Assembly: GCA_963971285.1 (NCBI GenBank)
Contig: OZ020249.1
Coordinates: 6,634,001 to 6,698,000, forward strand
Length of the DNA stretch: 64,000 nucleotides
Direction of reading: 5' to 3'
Source: Astropecten irregularis
Taxonomy: Eukaryota; Echinodermata; Asteroidea; Paxillosida; Astropectinidae
The position numbers and the translations under genes are program-made. Below, one piece after another: positions 1 to 64,000 of this stretch. Each line of letters starts with the position of its first letter. Position 1 is the first letter of the stretch. Under the pieces are notes generated by a model. The model was not told where the DNA came from. It did not search any database and worked only from the letters and a program-made list of their open reading frames with translations.

Positions 1-1149
1 TGTGCACATAAAGCCGATCAACAAAAAATTCAGTCAATTTCTGCTGATAGTGTTTCTTTGTTAATCAATTTCGTGAAGTTGAATTTGATGCTTAATCCAT
101 GAGAATTAAAACACGCTTGTTAACTGCAATGAGAAGATCATACTTGTTACTCCATCCCTTGCAAATGAAATTGTGCGTCAAGATAATGTCTCTTACATTG
201 GGCGTCACCGCACGCACCATCCCAATTAGGTCAATGTAAGCCTCGCATCGTCGGGTCCAAGTTCAAAGCATTTTGGATGTACGTGCTGATTCTTAGGAGA
301 GTACACACACTGCAGTTCAATTGCTGGCATGACAGCCATTTCCTGTTGATACCTACAGACGATCTTTGGCATAATGAGTTCGTGATAAATCAGTACCGAT
401 CAATAATCATTGCAGTCTTACCACTGTTCTCTAGATGCGTGTCCAGTGCCATAAAATGGATAATGATTCTGACCTTTTCAAACGTGAGGAGTGAGGAAAA
501 TCATAAGTGGATCAAATAGGCCTATTGCAGCATCGTCGATCGATGTTCATGGAACGTGTTATCAAGAAGTGGTTATTCTTCTCTCTCATTCAGGCGAATG
601 ACATAGCCCACGAGAGCGTTGCCATGGACAACTGCGACAACAACAAAACAGGAACCATGACAACCATCACAGCGAGGCCACAGCCAAATACAGCATCATC
701 ATTTTCAGTTAAATAAACAAAATACAAACATAATCAGCCAGCATATTATATCTGCTGTATATGTGTAATTTAAGATTTCAAATAGTAATGCACTGGTGTG
801 TGTTTTACCGAAAGAACTCAATCTCAATACCAATTTAGTGGATTTACCAATTGATGCTAAAATGTCATCGAGAATAAAAATTGCAGAGAATATCATTGTT
901 TCTATGTGCTTAAATTTTTGTGCCTTCTAATCTGCTTAGAATTTGAATGACTTGGGATGTATAAATCTATTATTTAAGGGTGTTGATGAATATCTTGTCA
1001 GTCAGTTTCAGCCAGCAGTGAATTCTCTTCTTGTCATCCATACACTCCCACGATCCTCACTGAATGAAATGAACCCGGCCACAAAACGGTGAATTGTGCG
1101 TGGTTTAAAATGTCTACATTTACATTCAAAAAATGCAAACATGTATTTA
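1..1149. other. no supported gene
   Basis: I see only short, unconnected ORFs here and no convincing splice-flanked exon, RNA gene or terminal inverted repeat. The stretch is AT-rich non-coding sequence downstream of the coiled-coil gene. Confidence 0.5.
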
Positions 1150-1497
1150 AAAAGTACAGTACATACAGGATCGATAACATACAGACAGAAATGTTAACAG
1201 ATTGACGTATAACTTACAGGGTATACATGGGGGTGCTGGTAGAAACATACCGTTAAAATATTTCCGTCTGAGATGCTGTATTTATCCAGAAATTAGTAAA
1301 ACACCGAAAACAGTTTTAATCTCGTATAAAACCATTCTTTATGTTTTATAAAAGAAAACTTGAGTCGGATTTTCGCTTTTTGCTCGTGACTCAGATGTCC
1401 GATTCAGAGCTCAGATTTTCACAGGTTCATTATTTCATGTACATGCTGGATCAGACAAATTGTAAGTGCTGCTCTGTGACCTTTACCAATCATGGCA
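1150..1497 (+). repeat. MITE, TTAA family B, 3' end lost
   Basis: This matches the dispersed family seen at 27893, 29573, 33547 and 46918. It keeps the family landmarks in order: an acagga-tcg-taacatac start, a tatttatccagaaattagtaaaac core, and a gctgctctgtgacctttaccaatcatg end. The closing TTAA-side terminus is missing and is replaced by the tRNA-like fragment that follows. Confidence 0.65.
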
Positions 1498-1560
1498 TCT
1501 GCACTAGTAAGCAAGAGGTCGTGGGTTCGAATCCCACCTGAGCCAGCATGTGATTTTTTT
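1498..1560 (+). repeat. tRNA-derived SINE fragment (T-arm only)
   Basis: A perfect T-arm is present at about 1521-1541: a five-base stem GTGGG/CCCAC around the loop TTCGAAT. No A box or D-arm can be aligned upstream, where family B sequence begins directly. I read it as a 5'-truncated tRNA-derived SINE and not as a tRNA gene. Confidence 0.5.
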
Positions 1561-1581
1561 TCACGGGCACTCACAAGCACA

Positions 1582-1613
1582 GATGAGCACTGTATTATAA
1601 TACAGTGCTCATC
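1582..1613. repeat. perfect 32-bp palindrome
   Basis: Two 16-base arms, gatgagcactgtatta and its exact complement, meet with no spacer. The palindrome lies 20-60 bases after the tRNA-like T-arm. Function unknown. Confidence 0.9.
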
Positions 1614-2034
1614 CACGTCGGTGAAGGGCAAGCCTAATTTGCATATTATCTATCTCCCGACCAAAAATCATTTAATATTTTAATATTCATCATGTATTAT
1701 ACCTTTAAACAACCGATAGTCGCGATCTTGGATTTGACCCACAAACTAACTTGTGAGAACTAGGTTTCATCTCTGTAATTAGCATCGCAACTGAAAGTAA
1801 ACAACTGATTAATTACATATAGGGATATAGGCCCCTATACGATTATTTACATGTTGTGTTAAATTTTGGTTTACAACATACAGGTAGGCCTCTAGAGATG
1901 AAATTCAGGTTAAAGTTAAAGCATTTTGAAAACGAAAAAGAACGGACCAAAATTACAAACCAATCGTAACGCCATTAATATCGGTCAAAATGTTTGGTTA
2001 AAACGGTAGGCCCCTTTGTTTTACTGGGTTCAGT

Positions 2035-4366
2035 TCAGTCAGTTGCAGACGTAAGAGCAGCATTATTTCCAGAGTCATCCCACCACAGACCGAGATCCTC
2101 AGAGTCTAGATCGCTACAGGCAGACACAAACGTCACGTCGTTTGCATTCTGGGGACTTGTTTTCAGCTGAGGCTTTCCTTTGCCCAAGATTTCATTCTCG
2201 AGCTCAGCAAATCCGTTCTTCAATTCGGCAAGGGCCTTGGATGAAGACCTCCTCTTAAAGTGCTGTCTCACCCCTGACCGTCTGCAACTGGTCCCTTCTT
2301 CAGTCGCAGTACACCCCTCTTGGTCTTCTTGCAGTTGTTTCTTTAGCTGAGCGAATTCCCTTTGGAACTCTTCTTCAAACGACGCACTTTGCCTGGCCTT
2401 ACCATCTAGCGAGAGACTCTTATTTCCTCCTTTTGTCAGCCGCACCTCAAAGTCCGAGTACTCGCTGTCTAGCTTTTCGAAGCGGTTTTCGATGTCCGAG
2501 TGGACGGTGTTCAGTTGCTTGATGACTCCGTGGAGCTCGGCCTTGGCCTGGATGAGTTTCTTCATCTTCTTCTCCATGCCGATGTTGTCGCGGTTCCACT
2601 GCCTCATCTTGGCCCTGATACCGGCATTGGTGTCGGTCAGAGAGGAAACAGTGTCCTGCATCTCGGCGTTCTCCCTCTGCAGTTGACGGTTCATGTCCTT
2701 GAGGCAAGCGGTCTCCTCCTCCAGCATCCTGTTGCCCAGATAGAGTTCCTGGGATCTTGATTTTATTTCATTAGCCTCGGCGTCGACCCTGTTGAATTTA
2801 TCTTTCAGTGCAGCTTGTTCAGCTTCTAGAGTCTTGCAGGTTGTCTGTGACTTTTCAAGATCACGGCGAATGTGATGCACCTCGGCAGTCAGCATTGCTC
2901 GGCTTTCCTCGGCCTCCTGGAGCTCGAGCTCTAGCCGGTTGATCTCCTCTTCGGCACGCAGACGTCCGGCACCGTTGGCCTCGTTTTCGACTCTGAGTTT
3001 GTCAAGCTCGGCCTTGAGCTCGCCATTCTCTCGTCTCAGTTTGATTAGCTGCTCTTCATTCGATGCCTTCTCCTTGACAAGTCTCGATGTTTTGTTGCAC
3101 TCTCCTAGGTGCGCTTGATTCAGCTTATCGAGCCTGTCGTAGCAGTGGCGTTTATCAGTCTCAGTTTCCTTCAGGGTCTTCTCAAGTTCTAGCAACTCCC
3201 TCTCAGTGGTTCTCAAGCGGCTGCCGGTTTCAGCATAGAGAGCGTTCACCCTGACGGCTTCTACCTCCAAGGCTGCCTTCTCGGAGGCAAGAAGACAACA
3301 CCTGCCGTCAAGCTTGGAGTTGACGCTGTCTAATTTTTCGATTTGTCTGTTTCTGTCTTCAAGTATGCCGTCCGCATCTCGGATTTTCCCTTTCATGTCT
3401 TTTCTTTCTCTCTCAATCTTTAACAATCGCAGTCGTAGTGACCTGTTTTCTTCTCCTAAACTCTCCATATCATCCTCCATATTCTTGTACACCTCACGCA
3501 AACGTTTCATTTCGGAACGGAGGTTGTGATGTCGGTCAAGACCCTGAGATCTTTCGACTTTATCTTGATCTTTTCTCACTCGGCTGATGGTGAAATTTGG
3601 CTCTGGGTTGACGCTCATCTCTTCATTTGACGAAGAACAAGTAGACAAAGAATCTCCTGACTTCATGGGTGACGTCTTTCTTGCAGTTCCAGACAATCTC
3701 TTGGCAAACCTGCCAAGGAGGTTGGAAGCACTTCCTTCAGATGGGACGTCTGGGTCAACTCTTTCTCCCTTGCCGTTCTGCGACAGAGTTAGCTGTTTCT
3801 TGAGAGATTCATTCTCCGCACTGGCGGCCGCAAGTTGTTTCTTGGCGTCAATGTGATCACTCTCGACCTCGAAGAACTGATCCTCGACCTTTTTGTGAAG
3901 GCCCTCAAGCTGCTGGAGTTCAACCTCAAGAGACCGGACTTCCTTACGGAGTGATTGGTTCTCTTCCCACAGGACATGAGGTTTGGGGTAGAACCGACTT
4001 GGTTTTGATGGCTTCTCGTTTTGAGTGCAAGACTCGACAATCCTGATAGTCTCAGTGTCTTGCTGTTCAGCCTTGTCTCCCACGCTCCTCAACCTACCCT
4101 CCATCCACATATCCTGAACGGCCTCAGCCGAATCATGGTGCGCTTTTAGACTGGAGCTCAGCTCAACGACCGACTGGAACTGGTCGGAGAGTCTGTCCAG
4201 CGTGGTCTGCAGCCGCTCTCTCTGACAGGTGTCATCATTATCCGATATGGTGCTCTCCGAATCAGCGGTCTCGTGACCTATGACGTCAAAGATGGTTTTA
4301 CATAATCGGACTATTATCTTGCCGAATGCTGCCTCCAGTTCGTTCAGCTCTGTTTCAAAGGACATC
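2035..4366 (-). CDS. large terminal coiled-coil exon
   Basis: This exon encodes 776 residues from MSFETELNELEAAFGKI to a TGA at 2035-2037. Acidic, Glu/Leu/Lys/Arg-rich heptads run through most of it, with few prolines in the helical stretches and a basic Ser-rich break around the middle. It is open for 2.3 kb, far longer than chance. If the upstream exons are wrong, Met at 4365 is a possible start. Confidence 0.85.
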
Positions 4367-6173
4367 CTATAGCGGGTGGAATATAGAGTCTCAATTAATT
4401 TACAAAGAAATTGCGAAATTTCAATACATAGGCCTAGAACAAATCCACAACTTGTCCTTAATTGTTGTACAAAATACATGTTTTGATCTCATATAATAAT
4501 GAAATTCAAGCAATGATGTGGTGTGGGTGACTGTGAAAGAATCAATTTATTGACAATGTGCGACAAACTAAATGATGCACTTGTTTGTATCCACTCTACC
4601 GTCCAATGTTCGCATGTTCTTACTTGGACTTTTCCCGGACGAGCGTGTCTTGACGGCCGTTCCCATCGGCAGTCCGGTCAGGGGTCCGGGTCGCCATGTT
4701 TCCATCCTCCTGCCTAGGCGACTTGCTGACGTTGTAACGTCCTTTCTGTGAATATTGGACAAGCAAAATCTCACTTTCAATCATTATACAGTTTAAGTAA
4801 AGTTTAAGATTCTTCATGTGAACTTCTCTTCTCGAAACAAGAACTTATACTGAGAACCAAGGGGCCGATTTCATAAAACTTACGACGCGTCGCAGAGTTA
4901 AGACGCATCCTTTCTCTATAGACTCACCGCATAGATCCGACGCGTCGCAAATCGAGTTGCAACGCGTCGCAGAGCTTTATGAAATCGGCCCCAAGTCTAA
5001 TATAAGATGACTGATGACACATGGTGACTGCCATCTTGGCAGTACTTTAAGTCGAAAGGTGATGATCACTTCTATGATGGAACAAATCTCAACTCACTTG
5101 TTGTGCGGCGGGGCTCCTACCCCCTTTCTTGGAACCTATTCCCCTCAGCATTTTCTTGGCCTGGATGGCTCCATCGTAGTAATCTTGATACTGGGGCGCG
5201 TTTCTGCCGAGGCGATCCAGGACTGTGCTGTCGTCTTGAACGTAGATCTGTGGAACGTGGATGGAACTTAGAAGAGTAAGGATTGAAGTGCCAGCCACAG
5301 ATGCTTTATGGGGGGGACCAAAGATAGAAAATAACTGCTCTCAGGTTCCATGGTATCTATAGGAATAATTACGAAAATTATCACGAACATTATATGGAAG
5401 GCCCATGAAATATTTCACCGAATCAATAGGCCTTAAAAGGCATTCAGGCCAAGGTCTAGACTCTAGATGCTGTTTGCATAGGCTCTTATGACTTATCTCT
5501 GCATTCGTTATTACTGCTCATTTGCGGTCATTCGTTCCTAATTCGGTCAATACTGTTCAGTCAGCATGATCAGTGATTGTCATCTTTTGTGGCATCCCAA
5601 AAATCTAGCAAGCTCACGGGCCATCATGAGCCAAAAATGTCCTGCTGGGTGCTGATCCTATCTTATCTGTAAAACTGACCTATTCGTGCAAACTCTGGGG
5701 ATTGTGACAAGTATATGGGTCCCAAAACTATATAACAAAAGGAAAACAACTTTATCTTCTACTGCTCCCAAATTATATATTTTTGACTTTCAGCAATGGT
5801 CCCGAGTTCTAATTTCTAGGCCTACCTGTCGTCCATTAACAAACACACGATGCTCGTACTCAACCAGCACCACGCAACGCCGATCCTTAGCAAGGTACAG
5901 TGTCAGATCAAACGTCCCGAAATCTTTGCTGTATGGGAGCGAGGGAGACGGGACCCGGCACGGCGAGCCCCCGTGCGGCAAGTTCCCCCGGGCCCCGGTG
6001 ACGCCCTGCCGTCTGGCCTCTTGGACATGCTGCAGTAACTCCTCGTCATAATTCCTGGACAAAGATGCCTTCCCATGTTTCCTCTTGGAATTGTCACAAG
6101 AATTTGAGTCAATGACACGCCGAGCGGAACGGCAGAGTCTAGAAGGGGAGGATGGTAGAAAATTAATAGGCAT
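2035..6173 (-). CDS. coiled-coil protein gene, four exons, 971 aa
   Basis: The proposed exons are 6173-5826 (116 codons), 5247-5098 (50 codons), 4709-4624 and 4366-2035. Donors are CAG|GTAGG, CAA|GTGAGT and CAA|GTAAGA; acceptors are CACAG|, GGCAG| and ATAG|. Phases are 0, 0 and 2 and the frame stays open throughout. The start at 6173 follows an in-frame TAA three codons upstream. Residues 1-166 are not coiled coil: a Ser/Arg-rich head, then a segment with beta-like patches (TFDLTLYLAK, VVLVEYEHRVFV). From about residue 195 the protein is mostly charged heptad-like helix with a Ser-rich linker near residue 430. It is presumably a scaffold or cytoskeletal/centrosomal protein by composition only; I do not recognise the family. 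An alternative is a separate shorter transcript starting at Met 4697 or Met 4365. Confidence 0.75.
4861..4992. repeat. 132-bp MITE in intron of coiled-coil gene
   Basis: The ends are inverted copies of GGGGCCGATTTCATAAA, with CAAG on both flanks. The interior repeats gacgcgtcgca in both orientations. It lies in the intron between exons 2 and 3. It resembles in its ends the GGGGCCAATTTCATAAAAC family at 43755, 59616 and 62932. Confidence 0.75.
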
Positions 6174-6492
6174 GTTTTAGCTAAAACAAAATGTAAATTT
6201 TCAATTTCAGCAGTGGCCAAAAATGTTATCATGAATCCGTTTTGGAGACTGATGTGTTTCGACTGTGCGTTGTCGAAGGTTTAACAACGCACCGTATAGT
6301 TTTTCCATCGAACTTTAATAACAAAATCGAACGCGCGTTCACTTTCCTGTAAGCTCAACACACTTGAACAACGGCAACCTTTCATTGAAATCATCATTCA
6401 AGAAAAAAAGTTCAGTATTAAAAACCTTGCAATTATAAGAAATGTTTTGATTTATAAGAATAAGACGCATGCATTAGAATATTTTGTGCCGT
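6174..6492. other. 5' flank of the coiled-coil gene
   Basis: No ORF or repeat was recognised. It should contain the 5' UTR and part of the promoter of the minus-strand gene starting at 6173, but I see no clear TATA box. Confidence 0.4.
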
Positions 6493-6900
6493 ATTCATAT
6501 TAATGTTTCCTGCGGATCGTTAACTGTTGTTCAACTTGTGTTGTTTTTGACGTTTATTTTGAGGTATTATTTTGCCCCAGCGCGCATAGTGGCATTGTTT
6601 GTTTCAGTGGCGCGTTTACACTTTTGAGAACAATAGAATTGTGACGCAGTGACGCTCACCAAAATCAACACGCAGAGCGCGCAGAAAGTTTAGTTACTGA
6701 AACAAAACAAACACATTTTACTCCCAACGCACATTATTACACTACTCGCTCATATGCTTGCACATTCCCAACACTGCCCGGCTGGAAAAACGGTAAGTTT
6801 TTATTCTGCAGATTTTATCATAAACTTTTATTGAAGATTCGTTGCAAATAACCAGTTGTGACGTAAATTTCGCTTCACAGGAAACATTAATATGAAATGA
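6493..6900. repeat. MITE with TTCATATTAATGTTTCCTG ends
   Basis: The 19-base sequence ttcatattaatgtttcctg at the left is matched by its exact complement at the right end near 6881-6900. The interior has no ORF. It lies about 320 bp upstream of the coiled-coil gene start, so it may overlap its promoter. Confidence 0.7.
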
Positions 6901-7509
6901 GGCTTCGACAATTTTTTATTAACCTCAAATTTTCGCCATTTATTTCTTGTTTATTCGGATGTCAACAACTGGCGTGGCGTCTTGACTATTCTGAATATGA
7001 CACGTAAAAAAAACCTTCACATCGTTTTAACTTTGTAGGATAGCACGCTTTCTTGGACTTTATTTAGATTTGTTCAAGGCATATTTCGTGGACAAACTCT
7101 GAAGACTCTCCATCTTGCAATAAAGCAGAAAACAAATAACGCAGTATTAAAGCGAAGAAGTTTTTGGCGTACTTATCTGGGAAAACCCGGCCGAACACAT
7201 ACAATACAACTATCGTTGGAGAGTCAAACTTGTTCAAAGTTGAAAAGTTGATTTGAAGCAATACATGTACATACAATCACATAAAACAAACTTCACATAT
7301 TATATTCTCATACAGTTAGTTTATTTTACTCAATTGTGTTTTGTGAAATCCTGCTATAGATACATTGCATGAGCCTACATGTACAGGCTAATAATGGCAA
7401 AATATTTACTTGGTGTTTCATCATTAACCTTTTCTTGTACATTTACATGATCTGAATTAGTAAGCAAAGTGTGATGTCACAATCACTATGGTGATACTTA
7501 CAACGATTA
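6901..7509. other. no supported feature
   Basis: AT-rich spacer. The longest ORF (about 70 codons, minus strand) has no recognisable domain or splice context. Confidence 0.4.
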
Positions 7510-7851
7510 ACCTTAAAGGTAATATCATATTTTTTTTTTTGTCAAAGAAATGCAGATTCATGGGCAAAAATATCAAGACAGATACAGTAACAGTCATCTG
7601 TGAAAATTTCAGTCCCATACGGTGCCCACTTTTTGAGAAAACATTGAAAAACAGCCACAGTATTTCTGAAGTCTTTCACTGGTCACTGGTTTTAAGCTTT
7701 TCTGGATAATTACAGCATTTCAGGCATAAAAATTGTAACAGTATGTTTCTACCATCACCATCTTTATACCCAGTAAGTAATTTGTAAATCTGTGAAGATT
7801 TCTGTTTTGGTATACTGCCAAAGTATGATACTACCTTTAAATGTTTTGTGA
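7510..7851. repeat. MITE, TTAA family A
   Basis: The termini read AGGTAATATCATA and TATGATACTACCT and are flanked on both sides by TTAA. The body carries the family landmarks (caaagaaatgcagattcatgg, tttctaccatcaccatcttta). TTAA target duplications fit piggyBac- or Kolobok-type mobilisation. Confidence 0.75.
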
Positions 7852-8956
7852 ACTTCAATCTAGACTATAGATACTTACATAAATTCTACATGTAGTTAAA
7901 GCAATATTTTTACTTTTAAATATATTAGCATTAATATTGACTCTGAATTCAAAATATCAATAAAATAAACAGATAATTAATTTCACAATTTATGTTTTAA
8001 TACAAGTAAAAAACTGCTGCAAACTGCTCATCAGCCAAAATGACCTGAAAAATATCAAAATATTAAAATTTATGTTTTAATTTGAAAGTAAAATTTTGGT
8101 GTGCCTTCAAAATGACAGAAAATACCCATAGTTTCATATTTAAACATACAAATCCTGTAAATGAACAAATAAAAGGTATGGGCTTTAGCCATAAACAAGC
8201 TAAGGCCAGTTCGGTCATTTATAAATAAATAGAAATTTCAGTTTGAATTAGTGAAATGAGTATTTTCATTATAAAATACAACTAATACATTCAAATTATC
8301 TCTATCAAAAACTAAAGCCAAACATTGCTATGTAAGTATGAAAAGCTTGAAGGTATTTCCACTGGTGTCGATTTCTTTTCATGATTGGGGGGGATGATTG
8401 GTGATTTGGTGCCCTATGCGCCGGGAGAAAAGCGACCGAGCGGGTGGAGGCTGTTCCAGGGACTTTTAAAATAAAAAATTCGAGTCGAAAATTCGCATTT
8501 TAGAGCATTTAAAAACGATATTCAGAAGAATTAAACAATGCGAAGACAACAAAACAACAAGGATCATGTAATATTTCTATACAATAAACTTGAATGACAT
8601 TCAACCTCAAAATATTGGGGGGGATGATAATACACGCCATCCCCCCCACCTCAAATATTGGGGGGATATATCTCCCCCATCCCCCCCTGGATCGACACCC
8701 ATGGGTATTGCTATATCACCTAGGACATATTATTCCAAAATAAACTACATATAATATTTGCATTTCAACTGCAGTCTTGCCCTATAAAGAAAAATACTAA
8801 AGAGATGTTGATAATGATACAATATCCCTGTAAATGTTCAATGCTTTGATCATGCACAGTGTATTTATATAATATAAACAAGCTACAATCTTAATATGGA
8901 AACACTACAGCACAGAAATATCAGCCTAGCAAAGCGGGTATATTTTACACAGTAGA
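7852..8956. other. AT-rich spacer, possible degraded element with G-runs
   Basis: No gene is visible. About 50 bases at 8000-8050 are the inverted copy of a segment at 63505-63560, so an unnamed dispersed repeat is present. A segment from about 8361 (ggtgtcgat) to 8702 (atcgacaccc) has short inverted ends and gggggg/cccccc runs and could be an old MITE. Confidence 0.35.
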
Positions 8957-9363
8957 CAGGTTCGGCAAGCCCCCTAACTCTACGTATTCCGTATACGTAT
9001 CCGTATAATTCGCACGTATATGCATATATGTGGCAGGAACAGAAAAAAAATTAGTTTTGGCATCGCTCAACTACGCGCACGTATACTGGTTCAGGAAATC
9101 TGCAAGATTTAGCTACTTAAAACAATGTGTGGTCAATTTTGCATCATATAATTAAGCTTGAGAATGCTGGGCGTTATAAAAGATAAAATGTTGTGTAAAA
9201 TAAAAAAACAACTTACCGCTCCCGTGTAACATGGCTTTTACACGTATTCCACGTATCAATTTTTGCGCGTCGTACATGAAAGGGCACAAAAAAGTAATGA
9301 CGTCATCTGCATAATCCATACGGATACATAATGCGGGCTTGATTTTTGAGCTTGCCGAACCTG
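8957..9363. repeat. MITE with CAGGTTCGGCAAGC ends
   Basis: Exact 14-base inverted ends at 8957 and 9363. The interior holds several acgtat/atacgt-type short inversions and no ORF. Confidence 0.7.
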
Positions 9364-9516
9364 CCTTTTTGCAAGGAGTTGCCTCGAGATTAATGCATGC
9401 ATAATATGACTAGCTATGGGCTCTCTGCTTTTTACATGAAATTTGCTATTTCAACATTGACAGGGCTTTGGGCTAGCAACCTGATTTTAATATTGTGCCT
9501 AGACAAATTTGGGTGC

Positions 9517-9912
9517 TTACAGAGGATGTTCAACACTCAAAAAACCTTGCTTTATTTGTTAGAACTATAATCATTAAATTACTTGACATGCGAAAAAAAA
9601 TATATTCATCTCACACTGAACACAGAAAGAGAGTCTTTTTAGATGATTTTCCTCACAACATGCCCAACCTGCAAGCTTCCTAAAAAGCTCCCATATCTGA
9701 CGTCACAAAATCACACAGATTTGTCTGCTGTCCCCATTGACGAAATTCAGAGAATTTTGGGGAGCTTGCGGGCTGAGAGAAAAATAATAAAAAAAGACTC
9801 TCTTTCTGTATTCAGTGTGAGATAAATATTTTTTTCTCATTTCTAGTAATTTAAAGATAATAGCTCTAACAAATAAAGCGAGGTTTGGTGAGTGTTGAAC
9901 ATCCTCTTTATT
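9517..9912. repeat. foldback element with long arms
   Basis: The first 110 or so bases (gaggatgttcaacactc onwards) reappear inverted at 9800-9910 with a modest number of mismatches. The centre holds a tgacgtcac site. No coding capacity. Confidence 0.75.
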
Positions 9913-9939
9913 AGGGTCTGTGGAAAAATAAGAATGCAA

Positions 9940-10129
9940 CGTACATATGTGTCAGATCTTGAGGCGTACTGGGCTTTGATAACGCACCTGTATAGAACAC
10001 AAACACATATGAAAATAGACGTACAAAACTGTGTGTTTTCCATAGGTTTGTGCACAAACATGGATGCGACCAGCAGGCTTCACTCTGTACACGGAGCTAG
10101 CGCTCTAGTAATTTTAATATAGCTCTATG
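9940..10129 (-). repeat. hAT-type MITE (CATAGAG family), truncated copy 1
   Basis: Inverted and 5'-truncated relative to the full copies at 30073, 52835 and 60039. The intact terminus ends at 10129 with GCTCTATG. It lies 22 nt downstream of the stop codon of the vWA gene, so it is probably part of that gene's 3' UTR. Confidence 0.75.
10113..10118 (-). promoter_or_regulatory. candidate poly(A) signal ATTAAA of the vWA gene
   Basis: On the minus strand ATTAAA begins 34 nt after the stop codon and belongs to the MITE terminus. It is the first polyadenylation-type hexamer after the stop. Inference only. Confidence 0.4.
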
Positions 10130-10151
10130 GGCCTGCCCTAGGTTCTCATTC

Positions 10152-10446
10152 TCAGACCTTCATTTTCTCCATGGCCTTCCTCAATCCTTCCTCGTTGATC
10201 TCCTGCTCCATGGCGGCGACCTCTTCGCTGAAGCCCACAGCTTCCTTTGACAGCAATCCCAGTAGGTTGCTGAGCTTGACCAGGTCAGGTCGCTGGTTGG
10301 ACAGCTTGAACTGCAACGGCTCAAAGCCCAGCGTGTTCAGCTTGGTGACCATCTGGCCCTTGGCGTGCTGGTCACGTAAGAAGGAGACAAAGACCAGCTT
10401 GGCTGGGTACACTTCATCAGAGTACTTCTTGAAGAGAGAATCAAAG
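10152..10446 (-). CDS. vWA gene, terminal exon
   Basis: 98 codons following acceptor CACCAG|. They read [20 protein letters not shown] onwards, ending in a charged helix [13 protein letters not shown] and TGA at 10152-10154. It is 16.5 kb away from exon 9, across the LTR/minisatellite element. Confidence 0.8.
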
Positions 10447-13400
10447 CTGGTGGATTCACAAAATAAACAAAAAAACAAGATGTGAAAGGAGATTTGTACT
10501 GGAACCAATACACCAATCCGACTTGCGATTCATGTGATTGGCCTTGCGGTGTATCACCCTGCAGTAAAGTGTGCGGCAGAACATAAGTTCTTTTGGGCTG
10601 CGTACGAGCGAGCTACTCGCATTAACACGAGTATACTCCTGAGCGCTCGTATACTACGAGAGTATACTCCTGAGCGCTCGAACGGCTGGAGTACGACACT
10701 CGGGTCAGCGAGAGTATACTCTCTAGACATGGGGAGTATACTCCTGCACCGGAGAGTATTGCGTGCCCATCATACTCGTGTTACTGGGAGTAACCGCTCG
10801 AACGCAGCCTATTTGTCACACAAAAGGCAGGCGGGGACACTGCAGTAATGGCGGATAGTATGTCGTGCTGTCAAATCGGTCTATACATTTTAAATGCTCT
10901 GGGCTCGATTTCACGAAAGGCTAAGATAGATCGCAACATGCATATCAATCTTAATTGCTAAGCAACGCGTGATGTCACAATACTAGCTGCTATGGAAACA
11001 TGAACAACTCATCTAAAAGATGAATCGCAAATCTTTGTGAAATCGACCACTGGATGTATAAGCAAAACATACAATACAGGACGAGTCAAAAGGAAGTTGA
11101 CCGGGGTTGGTAATGTTTTTCAAAAGAAACAAATGACACTCAAAAGTTCAGTAAGGCATATATTTAACAAGCACTCTCACCTGGAATGTCAATGCTTGAC
11201 TGAATCTAAACATCTGAGTGAGTAGCAAAAACTATCAAAGAGTCAATCAAATACATTTAAACTATGCGTACACAGCTACAAATCTTACTTTCTTTCATTT
11301 GTATGTGGATCGGTTTGCGGAAACACCATGTGAGAATCGTTCGTACTCCGCTCAGAGGGGACGAGCGAGAACTTGTTTAAGGTTGCGCTTTCCGGCCTAT
11401 CGTTGAGTCTGGGGTGCGCTAGGCGCACACTGGTTTCATGTGTCAGACTTGGGCCATGCACCGTGGGAACAAAATCTTTAGGCCTACTTCTTCAAATCAC
11501 ACTGTAAGTAATGATCATTTGTTCAATCATCCGAATCAGAATAAATGAGCAGAGTTTCCATCCAAATTGTTCCTTATTCATCAGTGATCCTCCTAATTAT
11601 TGCCATGTCCGTTGAGTGTTCTACAGTTATTAATTAACCTAATCCATTGGTAATTCTTGTCCGAGCAAGCCATCGACGCAAGCCAGAAAAGTCCTTAGAC
11701 CGCACAGTTGTGTTACATTGGTGACAGCGTCGGGATTTGAATTCTGTGTTTTATTGTTGCTCCATGCTAAATACAAGAATTTCAGTTTGGCAGTGGTGAC
11801 AATCGAGCCGTTAGCAATTACGGAATAGGACAAATTACTTTATATCGGTGCCATAATGCCAGTGGTGTTAACTGAGGCCTAGCCACCGGAAAATTGTGCT
11901 CTTGTAGGTCGACAGATTTGTTTAGGTTCGTGCGTTAGACGACCGTACGCGCGTGAGGTTATTACTGTCCGGAAATACCATAGCTGTCCAGACTAGTGAG
12001 ACACCGGCTGCAGAGTACAGAGCCGCCGGGACTAGTGTGACACCAACAGGAGAGTACAGAGCCGCCCAGACTAGTGAGACACCAACCGGAGATTACAGAG
12101 ACGCAGGGACTAGTGGGACACCAACCAAAGAGTACAGAGCCGTCCAGACAAGTGAGACACCGGCCGGAGAGTACAGAGCCGCTCGGACTAGTGAGACATC
12201 GGCCGGAGAGTACAGAGCCGCCTGGACTAGTGGGACACCAACCAGAGATTACAGAGCCGCCTGGACTAGTGAGACACCGGCAAAGTACAGAGGGGTCCGG
12301 ACTAGTGAGACACCGACCGGAGATTACAGAGCCACCCAGACTAGTGAGACACTGACCGGAGAGTACAGAGCCGCCCGGACTAGTGAGACACCTGCCGGAG
12401 ATTACAGAGCCACCCGGACTAGTGAGACACTGACCGGAGAGTACAGAGCCGCCCGGACTAGTGAGACACCGGCTGGAGAGTACAGAGCCGCCCAGACTAG
12501 TGGGACACTGGCCGGAGAGTACAGAGCCGCCCGGACTAGTGATACACTGGCCGGAGAGTACAGAGCTGCCCAGACTAGTGAGACTCTGACCAGAGAGTAC
12601 AGAGCCGCCTGGACTAGTGAGACACCGACCGTAGAGTACAGAGCCGCCCAGACTAGTGAGGCACTGACCGGAAAGTACAGAGCCGCCTGGACTAGTGAGA
12701 CACTGACCAGAGAATACAGAGCCGCCTGGACTAGTGAGACACCGGCAAAGTACAGAGGGGCCCGGACTAGTGAGACACCAACCGGAGAGTACAGAGCCGC
12801 CTGGACTAGTGAGACACTAGCGAGCTTTCGTTTTACGACGGGAGGAATCTAGTACGGTAATTCGAGCCAAAGTTTGATCTGCGCATGCGCGAAAATCTGC
12901 AAGTCCCCGTACCGCTGAAATCTGCGACGGTAGTGAGGGGAAATAGCGTCCGGTCCAGCGGTCGGTACGCTCAGCGCATACAGTACATACTGTACAGTAC
13001 AACACAGCTATAGTGTACAGTGGTTACTGCAGTCTAGTAAGGAGAAGTCGTAATTAGAAGTGACTGTTGAAATTTGTAAGCAAATACTTCATTGAGCGAA
13101 TTGACCATTGTAATTCAAGATGTGTTAAATGTGAAAAGTGGTCAGGTGACTTTGTCAACTTAAGTGGTCTTTGAATCATGCAGTAAAAACCCACACTTTA
13201 AAAGATTGTAAGCAACTTTCCAGGTAACCATGCTTTTAGTAGTACTAACGTTAGTTGCTGAAAATTACCTTGAAAATAAAGGGGGGAAATGGTGGAATGG
13301 GAATCATCTGAAATGTTCTAATCATGGCTGCTGAGAAGGCAGTTTTCATTTCAATATTTAAGTTTTACGTGGAGTATTTGGCAAGCATAGGCAGCGACAA

Positions 13401-16400
13401 GACTAGTGTCTCTCGCACGCGGTGAAGGTTCGCCATGTTGCAATAAATGAACTATTTATATTTTAACGTTGAGGGCGGTCGCAGCACACTTCCGTACCCG
13501 CTGCGTGACGAAACTGCTTCCACACAGGCCCGGGAGCTTGGGTACAGGGACTGTGGCGGTCTGTAATCCTCCCGTATTCTGCGCTCTCCGTCGTAAAACG
13601 AAAGCTCGCTACTGACTGGAGAGTACAGAACCGCCCGGACTAGTGAGACACTGACCGGAGAGTACAGAGCCGCCCAGACTAGTGAGACACCTGCCAGAGA
13701 GTACAGAGCCACCTGGACTAGTGAGACACTGACCGGAGAGTACAAAGCCACCCGGACTAGTGAGACAACGACCGGAGAGTACAGAGCCGCCCGGACTAGT
13801 GACACACTGACTGGAGAGTACAGAGCAGCCCGGACTAGTGAGACAACGACCGGAGAGTACAAAGCCACCCGGACTAGTGAGACACTGACCGGAGAGTACA
13901 GAGCCGCCCGGACTAGTGAGACACCGACCGGAGAGTACAGAGCCGCCCAGACTAGTGAGACACTAACTGGAGAGTACAGAGCTGCCCAGACTAGTGAGAC
14001 ACTGACCGGAGAGTACAGAGCCGCCCGGACTAGTGAGACACCTGCCAGAGAGTACAGAGCCACCTGGACTAGTGAGACACCGACCGGAGAGTACAGAGCC
14101 GCCCAGACTAGTGAGACACTAACTGGAGAGTACAGAGCTGCCCAGACTAGTGAGACACTGACCGGAGAGTACAGAGCCGCCCGGACTAGTGAGACACCTG
14201 CCAGAGAGTACAGAGCCGCCCGGACTAGTGAGACACTGACCGGAGAGTACAGAGCCGCCCGGACTAGTGAGACACCGACCGGAGATAACATAGCCGCCTG
14301 GACTAGTGAGACACTGACCGAAAAGTACAGAGCCGCCCGGACTAGTGAGACACCGGCCGGAGAGTACAGAGCTGCCCGGACTAGTGAGACACTGACTGGA
14401 GAGTACAGAGCCGCCCGGACTAGTGAGACACCTGCCAGAGAGTACAGAGCCACCTGGACTAGTGAGACACCGACCGGAGAGTACAAAGCCACCCGGACTA
14501 GTGAGACACCGGCCGGAGAGTACAGAGCTGCCCGGACTAGTGAGACACTGACTGGAGAGTACAGAGCTGCCCAGACTAGTGAGGCACTGACCGGAAAGTA
14601 CAGAGCCGCCCGGACTAGTGAGACACCGACCGGAGAGTACAGAGCAGCCCGGACTAGTGAGACATCGAAAGGAGAGTACAGAGCCGCCCGGGGTGGTGAG
14701 ACACTGGCTGAAGAGTCAGGCGTAGCTACGGGGGGGCCTGGGGGGGCACGTGCCCCCCACAAATTCGGCGTGCCCCCCCAGGTGCCCCCCCAGAAAAAAT
14801 CGTTGGTAGGCCTATAGAAAAAAAATGAGCGTTATCTGTAGGGTATGATAGCTATAAAGGAAATAAAAACAACTTAACAGCTTTTACTGTTCAATAATGA
14901 TATTTTTTTACTTTCAGCAAATGTTCCTGAGTCCTTAAAACCCTACAGTGAAGAAATCTGTGCAACATTTCAGTGTAAAAATGCAATTTTCTTACGCTCT
15001 TACGGTTGCGAACTTCAAAACAGCCCGTCTGCCATTTTGTCTGGTCCCCAGATTGAATTTCTCCCGCTCAAGAGTGTTGGATTAAAAAGAAATAACGAAG
15101 TAATAATATAAATAAATGAATAAATTTATCGGAACAATTGCTTCCAAAATAAGGCTCAGATTGCACCAAAGAATATCTAGAACCCCTGAGCTTCCAGGGC
15201 CCTTAAGCGGGCCCTGGACCCCGGCCGCAAGGCCTTCGCGCTTATCCATGATTTTCCAGGGAACGTGGAAATAAAATACGGCAACTCAATAGCGACGGAT
15301 GCGTTTCGGGGCGATCAGAGCTAGCTAACTTTGTCTTCCCCCTCTTTTTCAGCTCTTTTGGAGTCTTCCTGTTTCCCATTTATTATTTTTTTTTTCTGTT
15401 TTTTTTTTTTTTTTTTCCCTTGAAGAAAAGGTTGCTCCATGCCCGCTGCATCCGCCCCCCCCCCCCCCCGCATTTCTCATATTTTGCAAATCTCCAGTTT
15501 TGAAAAAAATCCGGGTGCCCCCCCCCCACAAAATTCCAAGGCCCCCCCAGTGCCCCCCTGCTGAAAAAATCCTAGCTACGCCGCTGTGAAGAGTACAGAG
15601 CCCCCCAAACTAGTGAGACACCGACCGGAGAGTACAAAGCCACCCGGACTAGTGAGACACCGACCGGAGAGTACAGAGCAGCCCGGACTAGTGAGACAAC
15701 GACCGGAGAGTACAGAGCCGCCCAGACTAGTGAGACACTGACCGGAGATTACAGAGCTGCCCGGACTAGTGAGACACCGGTTGGAGAGTACAGAGCCGCC
15801 CGAACTAGTGATCGAGACACTGACCAGAGAGTACAGAGCCGCCCAGACTAGTGAGACACCGGCAAAGTACAGAGCCGCCCGGACTAGTGAGACACTGACC
15901 GGAGAGTACAGAGCCGCCCGGACTAGTGAGACACCGACCGGAGATAACATAGCCGCCTGGACTAGTGAGACACTGACCGAAAAGTACAGAGCCGCCCGGA
16001 CTAGTGAGACACCGGCCGGAGAGTACAGAGCTGCCCGGACTAGTGAGACACTGACTGGAGAGTACAGAGCCGCCCGGACTAGTGAGACACCTGCCAGAGA
16101 GTACAGAGCCACCTGGACTAGTGAGACACCGACCGGAGAGTACAAAGCCACCCGGACTAGTGAGACACCGGCCGGAGAGTACAGAGCCGCCCGGACTAGT
16201 GAGACACTGACTGGAGAGTACAGAGCTGCCCAGACTAGTGAGGCACTGACCGGAAAGTACAGAGCCGCCCGGACTAGTGAGACACCGACCGGAGAGTACA
16301 GAGCAGCCCGGACTAGTGAGACATCGAAAGGAGAGTACAGAGCCGCCCGGGGTGGTGAGACACTGGCTGAAGAGTCAGGCGTAGCTACGGGGGGGCCTGG

Positions 16401-19400
16401 GGGGGCACGTGCCCCCCACAAATTCGGCGTGCCCCCCCAGGTGCCCCCCCAGAAAAAATCGTTGGTAGGCCTATAGAAAAAAAATGAGCGTTATCTGTAG
16501 GGTATGATAGCTATAAAGGAAATAAAAACAACTTAACAGCTTTTACTGTTCAATAATGATATTTTTTTACTTTCAGCAAATGTTCCTGAGTCCTTAAAAC
16601 CCTACAGTGAAGAAATCTGTGCAACATTTCAGTGTAAAAATGCAATTTTCTTACGCTCTTACGGTTGCGAACTTCAAAACAGCCCGTCTGCCATTTTGTC
16701 TGGTCCCCAGATTGAATTTCTCCCGCTCAAGAGTGTTGGATTAAAAAGAAATAACGAAGTAATAATATAAATAAATGAATAAATTTATCGGAACAATTGC
16801 TTCCAAAATAAGGCTCAGATTGCACCAAAGAATATCTAGAACCCCTGAGCTTCCAGGGCCCTTAAGCGGGCCCTGGACCCCGGCCACAAGGCCTTCGCGC
16901 TTATCCATGATTTTCCAGGGAACGTGGAAATAAAATACGGCAACTCAATAGCGACGGATGCGTTTCGGGGCGATCAGAGCTAGCTAACTTTGTCTTCCCC
17001 CTCTTTTTCAGCTCTTTTGGAGTCTTCCTGTTTCCCATTTATTATTTTTTTTTTCTGTTTTTTTTTTTTTTTTTTTCCCTTGAAGAAAAGGTTGCTCCAT
17101 GCCCGCTGCATCCGCCCCCCCCCCCCCCCCGCATTTCTCATATTTTGCAAATCTCCAGTTTTGAAAAAAATCCGGGTGCCCCCCCCCCACAAAATTCCAA
17201 GGCCCCCCCAGTGCCCCCCTGCTGAAAAAATCCTAGCTACGCCGCTGTGAAGAGTACAGAGCCCCCCAAACTAGTGAGACACCGACCGGAGAGTACAAAG
17301 CCACCCGGACTAGTGAGACACCGACCGGAGAGTACAGAGCAGCCCGGACTAGTGAGACAACGACCGGAGAGTACAGAGCCGCCCAGACTAGTGAGACACT
17401 GACCGGAGATTACAGAGCTGCCCGGACTAGTGAGACACCGGTTGGAGAGTACAGAGCCGCCCGAACTAGTGATCGAGACACTGACCAGAGAGTACAGAGC
17501 CGCCCAGACTAGTGAGACACCGGCAAAGTACAGAGCCGCCCGGACTAGTGAGACACTGACCGGAGAGTACAGAGCCGCCCGGACTAGTGAGACACCGACC
17601 GGAGATAACATAGCCGCCTGGACTAGTGAGACACTGACCGAAAAGTACAGAGCCGCCCGGACTAGTGAGACACCGGCCGGAGAGTACAGAGCTGCCCGGA
17701 CTAGTGAGACACTGACTGGAGAGTACAGAGCCGCCCGGACTAGTGAGACACCTGCCAGAGAGTACAGAGCCACCTGGACTAGTGAGACACCGACCGGAGA
17801 GTACAAAGCCACCCGGACTAGTGAGACACCGGCCGGAGAGTACAGAGCCGCCCGGACTAGTGAGACACTGACTGGAGAGTACAGAGCTGCCCAGACTAGT
17901 GAGGCACTGACCGGAAAGTACAGAGCCGCCCGGACTAGTGAGACACCGACCGGAGAGTACAGAGCAGCCCGGACTAGTGAGACATCGAAAGGAGAGTACA
18001 GAGCCGCCCGGGGTGGTGAGACACTGGCTGAAGAGTCAGGCGTAGCTACGGGGGGGCCTGGGGGGGCACGTGCCCCCCACAAATTCGGCGTGCCCCCCCA
18101 GGTGCCCCCCCAGAAAAAATCGTTGGTAGGCCTATAGAAAAAAAATGAGCGTTATCTGTAGGGTATGATAGCTATAAAGGAAATAAAAACAACTTAACAG
18201 CTTTTACTGTTCAATAATGATATTTTTTTACTTTCAGCAAATGTTCCTGAGTCCTTAAAACCCTACAGTGAAGAAATCTGTGCAACATTTCAGTGTAAAA
18301 ATGCAATTTTCTTAGGGAGCAGGGCGTTAATGTTGATTCGGCTTTCCCGAGAAGAGTCTTCACCAGGCCGCGGCCCTGCAAACTTTTTCGGGTCCATTGT
18401 GTGCCCTAATCCCCCTACAAAAGAGACCCAGTTAATCTGAACGTTTGCACCATCTCTCAGGATGGCCGGCCTGGAGTTCAGCCAAGCATAGCTCATTATC
18501 GGAGTCCTATTGTGCCTGCCCTATTCATACTTGACTTCAGCCTATTACGGGAATTTCTTTGAGGGTAGGACATTGCCGACGGGTTTATTTCTTGAGCGGT
18601 CGACTACAGTCATCCCCCTGCTGGAACTTTGCAACATTTCCTTGAAGACTTCAGCATCATCAGTATAAAATAATAGTCACAACGGGGTCTTTCTTCAGGG
18701 GCTCGGGATTTCCTTTTCCCAACTCATTTTTACTTTCAGCGGATCGTTGTGCATTTTGGTGGTCGTGATTTGTTTCCACCTTTTTTTGTCTCGGGATCGG
18801 CATTTTATTCAGGGATAATTTTTGTCTTATTCTTTTTTTTTCTGGGGATGAAATATATTTCCGAAGATCGTTGGGGAAATCAACGGAATCCGATTCTGTG
18901 GGTTTTTTTTTTCTTTCAGAGGATCGTGGTTTTCTTCATTGTCATTATTTTTTTCACGGGGATCTTTTGATGGATTATTATATGACGAGTTATTTCTTGC
19001 GTGGATACCATAAAACATTTCAGCGAAGGGGCTGAAAGCGCTAATTTTTATATTCTCGAACTTTATTTGGAGAGGAGAAGAAAGTACTTTCTGAAATCTG
19101 ATCGATATGACTATATTTCTGGAGATCGTTTTGTTGGGGTTCAGGGGATCCTGACTAATCCATAATTTCAGAAGGTCGTGGCATTTATTTCTTTTTCTTC
19201 TATTTCTCTCGGGGATTGGGTGGGATCCAGAAGATTTGGGATCGGGAAGCCGTCTTCAATTCAGGGGATTCTGTTTTGTTTTTCTTGTTTTTCTTTTTTA
19301 GAGGATCGTGATTTTTCTTGCTTGTGGTATTTTCTTCTATTTTTTCACGGGAATTATTTTTGGGGAATTATTATAGGCCAGATAATATCTGATATGGCTA

Positions 19401-22400
19401 GGGCTGCGCGTTCCTATAACAATACAGCTGTCAATCATTCTTGGAAGAGAGCCAAGTTTTGTTTCAAGTTGGTGATGTTTTTTTTCTCACAGAGATCAAG
19501 TTTCAGAGGGTTGGGATTTATTTTTTCACGGCATCGGGATTTGTTATTTTTTCTCGGGGATCGTTTTATCCCATGGCAAGCATTTTTTCAAGGGGATCAG
19601 AATTGATATTTTTGGGGATGGATTATATTTTGGGGATGTTTCGGGGTATATATGAGAAACCTAAAAGCTGTCTATGTTTTTTCTCTTAGGGATCGTGGTT
19701 TTTGGTGATCGTAATTTTTTTGGAGGTCTTTTTCTGTCTAGTTGTCGGGGTTGCTTTAAGACGGTCGGGGAACGGATACTTTCCAGGGGATCGGAATTCA
19801 TGGGTTGTTTTTCTAGGAAGGGTTCGACACTAACTTATTTGGTTTGTTGGTGACCCATTCGGGCCACTAAAATCTTCGTAACATTTTTTGTGGCCCAATC
19901 ATGAAGCCCGAAAAAATAAAGAAAACAGAAAACACGCCTGCAGAGTGTACACGTACCGAACGGATATGTATGCATATCGTTGCGAGAATTAGGTAGGCTG
20001 TGACCGTTCTCGAATCCAAGGTAGTAGGGGCCTACCGTCCATAGACGGAAATCGCATATTCCTGATCAGCTAAATCTTGCTTGAATTTCACTCGGTTATT
20101 TCTCCCAATTCGCTATTGGTAGAAACATTCGTTTCATGTGCTTGATGTAAAAATATCGTGCCGTAATTCCCCGGCCTCCAGTCCCGGATCGGCGCATTGC
20201 GTAGGCGAAATCATCGGGCACCCACGGCCACATGCACGCACACCGCTCAGCAGTCAGCCTGGTATCCGCGCCCGTAAAAGCCACGATCTTAAATGACCCG
20301 TGCACCAGCGAAATAGTTTCAACCACGTGTAGGCCGGAAGCCTACTTTGCGTGCGTGTATAAATGGAGTCAGTCACTAGCGGTTACCGATACCGTGGCGG
20401 CGCGGCCGGCTTCGGTAGGCCTACATAATTTTACGGTAAGAATCCGCTTTTACTCGTCCCAAAAAGCCTGTCACGCTTAGAAATTCCACTCATGATCGAC
20501 TCTGAATATTCTGTAAGGTTGCTCCAGCAATAGAATATTGCCATACTCCCGAACACTCGCCCACATCGAGACCAGAATCTCACATAGCGGTGCCGTTTTT
20601 TTAATTGCCCGATCGGCCGTTGAAACTTTAATAATACTTTTAATAGTCGTCCGACATCTAATTTCTATTATTAAAAGCACCGGGCAACCGTCAGTGTCGA
20701 TCCCCGAGATCGTTTTTATCCCGTGCGCCGAAGATTTTTTTCAAGAATATCGGTATTTATATAGGCCTATATATATATTTTTTTAATTTATTTATTTATT
20801 CAGTGAAAACCAACAGCGGTTAACCGCCACTTACAGACATCAAAAAGCATTTAAAAGAAATAAAATGAGCCATATACATATAAACATTAATACTTTATAA
20901 AAAAAATATTCAGGAAAATTCGGCAAACTGCCATAAAGACCTACATTCAACCTCACAATAAAAGCACACACACCCGGCCCGCAAACGCGGCATTTGTAGC
21001 TGGCCGATGTTTTTTTCAGGGGCTCAGGATTTATTTACATGTATTTTTCAGATGAACAGGATTTATTTTAAGGGGAAGGATCGACTTTCAGGGGATACGG
21101 CAAGCAGACCTTCGTACCGATGGTTTAGACATCCATGTATACAAAGAGTAAAATGCCCGATATACTGCATGGAAATTGTCAGGAACTTGCTACTGTTGCG
21201 CAAAATAATTCCACTCTATCATAGTCGACTGCCAAACTTATTATTCACGGCTCGGCCGAAGTAAAGTTGCACCTCTTGAAGAAGAATAACTGAGCTGTCA
21301 CTCAATTACAGCCAGGAAACTCTTCCACTCAGATTCCATTGTTCCCTTTGTTATACAGTTCGGCCGGATTAGCGGCATGATAAAAGACTGGCAAGACGTG
21401 CCAGTCAAGTCTATCCTAACAATGGAGACTGGTCGAGCTCCATTCATTGGCGAAGTGCCCTTTGTATTTGTTCAGGGGATTAAAAAGGCCGTAGGGCCGC
21501 GACGTAGTCACGGCCCCGTGAAGACTCTTTTCGGGAAAGCCGAATCAACATTAACGCCCTGCTCCCTTACGCCATGATTTTCCAGGGAACGTGGAAATAA
21601 AATACGCCAACTCAATAGCGACGGATGCGTTTCGGGGCGATCAGAGCTAGCTAACTTTGTCTTCCCCCTCTTTTTCAGCTCTTTTGGAGTCTTCCTGTTT
21701 CCCATTTATTATTTTTTTTTTCTGTTTTTTTTTTTTTTTTTTCCCTTGAAGAAAAGGTTGCTCCATGCCCGCTGCATCCGCCCCCCCCCCCCCGCATTTC
21801 TCATATTTTGCAAATCTCCAGTTTTGAAAAAAATCCGGGTGCCCCCCCCACAAAATTCCAAGGCCCCCCCAGTGCCCCCCTGCTGAAAAAATCCTAGCTA
21901 CGCCGCTGTGAAGAGTACAGAGCCCCCCAAACTAGTGAGACACCGACCGGAGAGTACAAAGCCACCCGGACTAGTGAGACACCGACCGGAGAGTACAGAG
22001 CAGCCCGGACTAGTGAGACAACGACCGGAGAGTACAGAGCCGCCCAGACTAGTGAGACACTGACCGGAGATTACAGAGCTGCCCGGACTAGTGAGACACC
22101 GGTTGGAGAGTACAGAGCCGCCCGAACTAGTGATCGAGACACTGACCAGAGAGTACAGAGCCGCCCAGACTAGTGAGACACCGGCAAAGTACAGAGCCGC
22201 CCGGACTAGTGAGACACTGACCGGAGAGTACAGAGCCGCCCGGACTAGTGAGACACCGACCAGAGATAACATAGCCGCCTGGACTAGTGAGACACTGACC
22301 GAAAAGTACAGAGCCGCCCGGACTAGTGAGACACCGGCCGGAGAGTACAGAGCTGCCCGGACTAGTGAGACACTGACTGGAGAGTACAGAGCCGCCCGGA

Positions 22401-25400
22401 CTAGTGAGACACCTGCCAGAGAGTACAGAGCCACCTGGACTAGTGAGACACCGACCGGAGAGTACAAAGCCACCCGGACTAGTGAGACACCGGCCGGAGA
22501 GTACAGAGCCGCCCGGACTAGTGAGACACTGACTGGAGAGTACAGAGCTGCCCAGACTAGTGAGGCACTGACCGGAAAGTACAGAGCCGCCCGGACTAGT
22601 GAGACACCGACCGGAGAGTACAGAGCAGCCCGGACTAGTGAGACATCGAAAGGAGAGTACAGAGCCGCCCGGGGTGGTGAGACACTGGCTGAAGAGTCAG
22701 GCGTAGCTACGGGGGGGCCTGGGGGGGCATGTGCCCCCCACAAATTCGGCGTGCCCCCCCAGGTGCCCCCCCAGAAAAAATCGTTGGTAGGCCTATAGAA
22801 AAAAAATGAGCGTTATCTGTAGGGTATGATAGCTATAAAGGAAATAAAAACAACTTAACAGCTTTTACTGTTCAATAATGATATTTTTTTACTTTCAGCA
22901 AATGTTCCTGAGTCCTTAAAACCCTACAGTGAAGAAATCTGTGCAACATTTCAGTGTAAAAATGCAATTTTCTTACGCTCTTACGGTTGCGAACTTCAAA
23001 ACAGCCCGTCTGCCATTTTGTCTGGTCCCCAGATTGAATTTCTCCCGCTCAAGAGTGTTGGATTAAAAAGAAATTACGAAGTAATAATATAAATAAATGA
23101 ATAAATTTATCGGAACAATTGCTTCCAAAATAAGGCTCAGATTGCACCAAAGAATATCTAGAACCCCTGAGCTTCCAGGGCCCTTATTAAGCGGGCCCTG
23201 GACCCCGGCCGCAAGGCCTTCGCGCTTATCCATGATTTTCCAGGGAACGTGGAAATAAAATACGCCAACTCAATAGCGACGGATGCGTTTCGGGGCGATC
23301 AGAGCTAGCTAACTTTGTCTTCCCCCTCTTTTTCAGCTCTTTTGGAGTCTTCCTGTTTCCCATTTATTATTTTTTTTTTCTGTTTTTTTTTTTTTTTTTT
23401 TCCTTGAAGAAAAGGTTGCTCCATGCCCGCTGCATCCGCCCCCCCCCCCCGCATTTCTCATATTTTGCAAATCTCCAGTTTTGAAAAAAATCCGGGTGCC
23501 CCCCCCCACAAAATTCCAAGGCCCCCCCAGTGCCCCCCTGCTGAAAAAATCCTAGCTACGCCGCTGTGAAGAGTACAGAGCCCCCCAAACTAGTGAGACA
23601 CCGACCGGAGAGTACAAAGCCACCCAGACTAGTGAGACACCGACCGGAGAGTACAGAGCAGTCCAGACTAGTGAGACAACGACCGGAGAGTACAGAGCCG
23701 CCCAGACTAGTGAGACACTGACCGGAGATTACAGAGCTGCCCGGACTAGTGATCGAGACACCGGCCGGAGAGTTTAGAGCCACCCGGACTAGTGAGACAC
23801 GGACCGGAGATTACAGAGCTGCCCGGACTAGTGAGACACCGACTGGAGATTACAGAGCCGCCCGAACTAGTGATCGAGACACCGGCCGGAGAGTTTAGAG
23901 CCACCCGGACTAGTGAGACACGGACTGGAGATTACAGAGCTGCCCGGACTAGTGAGACACCGGTTGGAGAGTACAGAGCCGCCCGAACTAGTGATCGAGA
24001 CACTGACCAGAGAGTACAGAGCCGCCCAGACTAGTGAGACACCGGCAAAGTACAGAGCCGCCCGGACTAGTGAGACACTGACCGGAGATAACATAGCCGC
24101 CTGGACTAGTGAGACACTGACCGGAGATAACATAGCCGCCTGGACTAGTGAGACACTGACCGGAGAGTACAGAGCCGCCCGGACTAGTGAGACACCGGCC
24201 GGAGAGTACAGAGCCGCCCGGACTAGTGAGACACTGACTGGAGAGTACAGAGCTGCCCAGACTAGTGAGGCACTGACCGGAAAGTACAGAGCCGTCTGGA
24301 CTAGTGAGACACTAACTGGAGAGTACAGAGCCGCCCGGACTAGTGAGACACCGACCGGAGAGTACAGAGCCACCCGGACTAGTGAGACACCGACCGGAGA
24401 GTGCAGAGCCACCCGGACTAGTGAGACACCGACTGGAGAGTACAGAGCCGCCCGGACTAGTAAGACACCGGCCGGAGATTACAGAGCCCACAAAATTCCA
24501 AGGCCCTCCCAGTGCCCTCCTGCTGAAAAAATCCTAGCTACGCCGCTTGAAGAGTACAGAGCCCCCCAAACTAGTGAGACACCGACCGGAGAGTACAAAG
24601 CCACCCGGACTAGTGAGACACCGACCGGAGAGTACAGAGCAGCCCGGACTAGTGAGACAACGACCGGAGAGTACAGAGCCGCCCAGACTAGTGAGACACT
24701 GACCGGAGATTACAGAGCTGCCCGGACTAGTGATCGAGACACCGGCCGGAGAGTTTAGAGCCACCCGGACTAGTGAGACACGGACCGGAGATTACAGAGC
24801 TGCCCGGACTAGTGAGACACCGACTGGAGATTACAGAGCCGCCCAAACTAGTGATCGAGACACCGGCCGGAGAGTTTAGAGCCACCCGGACTAGTGAGAC
24901 ACGGACCGGAGATTACAGAGCTGCCCGGACTAGTGAGACACCGGTTGGAGAGTACAGAACCGCCCGAACTAGTGATTGAGACACTGACCAGAGAGTACAG
25001 AGCCGCCCAGACTAGTGAGACACCGGCAAAGTACAGAGCCGCCCGGACTAGTGAGACACTGACCGGAGATAACATAGCCGCCTGGACTAGTGAGACACTG
25101 ACCGGAGATAACATAGCCGCCTGGACTAGTGAGACACTGACCGGAGAGTACAGAGCCGCCTGGACTAGTGAGACACTGACCGGAGATAACATAGCCGCCT
25201 GGACTAGTGAGACACTGACCGGAGATAACATAGCCGCCTGGACTAGTGAGACACTGACCGGAGAGTACAGAGCCGCCCGGACTAGTGAGACACCGACTGG
25301 AGATAACATAGCCGTCTGGACTAGTGAGACACTGACCGAAAAGTACAGAGCCGCCCGGACTAGTGAGACACCGGCCGGAGAGTACAGAGCCGCCCGGACT

Positions 25401-28400
25401 AGTGAGACACCGACCGGAGAGTACAGAGCCGCCCAGACTAGTGAGACACCGACCGGAGAGTACAGAGCTGCCCGGACTAGTGAGACACTGACCGGAGAGT
25501 ACAGAGCCGCCCGGACTAGTGAGACACTGACCAAAGAGTACAGAGCCATCCGGACTAATAAGACACCGACCGGAGATTACAGAACCGCCCAGAGAGTCAG
25601 AATACTACCCGCCAATTTTAGAGCCACCGGCCGGAGATTCCACAGTCACTCAGAGAGCCAGAATATTCCAAACCCGCCCGGTTTGCGAGAATACCAGCCA
25701 GACACCCATAGGTTAGTAATAGCCCAAGCTACTAGGAAGCGAAGACCTCCTGATAAATTTGGTGATTGGTGTTACTAAAGCTCACAATTTTCCTGTTACA
25801 TTTTGTTTCTGTCTGACTGCAGGCCAGGTATGGGTCGAAGCCGGAGCCGTTTTTGATTTTTGGGCGCTTTAGTTTGATATCGTTGACCTGCAATTATGTA
25901 AATGATCGTAATTTGCTCAATTTTAATGTGTTTTTTTAATTTTGTTTATGTAAAGTTGTGGAAACCTGTAATGTGAATTTTCAGTCATTATTGTAATGTG
26001 AGGACACATTATTTTCTAAAGGACGGGGTTATGTGACAAAGGTCACAAACTCTAGTGCTCAGAGTGGATGAGAGTGTAATTGTTTAAGCTTGCGGCACCA
26101 TGGGAACAACATCTATAGGCCTACTTCTTCAAATCACACTGTAAGTAATGATCATTTGTCTAGTTATCCTAATCAGAATAAATGAGCAGAGAGTACCAAG
26201 GCGGTATATTTAGTTTCCACCCATTGTTCCTTATTCATCAGTGATCCTCCTAATTGTTGCCATGTCCGTTGAGTGTTCTACAGTTATTAATTAACCTGTT
26301 CCATTAGTAATTCTTGTCCGAGCAAGCCATCGACGCAAGCCAGAAAAGTCCTTAGACCACTCAGTTGCGTTACAGTACTTTCGCACTTCTGTTTCGTTCG
26401 CACTTCTCATAAACTCTCAACGTTTCGACTAGCCTGATCTAGTCCTCATCAGGAGATTAGGGACATCAGGGACTAGAGCAGAATAGTTGAAACGTTGAGA
26501 CCTTACAAGAAGTGCGAAGGAAACAGTAGTGCGAAAGTACAAATGATTCTTACTTGGTGTTTCCACCAACCGATCCACATACCAATTGTCACCATGCAAA
26601 GCCTCAAATCCTTCTTTCATTTGTTTTGTCAAGTATTCCATGGACGGCTTGCAAAATGAGTACCTTCATTAAAATAGACATAACTCCTCTTGGGAATGAT
26701 CAATTTGTTTCATTCTGGTTTTTTTACAATAAGCAGGGGAGCATGCTTGTTAAATATATGCTTTACTGAACTTTTGAGTGTCATTTATTTGTTTTGAAAA
26801 ACATCACCAATCCCAGTCAAGTTCTTTTTGACCCTGTAAGTTAGGAAAAATTCAAACATGAAAGCACTTGCTTGACAACTATTCATGTTTAGCAGACTTC
26901 AAGAAACCTCAACTTACTTGTAGTGAGTGCCGTCCAGCTCAACTTGGTGATTCTCCTCTTCGTCTGTTACCATGACGAATGTCTTGATGACTTTCTTCTC
27001 TTGATAATACGGCAGAAGGCTGGCTGCTGGCGCTGTGCTGCCCTCAGTGTTCAACGTGGACGCCAGACACAGAACCTTTGCAAGGAAAGAATGACCACAA
27101 AAACGTTACAAGACGATGACCCCATGAGGGTCTAAAGGTAGTATCATACTTTGGTAGCATACCGAAACCAAAATCTTCACAGATTTACCTATAACTTACA
27201 GGGTATAAAGATGGTAATGGTAGAAACATACCGTTCAAATTGTTCTGCCTGAAATGATGTATTTATCCAGAAAAGAGTAAAACCAAATGACCAAAAACAA
27301 TTTTGATCTTTTAAAAAATACCGTGGGAATTTTTCATTGTTTTCTCAAAAAGTGGGCACCGTATGGGACTGAAATTTTCACAGACGAATGATTGATACTG
27401 TACCTTCCTAGATATTTTTGCCCATGAATCTGCATTTCTTTGACAAAAACCAAAGTATGAAATTATATTTAACCCATTCCGCCCGGGAAGCATCTATAGC
27501 AGTTTGTTTCATGATGTGAAAACATTCGTGATTGCTTTGTTATTTCCGCTGAAATGTACATTGTACGGAGGTTATTGTCTGGATCGAGGAGTTCCACAAA
27601 GGTCGAATGTTTTACCTCTTCAATAGTCCTGGGCATATCCGGGGGGATGTAGTTTTTATGACTGAAGAAGGACAGCTCGGCATTGGAGATGGCACTTAGC
27701 AGACTGGCAATGATGGTGCTGGTTTTAATGGCCGTTCCCATGGACGGTGACCGGTCACCGATTACGGCCACAGGGGAGTCAATGGTCAACCTGTAATTAT
27801 AACAGCCCATTAAGTTTTTTATATTAGAGAAAGGGTTCATGATGCTTAACGTATTAAACAAAACAAAAAAATGCCAAAAAACAAACTGCTTTAAAGGTAC
27901 AGTACAGGATTGGTAAAATACCCAAACAGAAATGTTCACAGATTTACATATACATTGTAACTTTCAGGGTATGAAGATGATGCTGGTAGAAACACACCGT
28001 TAAATATTTCCGCCTGAAATGTTGTATTTATCCAGAACTTAGTAAGACAAGGGACCGAAAACAGTTTTGATCTCGGGGTAAGATCAAAACCATTCTTTAT
28101 GTTTTATAAGAAAAATTTAGTCGGGTTTTCGATAGTTTGAGTGCTGTTGTGTGATCATTACCAATCATGTATTATACAAGAAAAACTAAACAAGAAATAT
28201 ATGTGAAGTATTTGTGTTGAAATATTACACCGTAGAGTAATCAGAAATTACATACAGTATACTTCTAGAATCACAAAGAGAGGCCAATACTAAACTCAAG
28301 TCAGAAGCAGTCAATATGTGTTTGTGTATAAAACCAGCCAATTTGATAGTTGCTATGGGTATAGTCTGTCAGTTGCTATGTGTATAGTACTTTCAAGGCG

Positions 28401-31400
28401 GCAGCGGAATAGTCTTCTCTGGTTTGACAGTGATAAAATTGCATGTAAAGTGGAATGCCGATATAACCAACACGCCAGGATGCACAGATATTTCTGTTCA
28501 TTATAGTGAATTAAAGAACCATATATTCAGTATGTATTGTACACAAAAATTAGGAGCCAAGGATGATGTTCGGCGAAGCAATATGCTCGGTATAGGTGTG
28601 TTTGTTATAGTGGCCTTCCACTGTATTGTGACTAGCTTTTGTCCAATCACAAGGCACTATCTATCTACGAGTGGGAGTAGGGGCCTTTACAAAACGGAGG
28701 CTCAGGCTCAGGCTTGGGCTCCAGCTCTGACATCCATATGCTGAAAATATAGGTTGTGGTTTTTTTTCTTGTAGCTGAAGCTCTGTTTTCCTTTTCAAAC
28801 TAGAGAATCTACTTCCAAACCGCAGCCAAAAGCCTCTATTTTGATACCCGTTATTTGAGAATGGATTCATGAAATGGAGCCGGAGCCTGAGACAGAGCCT
28901 GAGCCTCTGTTTCGTAAACGCCCTATGTCTGTCATGAGCATTTTGTCGTCGTACCTTGTTTTTTCCAGTTGTTTTTGTGCCATTGAGATGAGACGTTCAT
29001 ACAACTCGGTCGTCTCTTCCTTCTTAGCAGAATCATCTATAATAATAAATAAAATGGTAAGTAAAGTTTGTGCACGACCCAACGGGAAAGTCTCCCTAAT
29101 GACCCATTTCCAGTAATTTGAAATTATTACATTATCATAACAACTGTGACTGACATTTTACTCTGGAGTGAGCTATATGTCTTTACTATTATCTCTCTTG
29201 CTACCAATGGAATATACATAACCATTAAAGGTAACTTCATACTTTGGTTTTTGTCAAAGAAATGGCAAAAATATCAAGAAAGATACAGTAAAAGTCATCT
29301 ATGAAATTGTCTGTCCCATACAGTGCCCACTTTTTTTTTTTTAGAAAACAGTGAAAAACGCTCATGGTATTTCTTAAACTTATCACAGGAATTTTTTGTC
29401 TAAGCCTGAGATCAAAACTGTTTTTGGTCATTGGTTTGATTATTTTCTGGATAAATACAGCACTTATAACGGTATGTTTCTACCATCACTATCTTTACAC
29501 CCTGTAAGTTATAGGTAAATCTGTGAGGATTTCTGTTTTGGTATGCTTCCAAAAGTATGATAGTACCTTTAAAGGTAATTAATTAATGTTCACAGATTTA
29601 CATATAACTTTCAGGGTATGAAGACGGTGCTGGTAAAAACATACTGTTAAAATATTTCCGCCTGAAATGAATTACCAAAACAAAGATAAAAAAAAAAGGT
29701 TTAGATCTTGGGGGAAGATAAGTACCATTTTTTATGTTTTATAAGAAAAACTAAATCGTTTTTTCAATATTTTCTAGTGGCTCAAATGTCCGATTTAGCT
29801 TGATCAGACAAAGTGTGAGTGCTGCTCTGTGACATTTACCAATCATGTTTTATACCTTTAAGCATACGTTATATGTGTCTTTATATACTTACTGTCACGC
29901 ATGTTCTTGATGATAAGAAGACGTTCCATTATCTTGCCGTAGGGGAGATTAATGGCCTCTCCATTCCTTAATCTCTCAGCTATGACTCGATCAACCTCAG
30001 GGCAGTTTAGATCCTCATAATACCTGACAAGAAATAAACAACAACAGCAACATAGTCAAACACAGTGTACATCATAGAGCTATATTAAAATTGCTAGAGC
30101 GCTAGCTTCGTGTAAAAAGTGATGCCTGCTGGGCGCATCCATGTTTGTGCACAAACCTATGGAAAGCCTACAATTTTGTAAGTTTTTTGTACGTTCATTT
30201 GCATACCTGCGTTGTGTTCTATACAGGTGCGTTATTGAAGCCAAATACGCCCAAAATCCGACACACCTTTGGTAAATGCGCGTTTCATTTATCACCCTGC
30301 GCACACACGCTCTGCACTTCAGTCACGCAATGATTGCAAGTGTCATCAAGACGCGCTACCGGTACCGTTCGCACATACTTGTGCATTGCATATAGAGTAC
30401 ACTCTTCGAATGGCATTCCAGTCAAAGTGTTCTTGTTCCACAGACACGCACTCAAATTCAAAATGACTGCGCCCAGAACGGCTTCAAATTGTCTACTCGC
30501 GGAGAACGCGGAGCTAGCGCTCTAGTAATTTTAATATAGCTCTATGGTGTACATACACTACATTGGGTTTGAGGACAGACAGATCAAAGAGAATAGACCG
30601 ATCCATTCAGCGCTGCCCCAATTGTTTCTGACCAATCACGGCCGTGGCTTATGTCTGACACGCATTCATAAAAATGTATGTGTGCATATTGAGCACATGA
30701 TTGGAACGTGCAGTATGACATTGGAGAGGAAACCGTGTTCACTGACTATGTGTGAAGTGGAAGGGGCTTTCTGGATCGGTCTATAACAATGCAACTGTTC
30801 TTGTCTTCCGGACTCCTTTTGTTCAAAATTGTTCACAATCATCCTCGGGCAAACAAATGTGTCCTTAAACCTATGGGAGTTTTATATTTAAGTTTCATTT
30901 ATTTATTTATTTATTATTTCATTTCATTTATTATATCTCAGGTAAACAGCAGTACAGACAACATGATATTACATTCAAGACATTAACAACAGGAACAAAC
31001 TGAAAACACCCCTGAGGATTGCCTAAAAGCGAACCAAATCACTGTCAAGTTCCGGGACAAAAGAAAACACAATGCCTTGTCCTCGGACAGTATGTGAAGC
31101 AGGAATGTGTGCATATAGATATCATGTAAAGAGGCTACTGCTAAGAACATCTCGGGTGAATTTATTCATGAACTGTAAATTGACATACAGTGTATTATTT
31201 TGGTTTTTGTGCATTAATTTATGCCCGATTCAAACTTTCTGCGTATTTGCAAAGCAATGAAAATTCTATGTGGATCGGTTTGCGGTAACACCATGTAACA
31301 TTTGTTTTGTACCTTTTGGCACTTTTTGTAAATCGCACTTCTCGTAAGGTCTCAACGTTTCGACTAGTCTGCTCTAGTTATCATCAGGAGACCCTGACTA

Positions 31401-34400
31401 GAGCGGGCTCGTCGAAATGAAGACACCTAATAACGAGAGGTGCGATGAAATAAGAAGTGCGAAAAGTATGAAACAAATACTACACAGTATTTAATACCGC
31501 AAACCAATATCCACATCATACCGTACCACACAAAGCCTCAAAATTGTCTGGTGCCAAAACAGGAAAGCGTCACATCACGATTCTCAGGAAGTATCGGAAA
31601 CTGGACTTAAAGAGCACCATCCACACATAAGGATATCATGAATGCCCCATTCCGGCTTTGCTCTTAAGCCCCGCCCACGTGTGTATTTTTTATATCACAT
31701 GTGACCGAGTTTGCTTTCGTGGTCACCTGATTAAAAGGTGTCCTCCAATTGGTCAATGAGCAGAGTTTGATTGACAGGCCGGAAGGGTCAAATTTCGACA
31801 CTTTAACATTCCAGCACTCACCATAGCAACGTGTCCAAGGTTTTCTCCACTTTAGCCACACGTTCCTTAGCCTGGTTGGAGAGCTTCAATTTGAACGACT
31901 TGAGATGGGAGTAGGGGATGCTGTGTGATGCAATGAGATCGTCGGCAGTTTCATTGGTCAAGTTGGCACAGCGAGCGACCAGGGTGCTGTCAGGGGCTGG
32001 TTCCCCATAGCAATAGGGCAGAAACCATGGCAATGTGAAATCCTGAGGAATAATGATAAGAATTTCAATATTAATATCAACTTTATCTAATTATAATACC
32101 AAAGTTGGTAGAGCACCTGTACGGTATTCAGGAGGTCGGCGGTTCGAATCCCGCTGCACTCAATTTTTCTTTGTTGACTTTTCAATGACTTTAAATTCAG
32201 TCAGTTTCCCTTGTGGTTATTTGATGGTTATATTAATTGAAAAGCCGTATCCTCTTTGAAAGCTCCCCATGTGCCGTTCCCAGGTTGCATCATTGCTGCG
32301 TGTATCATTGAAACGATCCTTGGGGTATGGCGGTGTGTGCGTGGTTTCATGGCTTCTGACTGACAAACAAACAAAGGTAATTGACTATTGGAGTCACCAC
32401 CCATGCATATAGCCAGACGCCGGTTCGACATCCGCTCCAGTCAAAATTTTTCCAAATTATCTAAGTTCCACTGTTCCACCCAACTCATTTCAAACATCAT
32501 CCCGATAATCTTCCCACAGAAGATAACACCTACATTTAAGTATAAAACAAACTCCACACACAAAGCTAAAAAAAAAAACACCTACCTTTTTGGGATTAAA
32601 ATGGACCAAATCTGCTAATTTCTTCCATGGTTCCTTGGGGAGATGAAGAGCATAGAACTGGAGTTCTTCATCTGGGATGGTTCTTGCCCATGCCTGGACA
32701 TGTCTGCTAATGGCACCACTCAAAGAACCAACCTGAAATCATCACAAGGAAACAGTTGGTACAGTTATTCAGACGCAGTTTTCTAGTGAATGACACTTTC
32801 TCATTCATTATCTATTCAATGGGAGACTTTTGAGAACCGGTCTTCAAGTCAGCACGCGCACGCAATTGTGAGCATGCGCGCCTTGTTTTGCGCCTGTGCT
32901 GTTGTGCGTGCGTGTGCGCTGTTGACTTGAAGACCGGTTCTAAAAAGTCTCCCATTACCATTTCCCACTGTGAAACAATCGCTAATTACAATTAAATCAG
33001 GCCTTGAATTTGGTTCTGTAAAGGGCAAGGCCGCTTTTTCATTGCAAGGAGTGCTGTGGCCTAGTGGTCTGGCGTGTTGAACTCAAAGTCTTGAGGTCAA
33101 TCTACGGATTGTGGGTTCGAATCCAGCCATGGGTTAATGGTGCTTGCGTCCTTGGGCAAGACGCTCTGTCACATATTGCTCCTCTTCACCCTGGGGTAAA
33201 TGGGTACCTGCGAGGGTAGAGATATGGCTTTGTGGTTTGATTAGCCTCTGTGCGCCCTATGGTTGCCAGTATGGGGCTGTATGCTCCCCAGGGAGTTGAG
33301 ATGGTTTCAGGATTTTATGGCCCGATGACCAGGGATAATAATAATGTACAGCGCTTTGATCTTCTTGGAAAGGCGCTTTATAAATGCCCGTTATTATATT
33401 ATTAAGGGGCACTTCCATTGAAAAATCATAATATCTATGGAAACATTTGAAAGGGCACCAAGGCCAAGAACCAGGGCAACAAACATGACTAAGGCCATGG
33501 CCTCCATTGAATTAAAGGCTTGTTAAATGCGCAAGGAGCCATACTTTAAAGGTAAAGTACAGGATTGGTAACATACCCAAACCGAAATGTTCACAGATAT
33601 ACGTATAACTTTCAGGATATGAAGGTAATGCTGGAAGAAACAAACTGTTAAGATATTTTCGGCTGAAATGCTGTATTTATCCAGAAATTAGTAAAGCAAA
33701 GACCAGAAACAGTTATGATCTCAGGGTGAGATCAAAACTCCTGTGAATAGATTTTAAAAATACCGTGAGCATTTTAAAATATTTTCTACTGTTTCCGATG
33801 ATGATATGAGCTGAAAATTTCACAGGTTTGTTTTTATTTCATGACAAATCAAATTATGAACAGCCTGTAGCTGTTCTGTCAACTTTACCAATCCTGTATT
33901 ATGCCTATAAGGATAAAAATGAGGACATTTACAAAGGGAAAAGTTCCACTGGAAGATTGGTACCAGTATACAGCGAGCTTTCAAGCCATGGGCGCCATTA
34001 TGTTAAAATTAAACTGTTTGCCACTTCAAAATTCACATATGTGATACAGCCATGTCTTGGCTATCACCATGTAGAATTTAAGCATATTGGGGCTGAAATT
34101 GGCGAAAATATGACCACTTGAAAGAGTACTCCTTAAAAACAAATTCTCAAGGATAACACACATAGTGGTCAATACACACATAATGTGTATGAAAGAAAGA
34201 TGAAAATCGGGTTTTGAGGTTGGGTATTTAAGTCTTAGTTTTTTCACTCAATTTTAATCCAATTTTGCTCAAATTCGACATGGTGATGGCCAAGACATAG
34301 TTGTATCACATATCTGAATCTTAAAGTGATAAACAGTTTAATTGTCATATAATAGATCTCGACACAAGTGTTGCGTTTTTTTTTTGGACACCCTGTACAA

Positions 34401-37400
34401 TGCAAACTATTTGCAATCTGCATCAGACATAACCATTCCCCACATTCTAAATGCTAAATAGATAATAATTTATAATAATAATAATAATAATTTATTGTAT
34501 TTATATTGCGCCCTTTCCAGGCACAGCCTGTTCAAAAGCGCAGTACAAGATTAAAAATTCAGATTAAGCTTAAAAAATCACAATAGGTGTACATTAATAC
34601 TAAACATTTCATTAAAACATAATACAAAGTAATATTCGTTACATGTAAAATACATAAAATGACAATACAACAAGAAGTGAAAACCAAATAAAAACCTGAT
34701 AAAACCCGACTACTTCTGAAAGGCAGCTCTAAACAAGTGTGTCTTAACTTGAGTTTTAAAATTATCCAGAGATGAAATTTGACGGATTGTAACTGGTAAT
34801 GAATTCCACAAGGTGGGAGATGCTACACTAAAAGCCTGCTGTCCGAGTTTGTTTGTTTTACCCTTAGGATAGCTTAGTAATATAGTGTTGTTTGATCTTA
34901 ATGAATAGTTAGAATTTGTTTTGATGTTTAACAAATCAGTAAGGTATTGTGGAGCCATACCGTGGATAGCTTTAAATGTCAAGAGGAGCAATTTAAATTG
35001 AATCCTAAAAGAAACAGGTAGCCAGTGCAACTGGCAAAGAATAGGTGTCATGTGGTTCCATCTAGTAGCACCGGTTATAAGTCGGGCTGCTGTATTCTAA
35101 ACTCTCTGTAACTTAATGAGTTGCGAATTCGGTAAACCATAAAATAAACTATTGCAGTAGTCTAAACGACTCGTGATAAAAGCATGTATTAAAATAGTAA
35201 GATTTGTGGACGTCAAGTATTTACGTATTCGCCTAATATTATGAATGTGGAAAAGTCCCGCTTTACAAACATTACTAATATGTTTAGCCATAGTCATTGA
35301 AAAGTGAACAAAGAAAAATTGACTGGAGCGGGATTCGAACCGGCGGCCTCCTGAATACCGTACAGGCGCTCTACCAACTGAGCCATCCAGCCCTATGTTG
35401 GTGGTGACCCCAATAGTCAACTATCCTTGTTCGTTTGGCAGTCAGAAGCCATGAAACCACGCACACACCGCCACACCCCAGGGATCGTTTCAATGATACA
35501 CGCAACAATGCTGCAACCTGGGAACGGCACATGGGGGATCACTCAAAGAGGATACGGCTTTTTAATTATTATATTCGTGAAATAACCACAAGGGAAACTG
35601 ACTGAGTTATTTTAAGTCATTGAAAAGTGAACAAAGAAAAATTGACTGGAGCGGGATTCGAACCGGCGTTTAGCCATAGTTAGCTTAGAGTCAAACATGG
35701 TACCGAGATTCCTTGCATACAAAGATGGAGAGATATTGACGCTGCCGACATTTAAATTTAATTTGGATATTTTAGATAACTGCTGTTGGGTACCGATAAA
35801 CATAAATTCAGTTTTTGAATCATTTATCATTAATTTATCCTGAAACATCCATTGACGTATATGACGTATACATTCCTCCATCTTGTATATGGCTTGTTGT
35901 TGATTAGCAACACTACAAGGATTAAATGATAAATACAGCTGAGTGTCGTCTGCATAACAGTGAATATTTGGAAAATGATGCTCAACAATTTCAAACAATT
36001 TAGAAGAGTATATGATGAAAAGTAACGGTCCCAAACAAGAACCCTGTGGGACACCACAATTAACATGAAATTTGTCAGACACAGCACCACGGAATATAAC
36101 ACGTTGACCCCTCTCATTTAAGTAAGAACAGAACCAATCCAAAACAGTACCAGATATTCCGATTCTAGACTGAAGTCGATCTAGTAAGATGACATGATCG
36201 ACAGTGTCAAATGCGGCACTAAGGTCTAAAAGTACTAACAAAGTAACCTGTTGGGAATTCATATTCATTAGGATGTCATTTTGTACTTTCAGCAGAGCAG
36301 TCTCAGTGCTATGATTCTTCCTGTATGCAGACTGCATAGAAGGATACAATGCATGAGTAGTCATATGATTGTGAAGCTGATTAAACACAACTCTTTCAGT
36401 TAATTTGGAAATGTATTTCAGGTTACTTTATAGGCCGATAATTCTGATATTCAGCAGGGTTTAAATTATCCTTTTTGATCAAAGGGGTAATAACAGCTTC
36501 CTTCCAGTATGATGGAAACGTACCCGTTTCTAAAGAGGAATTAATAATGTTTGTTAGAACAGGTTGCAAGACGTTAATACAGCCTACAACAAGCTGTGTA
36601 GGCATAGGATCCAGTATGCTTGATTTTTTAGAACCTTCATTTATGAGACGTTTAACATCATGCTCAGCTATTACTGAGAATTTATCAAGTTGAACAGTGA
36701 ACATCCTCTGTTCAGCATCAACAGTGGCGATGTTTTCTAAGGCAGCTAGGTTGTCTAATTTAAGATGGATATTTGTGATCTTATCAATGAAGAAACTGCC
36801 AATATTGTTAGCAAAGTCCTGGCGATTCACATTCAATGCGTCAGAGATATTATTTTGAGGCTTTAGTAATCTATTAATGCAAGAAAAGAGGTTTTTGGAA
36901 TTTGATCTTTTTTCATTAATAAGTTGACTGTAGAAATCACGACGTGCAACATTCATAAAGATGGTTGGTGTTATTTCTCAGTCTACGAAAACTTACTAAA
37001 TCAGCCATATTGCCTGTAAGCCTCCATTTTCGCTCTGCTTTACGGCGTAGCTTTTTAGAGGATTTTATATCAGCGTTAAACCAGGGAACAAGTTAAATAA
37101 GTACGGCTACTCTTTGTTATAATAAAACAATGATGACAGCGTCTGCTGAAGAAGAAAGAATGAAAGAAAGGAAATCATGATCCTCTATGCCCTCCCCAAG
37201 TCTTTGGAGGGGATTGACAAAGACTGAAAGTGTCTTAATGATTTTGTTGGCTGAAGGGGCAAATGTCTCCCAAAATGTCATCAATCAACTTGGAATTATG
37301 AAAAATTGGAGATTGAAAACTGGAACTTGAACTTGAACGAAAACTTGAACTGGAGTTCAAACTGGAACTAGAACGCAACAATGAAAAAGGAACAAGGAAA

Positions 37401-40400
37401 GTCCCCTAAAGTTAAATGTCCTCAGGAGACGGGTGTCCAGTCTGGCGGGCTGAACGACGCGTTGTACGAGTGGGCAGGCACTGAGAGGTTGAAGGGCGTG
37501 CTGTTGGTATGGGCTGCTCCTTGTGGCCAGGGGCGTTGTGTGGCATGAGGGCCCTGAGTGCTCGGGGGATGGATCTGGCCGGTGTTGTGTCTTGAGGCTG
37601 CCGTGGCTGAGAGGTGTGCGATGGTGATGCCGGGATGGCTGGAAGTTCCTCCGGGCCTGTCGGGTCATCCTGTGCCGCTGGCGGGTCTGCATGGTATTCC
37701 TTGGGCATGGCAGGGTAAGGTCTGGCAGGGCTGTGTAATGAAGGTGCAGGCAAATGGGTTGGTACTGGCGGTGCATCGGGGCGACGGTCTGCAGGGTGAG
37801 CAGTGGATGGTGGCACCGGGGCTGCTGCGGGGCCTGGCACCATGACCATGGGCGCACGGGGAATGACTGGCTGGTACTTGCGCAGGAACTTCCTGTTGCG
37901 CAGGGTGACTCGTCCAGAGCCGTCCATTCTCACCACGTATTGGTCGAATTGGCGTACCTCGACCACGATGCCAGTCTTGTCCCATTTGGTGGGGTGGGGG
38001 CCCGTCTGGTTCTGGATGCGAACACAGTCCCCTGTGACCAAGGGTGGAAGGGGTTTTGTGTGCTCCGATAGGCGCTCAGCAGCACGCATGTGACGGTTTC
38101 TAAGTGCCTCTTCCCGCGACTGTAGGGTCTCCTGCCATGTTCGGTGGGGCTTGTACTTGCCCGGGTGGATAGGGATGAAGTCCCTGATGGGGCGGCCGAA
38201 AATGCACATAGCCGGAGAGAGATGTGTGTCGCGGTCAGGGGTGTTGCGGTACTGGAGCATCGCTCGCTGAAAGTTGTCGGTGTCGAGTGACCCAGTGGCA
38301 TCGGTGTTATCCGTGATGAGGCGCTTCACGGTCTTGACGCCGACCTCTGCACGGCAATTGCCATGGGGGAAGGCAACTGATGACATGCGGTGGTGCACAC
38401 CCCAGTTGTGGAGGAATGTGGCCGTCTTGTGGGATGAAAATTCGGGACCGCCGTCTGACGTCAGTTCATCACTGATGCCATAAGTTACAAAGATGCGACG
38501 TAAAGCAGTGATGAGTCCGGCAGCGCCGTTATTCGCTGCCTCCACAATCGGCCAGTTGCTGTACCTGTCCACAGCCACGAGGTAGTTCCGGCCACGGTAG
38601 TGGAAGTAGTCAGACACGAGGTACTGGAACGGGTAGGCCGGATAGATGGGAGGGGTCGGGGGAGCGCTTGGTTGTGAGGGTGCCATGCGATTGCAAGGTG
38701 AACAGCGTGCCCGCATCTCAGTGATGGCTGGTGTCATGCCTGGCCAGAAAAATGAAGATTCTGCCCGTGAGCACATCTGGGAGATACCCTGGTGGGCTGA
38801 ATGTAGGGCCTGGAGCACTCGATCCCGAAGGGATGGAGGAATGACGATGCGATCATTGTAGAGGACCACCCCATCAAAGCTTGTGAGATTGTCACGAAAT
38901 TGGTGATACTGCCGGAGTTCAGGGGGAAGTTCACCGCGATGCTCGGGGAAACCGTCCTCGACAGTCTCGATCAATGTTGACAAGGTGGGATCGCTGGTAG
39001 TTGCGAGACGGATATCATCCCATGTGATGGACCTGATTACCTCTGTTGTGTGGGAGGTTGGCTGGGAGCAAATCTCGGTGGTGTTCTGGTCGTGAGTGCG
39101 GAGGGCAGTGAGGAAGTCACGTGGTAGTCCTTGCTGATGGGAGGGGTGAAGAACGGTTGCCACGTCATCCTGGAGATGCATTGGTTTGGGCTCGCCAACC
39201 GGGTGGCGGGAGACTGCATCCGCTGCGGCATGGCGCACTCCAGGTATGTGGACAATGCGAAAGTGGTATCGCAGTGACTTCTCTTTGAGGTTGCGGAGAC
39301 GAGGGTTCGGTATGTCGTCAAGGGATCTGTCACTGAATATCTTGAGGAGGGGTTTGTGATCAACGGCCACGATGAGGTCAGAGCAGCCAAGGACAAAGTG
39401 GCGTGCCTTGTCGAGCGCATCAACGACTGCGAGTGCTTCTCCTTCCACTGGGGCATACCGTGACTCTGCCCCTGACGTGAAGCGACTCCCGACAAGCGTG
39501 ATCTTCCAGCCAGTCTTGCAGCAGAAGGGCTTGGTGGAAGGGCAGGTGCAGTGCTTCTGGAGTAGCCAGAATCCGATGCCATCCTTGCTCCAATCAGTGG
39601 CGAGGCAGGTTGGCTTGGTCTTGTCAAAGATCTCCACCCCTTTGTGGATCTCGCTGATGATCAGGGATTTCGAGTCCTCAAAGATTCGGTTCAGTTGATC
39701 TGTCCAGACGAAGTGTGTACCAGGCTTAAGGAGTTCACGAAAGGGCAGCATCTGTTCGGCGGAGGCGAAGGCATAGGAGACTTGGTTTACCAGGCCGAAC
39801 CAGCTGCGGATGTCAGTGATGTTGCGAGGGGTGGGGAAGTTCTGGATGGCCTCTAAATACCGAGGGCAGGGGCGGACAGTGCTCGGAGTGACCTCAAAGC
39901 CGGCAAACTCGACAGTAGTCTTGGCAAACGAGAACTTGGATGGGGTTGCGGCCACAGATATCAAGCCACTCAACTGCCTGGAAGAATGCCTCCTCGATTG
40001 TATCTGACCACAGCAGGGTGTCGTCCACGCACTTGGTCTTCCGTGGGATGTCAGCGACGATTTCATCGAATCGGCGGCTGTAGCCATCACCTGAGGCGAT
40101 GTACCCTTGTGGGGCAACACGGTACCGGTAGCGGCCCCACGGGGTGATGAACGTTGTGAGATGGTGGTCCTTGTCGTCAAGGGCAATGCTGTGGTAACCG
40201 TTCCACGCATCAAAGATGGTCTTGCGTGTGTTGGGTGGGACTGCACGTGCCTGGTGGAAGGGCGACTGGGTGTGGTGGGTCTCACGGAGGGCGTGACGAT
40301 TGAGTGGTTGCAGATCGACAGTCCGCCTTGGCTTGCCAGATTTCTTGGCGCAGATCACCATCTTGTGGCACCAAGTGACCGGTGTGCCGACGGGGACTGG

Positions 40401-43400
40401 TTCAATGACACCAAGGCGTACATCTCTGTCAAGGCCTGCCTTGACATCATCCTGCCAGTGTAGTGGGACGGGGATTGGTGTGTGGTGAGCCACTGGTCGG
40501 GCGTTGGGATCGATCATGAGTTGCAGTGGGGGGCCAGACATCATGGGGAGTGGCTGATGCTCACATACATTGAAGGTACTGGACTTATAGCGCTGTAGCA
40601 GCCAGGTCTCGAGCCTCCCTCGGTTCTCCTCCGTGGCTGGGAATGGGAGAGATGTGGGTGGAGGTGGTGTCGCCTGGCGTCTTGGGCACTCACATGTGTG
40701 GGTAACGCAGGAATTGGGTGTGGGTATCTGTGTGGCAGCGGAGGACTCGGCTCTGGATCCAGTGGGGTCATGTGCTTCTCCAATTGTAGGGAATGTGGTG
40801 GGTATCATGCCAAGTGCGACGCAAGCCTGCTTTGACAGGAACAGCCTGTCAGTGGAGTCAGTGAAGTACACTATCTGGCGCGTTTCAAGTGTCTCTCTAG
40901 ACGGGGAGGTCCCAGAGATGCGGAGGACAAGGGCACCTTTGATGTCGATGGCATGGTTGTTGGCAGCAGTCATTTGCATAGTGACAGGAATGAGGTGGCG
41001 CCTTTCCAGGCCCAGTGTGGGTAGGAGCTTTGTGCCAGCTAAGCATGACTGGCATCCAGTGTCAGCCATGGCAGGACAAGAGACAGGAGGGGTGGGGCTG
41101 AGGAATGAAGGGTTGAACCCAAGAGCTTGTCCATCGGATGGGATGGCCCGGATGGAGACATCGATGAATGGTTGAGGGTCAGAAGCTCTTCTCTCCCATG
41201 CATTGCGGAACCCATTATAGATATGGTGCTGTAGTGTGATCGCATGGGTGTTCGTTGCTGAGGCGTCGTCAACGGAGCATAGGGTATCGAAGATGGCCGT
41301 GGCGTTGTCTTGCAGTGGAAGTGCGGCAGGCTGCGTGGGTTGCTGCTTCCGATGAGACTGGCGACAAACATCCTCATGGTGGTGGAGGATGCCACATTTG
41401 GTGCATGTGTGGTTGTAGGCAGTGCATCTCTTCATGCGCTCCTGTCTGCTCCGACCATGGCCTGGCTTGCCACAATGACTGCAAGGCAGTGTGGCTCTTG
41501 TGTCATTCGGTCTGTCCCGTAGGCGTCCTTTCTCTTGGCGCTTATAGGAGGTGGTGGCGGCTGCAGTTGTGGTGTTGTTTTCCCCGAGGAGGCGACCAGC
41601 TGACCGTTTGCCACTCTCCTTTGCTTCGACGTATCGGAGTGTCTCTTCCAGGGACATGTCTTGTTTAGATTCGCTGAGGATGTTCAAACGGATCTCTTCA
41701 TCCCCGAGACCCCGGATGAGGGCGTCTCTGATCATGATGTCGCTGTAGTCGACCTGGGCTGTGCATTGGCATTCTACCTTGAAACTGCACACTCCAGCTT
41801 GGCCTCGGAGACGGGCTGAGAAGGCTCGAACAGGTTCATCGCGGTCCTGGCGCAACTGCTGCAGCTGCACCCGCGCAACCATAACATTCTCTTGGCGTAC
41901 GGCGAGCGTCTTTATGTCGCCGAGGACGGTCTGCTCGGTACTGGATGCTAGGGCGCCGAAGGTCCGGGTGAGGTCCTTCCTGAGGGCCTCGTCGCAGCAT
42001 TCAAGGAGTTGAAAGACCACGTATGGGCCCTTGAGGTGTGTGGCCGCCTTGTAATCCGACCATCTCTGTTCGAAGTATAGCCACTCCTCACTCGTGCCAC
42101 CTGCAGTTATCGAGGGTCTCCTCACTTTCTCCGCCCTGGCTGCCCCTGAAGCTGGTGCAGGTATAAACCCTTCGGGGGTCGGATGGGCAGTCCGTTCATG
42201 TTGGTCAATCAGGCGGAGCAGGATCTCAGAGGGTGTGTTAGTGGGCCACGATGTGGTACAGTCAGGTGCGGGGCAGGATATGGTGTTCATCGTTGGGCCG
42301 GTGACGCTGTCGTCATAAATAAGTACAGGTCGCAGGTGCTGATGATTTTGGGGGCATCGATGGAAACGGTTGACAATGACGGAAATTCTTCTTTTTCCAC
42401 CACGCTTTCCCCTTCGACGGTTTATGCCGATAGATTTGAGTACATGCAAAACTTGGCGATTTAACGGTGTAGACTGACGGCGGATTTGAAGAAGTTGAGA
42501 GCGTGAATATGTCACTCTGCTGGAATTATTCGTTGAGCCATTCAATTCGTCGTTGTCACGAATATGTGAATTCGATGGGGATGGGCCAGGATTGAGTGAA
42601 ATATCCATGAAGATAGTCACATCCAAGGGGGGATCGTGACCAGGTACAGCAAAGCATAAATATCCATGCTTGCACCAGACGGCAATGGCTTTTTTAATTG
42701 GTGATTTTCCATTGGAAACGTTTTGTAGCCATGAGTATTGTAAGGTTGAATAAAACTCCAGTGAGCTGTTTCGATGACAGGACGATATCGCAAACGGGTG
42801 AACGTGCGAAATATAAGATGGCGGCGGTGTTGAAACCTCAAATCCTCGTAGGAGTATCAGAAATATACATCTAACAACAGTTTTGAGTAAGGCTGCCATT
42901 TCAGTGGTGATGAAGGAATTAAGTAGACTGCAAAATAATTTTATATGAAATGTTAAAACTACGCAGTCACAATCCGAAGCAGACCGTCTTGGTGGACAAG
43001 TTCACAAGTCACAGGAGTACTGCATATACATACATACATGTAGTGTAGTGTGGGGAGCAGACAGTGCAAGCAAAACACCAACAATTCACAATCACACGAT
43101 GACTTTGAAGACAAAATTCACACATTAATGAAACTCCACACGATATTCTTGCGACTAATGGATAATAAAAAAGTTGATGGCTAAAATACACGAAGATAAA
43201 ACTGGATTTTAAAACAAAGTCGCAGGAGGTTTTGAAAATAAGTCGGCAGCTAGGAACAGCGCCCTCAACGCATCAAATAGATGGCATAATTTCATTAGAA
43301 TTTGGAATTGAATATCATATTAAATAATAATCAATGCTTGGAGTTAATAGGGCCTGATCTTTATCAAAGGATCCTTATAAAGCTATGATAAAGATCCTGC

Positions 43401-46400
43401 TAAAATCCAAATGTGTCAGGCCCTCCTAACTCCAAGCATTTTTGATAGATTACTGGTCATTATTTTGGCGGCAGTTTATTACTTAATATTATTATTATTA
43501 CATAATAACCAAATTAATACATTTCCTACCTACTTGGAATTTTCAGACAATAACAGATAAACTTCAATCATCAAATAACCAAATAGGAAACTGACTGAAT
43601 TTTAAATCAGATTAACTTTTAAGTTTGTGAAAAGCATCAAATGCAATTTTTTGGTTGTGGGGATCTTAAATTATTAATGATATAGTCAGAGGAAATGGCA
43701 GATTGCATATGTGCAATTTAATGAAGTCGGGATACTAGACACTTAATACTGTACAGGGGTCAATTTCATAAAACTGTTAAGCACACAAATTTGCTTAGCC
43801 CAAAAATGTCTCGCCCAATAAAACAAACCACCATTGAAAATTTCATTTGATATTCATGGTCAACGAACAACAGCCAAAGAACAATTGCAAGTGGTACACA
43901 TCACATGGACATTTGGTTGTCAACCCTGTTTTTATTAAGACAGAAATGTCATGCTTAGCAAATTTTTGTGCTTAACAGTTTTATGAAATTGGCCCCAGGT
44001 TTGACTTACCGATGGTTTGATGGCATTCAGATTGTGGACAGTGGTTTTGATCTTGGCAGCCTTGTGGGCTTTGTACTTTGGCTGCATCTGCAGACGTTTC
44101 AGCTTCTTCTCCCATTCCCGAATCTGCCGGCCAGAGTCCAGCAAGTTGACGGCCTTCAGCACTTCGACCAGACCAAACTCCTTGGTGTTGGACAGGAGGC
44201 TGTTGGCAAGGTCGTGGTCCTTGTGGGCCCAGGCTGCTGCAAGGGCACGGGCTTTGCAGCCTATTAAGCAGATAAAACACACAAGATTTGAGGCTTTGCA
44301 TGGTGACAATTGGTATGTGGATCAGTTTGCGGAAACACCATGTAATAATCGTTTGTACTTTCGCACTTCTATATCGATCGCACTTCTCGCAATTGAAGGT
44401 CTCAATGTTTCAACTAGTCTGCTCTAGTCCTCATCAGGAGACCGTACACAAACATTGATAAAACACACACAAACATTTTCAAATACTGCTGTGACGTGGT
44501 CGTGTGAGGTACGTGCTGTGGCATAGTGGTCTGGTGTGGCATACTCAAGATCTTGTGATTAGTATACAGATTGTGGGTTTGAATTCAGCCATGGGCTGAT
44601 GGTGCTTGTGTCCTTGCGCAAGACGCTTTGTAACATATTGCTCCTCTTCACCCAGGTGTAAATGGGTACCTTTGAGGGTACAGATAGCTTTGTGCTTGAT
44701 GAGCGTTTCTGAGCTTTACAGCAGCCGAGGCTGTATACTCCCCAGGGAGCTGAGATTGTTTCAGGAATGTACATAAATGGACCCAATGACCAGGGATAAT
44801 TATAGTGTATAGTGTATAGTGAAAAGCGTTGTGATACCACTTGTGTAAAAACACATGCCTTAATTATTATTATTATTATTATGGCATATAATTACACTAT
44901 TTATTTGTAATCACGTTAATTTGCAATCTTCTTTGTTGACACTAATCCTAACCCTCTCATACCACACAAGACAATAGTTGCTTACCACGCATTACCAGTC
45001 TCCGAAAAGGGAACTGGATGCAAAACTACACATTACTGTGAAAACTATGGTGTATGCAAGAGGCCAAACTAATACCCACAGGAAAAAAAAACATGATCGG
45101 TGAATTATGGTATTAAGATGCAGGGGTCAATTTCACCAAATTTATCGTATCTTTCTATCAATCATGAAATCGACCCCAGGTGGGTTAGTTAGGATGAATG
45201 TTTTTCTTTGTCTAGTAAGGCCTAAAAAAATTGTTATGTTGGCGTAACAGGCCCCTATATAGGGTAGGTAGGTCGAGATTTCTTTTTCTTTTTTTTTTAC
45301 CGTGTAGTTTTGTTATATAGGGCTTGCGCAATCAACTGCATGTACGATCGCTGTGACTCCAAAGTTCCACGCGTACTAGCGTAAGAGCATGGAATACAAC
45401 AATGAGAAACTGTCAGAAATGGTTTCAAACGTATCACTAATTTATATAGATTTTAATCATTAAATGTCTTCCCTTGGTAAAAACAAATCCAGGGTCGGCC
45501 GTATTTTTAGGGTCGGTCGGGTTACGGCAACATAACAATTTGTGACCCAATGCAGCAAATGGACCTTTCCCATGAAATATGCTAATGCGATACGCGCACG
45601 CGCAAATGCATCACTGGTTGGCAAGCTCCATGCCCTCTGCGTTGTATGTGGAACGTACATGCCTAATGTAGCTTCAACTTTCTTGCCAACCAGTAGTGCA
45701 TTTGCGCTTGCGCGTATCTCATTAGCATACTTCATGGGAAAAGTCCATTGAGGTAAATCCCCCAGATTTGAATACAAAAGAGCAAAAATCGATGTTGGAG
45801 TCATTTTTGCGATTGGGCAACTTCAGACGCCGATAACTCGAAACTGACTTTTGGGGGATTTACCTCATTTTGCTCCATTGGGTCACATTTTTTCTTTTAG
45901 GCCTCAGGGCCCAACTGGGTGGACACGGACAGCCTCGTTTTCGAACGCGCAAATGCGTAGGTTGAATCTAAACGCGTCGTATTAGGATCCCTCTATTGAC
46001 TTACTCTGCAGAACCTCAGTTCCTGATCTCTGTAGCACCAGCAAGGTAGCGATGTACTTGGTACGGTCCTTCTCCTGTGCTTCAAAGTGCTTCTCAAATG
46101 AGCTTTCTGATGTGAAGAGTGCAGGTAGGCTAGTCATCACCTGGTGAAGGTGCAACAGAATATAAACCAAATTAATGAGCTGTTTACAAGTGCCGTACAT
46201 ATTCAAATAATTATATTCCACGGCCACGCAGGCTCAGTTGTAAGTCGGTCAAAGGAGGTCTGTGCCATAGAGATACATACTAATAAACTAGAGGGCGGGC
46301 TCGGCGAAATTTCTGTGACAACATGGGGATCGATCCACCATTACTGAAAAAGGCACTGCGCCGGCGCTTTACTATCCTTGATGTGTACGTACGGCGTAGG

Positions 46401-47448
46401 CCTTTGTACTGTAATTTATGCAAGTGCTCCGTCAGCATATCATTCCCTGGTACGCATGCGTATACGTAATTCGTGCCCATAATAGTAATGGCGGCATGGG
46501 CCCATGCGATCACAGCGCCACAGTACAGGGGAGTATTGTGCGTCCGCCCTCTAGTTTATTAGTATGTATCTCTATGGTCTGTGCACAGTTGCACACCATC
46601 TAGTTGCGATAATTGTAACCCTTGCTTTGACATGGGGAGTCCCGATGAGGACTTTAAGCAAATAAGTATTGCTTGACAATACTGCTATAACTCAGCGAGG
46701 CATCCACATTATTAATTCCCGTTTGAACAGTGTCACAGTAAGAGCTTCATAATGTGAAAGAGGGCATCTGTTTTAATAAGCACAGACATGTACAACTAAT
46801 GCTGTCAGTTTTATTCTTTGATAAAAATCACACTTGAACATTAATAGGGAAAACTTCACAAAGTTCACAAACCCCAAAAAACACACACACACAAAAACAT
46901 GTGAAAAACTATTTTGGTTAAAGGTATCATACATGATTGGCAAAGGTCATAGAACACAGCACTCATACTTAAATCAAACATACTTTGATCAAACATGAAA
47001 TACTAATCCTGTGAAAATTTGTGCTTAATCGGATGTTTAAATCTGAGTCACAAAGAAATAGTACATTTAAAAACTCAATTTATCTTATAAAAAATAAAGA
47101 ATAGTTTTGATCTTACCCCAATATCAAAACTGTTTTTGGCCTTTGTTTGACTAATTTCTGGATAAATGCAGTATTTCAGGCGGCAATATTTTAATGGTAT
47201 GTTTCTACCACCACCATCTACATATCCTGAAAGTTATACATAAATCTGTCAACATTTCTCTTTGGGTATGTTACCAATCCTGTACTGTACCTTGAAGTAC
47301 TTACATCAATGTCATTGTCATCTTTAGCTGTGGCTTCCAGTTGATACGACTCCACTTTGTTCACCTCCTGTGACTGTCCACGGTGGCCCCGCCCCCTCCC
47401 CGTGCGCCGGCGATATCTACGTTGACCTCCACCTTGATTTCTTGGCAT
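10152..47448 (-). CDS. vWA-domain protein, Ro60/TROVE-like architecture, ten coding exons
   Basis: Exons: 47448-47305, 46140-46005, 44260-44010, 32732-32586, 32042-31822, 30023-29893, 29036-28955, 27790-27616, 27075-26918 and 10446-10152. They total 1740 nt (579 aa plus stop) and every junction is phase-consistent. Residues 1-48 are Arg/Gly-rich ([16 protein letters not shown]), as in RNA-binding tails. About 60-370 are helical with Leu-rich repeats. The C-terminal vWA domain has MIDAS residues D383-x-S385-x-S387 (GDRSPSMG), T443 in GSTAPAAS and D467 in MVTDEEEN. The combination of helical module plus terminal vWA recalls Ro60, which holds misfolded small RNAs, but I cannot align the helical part to TROVE by eye, so function is not assigned. 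Introns 3 and 9 (11.3 and 16.5 kb) are filled with transposons. The weakest splice site is the exon 8 donor (GTAAAA). Confidence 0.8.
10597..10812. repeat. MITE with GGCTGCGT ends
   Basis: The left end ggctgcgtacgagcg is matched by cgctcgaacgcagcc on the right. The interior is built of agagtatactcc-type short inversions. It lies in intron 9 of the vWA gene. Confidence 0.65.
10899..11048. repeat. short foldback element
   Basis: The ends gctcgatttcacgaaagg and ctttgtgaaatcgac are inverted. The style matches the other cgatttca/tgaaatcg elements at 4861 and 45122. Confidence 0.5.
11296..11348 (+). repeat. left remnant of the palindromic ATCAGGAGA MITE
   Basis: The run tatgtggatcggtttgcgg and the following caccatgtgagaatcgttcgtact match the MITE family at 31269 and 44285. 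The LTR element interrupts it right after gtact; the MITE resumes at 26375. Confidence 0.7.
11349..11717 (+). repeat. 5' LTR
   Basis: It aligns with 26056-26374 over nearly its whole length (ctacttcttcaaatcacact, ccatgtccgttgagtgttct, caagccatcgacgcaagcc). It contains about 50 bp near 11390-11440 that the right copy lacks. Confidence 0.75.
11719..11738 (+). promoter_or_regulatory. candidate primer binding site (tRNA-Leu-like)
   Basis: TGGTGACAGCGTCGGGATTT lies one base after the left LTR. Its complement ends ...CCA and resembles the acceptor and T-arm of leucine tRNAs with a few mismatches. Confidence 0.6.
11985..12818 (+). repeat. 39-bp minisatellite, array 1
   Basis: The unit carries gagacaccgaccggagag then tacagagccgcccggactagt. 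Because 39 is divisible by three, open frames exist on both strands: a 13-residue repeat [13 protein letters not shown] on plus and [13 protein letters not shown] on minus. Occasional 36-bp units occur. I do not call these ORFs genes. Confidence 0.9.
12819..13610. mobile_element. 792-bp TIR element in the minisatellite
   Basis: Perfect 23-bp inverted ends begin AGCGAGCTTTCGTTTTACG. ACT is present on both sides (12816-12818 and 13611-13613), and removing the element with one ACT restores a normal repeat unit. No transposase ORF is visible. A 3-bp target duplication fits Harbinger- or CACTA-like elements, but ACT is not the usual Harbinger TWA. Confidence 0.8.
13614..14708 (+). repeat. 39-bp minisatellite, array 2
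   Basis: About 28 units, continuing array 1 across the 792-bp element. It ends in the unit that received the hAT-like element. Confidence 0.9.
14717..15586. mobile_element. hAT-like non-autonomous element, copy 1
   Basis: The ends are CAGGCGTAGCTA and, inverted, CAGCGGCGTAGCTA. The perfect 8-bp target duplication TGAAGAGT lies at 14709-14716 and 15587-15594. CAG...CTG ends plus an 8-bp duplication are diagnostic of hAT elements. G/C-runs lie inside both ends and T- and C-homopolymers are present near 15390-15470. There is no transposase. Confidence 0.85.
15595..16367 (+). repeat. 39-bp minisatellite, array 3
   Basis: Part of the 1.66-kb higher-order unit (array plus hAT copy). It is nearly identical to the arrays at 17256 and 21917, including the odd unit cgaactagtgatcgagacac. 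Confidence 0.9.
16376..17247. mobile_element. hAT-like element, copy 2 (duplicated, not re-inserted)
   Basis: Identical ends and the same flanking TGAAGAGT as copy 1, with near-identical sequence throughout. This shows copying by tandem duplication of the host array and not a new insertion. Confidence 0.85.
17256..18028 (+). repeat. 39-bp minisatellite, array 4
   Basis: Second array of the higher-order repeat, offset 1661 bp from array 3 and almost the same base for base. Confidence 0.9.
18037..21908. mobile_element. hAT-like element, copy 3, interrupted
   Basis: It begins as copies 1 and 2. At 18315 it is broken by a Harbinger-like element and resumes at 21567. About 250 bp of the hAT interior, from tcttacggttgcg to cgcttatc in the other copies, is missing just beyond the insertion. 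Confidence 0.8.
18315..21566. mobile_element. 3.25-kb Harbinger-like TIR element
   Basis: The inverted ends start GGGAGCAGGGCGTTAATGTT and agree for about 49 bp with one mismatch. TTA lies on both sides (18312-18314, 21567-21569), the 3-bp TWA target typical of PIF/Harbinger. No transposase or Myb-like ORF could be found. The interior 18720-19820 repeats a degenerate cagnggatcg motif separated by T-rich runs, resembling a decayed tandem array. Confidence 0.75.
21917..22689 (+). repeat. 39-bp minisatellite, array 5
   Basis: Third near-identical array of the 1.66-kb higher-order repeat. Confidence 0.9.
22698..23566. mobile_element. hAT-like element, copy 4
   Basis: Complete, flanked by TGAAGAGT on both sides. 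Homopolymer lengths differ from copies 1-3, and there is a small TTA insertion in the cccttaagcggg region. Confidence 0.85.
23567..24485 (+). repeat. 39-bp minisatellite, array 6
   Basis: A rearranged array containing its own local duplication. The block from gatcgagacaccggccggagagttta onward occurs twice here and twice again in array 7. Confidence 0.85.
24486..24547. repeat. right-end fragment of the hAT-like element
   Basis: Only the last 60 or so bases of the element survive, from cacaaaattccaaggccc to tagctacgccgct, followed by TGAAGAGT. The join to the array on the left is a recombination scar. Confidence 0.75.
24548..25590 (+). repeat. 39-bp minisatellite, array 7
   Basis: The last array. 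Units decay after 25540. The plus-strand frame runs on without a stop into the pol-like tail ending at 25778. Confidence 0.85.
25591..26055 (+). other. 3' internal region of the LTR element
   Basis: 25591-25778 continues the ORF into a non-repeat, basic C-terminus ([14 protein letters not shown], stop at 25778). The rest is AT-rich untranslated sequence with a purine run aaaggacgggg near 26018 that may be the polypurine tract, though it is not directly adjacent to the LTR as placed here. Confidence 0.5.
26056..26374 (+). repeat. 3' LTR
   Basis: Starts TGCTCAGAG and ends TTACA. It carries a 23-bp gagtaccaaggcggtatatttag insertion that the left LTR lacks. The divergence between LTRs indicates an old insertion. 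Confidence 0.75.
26375..26640. repeat. palindromic ATCAGGAGA MITE, right part
   Basis: It resumes at the duplicated gtact. It folds on itself: gtactttcgcacttct at the left and agtgcgaaagtac near 26540, with cctcatcaggaga at the centre. It ends at the inverted copy of ggatcggtttgcggaaacacc near 26600. Confidence 0.75.
26918..27790 (-). CDS. vWA gene, exons 8 and 9 (MIDAS)
   Basis: Exon 8 (27790-27616) carries the nucleotide-independent metal site motif DRSPS after the strand PVAVIG. Exon 9 (27075-26918) carries GSTAPAAS and the strand-end motif [10 protein letters not shown]. Together they supply all three MIDAS loops of a vWA fold. The intron between them (27615-27076) contains TTAA family A sequence. 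Confidence 0.8.
27133..27471. repeat. MITE, TTAA family A (inverted)
   Basis: Family landmarks run in reverse order (aggtagtatcatactttggt at the left, tgcatttctttgacaaa at the right). It lies within intron 8 of the vWA gene, close to exon 9. Confidence 0.7.
27893..28178 (+). repeat. MITE, TTAA family B
   Basis: Begins ttaaaggtacagtacagga and ends near accaatcatgtattata, with part of the right half shortened. Confidence 0.65.
28682..28924. repeat. MITE with GGGGCCTTTACAAAACGGAGGC ends
   Basis: Inverted ends carry the word-like ggctcaggctcaggc runs. The right end lies about 30 nt from the exon 7 donor of the vWA gene (28954). Confidence 0.65.
29224..29572 (+). repeat. MITE, TTAA family A
   Basis: Flanked by ttaa on both sides and directly followed by a family B copy. 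Confidence 0.7.
29573..29868 (+). repeat. MITE, TTAA family B
   Basis: Left part shortened; ends accaatcatgttttatacctttaa. The back-to-back arrangement with the preceding family A copy suggests a shared integration site. Confidence 0.6.
30073..30546 (+). mobile_element. hAT-type MITE (CATAGAG family), copy 2
   Basis: Inverted ends CATAGAGCTATATTAAAATT. Perfect 8-bp target duplication GTGTACAT at 30065-30072 and 30547-30554. 474 bp, no ORF of note. It lies 50 bp upstream of vWA exon 6, in intron 5. Confidence 0.9.
30889..31000 (-). repeat. retroelement 3' tail with (AAAT)n
   Basis: On the minus strand a ctgtactgctgtttacc segment runs into repeated aaat, like a SINE/LINE 3' end. A similar tail lies near 20790. 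No coding part was recognised. Confidence 0.4.
31269..31555. repeat. palindromic ATCAGGAGA MITE, full copy
   Basis: Left arm tatgtggatcggtttgcgg to atcatcaggaga; right arm the inverted equivalent ending ccacatcatacc. Same family as 11296/26375 and 44285. Confidence 0.7.
32097..32460 (+). mobile_element. tRNA-derived SINE, family B (tRNA-body-tRNA)
   Basis: A box gttggtagagcacctg and B box ggttcgaatcc at 32106-32155. A body follows with ttcagtcagtttcccttgtg and ccgttcccaggttgca, then a second, degraded tRNA-like head (gccggttcgacatcc) near 32420. The sequence between the two heads matches the copy at 35295-35680. Confidence 0.75.
32816..32957. repeat. foldback MITE, 45-bp arms
   Basis: aatgggagacttttgagaac and ggtcttcaagtc on the left, inverted at 32905-32957. 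The GC-rich centre is made of gcgtgcg/cgcacgc alternations. It lies about 80 bp upstream of vWA exon 4, in intron 3. Confidence 0.8.
33050..33405 (+). mobile_element. tRNA-derived SINE, family A
   Basis: A box tggcctagtggtctgg, B box gggttcgaatcc. A conserved body follows (cttgggcaagacgctctgtc, gctccccagggagttgagat) and a tail gcgctttataaatg followed by tta repeats. Same family at 44511. Confidence 0.8.
33547..33910 (+). repeat. MITE, TTAA family B
   Basis: Begins ttaaaggtaaagtacaggat and ends near tttaccaatcctgtattatg. Confidence 0.65.
33990..34345. repeat. foldback element
   Basis: cacatatgtgatacagccatg and cttggctatcaccatg at 34035-34075 reappear inverted at 34290-34320 with few mismatches. 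No coding capacity. Confidence 0.55.
34464..37104 (-). mobile_element. L2/CR1-type LINE, 3' half (RT and C-terminus), degraded
   Basis: On the minus strand, from about 37090: [20 protein letters not shown], the segment before RT. The reverse transcriptase follows: [29 protein letters not shown] and the catalytic YADDTQLY. The C-terminal [20 protein letters not shown] and a 3' tail of att repeats close it. The frame breaks near 36957 and 36427 (single-base shifts), and a SINE interrupts it at 35295-35680, so it is dead. The apurinic endonuclease domain is missing. aaatagat lies just outside both this end (34456) and the 5' LINE part (43275), a possible target duplication for the whole composite. 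Confidence 0.85.
35295..35680 (-). mobile_element. tRNA-derived SINE, family B, inserted in the LINE
   Basis: Perfect 13-bp direct repeats gtttagccatagt lie at 35282-35294 and 35668-35680. On the minus strand it starts with a partial tRNA head, then the body, then a full tRNA-like head at about 35395-35322 with a seven-base acceptor stem GGCTGGA/TCCAGTC and B box ggttcgaatcc. The anticodon loop lacks U33, so it is not a functional tRNA. Confidence 0.85.
37412..40000 (-). pseudogene. pol, RNase H-integrase part
   Basis: From about 39950 downward the frame continues the RT thumb ([18 protein letters not shown]), then RNase H, a spacer, and integrase with HHCC zinc finger and D,D(35)E-type residues. 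A Pro-rich tail follows. The upstream part of this ORF (40285-40000) is an out-of-frame shadow of RT. Confidence 0.8.
39945..42290 (-). pseudogene. gag-protease-RT part
   Basis: In the long ORF that opens at 42899, gag starts near residue 204, the zinc knuckle lies at residues 473-512, the protease DTG at 613-615 and the RT CVDD at 957-960. The frame is lost about 20 residues after CVDD. The region before residue 204 belongs to the LINE. Confidence 0.8.
42316..43274 (-). mobile_element. LINE 5' end with 2A-like leader
   Basis: The ORF opens at 42899 with a hydrophobic stretch ([10 protein letters not shown]). DISLNPGP follows at residues 99-106 (42605-42582), then a basic patch [19 protein letters not shown]-terminal 2A-like motifs followed by an RGG-like patch are known from CR1/L2-type LINEs of sea urchins and amphioxus. 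The usual Glu of the D-V/I-E-x-NPGP motif is Ser here. The ORF runs in frame into the gypsy gag. Sequence above 42899 to about 43274 would be the LINE 5' UTR. Confidence 0.65.
43334..43440. repeat. short MITE
   Basis: Ends aatgcttggagttaatagg and cctaactccaagcatt inverted, with ggcctga/tcaggcc inside. A related half lies near 62890. Confidence 0.7.
43756..43996. repeat. MITE, GGGGCCAATTTCATAAAAC family
   Basis: About 241 bp with inverted ends. Further copies at 59616 and 62932. Its right end lies about 12 nt inside intron 3, beside the exon 3 donor of the vWA gene. Confidence 0.8.
44285..44455 (+). repeat. palindromic ATCAGGAGA MITE, left half only
   Basis: gaggctttgcatggtgac to cctcatcaggagaccg, without the second arm. 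It begins 25 nt upstream of vWA exon 3 and could overlap the branch-point region. Confidence 0.7.
44511..44880 (+). mobile_element. tRNA-derived SINE, family A
   Basis: A box tggcatagtggtctgg, a mutated B box gggtttgaattc, the same body as 33050 and a tail of att repeats. Confidence 0.75.
45122..45180. repeat. small foldback
   Basis: ggggtcaatttca at the left and tgaaatcgacccc at the right. A miniature of the GGGGCC...TTTCA families. Confidence 0.5.
45560..45752. repeat. foldback element with about 68-bp arms
   Basis: aatggacctttcccatgaaa and cacgcgcaaatgcatcactg on the left reappear inverted at 45680-45752 with a few mismatches. Confidence 0.8.
46266..46576. mobile_element. second hAT-type MITE family, 311 bp
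   Basis: Inverted ends CATAGAGATACATACTAATA. Perfect 8-bp target duplication GTCTGTGC at 46258-46265 and 46577-46584. It shares CATAGAG with the family at 30073 but has a different interior. Confidence 0.9.
46918..47297 (-). repeat. MITE, TTAA family B (inverted)
   Basis: From ttaaaggtatcatacatgat to accaatcctgtactgtacct. It ends 8 nt from the donor of the first vWA coding exon (47304). Confidence 0.65.
47305..47448 (-). CDS. vWA gene, first coding exon
   Basis: It starts at ATG 47448 and gives 48 residues, strongly basic ([15 protein letters not shown]) then acidic (AKDDNDID), ending at the donor GAT|GTAAGT. An acceptor-like tract with CCAAG|GTTGG near 47481 upstream suggests the exon continues into the 5' UTR. 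Confidence 0.75.
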
Positions 47449-47633
47449 TTTTCAAAGCAGCTTTGATTTCCAACCTTGGTATCACAAAAGGAAAAGAGAA
47501 TGAAAATATGCTCGATATGCATAATTAAGGTTCATCCTTTGTGCGAGATGGTGGTAGCCACAATGATTGTAACCCTTGGTCTGTGTGACCTTTAGGTCAA
47601 TATGTCAACTTGACAGACCAATGTACTCTGGCC

Positions 47634-47636
<3 letters not shown>

Positions 47637-47669
<33 letters not shown>

Positions 47670-47937
47670 TATTTCTGGTAATGACACCAAGGATTCCTCA
47701 AAAGTGACCAAGGCACTGTAGCTCGCAAGCCTGATGAAACCTTTATGAAAAGATGATGAGAAGAAGATACACTTTTAGAGGTGGGAGGAAAACCCCAGAG
47801 TAATATTCTGGGTAAAACCCACGGAATCAGGCAGGGACTGAAAACCCAATCCACTTGTGAACCGAGCCGGACTTGAGCCCAGTCCACAGAGGTGAAAGGC
47901 GAGGAAAGAACCGCTACGCCAACCTTTCTTAGGAGAG
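47637..47937 (-). mobile_element. tRNA-derived SINE, family C
   Basis: On the minus strand: A-box-like ggttggcgtagcggt, B-box-like ggctcaagtcc, a body with actctggggttttcctccc, and a tail of att repeats at 47637-47670. Confidence 0.65.
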
Positions 47938-48090
47938 GCCTTAGGACGGCCAGAGTAATATCATTGGGAAGATATGAGACACTAAGGAACATTTGTGTAT
48001 GTAGAAAGTGTGTGAAATGTGATGATAAGGATGGAGCGGCTTGAGCGAAAATTCGTGCCACACTAACCGTTAGTGGGGCTAGGGACCGGG

Positions 48091-48157
48091 TACTTCTAGA
48101 TTTAGAAGGCTACTCCGTGAAGGCTGCTCACGGAGTAGCCTTCTAAATCTAGAAGTA
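48091..48157. repeat. perfect 30-bp hairpin with 7-nt loop
   Basis: Arms at 48091-48120 and 48128-48157 are exact complements (tacttctagatttagaaggc starts the left arm). agggaccggg flanks it at 48081-48090 and 48157-48166. It lies in the 5' UTR intron of the vWA gene. Confidence 0.9.
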
Positions 48158-48260
48158 GGGACCGGGGTGCTAGGCTAAGTATAGACACTGATAGAAGGCC
48201 CTAGGCTATAGGTGTTATTTACGAAAACAACTGCAAGTGCATTTCCTGAGCTTAACTTAC

Positions 48261-48412
48261 CGATAAAAATGCCTACTTGGGTAGTTAGCTTCACTGAACT
48301 TCCCAGCACTGGTTCCGTCCTCCGTGTAGCACTGGCTGGCTGTCACCGCTGTGTGTCCCGGGGAACTTGCCCGGTGTCTTTCGTCTCAATTCCCGCTAGC
48401 TTCACGCAGTCT
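48261..48412 (-). other. probable non-coding first exon of the vWA gene
   Basis: A strong donor ATCG|GTAAGTTAAG lies at 48260. The start is inferred 25-30 nt downstream of the TATA box. No start codon here opens a useful frame; the likely acceptor is CCAAG| near 47481. Confidence 0.5.
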
Positions 48413-48436
48413 GATGCTGTGTCCTGCCTGCCACGG

Positions 48437-48444
48437 TTTATATA
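48437..48444 (-). promoter_or_regulatory. TATA box (TATATAAA) of the vWA gene
   Basis: TATATAAA on the minus strand, at the expected distance upstream of the inferred first exon. Confidence 0.5.
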
Positions 48445-48549
48445 CAGCACAGCTACGATTGCACAGGCAAGTGCAAGGTGCACTACCCTGGAACTTACAA
48501 GTGATTTCATCATGAAAATCTGATGTCAAAACATCGACAAAAATGGAAT

Positions 48550-49156
48550 GCGAATGAGTCACTTTCCGGTGTCAGGGGTTGGATTTAATTCCTCCAATGA
48601 TGACGAACTTTACAAGCAAAACTTTGGTATCTTTACGCCAAGAATTTGACAAGTGTCTACGCTTAGAATCACGCTATTCATTCCATGAATCTTTTAAAAG
48701 CATCAACGTCCACTCCTCTATTGGATTTTTTCCAAATTACACACAAAAAATAAGTAGATTCTTGGAAATAAGAAAAGAAAATGACCGCTCTATTTATCCG
48801 TGCTGTGTGTTTGTTTACACATTTTTTATTGCACCATCGTTGCACGTTTTCTATAGACTGGTGCTTCTTTCCTTGGTCGTACACATAACGCAAACGAAGT
48901 AATGGTACCTGACCTTTTTTATGTTGTTGTTTTGACTAGAATTAATTCAAGTCGGAGTCTGTGCTTACCACTCCAAAAAATTCTCACTGATAACAAAAAT
49001 GAATGATATTTCTGTCCTTAGTGATATTTTCAGTCCCCCAATTTTCTAAAAAGTAAAATATTATTGTGGGATTTGTGCACACAAAGATATACCCCTGTGA
49101 GGTTTGGTCAATTTATCTTCATGAAGCTTGAATGAAGACTATGTCGTAAACCATTG
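48550..49156. other. no supported feature
   Basis: AT-rich intergenic spacer upstream of the vWA gene. No exon-like ORF with splice sites was recognised. Confidence 0.4.
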
Positions 49157-49335
49157 TATATCATACTTTGGTAGCATACCGGAACAAAAATATTCACAGA
49201 TTTACCTATAACTTACAGGGTATGAATATGGTGATAGTAAAAACATGCCGTTAAAGTTTTTCTTCACGAAATGCTGTATTTAACCAGGAAAAGAGTAAAA
49301 ACCATTGACCAAAATTATTTTTGATCTTTTTGATG
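49157..49335 (-). repeat. MITE, TTAA family A fragment
   Basis: Carries atcatactttggtagcatacc to the aaccaggaaaagagtaaaacc core. One half only. Confidence 0.6.
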
Positions 49336-51039
49336 ATGAACGTGTCACCTTCCATTTTCTTTTCATTTTATGGTGGGTTGACCATTGAATTTTTGAAACA
49401 AGGTTTGGATCACTCCAGTCAAAGAAGCCATTTTTCAAAAAAACATCCCTCTGCAAAGCGGCTGAAATAGACCCATTTTCTCACCCAAAATTGCATCACA
49501 AATGGTCACAAATGGAAGGCCAGATTCCAGGCAAAAGGTCCAGTGCCATATTTCGTCAATCCCTCATTTTCATAGCTCTCACAACTCTCTTATTTAAAAT
49601 ATATTGAGTGCTTAACTTTTATTAATGAGCTTGGCGAACGGATTTTGGGACTTTTTACTTGGGTGCACCCGTAACTTGCAGATCTTGAGGCATTCAGCTG
49701 CAGTTCCCTCCACGATGACAGTATTTCAGGGGATTTTAGTTCACAGAGACATTTGAATAAATAGAACTTTCATGTGTTTTCACACAGAAACATTGTTTCA
49801 CGAATAATGATTGATTATGTAACATTTCACATACCTTGCCGTCTGGTTCATCCCAGTCAGTATCGCATATTGTTCCCCATTCGTCTTGGGTTTGGTTTTT
49901 GGTGCAATACTGTAAATGGTAGTTTGAACCCTCATCTACCCAATTCTTTTCAAATTTTTGTTTGTTAGCTAATTATAATTTTTGCTAATAAGCCCGAAAA
50001 AAAAAAAAAAAAAAACATACCCCAAAATGTCCTTTTTCTGTAACCGAGTAACCAGTTTTCATGAACCCTCCACGTTCATAACAATGTAGCGCAACATTTA
50101 TCAAGTCTCCACAACAGGCTGAAGCACTGAACCCCCAGGTTGTGATAACCAGTCGCAATTACACAATATATTAGTTGCACGACCCCAAAATTGCATATTT
50201 TAAATAACATTTGAATATGATATTCAGCTTAACGGCCCATTGATTTTTCAGCTACATGTATTTAGTGTGGTGCATTGAGTCGGGTATTAATAATATTTTA
50301 TACACGGCACAGGCATAAATGAATGATAATCTTGGCTATTTATGCTCTGGTTTGTTGCCCAGCTCCACCCCCCCCCCCCCCCCCCCACCCCACCCTATTT
50401 TGAGGGCTGTTAATTTTTATTAAGAACATAAAAGATGGAAAGCACGAAAAGGTGTTCATTTTGCCATGAAGTACAAGTGAACTATATTTTCTTAAAATCG
50501 CACATAGCATCAATAATTCCAAATGTAAGCTTAAAAGGAAAATTGACTTTAAACACAATACAAATATTATTTCATCTCTTCAATTCCTGTAGCAATATTT
50601 GAGTAATAACTTTTACAAATAAGCAAACTCACAAAGTTTGAATTGTATCAGGAGTACCAGGACACAAAGTTCCAACAAAATGCTGAGCTGGAAGAATTTG
50701 ATACAAAAATGAAGGATGGCTGGGCTTGGACCGCATGCTCTTTTGTATATTTTTAAAACCAAGATGATAGCCATTTTCAGGAATAACACTTTCTGTTTAA
50801 TACCCAATTACATGCATCCAAAACACACTAAAAACAACCACAAACAGATCATACATACAAAGTGATACATAAATTGACAAATTAATTCTTCTGTTTGGTC
50901 ACAATCATGCACATCTGATTTAGCGTTGTTATGTTTCACTCATTTGAGATACAGTGAAAATGATTTCAATATCCAAATAAACATTTCATGCACATTTTGT
51001 ACAAATGTTATATTTCTAGACCTGCACATGATCAGGTTT
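49336..51039. other. intergenic spacer with a poly-C tract
   Basis: No gene was recognised. A run of C (with two A interruptions) lies at about 50367-50396 and an A-run at about 49997-50016. The remainder is AT-rich. Confidence 0.4.
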
Positions 51040-51415
51040 AAAGGTAATATCATACTTTGGTTTTTGTCAAAGAAATACAGATTCATCATGTTCATGGGCA
51101 AAAAATATCAAGACAGATACAGTAACAGACATCTGTGAAAATTTCAGTGCCATACGGTGCCCACTTTTTGAGAAAACAGTGAAAAATAGCCACAGTATTT
51201 CTTCAGTTTTTTCTATTTTATTTTTGATCTTTAAAAGATCAAAAATAATTTTGGTGGCTGGTTTTACTATTTTCGGGATAAATACAGCATTATAGGCAGA
51301 AAAATGTTAACAGTATGTTTCAACCATCACCATCTTTTTACCCTGTAAGTTATAGGTAAATCTGTGAAGATTTGTGTTTCGGTATGCTACCAAAGTATGA
51401 TACTACCTTTAAAGG
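51040..51415. repeat. MITE, TTAA family A
   Basis: Complete, TTAA on both sides, ends AGGTAATATCATACTTTGG and its complement. Confidence 0.75.
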
Positions 51416-51884
51416 GAGAATGGCCCATGAAGATTGTCATTTTTCACAACAATCTAAATCATACAACATTTTTGAAAGACTGCAGCAAATGAGGACAAAT
51501 AAATGATTCAGTGTGTACATATACAAGGATGACTGCCATATAAATTGCAGCTTAGCTTTTGAATGGATGTTTGCAAATATTTGGACAGAATCTGCAACAC
51601 AAATATCAGTCTATGGGGTTGTAGTCAATTAAAATCCTGAAATGTTCAATGCATCTTTCATTGTTTACAGGCCAATCATGAAAGGAGTGTATGAAATGTA
51701 TGTGACTGTACATATATGCACTCGCTTTTGAACACAACATTGTGTATTCAAAATTGCTCTTTCATTACATGTACATGTACAAGATGGCAGAATTATCCCA
51801 GTGCAGGAAGTCACCGGCATAACCTGCCTAATGTTTTGCTAATACATTGTACCATCATAGTTCATTGAAACAATATTAGCACTC

Positions 51885-52146
51885 CGCACTTGCACTAAAA
51901 ATAGTAGGTTAACAATAAAAAAACACTTATATAGCGCCGAAATTTGCCAAAAAGACGCTTAATGCAGTGACATCACACCGGATCTCAGACAAACATTGCA
52001 ACCATGCAAACGTGTGGTTTGTGTGCTCGTGCATGCATGGTGTACACTGCACATGTGAGTCAATATTTGTCTGACATCCGGGGATTTTATACATGTGCGC
52101 GCTGGCCAAATCACTCGTGTGACGTCATTAGTGCGGAGTGCTATTA
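51885..52146. repeat. MITE, GCRCTCCGCAC family, with nested tail
   Basis: Ends agcactccgcac and gtgcggagtgct. It contains a perfect TGACGTCA at 52120-52127. A segment near 51905-51960 (cacttatatagcgccg) looks like a nested LINE/SINE 3' tail. Confidence 0.7.
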
Positions 52147-52807
52147 GGCATCTTATCAATATGATTACATGCAATCTATGTCATTAACCAATATGATTTC
52201 ATAAACATTATAGCAATCACACCTAGCTACAACCTATGGTCTAATTCAAAGACGCCATTGATGATCAACAATGTCATCAACAATGTCCACAAATCAAATC
52301 AGATCATCACAAAATATAAAATATACGGCAGGTTTCTACAAGTGGAAACATATAAAACCAACACTGCATTATACTTCACAGTGTGTCAGTTCTCCAAAAA
52401 TTAATGGAAGTTTGATCAATTGGAAACTAGCTATACATGTAATACACAATAGCAGCAACTCACTAATTTCATTGCTTATTTCATTAAAATTAAACACGTT
52501 ACAATTAAATACATTTACAATCATTAAATGGAATTATATTGCTCTTTCTGTACATCACAATTATTGTCTTTTTTTATACAAGTATATTACAACAATTCAT
52601 GTCAAATCTCATGAGTCCACTTGATTCAAAAACTGACATCACATACCTCTCATACAAACCAATCCATAAACTATTTATGGTGATTATAATCACATTGTAA
52701 TGTTGGAGGAAACTTGGGAGAAACAATCAGCAAACGTTGCTGGATGTGACTGGTCACAAATTAATACACCTTTATAAATTCTTTATTCATAATACTGTTT
52801 CAACTTA
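52147..52807. other. no supported feature
   Basis: AT-rich spacer. The 117-codon plus ORF at 52271 has simple composition and no domain. Confidence 0.4.
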
Positions 52808-52834
52808 AAGGTAGTATCATACTTTGGTTTTTCC

Positions 52835-53308
52835 CATAGAGCTATATTAAAATTACTAGAGCGCTAGCTCCGTGTAAAAAGTGATGCCTGCTGGGCGCAT
52901 CCATGTTTGTGCACAAACCTATGGAAAGCCCACAATTTTGTACGTTTTGTGTACGTTCATTTGCATACCTGCGTTGTGTTCTATACAGGTGCGTTATCGA
53001 AGCCAAATACGCCCAAAATCCGACGCACCTTCGGTAAAGGCGCGTTTCATTTATCACCCTGCGCGCACACGCTCTGCACTTCAGTCACGCAATGATTGCA
53101 AGCATCATAAAGGCGCCCTACGGGTACCGTTCGCACAGACTTGCGCGTTGCATATAGAGTACACTTTTCGAAAGGCATTCCAGTCAAAGTGTTCTTGTTC
53201 CACAGACACGCACTCAAATTCAAAATGACTGCACCCAGAACGGCTTCAAATCGTCTACGCGCGGAGAACGCGGAGCTAGCGCTCTAGTAATTTTAATATA
53301 GCTCTATG
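52835..53308 (+). mobile_element. hAT-type MITE (CATAGAG family), copy 3
   Basis: 474 bp, perfect 8-bp target duplication GTTTTTCC at 52827-52834 and 53309-53316. It is inserted in the remnant of a TTAA family A terminus (52808-52834) and ends 23 nt from the MTF-1 stop codon. Confidence 0.9.
53292..53297 (-). promoter_or_regulatory. candidate poly(A) signal ATTAAA of MTF-1
   Basis: ATTAAA on the minus strand begins 35 nt after the MTF-1 stop and lies in the MITE terminus, as at 10113-10118 for the vWA gene. Inference only. Confidence 0.4.
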
Positions 53309-53331
53309 GTTTTTCCCCATTTATGTCTCAA

Positions 53332-54452
53332 TCAAAAATCAGAGAAACCACTCAAACTAAATGATGAAATAACAGACATGCCATCTTGAAATTCACTTCT
53401 AGACGGTTCAGCCTTTTTACAATTACATGGACATACACAGTTACACAGTGGACAGGGTTGTTTGTTGCCTTCCTTGGTACTGAAGGGAATGCTTGGTGAC
53501 TCCATGGGAGTTGTAGACTGAGACATGCTGCTATTCTTATCATTTAACCAACTTTCAATCATATCATCTGAACGTTGCTTTTGTTGATTCTTTAATTGGT
53601 TATCGCATGAGCATGAATGTTTGATTGAACTAGTTTCAGGGTATTTAGAGCTCCAAGATGATGGACTTTCAGGAGCTTGAATCGCGGAATTATTAGCAGA
53701 CACACACTGCTCAATAGACTGTTTGCTTAGCATAAGAGCCGACTTATCAACATCCCGGTTTGGTGAAGTAAGACAACTTTTATCCACACTACGCGTATTG
53801 ATGACAACATTATCAGCACTCTGCTCTGCCTTAAAAACATCTTGTCTACTGGTTACAGCAGATGGGAAACTGCTTCCTGGCTGACAAACAGACAATGACG
53901 TCGGTGCAATTCCAACCTTGCATTCATCCGTGATAACTTGAATCTGAGTCTGCGCATGAACACCAGAACTAGACTGCAGGACAGTGTGATCAGGTGGAGC
54001 AATAGTAAGTACAACTGGTACAGGGACAATAGTTGATCCAACAGGTGGCATAGCTGGAGTACACGGTTGAGAGATGGTAAGACCTACTGGAGGAGCAACA
54101 GGGATACATGCAGAAACGTTGACATTGCTTTCTTGTGCCACAGTACCATGTATTGTTTTCTCTACATTGGAGCCATTTGATATTAAGTCAACATGTGGTT
54201 TGACTGGTTGTGTATGATGCAAGCATGACTCAGCTGGTGGATGATTTGAGGTAGCACACAGTGGATATCCAGGGGTTCCTTGTGTAGTGTTTGATGTCTG
54301 ATGAGGTAGCTGGTGTGGTGCTATCACTACTTGAGTAGGCATAGTAGAATCTTGATTGATGGTAATGATCAGGTTTTGACCAGCTGATCCTGCGGGGATG
54401 CTATGGATGATGACAGACTGACCACCTTGTTGTGCTTTTGGTTCTGGGGCAG
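53332..54452 (-). CDS. MTF-1 terminal exon with cysteine cluster
   Basis: 373 codons from the acceptor TTTTAG|. Rich in Pro, Thr, Ser, Gln and Val (activation domain). [14 protein letters not shown], six cysteines in twelve residues, lies about 40 residues from the end. The protein ends in FSLSGFSDF and TGA at 53332-53334. Confidence 0.85.
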
Positions 54453-57400
54453 CTAAAATAGAACAACAAATAATGCACACAAATTATTGTTTCATCAGTG
54501 AAAACTAAAGTCTAAATCTCATTGAAGAAACTAATGAGTTATCATCATAGAGCTACCGTATATTAAAATTGCTAGAGTGCTAGCTCCGCATTCTCATTGC
54601 GTATACGCTTTGAAGCCATTCTGGGCGCAGTCATTTTGAATTTGAGTGCGTGTCTGTGGAACAAGAAAACTTTGATTGGAATGCCTTGCAAATAGTGTAC
54701 TCTATATGCAATGCGCAACTACACGCGAACGGTACCGGTAGTGCGTCTTGATGACACGTGCAATCATTGCGTGACTGAAGTGCAGAAAGTGTGCGCACAC
54801 AGCGCTAAATAAAACGCGCATTTACTGAAGGTGCGTCAGATTTCGGGCGTATTTGGCTTCGATAACGCACCTGTATGGAACACGAACGCAGATATGCAAA
54901 TGGACGTACAAAAGACGTCCACAATTTTGTGCTTTCCATAGGTTTGTGCACAAACATGGATGCGCCCAGCAGGCATCACTCTGTACACGGAGCTAGCGCT
55001 CTAGTAGTCTTAACATAGCTTCACATCACAAGCAATAAATGTACAGTAACGTGCCTCAACAATACGCAAGATACATGAGCTTAAAGCACATACCAGGTAG
55101 TGCCATGCCATAAATACATGCGGGTAGAAACTAATTTTTGATGAACACTTTATGACTGTGCACTAAACATGCACACAATACAATGTCTAAGCCTTACAGG
55201 TTTATAAACAATTCAGTGACTACATACAGAAGAATTCTACCAGCAGAAATCGTACAGTCCAGACATTTGTTGATGGTAGACAAGTCACAACCCAATGTTC
55301 TAATTCCCATACTACTGATTGATAATACCTAGTCAGGCAGCGCTAATGTATATGTACAAACAGCGTCTAAAGAACAGAAACTTCTACACTAACCACATCC
55401 CTTTTCACAAGAAAGATATTTGCTGCTAAGCGCATGTGCGTACGTATGGCATACCTAAACAATTGTTGCTAGCATAGACATTTGCTGCTAACCCAGTCAG
55501 TGAAGAGTAATGCAACTGTCAATTGTAAGACGCACTATATGACCCCCGGGAATGGTGCGTCATTGGTTCAATGTGTGTCGCGTTTTCATGTACCATGAGG
55601 GACCCCAGCATCCTAATCATGACGGACATTCGTCTACCATGACGGAACAATTAGTCAGTTTTGTGATGCACCATTTCTTGATTCTGACGAACCATTACTG
55701 TCCTAGTGACGGAAAAGCCATTGGAAAAGACACCCGTGCGAGCGCAACGCATTAAATAGCCAAATTTACACACAAGTCTACGGAGTTTATAATGACTGAT
55801 ATTAAAGCACGCATTCGTCAATGTTGTGACAGATCAAAGGCTTCAATGACGGTATAGAGGTTATTCACCGACGTCATAAAATCACGCGATTGGCCGTCAA
55901 GCTTTTCTATGATGTCCATGATTACTGTACGTTGCGTGTGCACTGAAGCGTATTCTTTTGCGTGTGCAATCATTGTGCTTGATGGCCAATGACGACACGT
56001 GATTAACCTCTATACCCTGCGTCAGGAATGCGTGGTAAATGACCCATCCATGACGCGCCTTTTCTCGGGGGTCTAATAATGCATCTTCCAACAGCGTTCC
56101 GCACTAATGACGTCACACCATGCATGCACGTGCACACATACCCCCACTCACCACACGTTTGCATATGGCCGGTTGCAATGTTTGTCTGAGGTTCTGTGCT
56201 ATTTTTAGCGCAAGTGCGCAGTGCTATTGACAGCTGCATAAGGATCATAAAGGCAGGCTGTATTAAATAGTGCTGTGCCGCACGGTATGACCATGAAGGA
56301 AGGAATAGAAGGAGTTCGAACAAACCAGAGATCAAACAATAGTCAATTACCCCTCGCCAAAGCATTGTCTTTTCAATTCTTCCTCCACGCTTCAAGTGTC
56401 TTTGTGCATATAGCACCTCGCTGCTTTGCGGTCGCACTTGAGCAAGGAATTGTTTGCTGGCGTACAGCACCTCAGTTTCCAACGTAGTATTTTTATAGAA
56501 AACATTCTCATATTAACCTGTATTTTGCTCGAATCGGAGACACCTAGAAATAAATTAGAGTTGTTTTTGATTGCCAACAGGTTTCTTTGTTCATTCGTGT
56601 GTGTTGTTAGATGGTCCAAACTGGTCCATTTTTTTAATTCGCCAAATAAAAATTGAGGTTTTGTACATCGTAAAAATATCGGCTAATTCGTTCTCGTATG
56701 CACTACACGCACCGTTATTGTTATGCTTGCGTGGGGACAGTAGATCACATCTGGGTCCCTGTATTCCGGTGGTTGATTTGGCCTGATTTGAAGGACTAAG
56801 GTAATGCTTCGGTGAGAGGGTCTAATTATATGATCTCTGGTTCGTTCAAACTTCTTCTATTCCTTCCTCCATGGTATGACATAGGGCTGTGAAGACAGGG
56901 CTGAGTAGATCAGTTGGTTATTGAAGGCAAATGCACATCAATCCATACTTACATGAAGTTGTTTGTTGGCTTATTATTGATTGAGAAGGTGCTACCACTT
57001 CCCCAACTTGAACAAATTCATCGTCTCCTTTGATGACATGTTGACTTGTTACATTCATGATTCCATCTGCAATAGGTACCTGGTTCATGGATAAACCATT
57101 GCAAAGATTTAGCACAACGTAACAGGACAAACTCATTACAAAAATTTCATTTAAATGTTCTGGTAAAAAATATATTGTGGGTAGCTGTGTTAGTCTATCC
57201 AAACAATGGTTACAATTTTGGTAGCACTTTAATACTAGTTAATATAAAAACTACATACAATTACACTTTTGTAGTAACAACTACTTCATCAGATGTAATA
57301 AAGTGACAATTCTGCATGTTAAGGATTCAAGCACCACCTACATACATGTCTATTTTATTCACTATTTACACACTTAGATGCATACCTCTCTTGATGAGGG

Positions 57401-60400
57401 TGTTTTCTTGGATCCACATGAGCAAGTACAGGTTGCGCTTGATGTGCTGGTCAAACTAGCTGAAGATGAAGTTATGATACCTTCACTGCTGTAATCATCC
57501 CTCTATCCAAAACAAACATGAACATGGATGACAATTCATTATATTATACAGGAAATCTATAGGTGAGGAATCATGATAAAGATGGGTTTGTCTGTAAGAC
57601 GACCTTAAGTTGTGAATATCTTAAAGCTGAGTAAGACTTGAAGCTATGCATGGTGGTATTATCTTGACGTTCTGACCAGTATGTGCTCTGTTCGTCCTCA
57701 GGAGAATGACTGGTTGCTAGACTTTGATGATCCTAGTTCTCTACTGTCATGCTCCAATGCCCACACTGAGTCACCATTCATTCAGTAGGATTCCACCCAA
57801 TCCAGCCATTTCTGCTCCAATGCATCCTTGGAGCTTATATTCAGCATCGTCAAAGTCACACAACCAGTCAATGTCCTGAGGACGAACAGAGCACACTGTT
57901 TGGAACGTCGAGATAATACCAACGGTTCCCCTCAGAACCACACACTCTCACAGAAGAGATTACATGGTGTCACCGCAAACCTACATTCTTATTTTAAAGC
58001 TGAATTTCTCTTTTGCACTACTTACGAACTATGTCAAGGGTGGTAACAAGGAACAATGTCTGTCCTCCACAGTGTAAATTGCTTCCACCAAGTTTCATAA
58101 TTTGGAAATGTTTACCCAAGTTTCTAGCCTATACAGTTATCCGAGCACACGGTTTTGAATGGCACCCTCTATTGATTAAAACAAGAAATTGCGGTGGTGT
58201 TTATTGATCTAAATGGAATACAACTCCGGCTTGGTGTGTGGTGCGCGATTCATTCCTGAAAGGAACATGGAGTTAATAGAAGAATATTTGGCATGGACAA
58301 CATCTCCCGGATTTCCCACTGGTCTTTTGCTCATGATTAGCTTTCCAGCTTCCCAGATTTCAATAAAAGATGATTGGCGGTGTACATGTACAAAGTGATA
58401 TAGTCCTAATGACACTACCGCAGTTTCTTGTTTTATTTAATCAATAGAGGGCGCAATACAAAACTGTGCGCTCATGTAATCACATGCACTGTACATAACT
58501 ACATAATGAATTGTAAGACCATACCTGCAATGTTGCTGTTGATGACTGTTTATCATGTCCTTTCTTATGGCTCTTGAGACTGTACTGTGTGTTAAATGAT
58601 CGATCACATCCATCCTCTTGGCAAAAATATGGCTTCTCTCCTGTAAAATCAATAGAAATGAACCAAAAATAACTGTAAAGTGATCGTACAGGCATTTCAA
58701 TCTAAAAAAACGATAGCTTAGATGTTTAGTGTTACATGCGCACGTTGCTGGTTTGTAAAGCAATGCAGTTGTACGTGTAAGGACTGAATGGACCAGATTA
58801 CATGTAAAAACAAACCTGGGCCAATGCATGATATCTGAATTGAAGTGGTAAACAATTTAATTTTCATATAATAATAATAATAATAATAATGGAAATTTAT
58901 ATAGCGCCGGTATCCGCTGCAAGCGGCGCTCATGGCGCTGTACTGCTGTGCAACATAGGGTATGTTCAGACAGCCTTGTATTTAAAACGAATTGAGTTAA
59001 ACCGCTCGGCAACTGCGGGGGGTAAGTCGAAAGTTAAAATTATGTTGCGTCCATACAGCGTTTTACTATTTGCAGTTAAAACAGATCGATTTTATTTTTG
59101 GTTTTAAGAGGTCATGCACTGTGCCTTGACCCCGTACTAGCTTCCAGTTATAAAATAAATCGCGCAGATTTATCTGTGTGTTGAATATATAAATAAGCGC
59201 GCCACAACATGTGTTACGTAACCAGCTGCCAGGCTTCTCTGCACTGAAACAGGATGTCGGAAAGTTATTCTGTCCCGACAGCGTTTTAGCAGTAAACTCG
59301 ATCGGTTTTAAGCGCTAAACCCTCCTCCCGAGCAGTTTTAACTTTGGTGTTTTAGCGGCGGATAAAACCGATCTGTTTTAGATAAATAACTGTTTTAGAG
59401 CATCCAGACACATATTGCTAAAACCGATCGGGTTAAAACAGTTGTTTTAGCGAATTTAACACGCTGTCGGAATGTACCCTAAAAGAAAACCAATAAATCA
59501 TAAACAATAAAGAAGCACCTGGCTGATTCCACCCCCGAGATGCAATGCCAATACATGTACATGTATATCAAACAAAATAAACAAATCAAAGTGTTGTGGT
59601 TTTTTGGCCAGCAAAGGCCAATTTCATAGAGCTGCTTAGCACAAAAATACACTAAGATATGACATATCTGTCTTAGTAAAAACAGGATTAACAACAAAAT
59701 TTACGTGTGTTGTGTGTCACTTGTGATTGTTCTTTGGCTGTTGTTCACCGACCATGAATATCAAATGGAATTTTCAATGGTGGTTTGTTTTATTGGGGAA
59801 GCTAATTTTGTGCTAAGAAATTTTTTGTGCTAAGCAGCTAAATGAAATTGGCCTCAAGTCTAGTATATAAATTGAAGCATTTTACTAGACCTGAACTTTT
59901 TCCACTAGACTTGTGGCATTCATGTACATAGGAAAACCACAATTATCAGAATTGTCAGAAATCATCAATTTAATTTTAATCATCATTTTAATTGTGCAAG
60001 GAAAACAAAATCACTAGACAGCTGGACTAGTGCAGTACCATAGAGCTATATTAAAATTACTAGAGCACTAGCTCCGTGTACAAAGTGATGCCTGCTGGGC
60101 GCATCCATGTTTGTGCACAAACCTATGGAAAACACAAAATTGTGTACGTTTTTTGTACGTTCATTTGCATATCTGCGTTGGGTTCTATACAGGTTCATTA
60201 TCGAAGCCAAATACGCCCGAAATCCGACGCAACTTCGGTAAATGCGCGTTTCATTTAGCGTTGTGCACGCACATGCTCTGCACTTTCTCTGCACTTCAGT
60301 CACGCAATGATTGCAAGCGTCATCAAGACGTGCTACCGGAACCGCTCGCACATACTTGCGCGTTGCATAAAGAGTACACTCTTCCAAAGGCATTCCAGTC

Positions 60401-62841
60401 AAAGTGTTCTTGTTTCACAGACACGCACACAAATTCAAAATGACTGCGCCCAGGACGGCTTCAAAGCATCTACGCGCAGAGAACGCGGAGCCAGCACTCT
60501 AGTAATTTTAATATATCTCTATGTGCAGTACACACTTTACTAGACCAACACTGAAACCACTAGACTCGGTCCAAGGTTTAGTGGATATTTCGAGGCCTGG
60601 AAAAACTGTATAGCCTACCTGTATGTGTTCTAACATGAGTTTTCAGGTGATGACTTGCAGCAAAAGCCTTTCCACAATTACCACACCTATGATCAACAAA
60701 ATATAAAAATACAAAAATATGCTCTCATTGTGACTGTTAATAATCAAACACATTATCAATAATCAGTCTCATGATGTCTTCATAAGGCCTTTTCCCACTT
60801 GACCTATCTTGGGGGGTGGCCCCGGGGTGACGCAGGGGTGAAAATAAGCCACAATTCCCACTTGAAATGTTCACCCCTCCCGTCACCCCCGAGCCACCCC
60901 CGAGATTGCCTTATCTCCGGGGTTAGTTCAACCCTGCTCGGGACCAGGGTTGAAATTTTCATCCCGGGGTGGCTCTGGGTTGAGTTCGCCCCGGGGATGA
61001 GTGCTCTAGTGGGAAAAGGCCTATAGTTGTACAGGTCTGCTTGACTCAGTGCAAACATCTTGTTAGGAGTCTACACACTGGTTACATACAGACCTAGACA
61101 AACGTGTAAATGTAGCAGAGGAAATTTAAACATATATCTTTGATTTGAACCATTATTGTGTGTACATAGGAAAGACTGGGCTGTTTTTGTTTTACCAGAG
61201 ATCAGAAATGTATATTTTGATGTTGTTGGAAACTTATTTTGCTTTGGCCATGAAGACTAGTTTTAAAGGTAGTATCATACTTTGGTTTTTGTCAAAGAAA
61301 TACAGATTCATGGGCAAAAATATCAAGGAAGATACAGTCACAGTTATCTGTGAAAATTTCAGTTCCATACGGTGGCCACTTTTGGAGAAAATCGTGAAAA
61401 ACGACCACGGTATTTCTTATGTCTTTTCTCTTTTATTTTTGATCTTTTAAAACTAAAAGATCAAAAAGATTTTCGGTCGTTGCTTTATGAATTTCTGGAT
61501 AAATACACCATTTCAGGCGGAAAAATTGTAACGGTAGGTTTCTACTAGCATCATCTTCATACCCTGAAAGTTATACGTAAATCTGTGAACATTTCTGTTT
61601 TGGTCTCTTACCAAAGTATGATACTACCTTTAATGAATTGTTTTATTCATGTTTGCCCTGTTTCTAGATTTGTTTTTAAGGATTCAGTGTTGTTGAGTTT
61701 AACATGCCTTTCAGTGTTTAGTTTGATGACCCTTTTGTTTAATCCTTGCTTCCTGTCCTGTCTTCATGTTATCCCTTGGTTCAGTGACTTTGTGTTATGT
61801 GCCCCTTCTTTGCCATGGTCCTTGTGTATAGTGTAATTATGTAAATTAGAATATTAGAGCCATGTGCCTGGGATTTTCATTTAGAATTGGCCAGAGAAGT
61901 TTTCCAGTCAGTTTAGCCATTCCTCTATGGTTTAGCAGAGACCAGAGTGTGCTACAGTCCTCTTGTTTTCTCTTGCTTATAAATGTATTTCTGGTTGTTT
62001 TATCTGTGTTTTGATTTTCTGTGTTGATTTTGATTTGCTGCTGTTTTGCTGAGTTTTGGTTAGTTCTATTGTTGGTTTTGCATGTCTCAAAGGTTTTTGC
62101 TTTTGGGCTGATTTTGATTTGTGTTCCTCTTTTTTTTGTTCCAAACTTTGGCTATTTTTAATAAACAGTTCGGGTCTTGTCCTTTAGATCCTTGGTTTGT
62201 TAAAGGTAGTTATCATACTTTGGTAAGAAACCAAAACAGAAATCTTTGCAGATTTACGTATAACTTTCAAGGTATGAAGATGGTGCTGGTAGAAACCTAC
62301 TGTTAACATTATTCCGCTTGAAATGGTGTATTTATCCAGAAATTAGTCAAACAATGACCGAAAATCTTTTTGATCTTTAAAAAGATAAAACATAAAAGAG
62401 GATAGACTTAAGAAATACTGTGGCTGTTTTTCATGATTTTCTCAAAAAGTGGGCAACGTATGGGACTGAAATGTTCACAGATGACTGTGACTGTATCTTC
62501 CTTGATATTTTTGCCCATGAATCTGTATTTCTTTGACTAAAAACCAAAGTATAATACCACTGTCATTTTTCCAGGTTACATAAACATACAAAGTACATGA
62601 ACAATCAAAAAGCAATAACATGCAGTGCAATGGGATATTACCGGTACAATAAGAATAATCAATCATTTTGTTTCTGTCTTGTGTTATATTTTATCTAATT
62701 TGAACTTACTTGTATGGTTTTTCCCCAGTATGGGTCCTAATGTGCTTACGGAGATCACTTAGTGTAGTAAAGAACTTTGTGCAGCCTTCTGAATCACAAT
62801 TGAATGTTGATCCCGAATGAAGTCTCTGATGGGCTTTTAAT
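53332..62841 (-). CDS. metal-regulatory transcription factor 1 (MTF-1), 3' six exons
   Basis: Exons: 62841-62710, 60686-60619, 58640-58525, 57502-57386, 57079-56953 and 54452-53332, all GT-AG and phase-consistent, about 559 residues. They encode zinc fingers 4 ([20 protein letters not shown]), 5 ([20 protein letters not shown]) and 6 ([20 protein letters not shown]). A Ser/Thr/Pro/Gln-rich activation region follows, then the cysteine cluster [17 protein letters not shown]-1 binds metal-response elements and induces metallothionein and zinc transporter genes when zinc rises; fingers and the C-terminal cysteines take part in metal sensing. Finger 5 has C-x2-C in place of the usual C-x4-C spacing of this family. 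A second small cluster, CTCSC, lies in exon 57502-57386. The N-terminus and fingers 1-3 must lie beyond 64000. Confidence 0.88.
54546..55020 (-). mobile_element. hAT-type MITE (CATAGAG family), copy 4, diverged
   Basis: Opposite orientation to copies 2, 3 and 5. The right terminus is mutated and no perfect target duplication remains. It lies in the MTF-1 intron before the last exon. Confidence 0.8.
55021..55853. other. intron sequence, nothing recognised
   Basis: Part of the 2.5-kb last intron of MTF-1. No ORF with splice support. Confidence 0.4.
55854..56015. repeat. MITE with TATAGAGGTTA ends
   Basis: tatagaggttattcac at the left and gtgattaacctctata at the right, inverted, with gccaat/attggc in the arms. 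Confidence 0.75.
56086..56227. repeat. MITE, GCRCTCCGCAC family
   Basis: cagcgttccgcactaatgac at the left and gcgcagtgctattg at the right. Perfect TGACGTCA at 56108-56115. Confidence 0.7.
56289..56876. repeat. MITE of about 590 bp, 45-bp arms
   Basis: accatgaaggaaggaatag and cgaacaaaccagagatca on the left, inverted at 56831-56876. No transposase. Confidence 0.8.
57651..57921. repeat. foldback element
   Basis: tggtattatcttgacgttc and ctctgttcgtcctcagg at the left are inverted at 57876-57921. It lies in the MTF-1 intron between 57503 and 58524. Confidence 0.75.
58165..58451. repeat. MITE with CCTCTATTGATTAAAAC ends
   Basis: About 37-bp inverted ends (cctctattgattaaaacaag and complement). The right end lies about 75 nt from the finger 6 exon donor. 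Confidence 0.8.
58525..62841 (-). CDS. MTF-1 zinc finger exons (fingers 4-6)
   Basis: Three exons, each about one finger. The first finger exon ends in the linker HTGEKPY, split by a phase 2 intron, the next ends at HTG (phase 1), and the third ends after the KGHDKQSS linker. One-finger-per-exon organisation with these linkers is why I chose these splice sites. Confidence 0.88.
58873..58945 (-). repeat. LINE/SINE 3' tail
   Basis: Minus strand: cagcgccatgagcgccg runs into ggcgctatataaatttcc and att repeats. Resembles the tail shared by the SINE family A and the LINE in this window. Confidence 0.55.
58958..59480. repeat. MITE with AGGGTATGTTCAGACAGC ends
   Basis: Inverted ends with two or three mismatches. 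The interior repeats ttttaacc-gatcggttttag motifs in both orientations. Confidence 0.7.
59616..59854. repeat. MITE, GGGGCCAATTTCATAAAAC family
   Basis: Same body as the copy at 43756 in opposite orientation (ttgttctttggctgttgttc, catgaatatcaaatggaa). Confidence 0.75.
60039..60523 (+). mobile_element. hAT-type MITE (CATAGAG family), copy 5
   Basis: 485 bp, perfect 8-bp target duplication TGCAGTAC at 60031-60038 and 60524-60531. Confidence 0.9.
60786..61021. repeat. MITE with AGGCCTTTTCCCAC ends
   Basis: Perfect 14-base inverted ends. The GC-rich interior is made of ccccggggtg/caccccgg words. Confidence 0.75.
61263..61633. repeat. MITE, TTAA family A
   Basis: Complete, TTAA at both ends. Confidence 0.75.
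61634..62202. other. intron sequence, T-rich, nothing recognised
   Basis: Part of the MTF-1 intron between finger 4 and finger 5 exons. T-rich on the plus strand with no exon-like ORF. Confidence 0.4.
62203..62560. repeat. MITE, TTAA family A (inverted)
   Basis: aaaggtagttatcatactttgg to ctgtatttctttgactaaaaacc. It ends 150 nt from the MTF-1 finger 4 exon. Confidence 0.7.
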
Positions 62842-62931
62842 CTATACACAATAAAAAAAAAGGACAAAATTCATTAAAATAATTTACTAAAGCTTCGAGT
62901 TAGGAGGGCCTGACGCATTTCGATCCGAGCA

Positions 62932-63173
62932 GGGGCCAATTTCATAAAACTATAAAGCACAAAAAATTTGCTTAGCACAAAAATGTCTCGCCCAATAAAA
63001 CAAACCACCAATGAAAATTTCCTCTGATATTCATGGTCAGTGAACAACATCCAAAGAACAATCACAAGTGATACTAAACACGTGGACATTTGGTTGTTAA
63101 CCCTGTTTTTATAAGGACAGAAATGTCATGCTTAGCAAATTTTTGTGCTTAACAGTTTTATGAAATTGGCCCC
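62932..63173. repeat. MITE, GGGGCCAATTTCATAAAAC family
   Basis: Third copy of the family, the closest match to that at 43756. Confidence 0.8.
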
Positions 63174-63185
63174 AGGATCTTTCTC

Positions 63186-63347
63186 AATAGCGCTCCGCAC
63201 TAATGACGTCAAAAAATCCCCGGCTGTCAGACAAACATTGTCTCACACGCATAGTGTACATGGACGCGCACACCCACCCACGTGCATGGTTGCAATGTTT
63301 GTCTGAGATCCGGTGCTATTTTTAGCGTTTAGTGCGGAGCGCTATTG
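63186..63347. repeat. MITE, GCRCTCCGCAC family
   Basis: aatagcgctccgcactaa and its complement at the ends. Perfect TGACGTCA at 63204-63211. Confidence 0.8.
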
Positions 63348-64000
63348 CTAAATGAAGAAGGACAAGATAGTACATGCAAGTGAATGGAAACACAAATGAA
63401 TGGATGAGAGGATCAGGGTAATAGGAGGGGGGATTGGTCAGACAAAGAGGGGTCAGGTAGTAGGCAAGATCAAAGTTGCCAGACTAACTCTAAGTTTTTT
63501 TTATATATTTCAGGTCATTTTGGCTGATGAGCAGTTTGCAGCAGCTTATTACTTGTATTGAAAATAATGTACAGTGTATCATAAAGTAATACGTCATAAC
63601 CAAAAAATATGTTGTTCAGCGTCCGTGTGGAAGTTTAAACCTTTATTTCTGTAAAAAAATTAAAGGATGCATTTTTATGAATCAAGTGTTTCATTCTGTA
63701 ATGAACTCAATAGAAGTTCCGCAAAATAATTTTATTCATCAAATAACCACAAGGGAAACTGACTGAATTTAAAGTCATTGAAAAGTCAACAAAATAATGT
63801 TATTCTCAGAGCACTCGACTCCAAGCTTGAAGTTATTCCGGCTTTATGTCAGAACAAAGCTCACCAACTCATCCCATACACTTTGTACATGTAGTTTAAT
63901 AATGTAGCTTTGCAATTTCCATTGTTTCATTATGGTGTGGGATGGTGGAATGTCCTACAAGTCGACCCAAGACAAATCGACTCCGAGACAGCTCGACTCC
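63348..64000. other. intron of MTF-1, repeat fragments
   Basis: 63505-63560 is the inverted copy of 8000-8050. 63737-63795 is the body of SINE family B (caaataaccacaagggaaac, gtcattgaaaagtcaac). The last 40 bases repeat tcgac-cc words and may begin a tandem array. No exon seen. Confidence 0.45.

Follow-up and report, generated by a model that had tools for sequence, protein, structure and literature searches.

The closest described systems are plant Ogre/Tat elements of the Ty3/gypsy group, among them the elements behind the FabTR satellites of Lathyrus (PMC7004042), the soybean Gmr9/GmOgre minisatellites (PMC3305785) and Retand (PMC11963269). These elements normally contain short tandem arrays specific to the family, which spread along with them and expand at some loci, with Gmr9 monomers reaching up to 149 repeats per locus (PMC3305785). 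The arrays of these plant elements follow pol and precede the 3' LTR. A repeated DNA block within a 5' untranslated leader is described for the Drosophila gypsy element, where the insulator comprises 12 Su(Hw) sites in 340 bp of the 5' UTR (PMC2374998). Tetris, a foldback transposon of Drosophila virilis, is reported to carry internal tandem repeats that gave rise to a satellite (PMC4079207; PMC7004042).

Here we describe an LTR element with a 39-bp minisatellite in a 64,000-nucleotide stretch of the Astropecten irregularis genome (the window). As in Ogre/Tat elements, a family-specific array is present in dispersed copies and expanded at some loci. Its array is not between pol and the 3' LTR, however, but in the 5' leader, between primer site and gag, and its host, in whose genome 43 matches to Wnt exons were found, is an animal rather than a plant. 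Clear block-wise higher-order repeats at two loci (the window and C19) are a further difference. The family is thus an animal, 5'-leader variant of a kind already known from plant Ogre/Tat elements with 3' arrays. The gypsy insulator shares the leader position but is made up of short, variably spaced binding sites for a host zinc-finger protein, whereas here 39-bp units stand head to tail in 8 to 208 rows with no known binder. Tetris is likewise an animal transposon whose tandem repeats yield a satellite, but it is a foldback DNA transposon and not an LTR element. We consider it likely (probability roughly 0.87) that the locus holds an old copy, with internal deletions, of a Ty3/gypsy element that carries a 39-bp leader minisatellite, whose short array travels with the element and in some copies then grows in place.

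A single LTR insertion in a MITE

One LTR insertion spans window positions 11347 to 26374, with two LTRs, a GTAC duplication, a tRNA primer site and a polypurine tract (Table 1). These are the structural features of Ty3/gypsy elements: LTRs with TG...CA ends, tRNA primer site, polypurine tract and short target duplication. A direct repeat pair (11458-11717 and 26095-26374) extends into LTRs at 11347-11717 and 26032-26374, bearing out the two diverged LTRs proposed in a sequence-only reading of this DNA; their divergence is K2P 0.089. The window LTRs end in ...GTTACA. Of the two, the 5' LTR no longer has its TG start, which is kept in other family copies. A tRNA-like primer site had also been proposed, and TTGGTGACAGCGTCGGGAT indeed stands directly after the 5' LTR. 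That reading called it Leu-tRNA-like, and we too take TGGTGACAGCGTCGGGAT to be of the Leu type. The tRNA-type 3' end had 25 genome matches, one of which (1/25) was nearest to the window primer site.

When joined, the left and right flanks match an uninterrupted MITE copy at 44285-44441, providing an empty-site match. The earlier placement of the target duplication inside a MITE is therefore correct, but the duplication is best read as 4 bp (GTAC) and not 5-6 bp. The reason is that all six further family insertions whose two ends could be read, two paired elements and four single LTRs, show 4-bp RTAY duplications, although one of the six (L029) lies within an AT repeat and carries little weight. 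The LTR tree is nearly star-like, with 16 of 24 inner branches open. The window's two LTRs are not sisters in this tree, nor are those of C18, whilst the pairs of C9 and C12b are sisters with modest support. Because the tree is nearly star-like, the reading of one insertion rests on the duplication and the MITE match.

Table 1. Features of the insertion and its flanks (window positions).
Feature	Positions	Strand	Remarks
MITE left part, target	11085..11347	.	inverted copy of 26536-26832; GTAC duplication 11343-11346 at its end
5' LTR	11347..11717	+	lacks ~20 bp at start and 22 bp internally compared with other copies
Primer binding site TGGTGACAGCGTCGGGAT	11719..11736	+	tRNA-Leu type
Non-repeated leader	11718..11963	+	matched in 14/27 fetched 10-kb stretches
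39-bp array, segment 1	11964..12817	+	array mapping
MITE-like insert	12818..13610	.	terminal inverted repeats GCGAGCTTTCGTTTTACGACGG, TA duplication
39-bp array, segment 2	13611..14716	+	array mapping
hAT-like insert, copy 1 of 4	14717..15586	.	8-bp duplication TGAAGAGT; copies arose by block duplication of array
39-bp array, segment 3	15587..16375	+	array mapping
hAT-like insert, copy 2	16376..17247	.	sequence comparison of copies
39-bp array, segment 4	17248..18036	+	array mapping
hAT-like insert, copy 3	18037..21908	.	interrupted by 3.25-kb insert 18315-21566
3.25-kb insert in hAT-like copy 3	18315-21566		36-bp perfect terminal inverted repeats, TTA duplication
39-bp array, segment 5	21909..22697	+	array mapping
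hAT-like insert, copy 4	22698..23566	.	sequence comparison of copies
39-bp array, segment 6	23567..25590	+	contains 982-bp duplication at 95%
Degenerate 3' edge units and pre-gag leader	25591..25733	+	comparison with relatives
Deletion junction 1	25734..25735	.	gag and pol gone; window only
Remnant of post-pol sequence and start of 3' zinc-finger ORF	25735..25851	+	comparison with relatives
Deletion junction 2	25851..25852	.	remainder of 3' ORF gone; window only
3' untranslated part	25852..26031	+	polypurine tract AAAGGACGGGG at 26018-26028, ahead of 3' LTR
3' LTR	26032..26374	+	TGTGAC...GTTACA; ~60 bp missing inside
MITE right part, target	26375..26832	.	starts with GTAC duplication 26375-26378

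The array belongs to the leader of a coding Ty3/gypsy family

Relatives of the window element encode Retrotrans_gag, an aspartic protease, RVT_1, RNase H and an integrase, identifying a Ty3/gypsy family with gag and a pol in the order PR-RT-RH-INT. The domains were searched on separate open pieces, with gag and integrase coming from L010 and PR, RT and RH from L014. In these relatives the 39-bp array follows the primer site and precedes gag, within the untranslated leader, and ranges from 8 to 208 rows per copy. The LTR plus leader had 31 genome matches. All 133 matches to a 310-bp array query fell inside eight loci of the window's family, in a search that skips very common words and scored 20 candidates, leaving some room for array copies outside the family. 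The 39-bp array is thus a normal leader segment of a coding Ty3/gypsy family and not captured cargo. The family is apparently low-copy. One leader of the family (L025) had no array in the stretch read.

That the minisatellite belongs to the LTR element, as first proposed, is confirmed by other genomic copies that carry it. The absence of any second LTR copy with array or gag-pol would have spoken against the proposal, and a search for other copies and an autonomous relative had been advised; copies with array and gag-pol were found. The view that the array replaces the coding interior has to be given up, since in coding relatives it is the leader segment before gag.

Two sister families have other leader arrays, of 36-bp and 34-bp units, also before gag in the copies read. 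The 39- and 36-bp units are related to each other, with none of 1,000 dinucleotide shuffles scoring as high. That arrays stand before gag in two sister families, although their units differ in length and sequence, suggests a clade that tolerates or favours repeated leaders. As this position is kept with different units, whether the array is passenger or useful becomes testable.

An existing genomic minisatellite might instead have been captured into one element's leader and then dispersed. The different leader arrays of the two sister families, implying that such arrays may be gained repeatedly, lend this some support, as do 36-bp arrays at C9:3914277 and C22:4745907, where no gag match is listed. 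Yet with all 133 matches inside the family no 39-bp array was found outside it, and the relatedness of the 39- and 36-bp units fits divergence within elements. We therefore regard a satellite origin as unlikely.

Short arrays travel and long arrays grow in place

Short arrays of 178-432 bp occur at five loci on different contigs. Their unit order is common to nine of the ten pairs (at most 1/300 shuffles reach the observed score). The pair C1/C12b is not collinear beyond chance (37/300 shuffles), with C12b having only 8 rows. The unit order common to short arrays from separate contigs shows that retrotransposition moved the array, as the sequence-only reading had suggested for the minisatellite. 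The short array would be transcribed, reverse-transcribed and integrated with each new copy, a course consistent with the collinearity.

The middles of arrays with at least 17 rows showed no shared order between loci (5/5 pairs, z -0.1 to -1.5), whilst a segmental-duplicate control gave z 7.2 in the same test. The longer arrays here include C20 (19 rows) and C19d (17 rows), which are of middling length. This order test replaced a nearest-neighbour unit test that was biased by array size. Arrays of the C19 cluster reach up to 8 kb, array lengths being assembly-dependent. Higher-order periods of 18 units were found in the window, 62 in C19c and, more weakly, 44-45 in C19f; C20, C19b and C19h had no clear period. 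Locus-specific higher-order repeats and the lack of shared internal order indicate that the long arrays of the window and the C19 cluster grew in place. A clade of long-array elements was considered and rejected, as the LTR tree lacks resolution.

Runs of 39-bp units were mapped in the window at 11964-12817, 13611-14706, 15590-16363, 17251-18024, 21912-22685 and 23570-25590. The window array totals 6,316 bp, or ~160 unit-equivalents of which 144 are full, rather than the hundreds of units first reported. It accounts for ~42% of the element; a further ~48% consists of transposons nested in the array. Three nested hAT-like copies are 99.5-99.9% identical and have one common junction, in contrast to the K2P of 0.089 between the LTRs. 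Most of the window array arose after insertion. Some of its blocks differ by up to 6.5%, not far under the LTR divergence. Post-insertion growth at some loci would proceed by duplication of multi-unit blocks together with any transposon landed in them, most likely through unequal exchange or replication-based recombination. Block growth carrying transposons was seen in the window, and block periods also occur in two C19-cluster arrays. A Pfam search of the nested 18-21 kb stretch gave no match in three forward frames or in two reverse ORFs of 142 and 87 aa.

Both halves of a path from retrotransposon to satellite, known mainly from plants, are thus found in one animal genome: transport of short arrays by retrotransposition, then in-place growth to 5-8 kb. 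Unit order is what distinguishes the two.

Loss of the coding region in the window copy

Among the matches listed, none to RT with E<=1e-60 (111 of 1,276 candidates scored) and none to gag with E<=1e-5 (75 of 539 scored) falls in the window element, in agreement with the earlier description of an interior without RT. The 3' ORF survives as a remnant of 43 codons (25722-25850) with one internal stop. Junction 1 was spanned by none of 14 other matches listed and junction 2 by none of 11. The window copy lost gag-pol and the 3' ORF through deletions found in no other copy, which leaves the array with its nested transposons as most of the element.

LARD and TRIM elements have LTRs, a primer site and a polypurine tract without gag-pol. 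The window copy has the same parts and no coding capacity beyond the 3' ORF remnant; however, the deleted form was observed once only, where such elements have several copies with the same non-coding interior. An array-filled form without gag-pol might itself have been mobilised in trans by the coding relatives, which do exist, and the window copy retains both LTRs, primer site, polypurine tract and target duplication, with no gag or RT match listed. We consider it quite improbable: both internal junctions are confined to the window (0/14 and 0/11 other listed matches), coding remnants differ in other copies and the deleted form was not observed a second time. With both junctions absent from the other matches listed, nothing points to a propagating LARD/TRIM element. 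Of the original interpretation, the LTR insertion, the array as part of the element and its spread stand, whilst cargo replacement and the LARD/TRIM class give way to a coding family with window-specific deletions.

Coding potential and RNA structure of the array

The array had been described as open in frame. This is real but uninformative, with four of six frames of the repeated unit open and at least four open in 1,807 of 2,000 composition shuffles. A 13-residue repeat domain, either joined to gag or translated as an upstream ORF, would suit a 39-bp unit: one forward frame is stop-free across the first two window segments, 7/7 window units with a net indel keep a multiple of three, and the 36-bp sister unit is similar in the matching frame, though with stops. 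Frame-keeping units among those with net indels number 1/1 in C19b and C12b and 1/3 in each of C1, C9, C18 and C30; C20 has no such units. Against a coding role, the complementary strand of the first two window segments is just as open, every forward frame of the 34-bp sister array contains stops and frame is kept in 0/168 such units of seven C19 arrays, many being copies of one event. Between array and gag, all six copies with a gag-start motif, out of eight examined (C12b without its Met), have an in-frame stop. Given the stops before gag, the openness of both strands and the 34-bp sister array, we rejected this very improbable reading.

RNA structure showed no excess for the 39-bp units (z -0.05) or the C9 leader (z -0.84, 20 shuffles). 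The 36-bp sister array folds strongly (z -5.99); as its unit looks partly palindromic, we claim no structure common to the arrays.

It is hardly credible that the flanking repeats are unrelated segmental duplicates, or that one giant DNA transposon ends in the inverted arms 11085-11347 and 26536-26832. The arms are mutually inverted copies, but they belong to a single MITE, split by the insertion, that matches 44285-44441. The flanking repeats are dispersed LTRs: LTR plus leader has 31 genome matches, with primer sites and 4-bp duplications.

A zinc-finger ORF accompanies the leader arrays

In the window's family a zinc-finger ORF follows pol (C18; zf-C2H2, E 2e-4, below the Pfam cut-off). Its relatives, at 41-43% identity, follow gag or pol in three copies from sister families (C70, C10 and C21) that likewise carry leader-type arrays. 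Judged from these sequences, it is conceivable though doubtful that leader array and ORF form a cis/trans pair, in which the C2H2 protein of the element would bind its own leader repeats, these acting as insulator, promoter or packaging signal, with co-divergence of the pair between families. Such a pair would explain the altered unit sequence at a conserved position. A further relative of the ORF is present at C15 (30% identity).

The window element is a single LTR-retrotransposon insertion

The window (contig C12, 6634001-6698000, in a genome of 475.7 Mb) contains a single LTR-retrotransposon insertion, and the LTR element proposed by the sequence-only reading is real: LTRs, primer site, polypurine tract, a MITE target and GTAC at either side are all present. 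The genome is that of an animal, with 43 exons matching the Wnt family, each above the Pfam cut-off. The flanks up to 11347 and from 26380 align to an uninterrupted MITE copy. GTAC fits the family because six other family insertions show 4-bp RTAY duplications, read from the flanks of the paired elements C18 and C12b (loci are named by contig) and of the single LTRs L026, L027, L028 and L029 (L-numbers denote fetched 10-kb stretches). L029 sits in an AT repeat where such a match is cheap, and the L027 LTR starts with TATGAC, not TGTGAC. The window 5' LTR lacks about 20 bp at its start and 22 bp internally and the 3' LTR about 60 bp; their divergence is K2P 0.089 (25 differences in 298 sites).

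The primer site is TGGTGACAGCGTCGGGAT in the window, C1, C20, C30 and C19a, with one further difference in C20, and TGGTGGCAGCGGTGGGAT in C9, to which C12b is close. The tRNA-type 3' end pattern had 25 exact genome matches, 24 fitting the C9 type and one (C17) nearer the window type. We take the matching tRNAs to be leucine tRNAs.

Table. Positions of features in the window and at related loci (L014, stretch around C18; L010, stretch around C9)
Feature	Location	Detail
5' LTR	window 11347-11717	
Primer site	window, directly after 5' LTR	
MITE-like insert	window array	flanked by TA
hAT-like insert	window array	870 bp, four copies; 8-bp duplication TGAAGAGT
3.25-kb insert	window 18315-21566	inside third hAT-like copy; 36-bp perfect terminal inverted repeats (GGGAGCAGGGCG...), TTA duplication
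Zinc-finger piece	window 25722-25850	counterpart of L014 ORF
Junction 1 (gag and pol lost)	window 25734-25735	
Junction 2 (rest of zinc-finger ORF lost)	window 25851-25852	
Polypurine tract	window, just before 3' LTR	AAAGGACGGGG
3' LTR	window 26032-26374	
Uninterrupted MITE copy	window 44285-44441	
Retrotrans_gag	L010	9e-7
gag-asp_proteas	L014	4e-6, just under its cut-off
Asp_protease_2	L014	4e-5, just over cut-off
RVT_1	L014	4e-32
RT_RNaseH_2	L014	4e-36
Integrase_H2C2	L010	4e-23
rve	L010	2e-14
C2H2 zinc-finger ORF after pol	L014 2117-2837 (-)	zf-C2H2 weak, 2e-4, below cut-off
C19 cluster	C19:4250000-4360000 (L015-L025)	nine tandem copies
Repeated 3' untranslated part	L030 (C1:75500-85499)	three in a row
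36-bp arrays	C9:3914277-3915584; C22:4745907-4746367; C1:10731128	
34-bp-array leader, second copy	C20:7968040-7968366	91%
GC-rich Ty3/gypsy-like pol	window 37415-43001 (-)	
tRNA-Thr(GGT) call	window 35320-35392 (-)	
Repeated stretches	window 32103-32401 / 35292-35668	
MITE-like repeat, ~480 bp	window 30073-30548, 52835-53310, 54543-55020, 60038-60523	four copies, 87-95% alike

The 39-bp array lies in the leader of a Ty3/gypsy family

An LTR and leader query gave 31 genome matches. Features were mapped in 27 stretches of 10 kb fetched around relatives; the leader was matched in 14, and L014 carries the array and a truncated LTR with no leader match. Including the window there are 16 copies, all but L025 with the 39-bp array. 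If the C19 cluster is treated as a single locus that segmental duplication has multiplied, the array occurs at eight loci (window, C12b, C19, C20, C1, C30, C18 and C9). At least 133 matches to a 310-bp array query all fell within them (20 of 20 first-look candidates scored); such counts are lower bounds, and the search skips very common words.

Coding relatives also exist. In C18, C9 and C12b gag comes after the array. Stretches of protease, RT, RNase H and integrase are also retained in C18, broken up by stops and frame changes. In a Pfam scan of ten separate open pieces from relatives, three had no match; the domains follow Ty3/gypsy order along the element. A gag-start motif was found in six of eight copies examined, and at least one gag-frame stop separates array and gag in all six, indicating that the array is leader and not gag. 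A C2H2 zinc-finger ORF follows pol in L014, and a stretch resembling a splice-acceptor tract precedes its window counterpart.

The idea that a minisatellite had replaced the coding interior thus fails, as the array precedes gag in coding relatives and the window's deletions look private. A query across junction 1 (25600-25850) had 15 matches, and all 14 others end at or before the junction from one side or the other; for junction 2 (25740-25990; 12 matches) none of the 11 others crosses. The window copy therefore looks like a private deletion derivative and not part of a mobile deleted subfamily, contrary to a LARD interpretation.

Short arrays share unit order and the longest arrays appear to have grown in place

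The minisatellite itself was confirmed: wrap-around alignment with the 39-bp unit gave 6,316 bp of array and 144 full units in the window element. Transposons nested within the array make up most of the rest of the element's interior. A full-length comparison of three of the four hAT-like copies gave 99.5-99.9% identity and one common junction, indicating a single insertion multiplied within an array block of ~1.66 kb. None of the frames tested in the 3.25-kb insert gave a Pfam match; its inverted repeats and TTA duplication suggest a PIF/Harbinger-like element. Among long self-matches between blocks, the closest pairs are 98.4 and 99.4% identical and others 93.5-96.3%. The LTRs have diverged further (K2P 0.089), which places block growth after the insertion, provided that rates are similar.

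To compare arrays, units were aligned as ordered strings against shuffled orders. The short arrays (C1 13 rows, C9 15, C12b 8, C18 11 and C30 15, including partial rows) share order in nine of ten pairs, where at most 1 of 300 shuffles equalled the observed score; for C1/C12b 37 of 300 did. With edges trimmed, the signal was kept in all three short-array pairs tested (0-2 of 200 shuffles). By contrast, the middles of longer arrays at different loci (reduced to 40 rows) showed no common order in W/C20 (W, the window array), W/C19d, C20/C19d, C20/C19b and W/C19b (113-190 of 200), whilst the segmental-duplicate control C19d/C19g did (0 of 200). Two arrays in these comparisons, C20 and C19d, are only of middling length (19 and 17 rows). 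Over whole arrays, with those above 70 rows reduced to the first and last 35, order was absent in W/C20 (276 of 300), C20/C9 (199) and C20/C30 (145), weak in C20/C1 (13) and present in C20/C19d (1).

Identical units recur in the window at a lag of 18 units (40% of units), with lags 36 and 54 next, in C19c at 62 (44%) and in C19f at 44-45 (15% and 11%); C19h, C19b and C20 have no clear recurrence period. C19c, C19f and C19h share a flank and LTR break but have 208, 140 and 63 unit rows, respectively. Taken together, the order common to short arrays, its absence from longer middles, the block periods and these unequal lengths argue that short arrays were transported and the longest grew in place. 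Short arrays were carried along by the retrotransposing element, and the longest enlarged at the landing site, stepwise by blocks. The suggested spread of the minisatellite by retrotransposition is accordingly supported for short arrays, followed by enlargement in place. We put the probability of this reading, a Ty3/gypsy family with a leader array, short-array transport, growth in place and deletions in the window copy, at nearly nine in ten, slightly lowered because two longer arrays are middling and some window block copies differ by up to 6.5%.

The C19 cluster comprises nine tandem copies of the element's 5' part on one strand at 9-15 kb spacing, eight with an array (17 to 208 unit rows). 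Of the left flanks compared (a, c-i), one is common to a, d, e and g and another, beside a truncated LTR, to c, f and h; that of i differs. The cluster offers a natural series for array growth following segmental duplication. In L030 the element's 3' untranslated part, repeated near one LTR, is another local amplification.

Sister families carry leader arrays with other unit lengths

The RT piece has relatives at C70, C28, C10 and C25 (63-71% amino-acid identity; C10 and C25 over part of the query). In 1.5 kb read, the C70 leader runs from an LTR-like end with primer site through a 34-bp array (~5 copies) to a gag start that looks similar by eye to that of the 39-bp family; a second copy lies on C20. 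C28 has a 36-bp array (~12 copies) ending ~80 bp before a gag-start-like ORF. A 36-bp query found six loci (C28, C9, C10, C1, C22 and C21). At C28, C10, C1 and C21 the array lies ~0.9-1 kb upstream of a same-strand gag match, which starts some 310-330 residues into gag. The C9 (~1.3 kb) and C22 arrays have no gag match nearby among the matches listed and are candidate leftovers of decayed elements.

The 39-bp and 36-bp units are related, as none of 1,000 dinucleotide shuffles equalled their score; the similarity is weaker between the 39-bp and 34-bp units (7 of 1,000) and not significant between the 36-bp and 34-bp units (240 of 1,000). Outside the 39-bp family, the zinc-finger ORF piece matched four loci, C10, C21 and C70 (41-43%), which also carry leader-type arrays, and C15 (30%).

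Comparison with known systems

Lathyrus satellites are reported to derive from short, occasionally expanded tandem arrays in the Ogre 3' UTR (Vondrak et al., PMC7004042), Gmr9 minisatellites lie between coding region and LTR with up to 149 repeats per locus (Mogil et al., PMC3305785), and Retand has family-specific arrays of unknown function in the same 3' place (PMC11963269). All three are 3' of the coding region, whereas the array described here precedes gag. The Drosophila gypsy insulator, 12 Su(Hw) sites within 340 bp, is in the 5' UTR (PMC2374998). Searches of open-access listings and the openings of abstracts turned up no description of an animal LTR element with an expandable minisatellite in its leader.

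Other features in the window

A second Ty3/gypsy-like pol, GC-rich and separate from the leader-array element, has RNase H and integrase matches, together with RVT_1 just under its cut-off. The tRNA-Thr(GGT) call, near repeated stretches and adjoining a LINE-type RT ORF, is possibly a tRNA-derived repeat. The ~480-bp MITE-like repeat has inverted ends.
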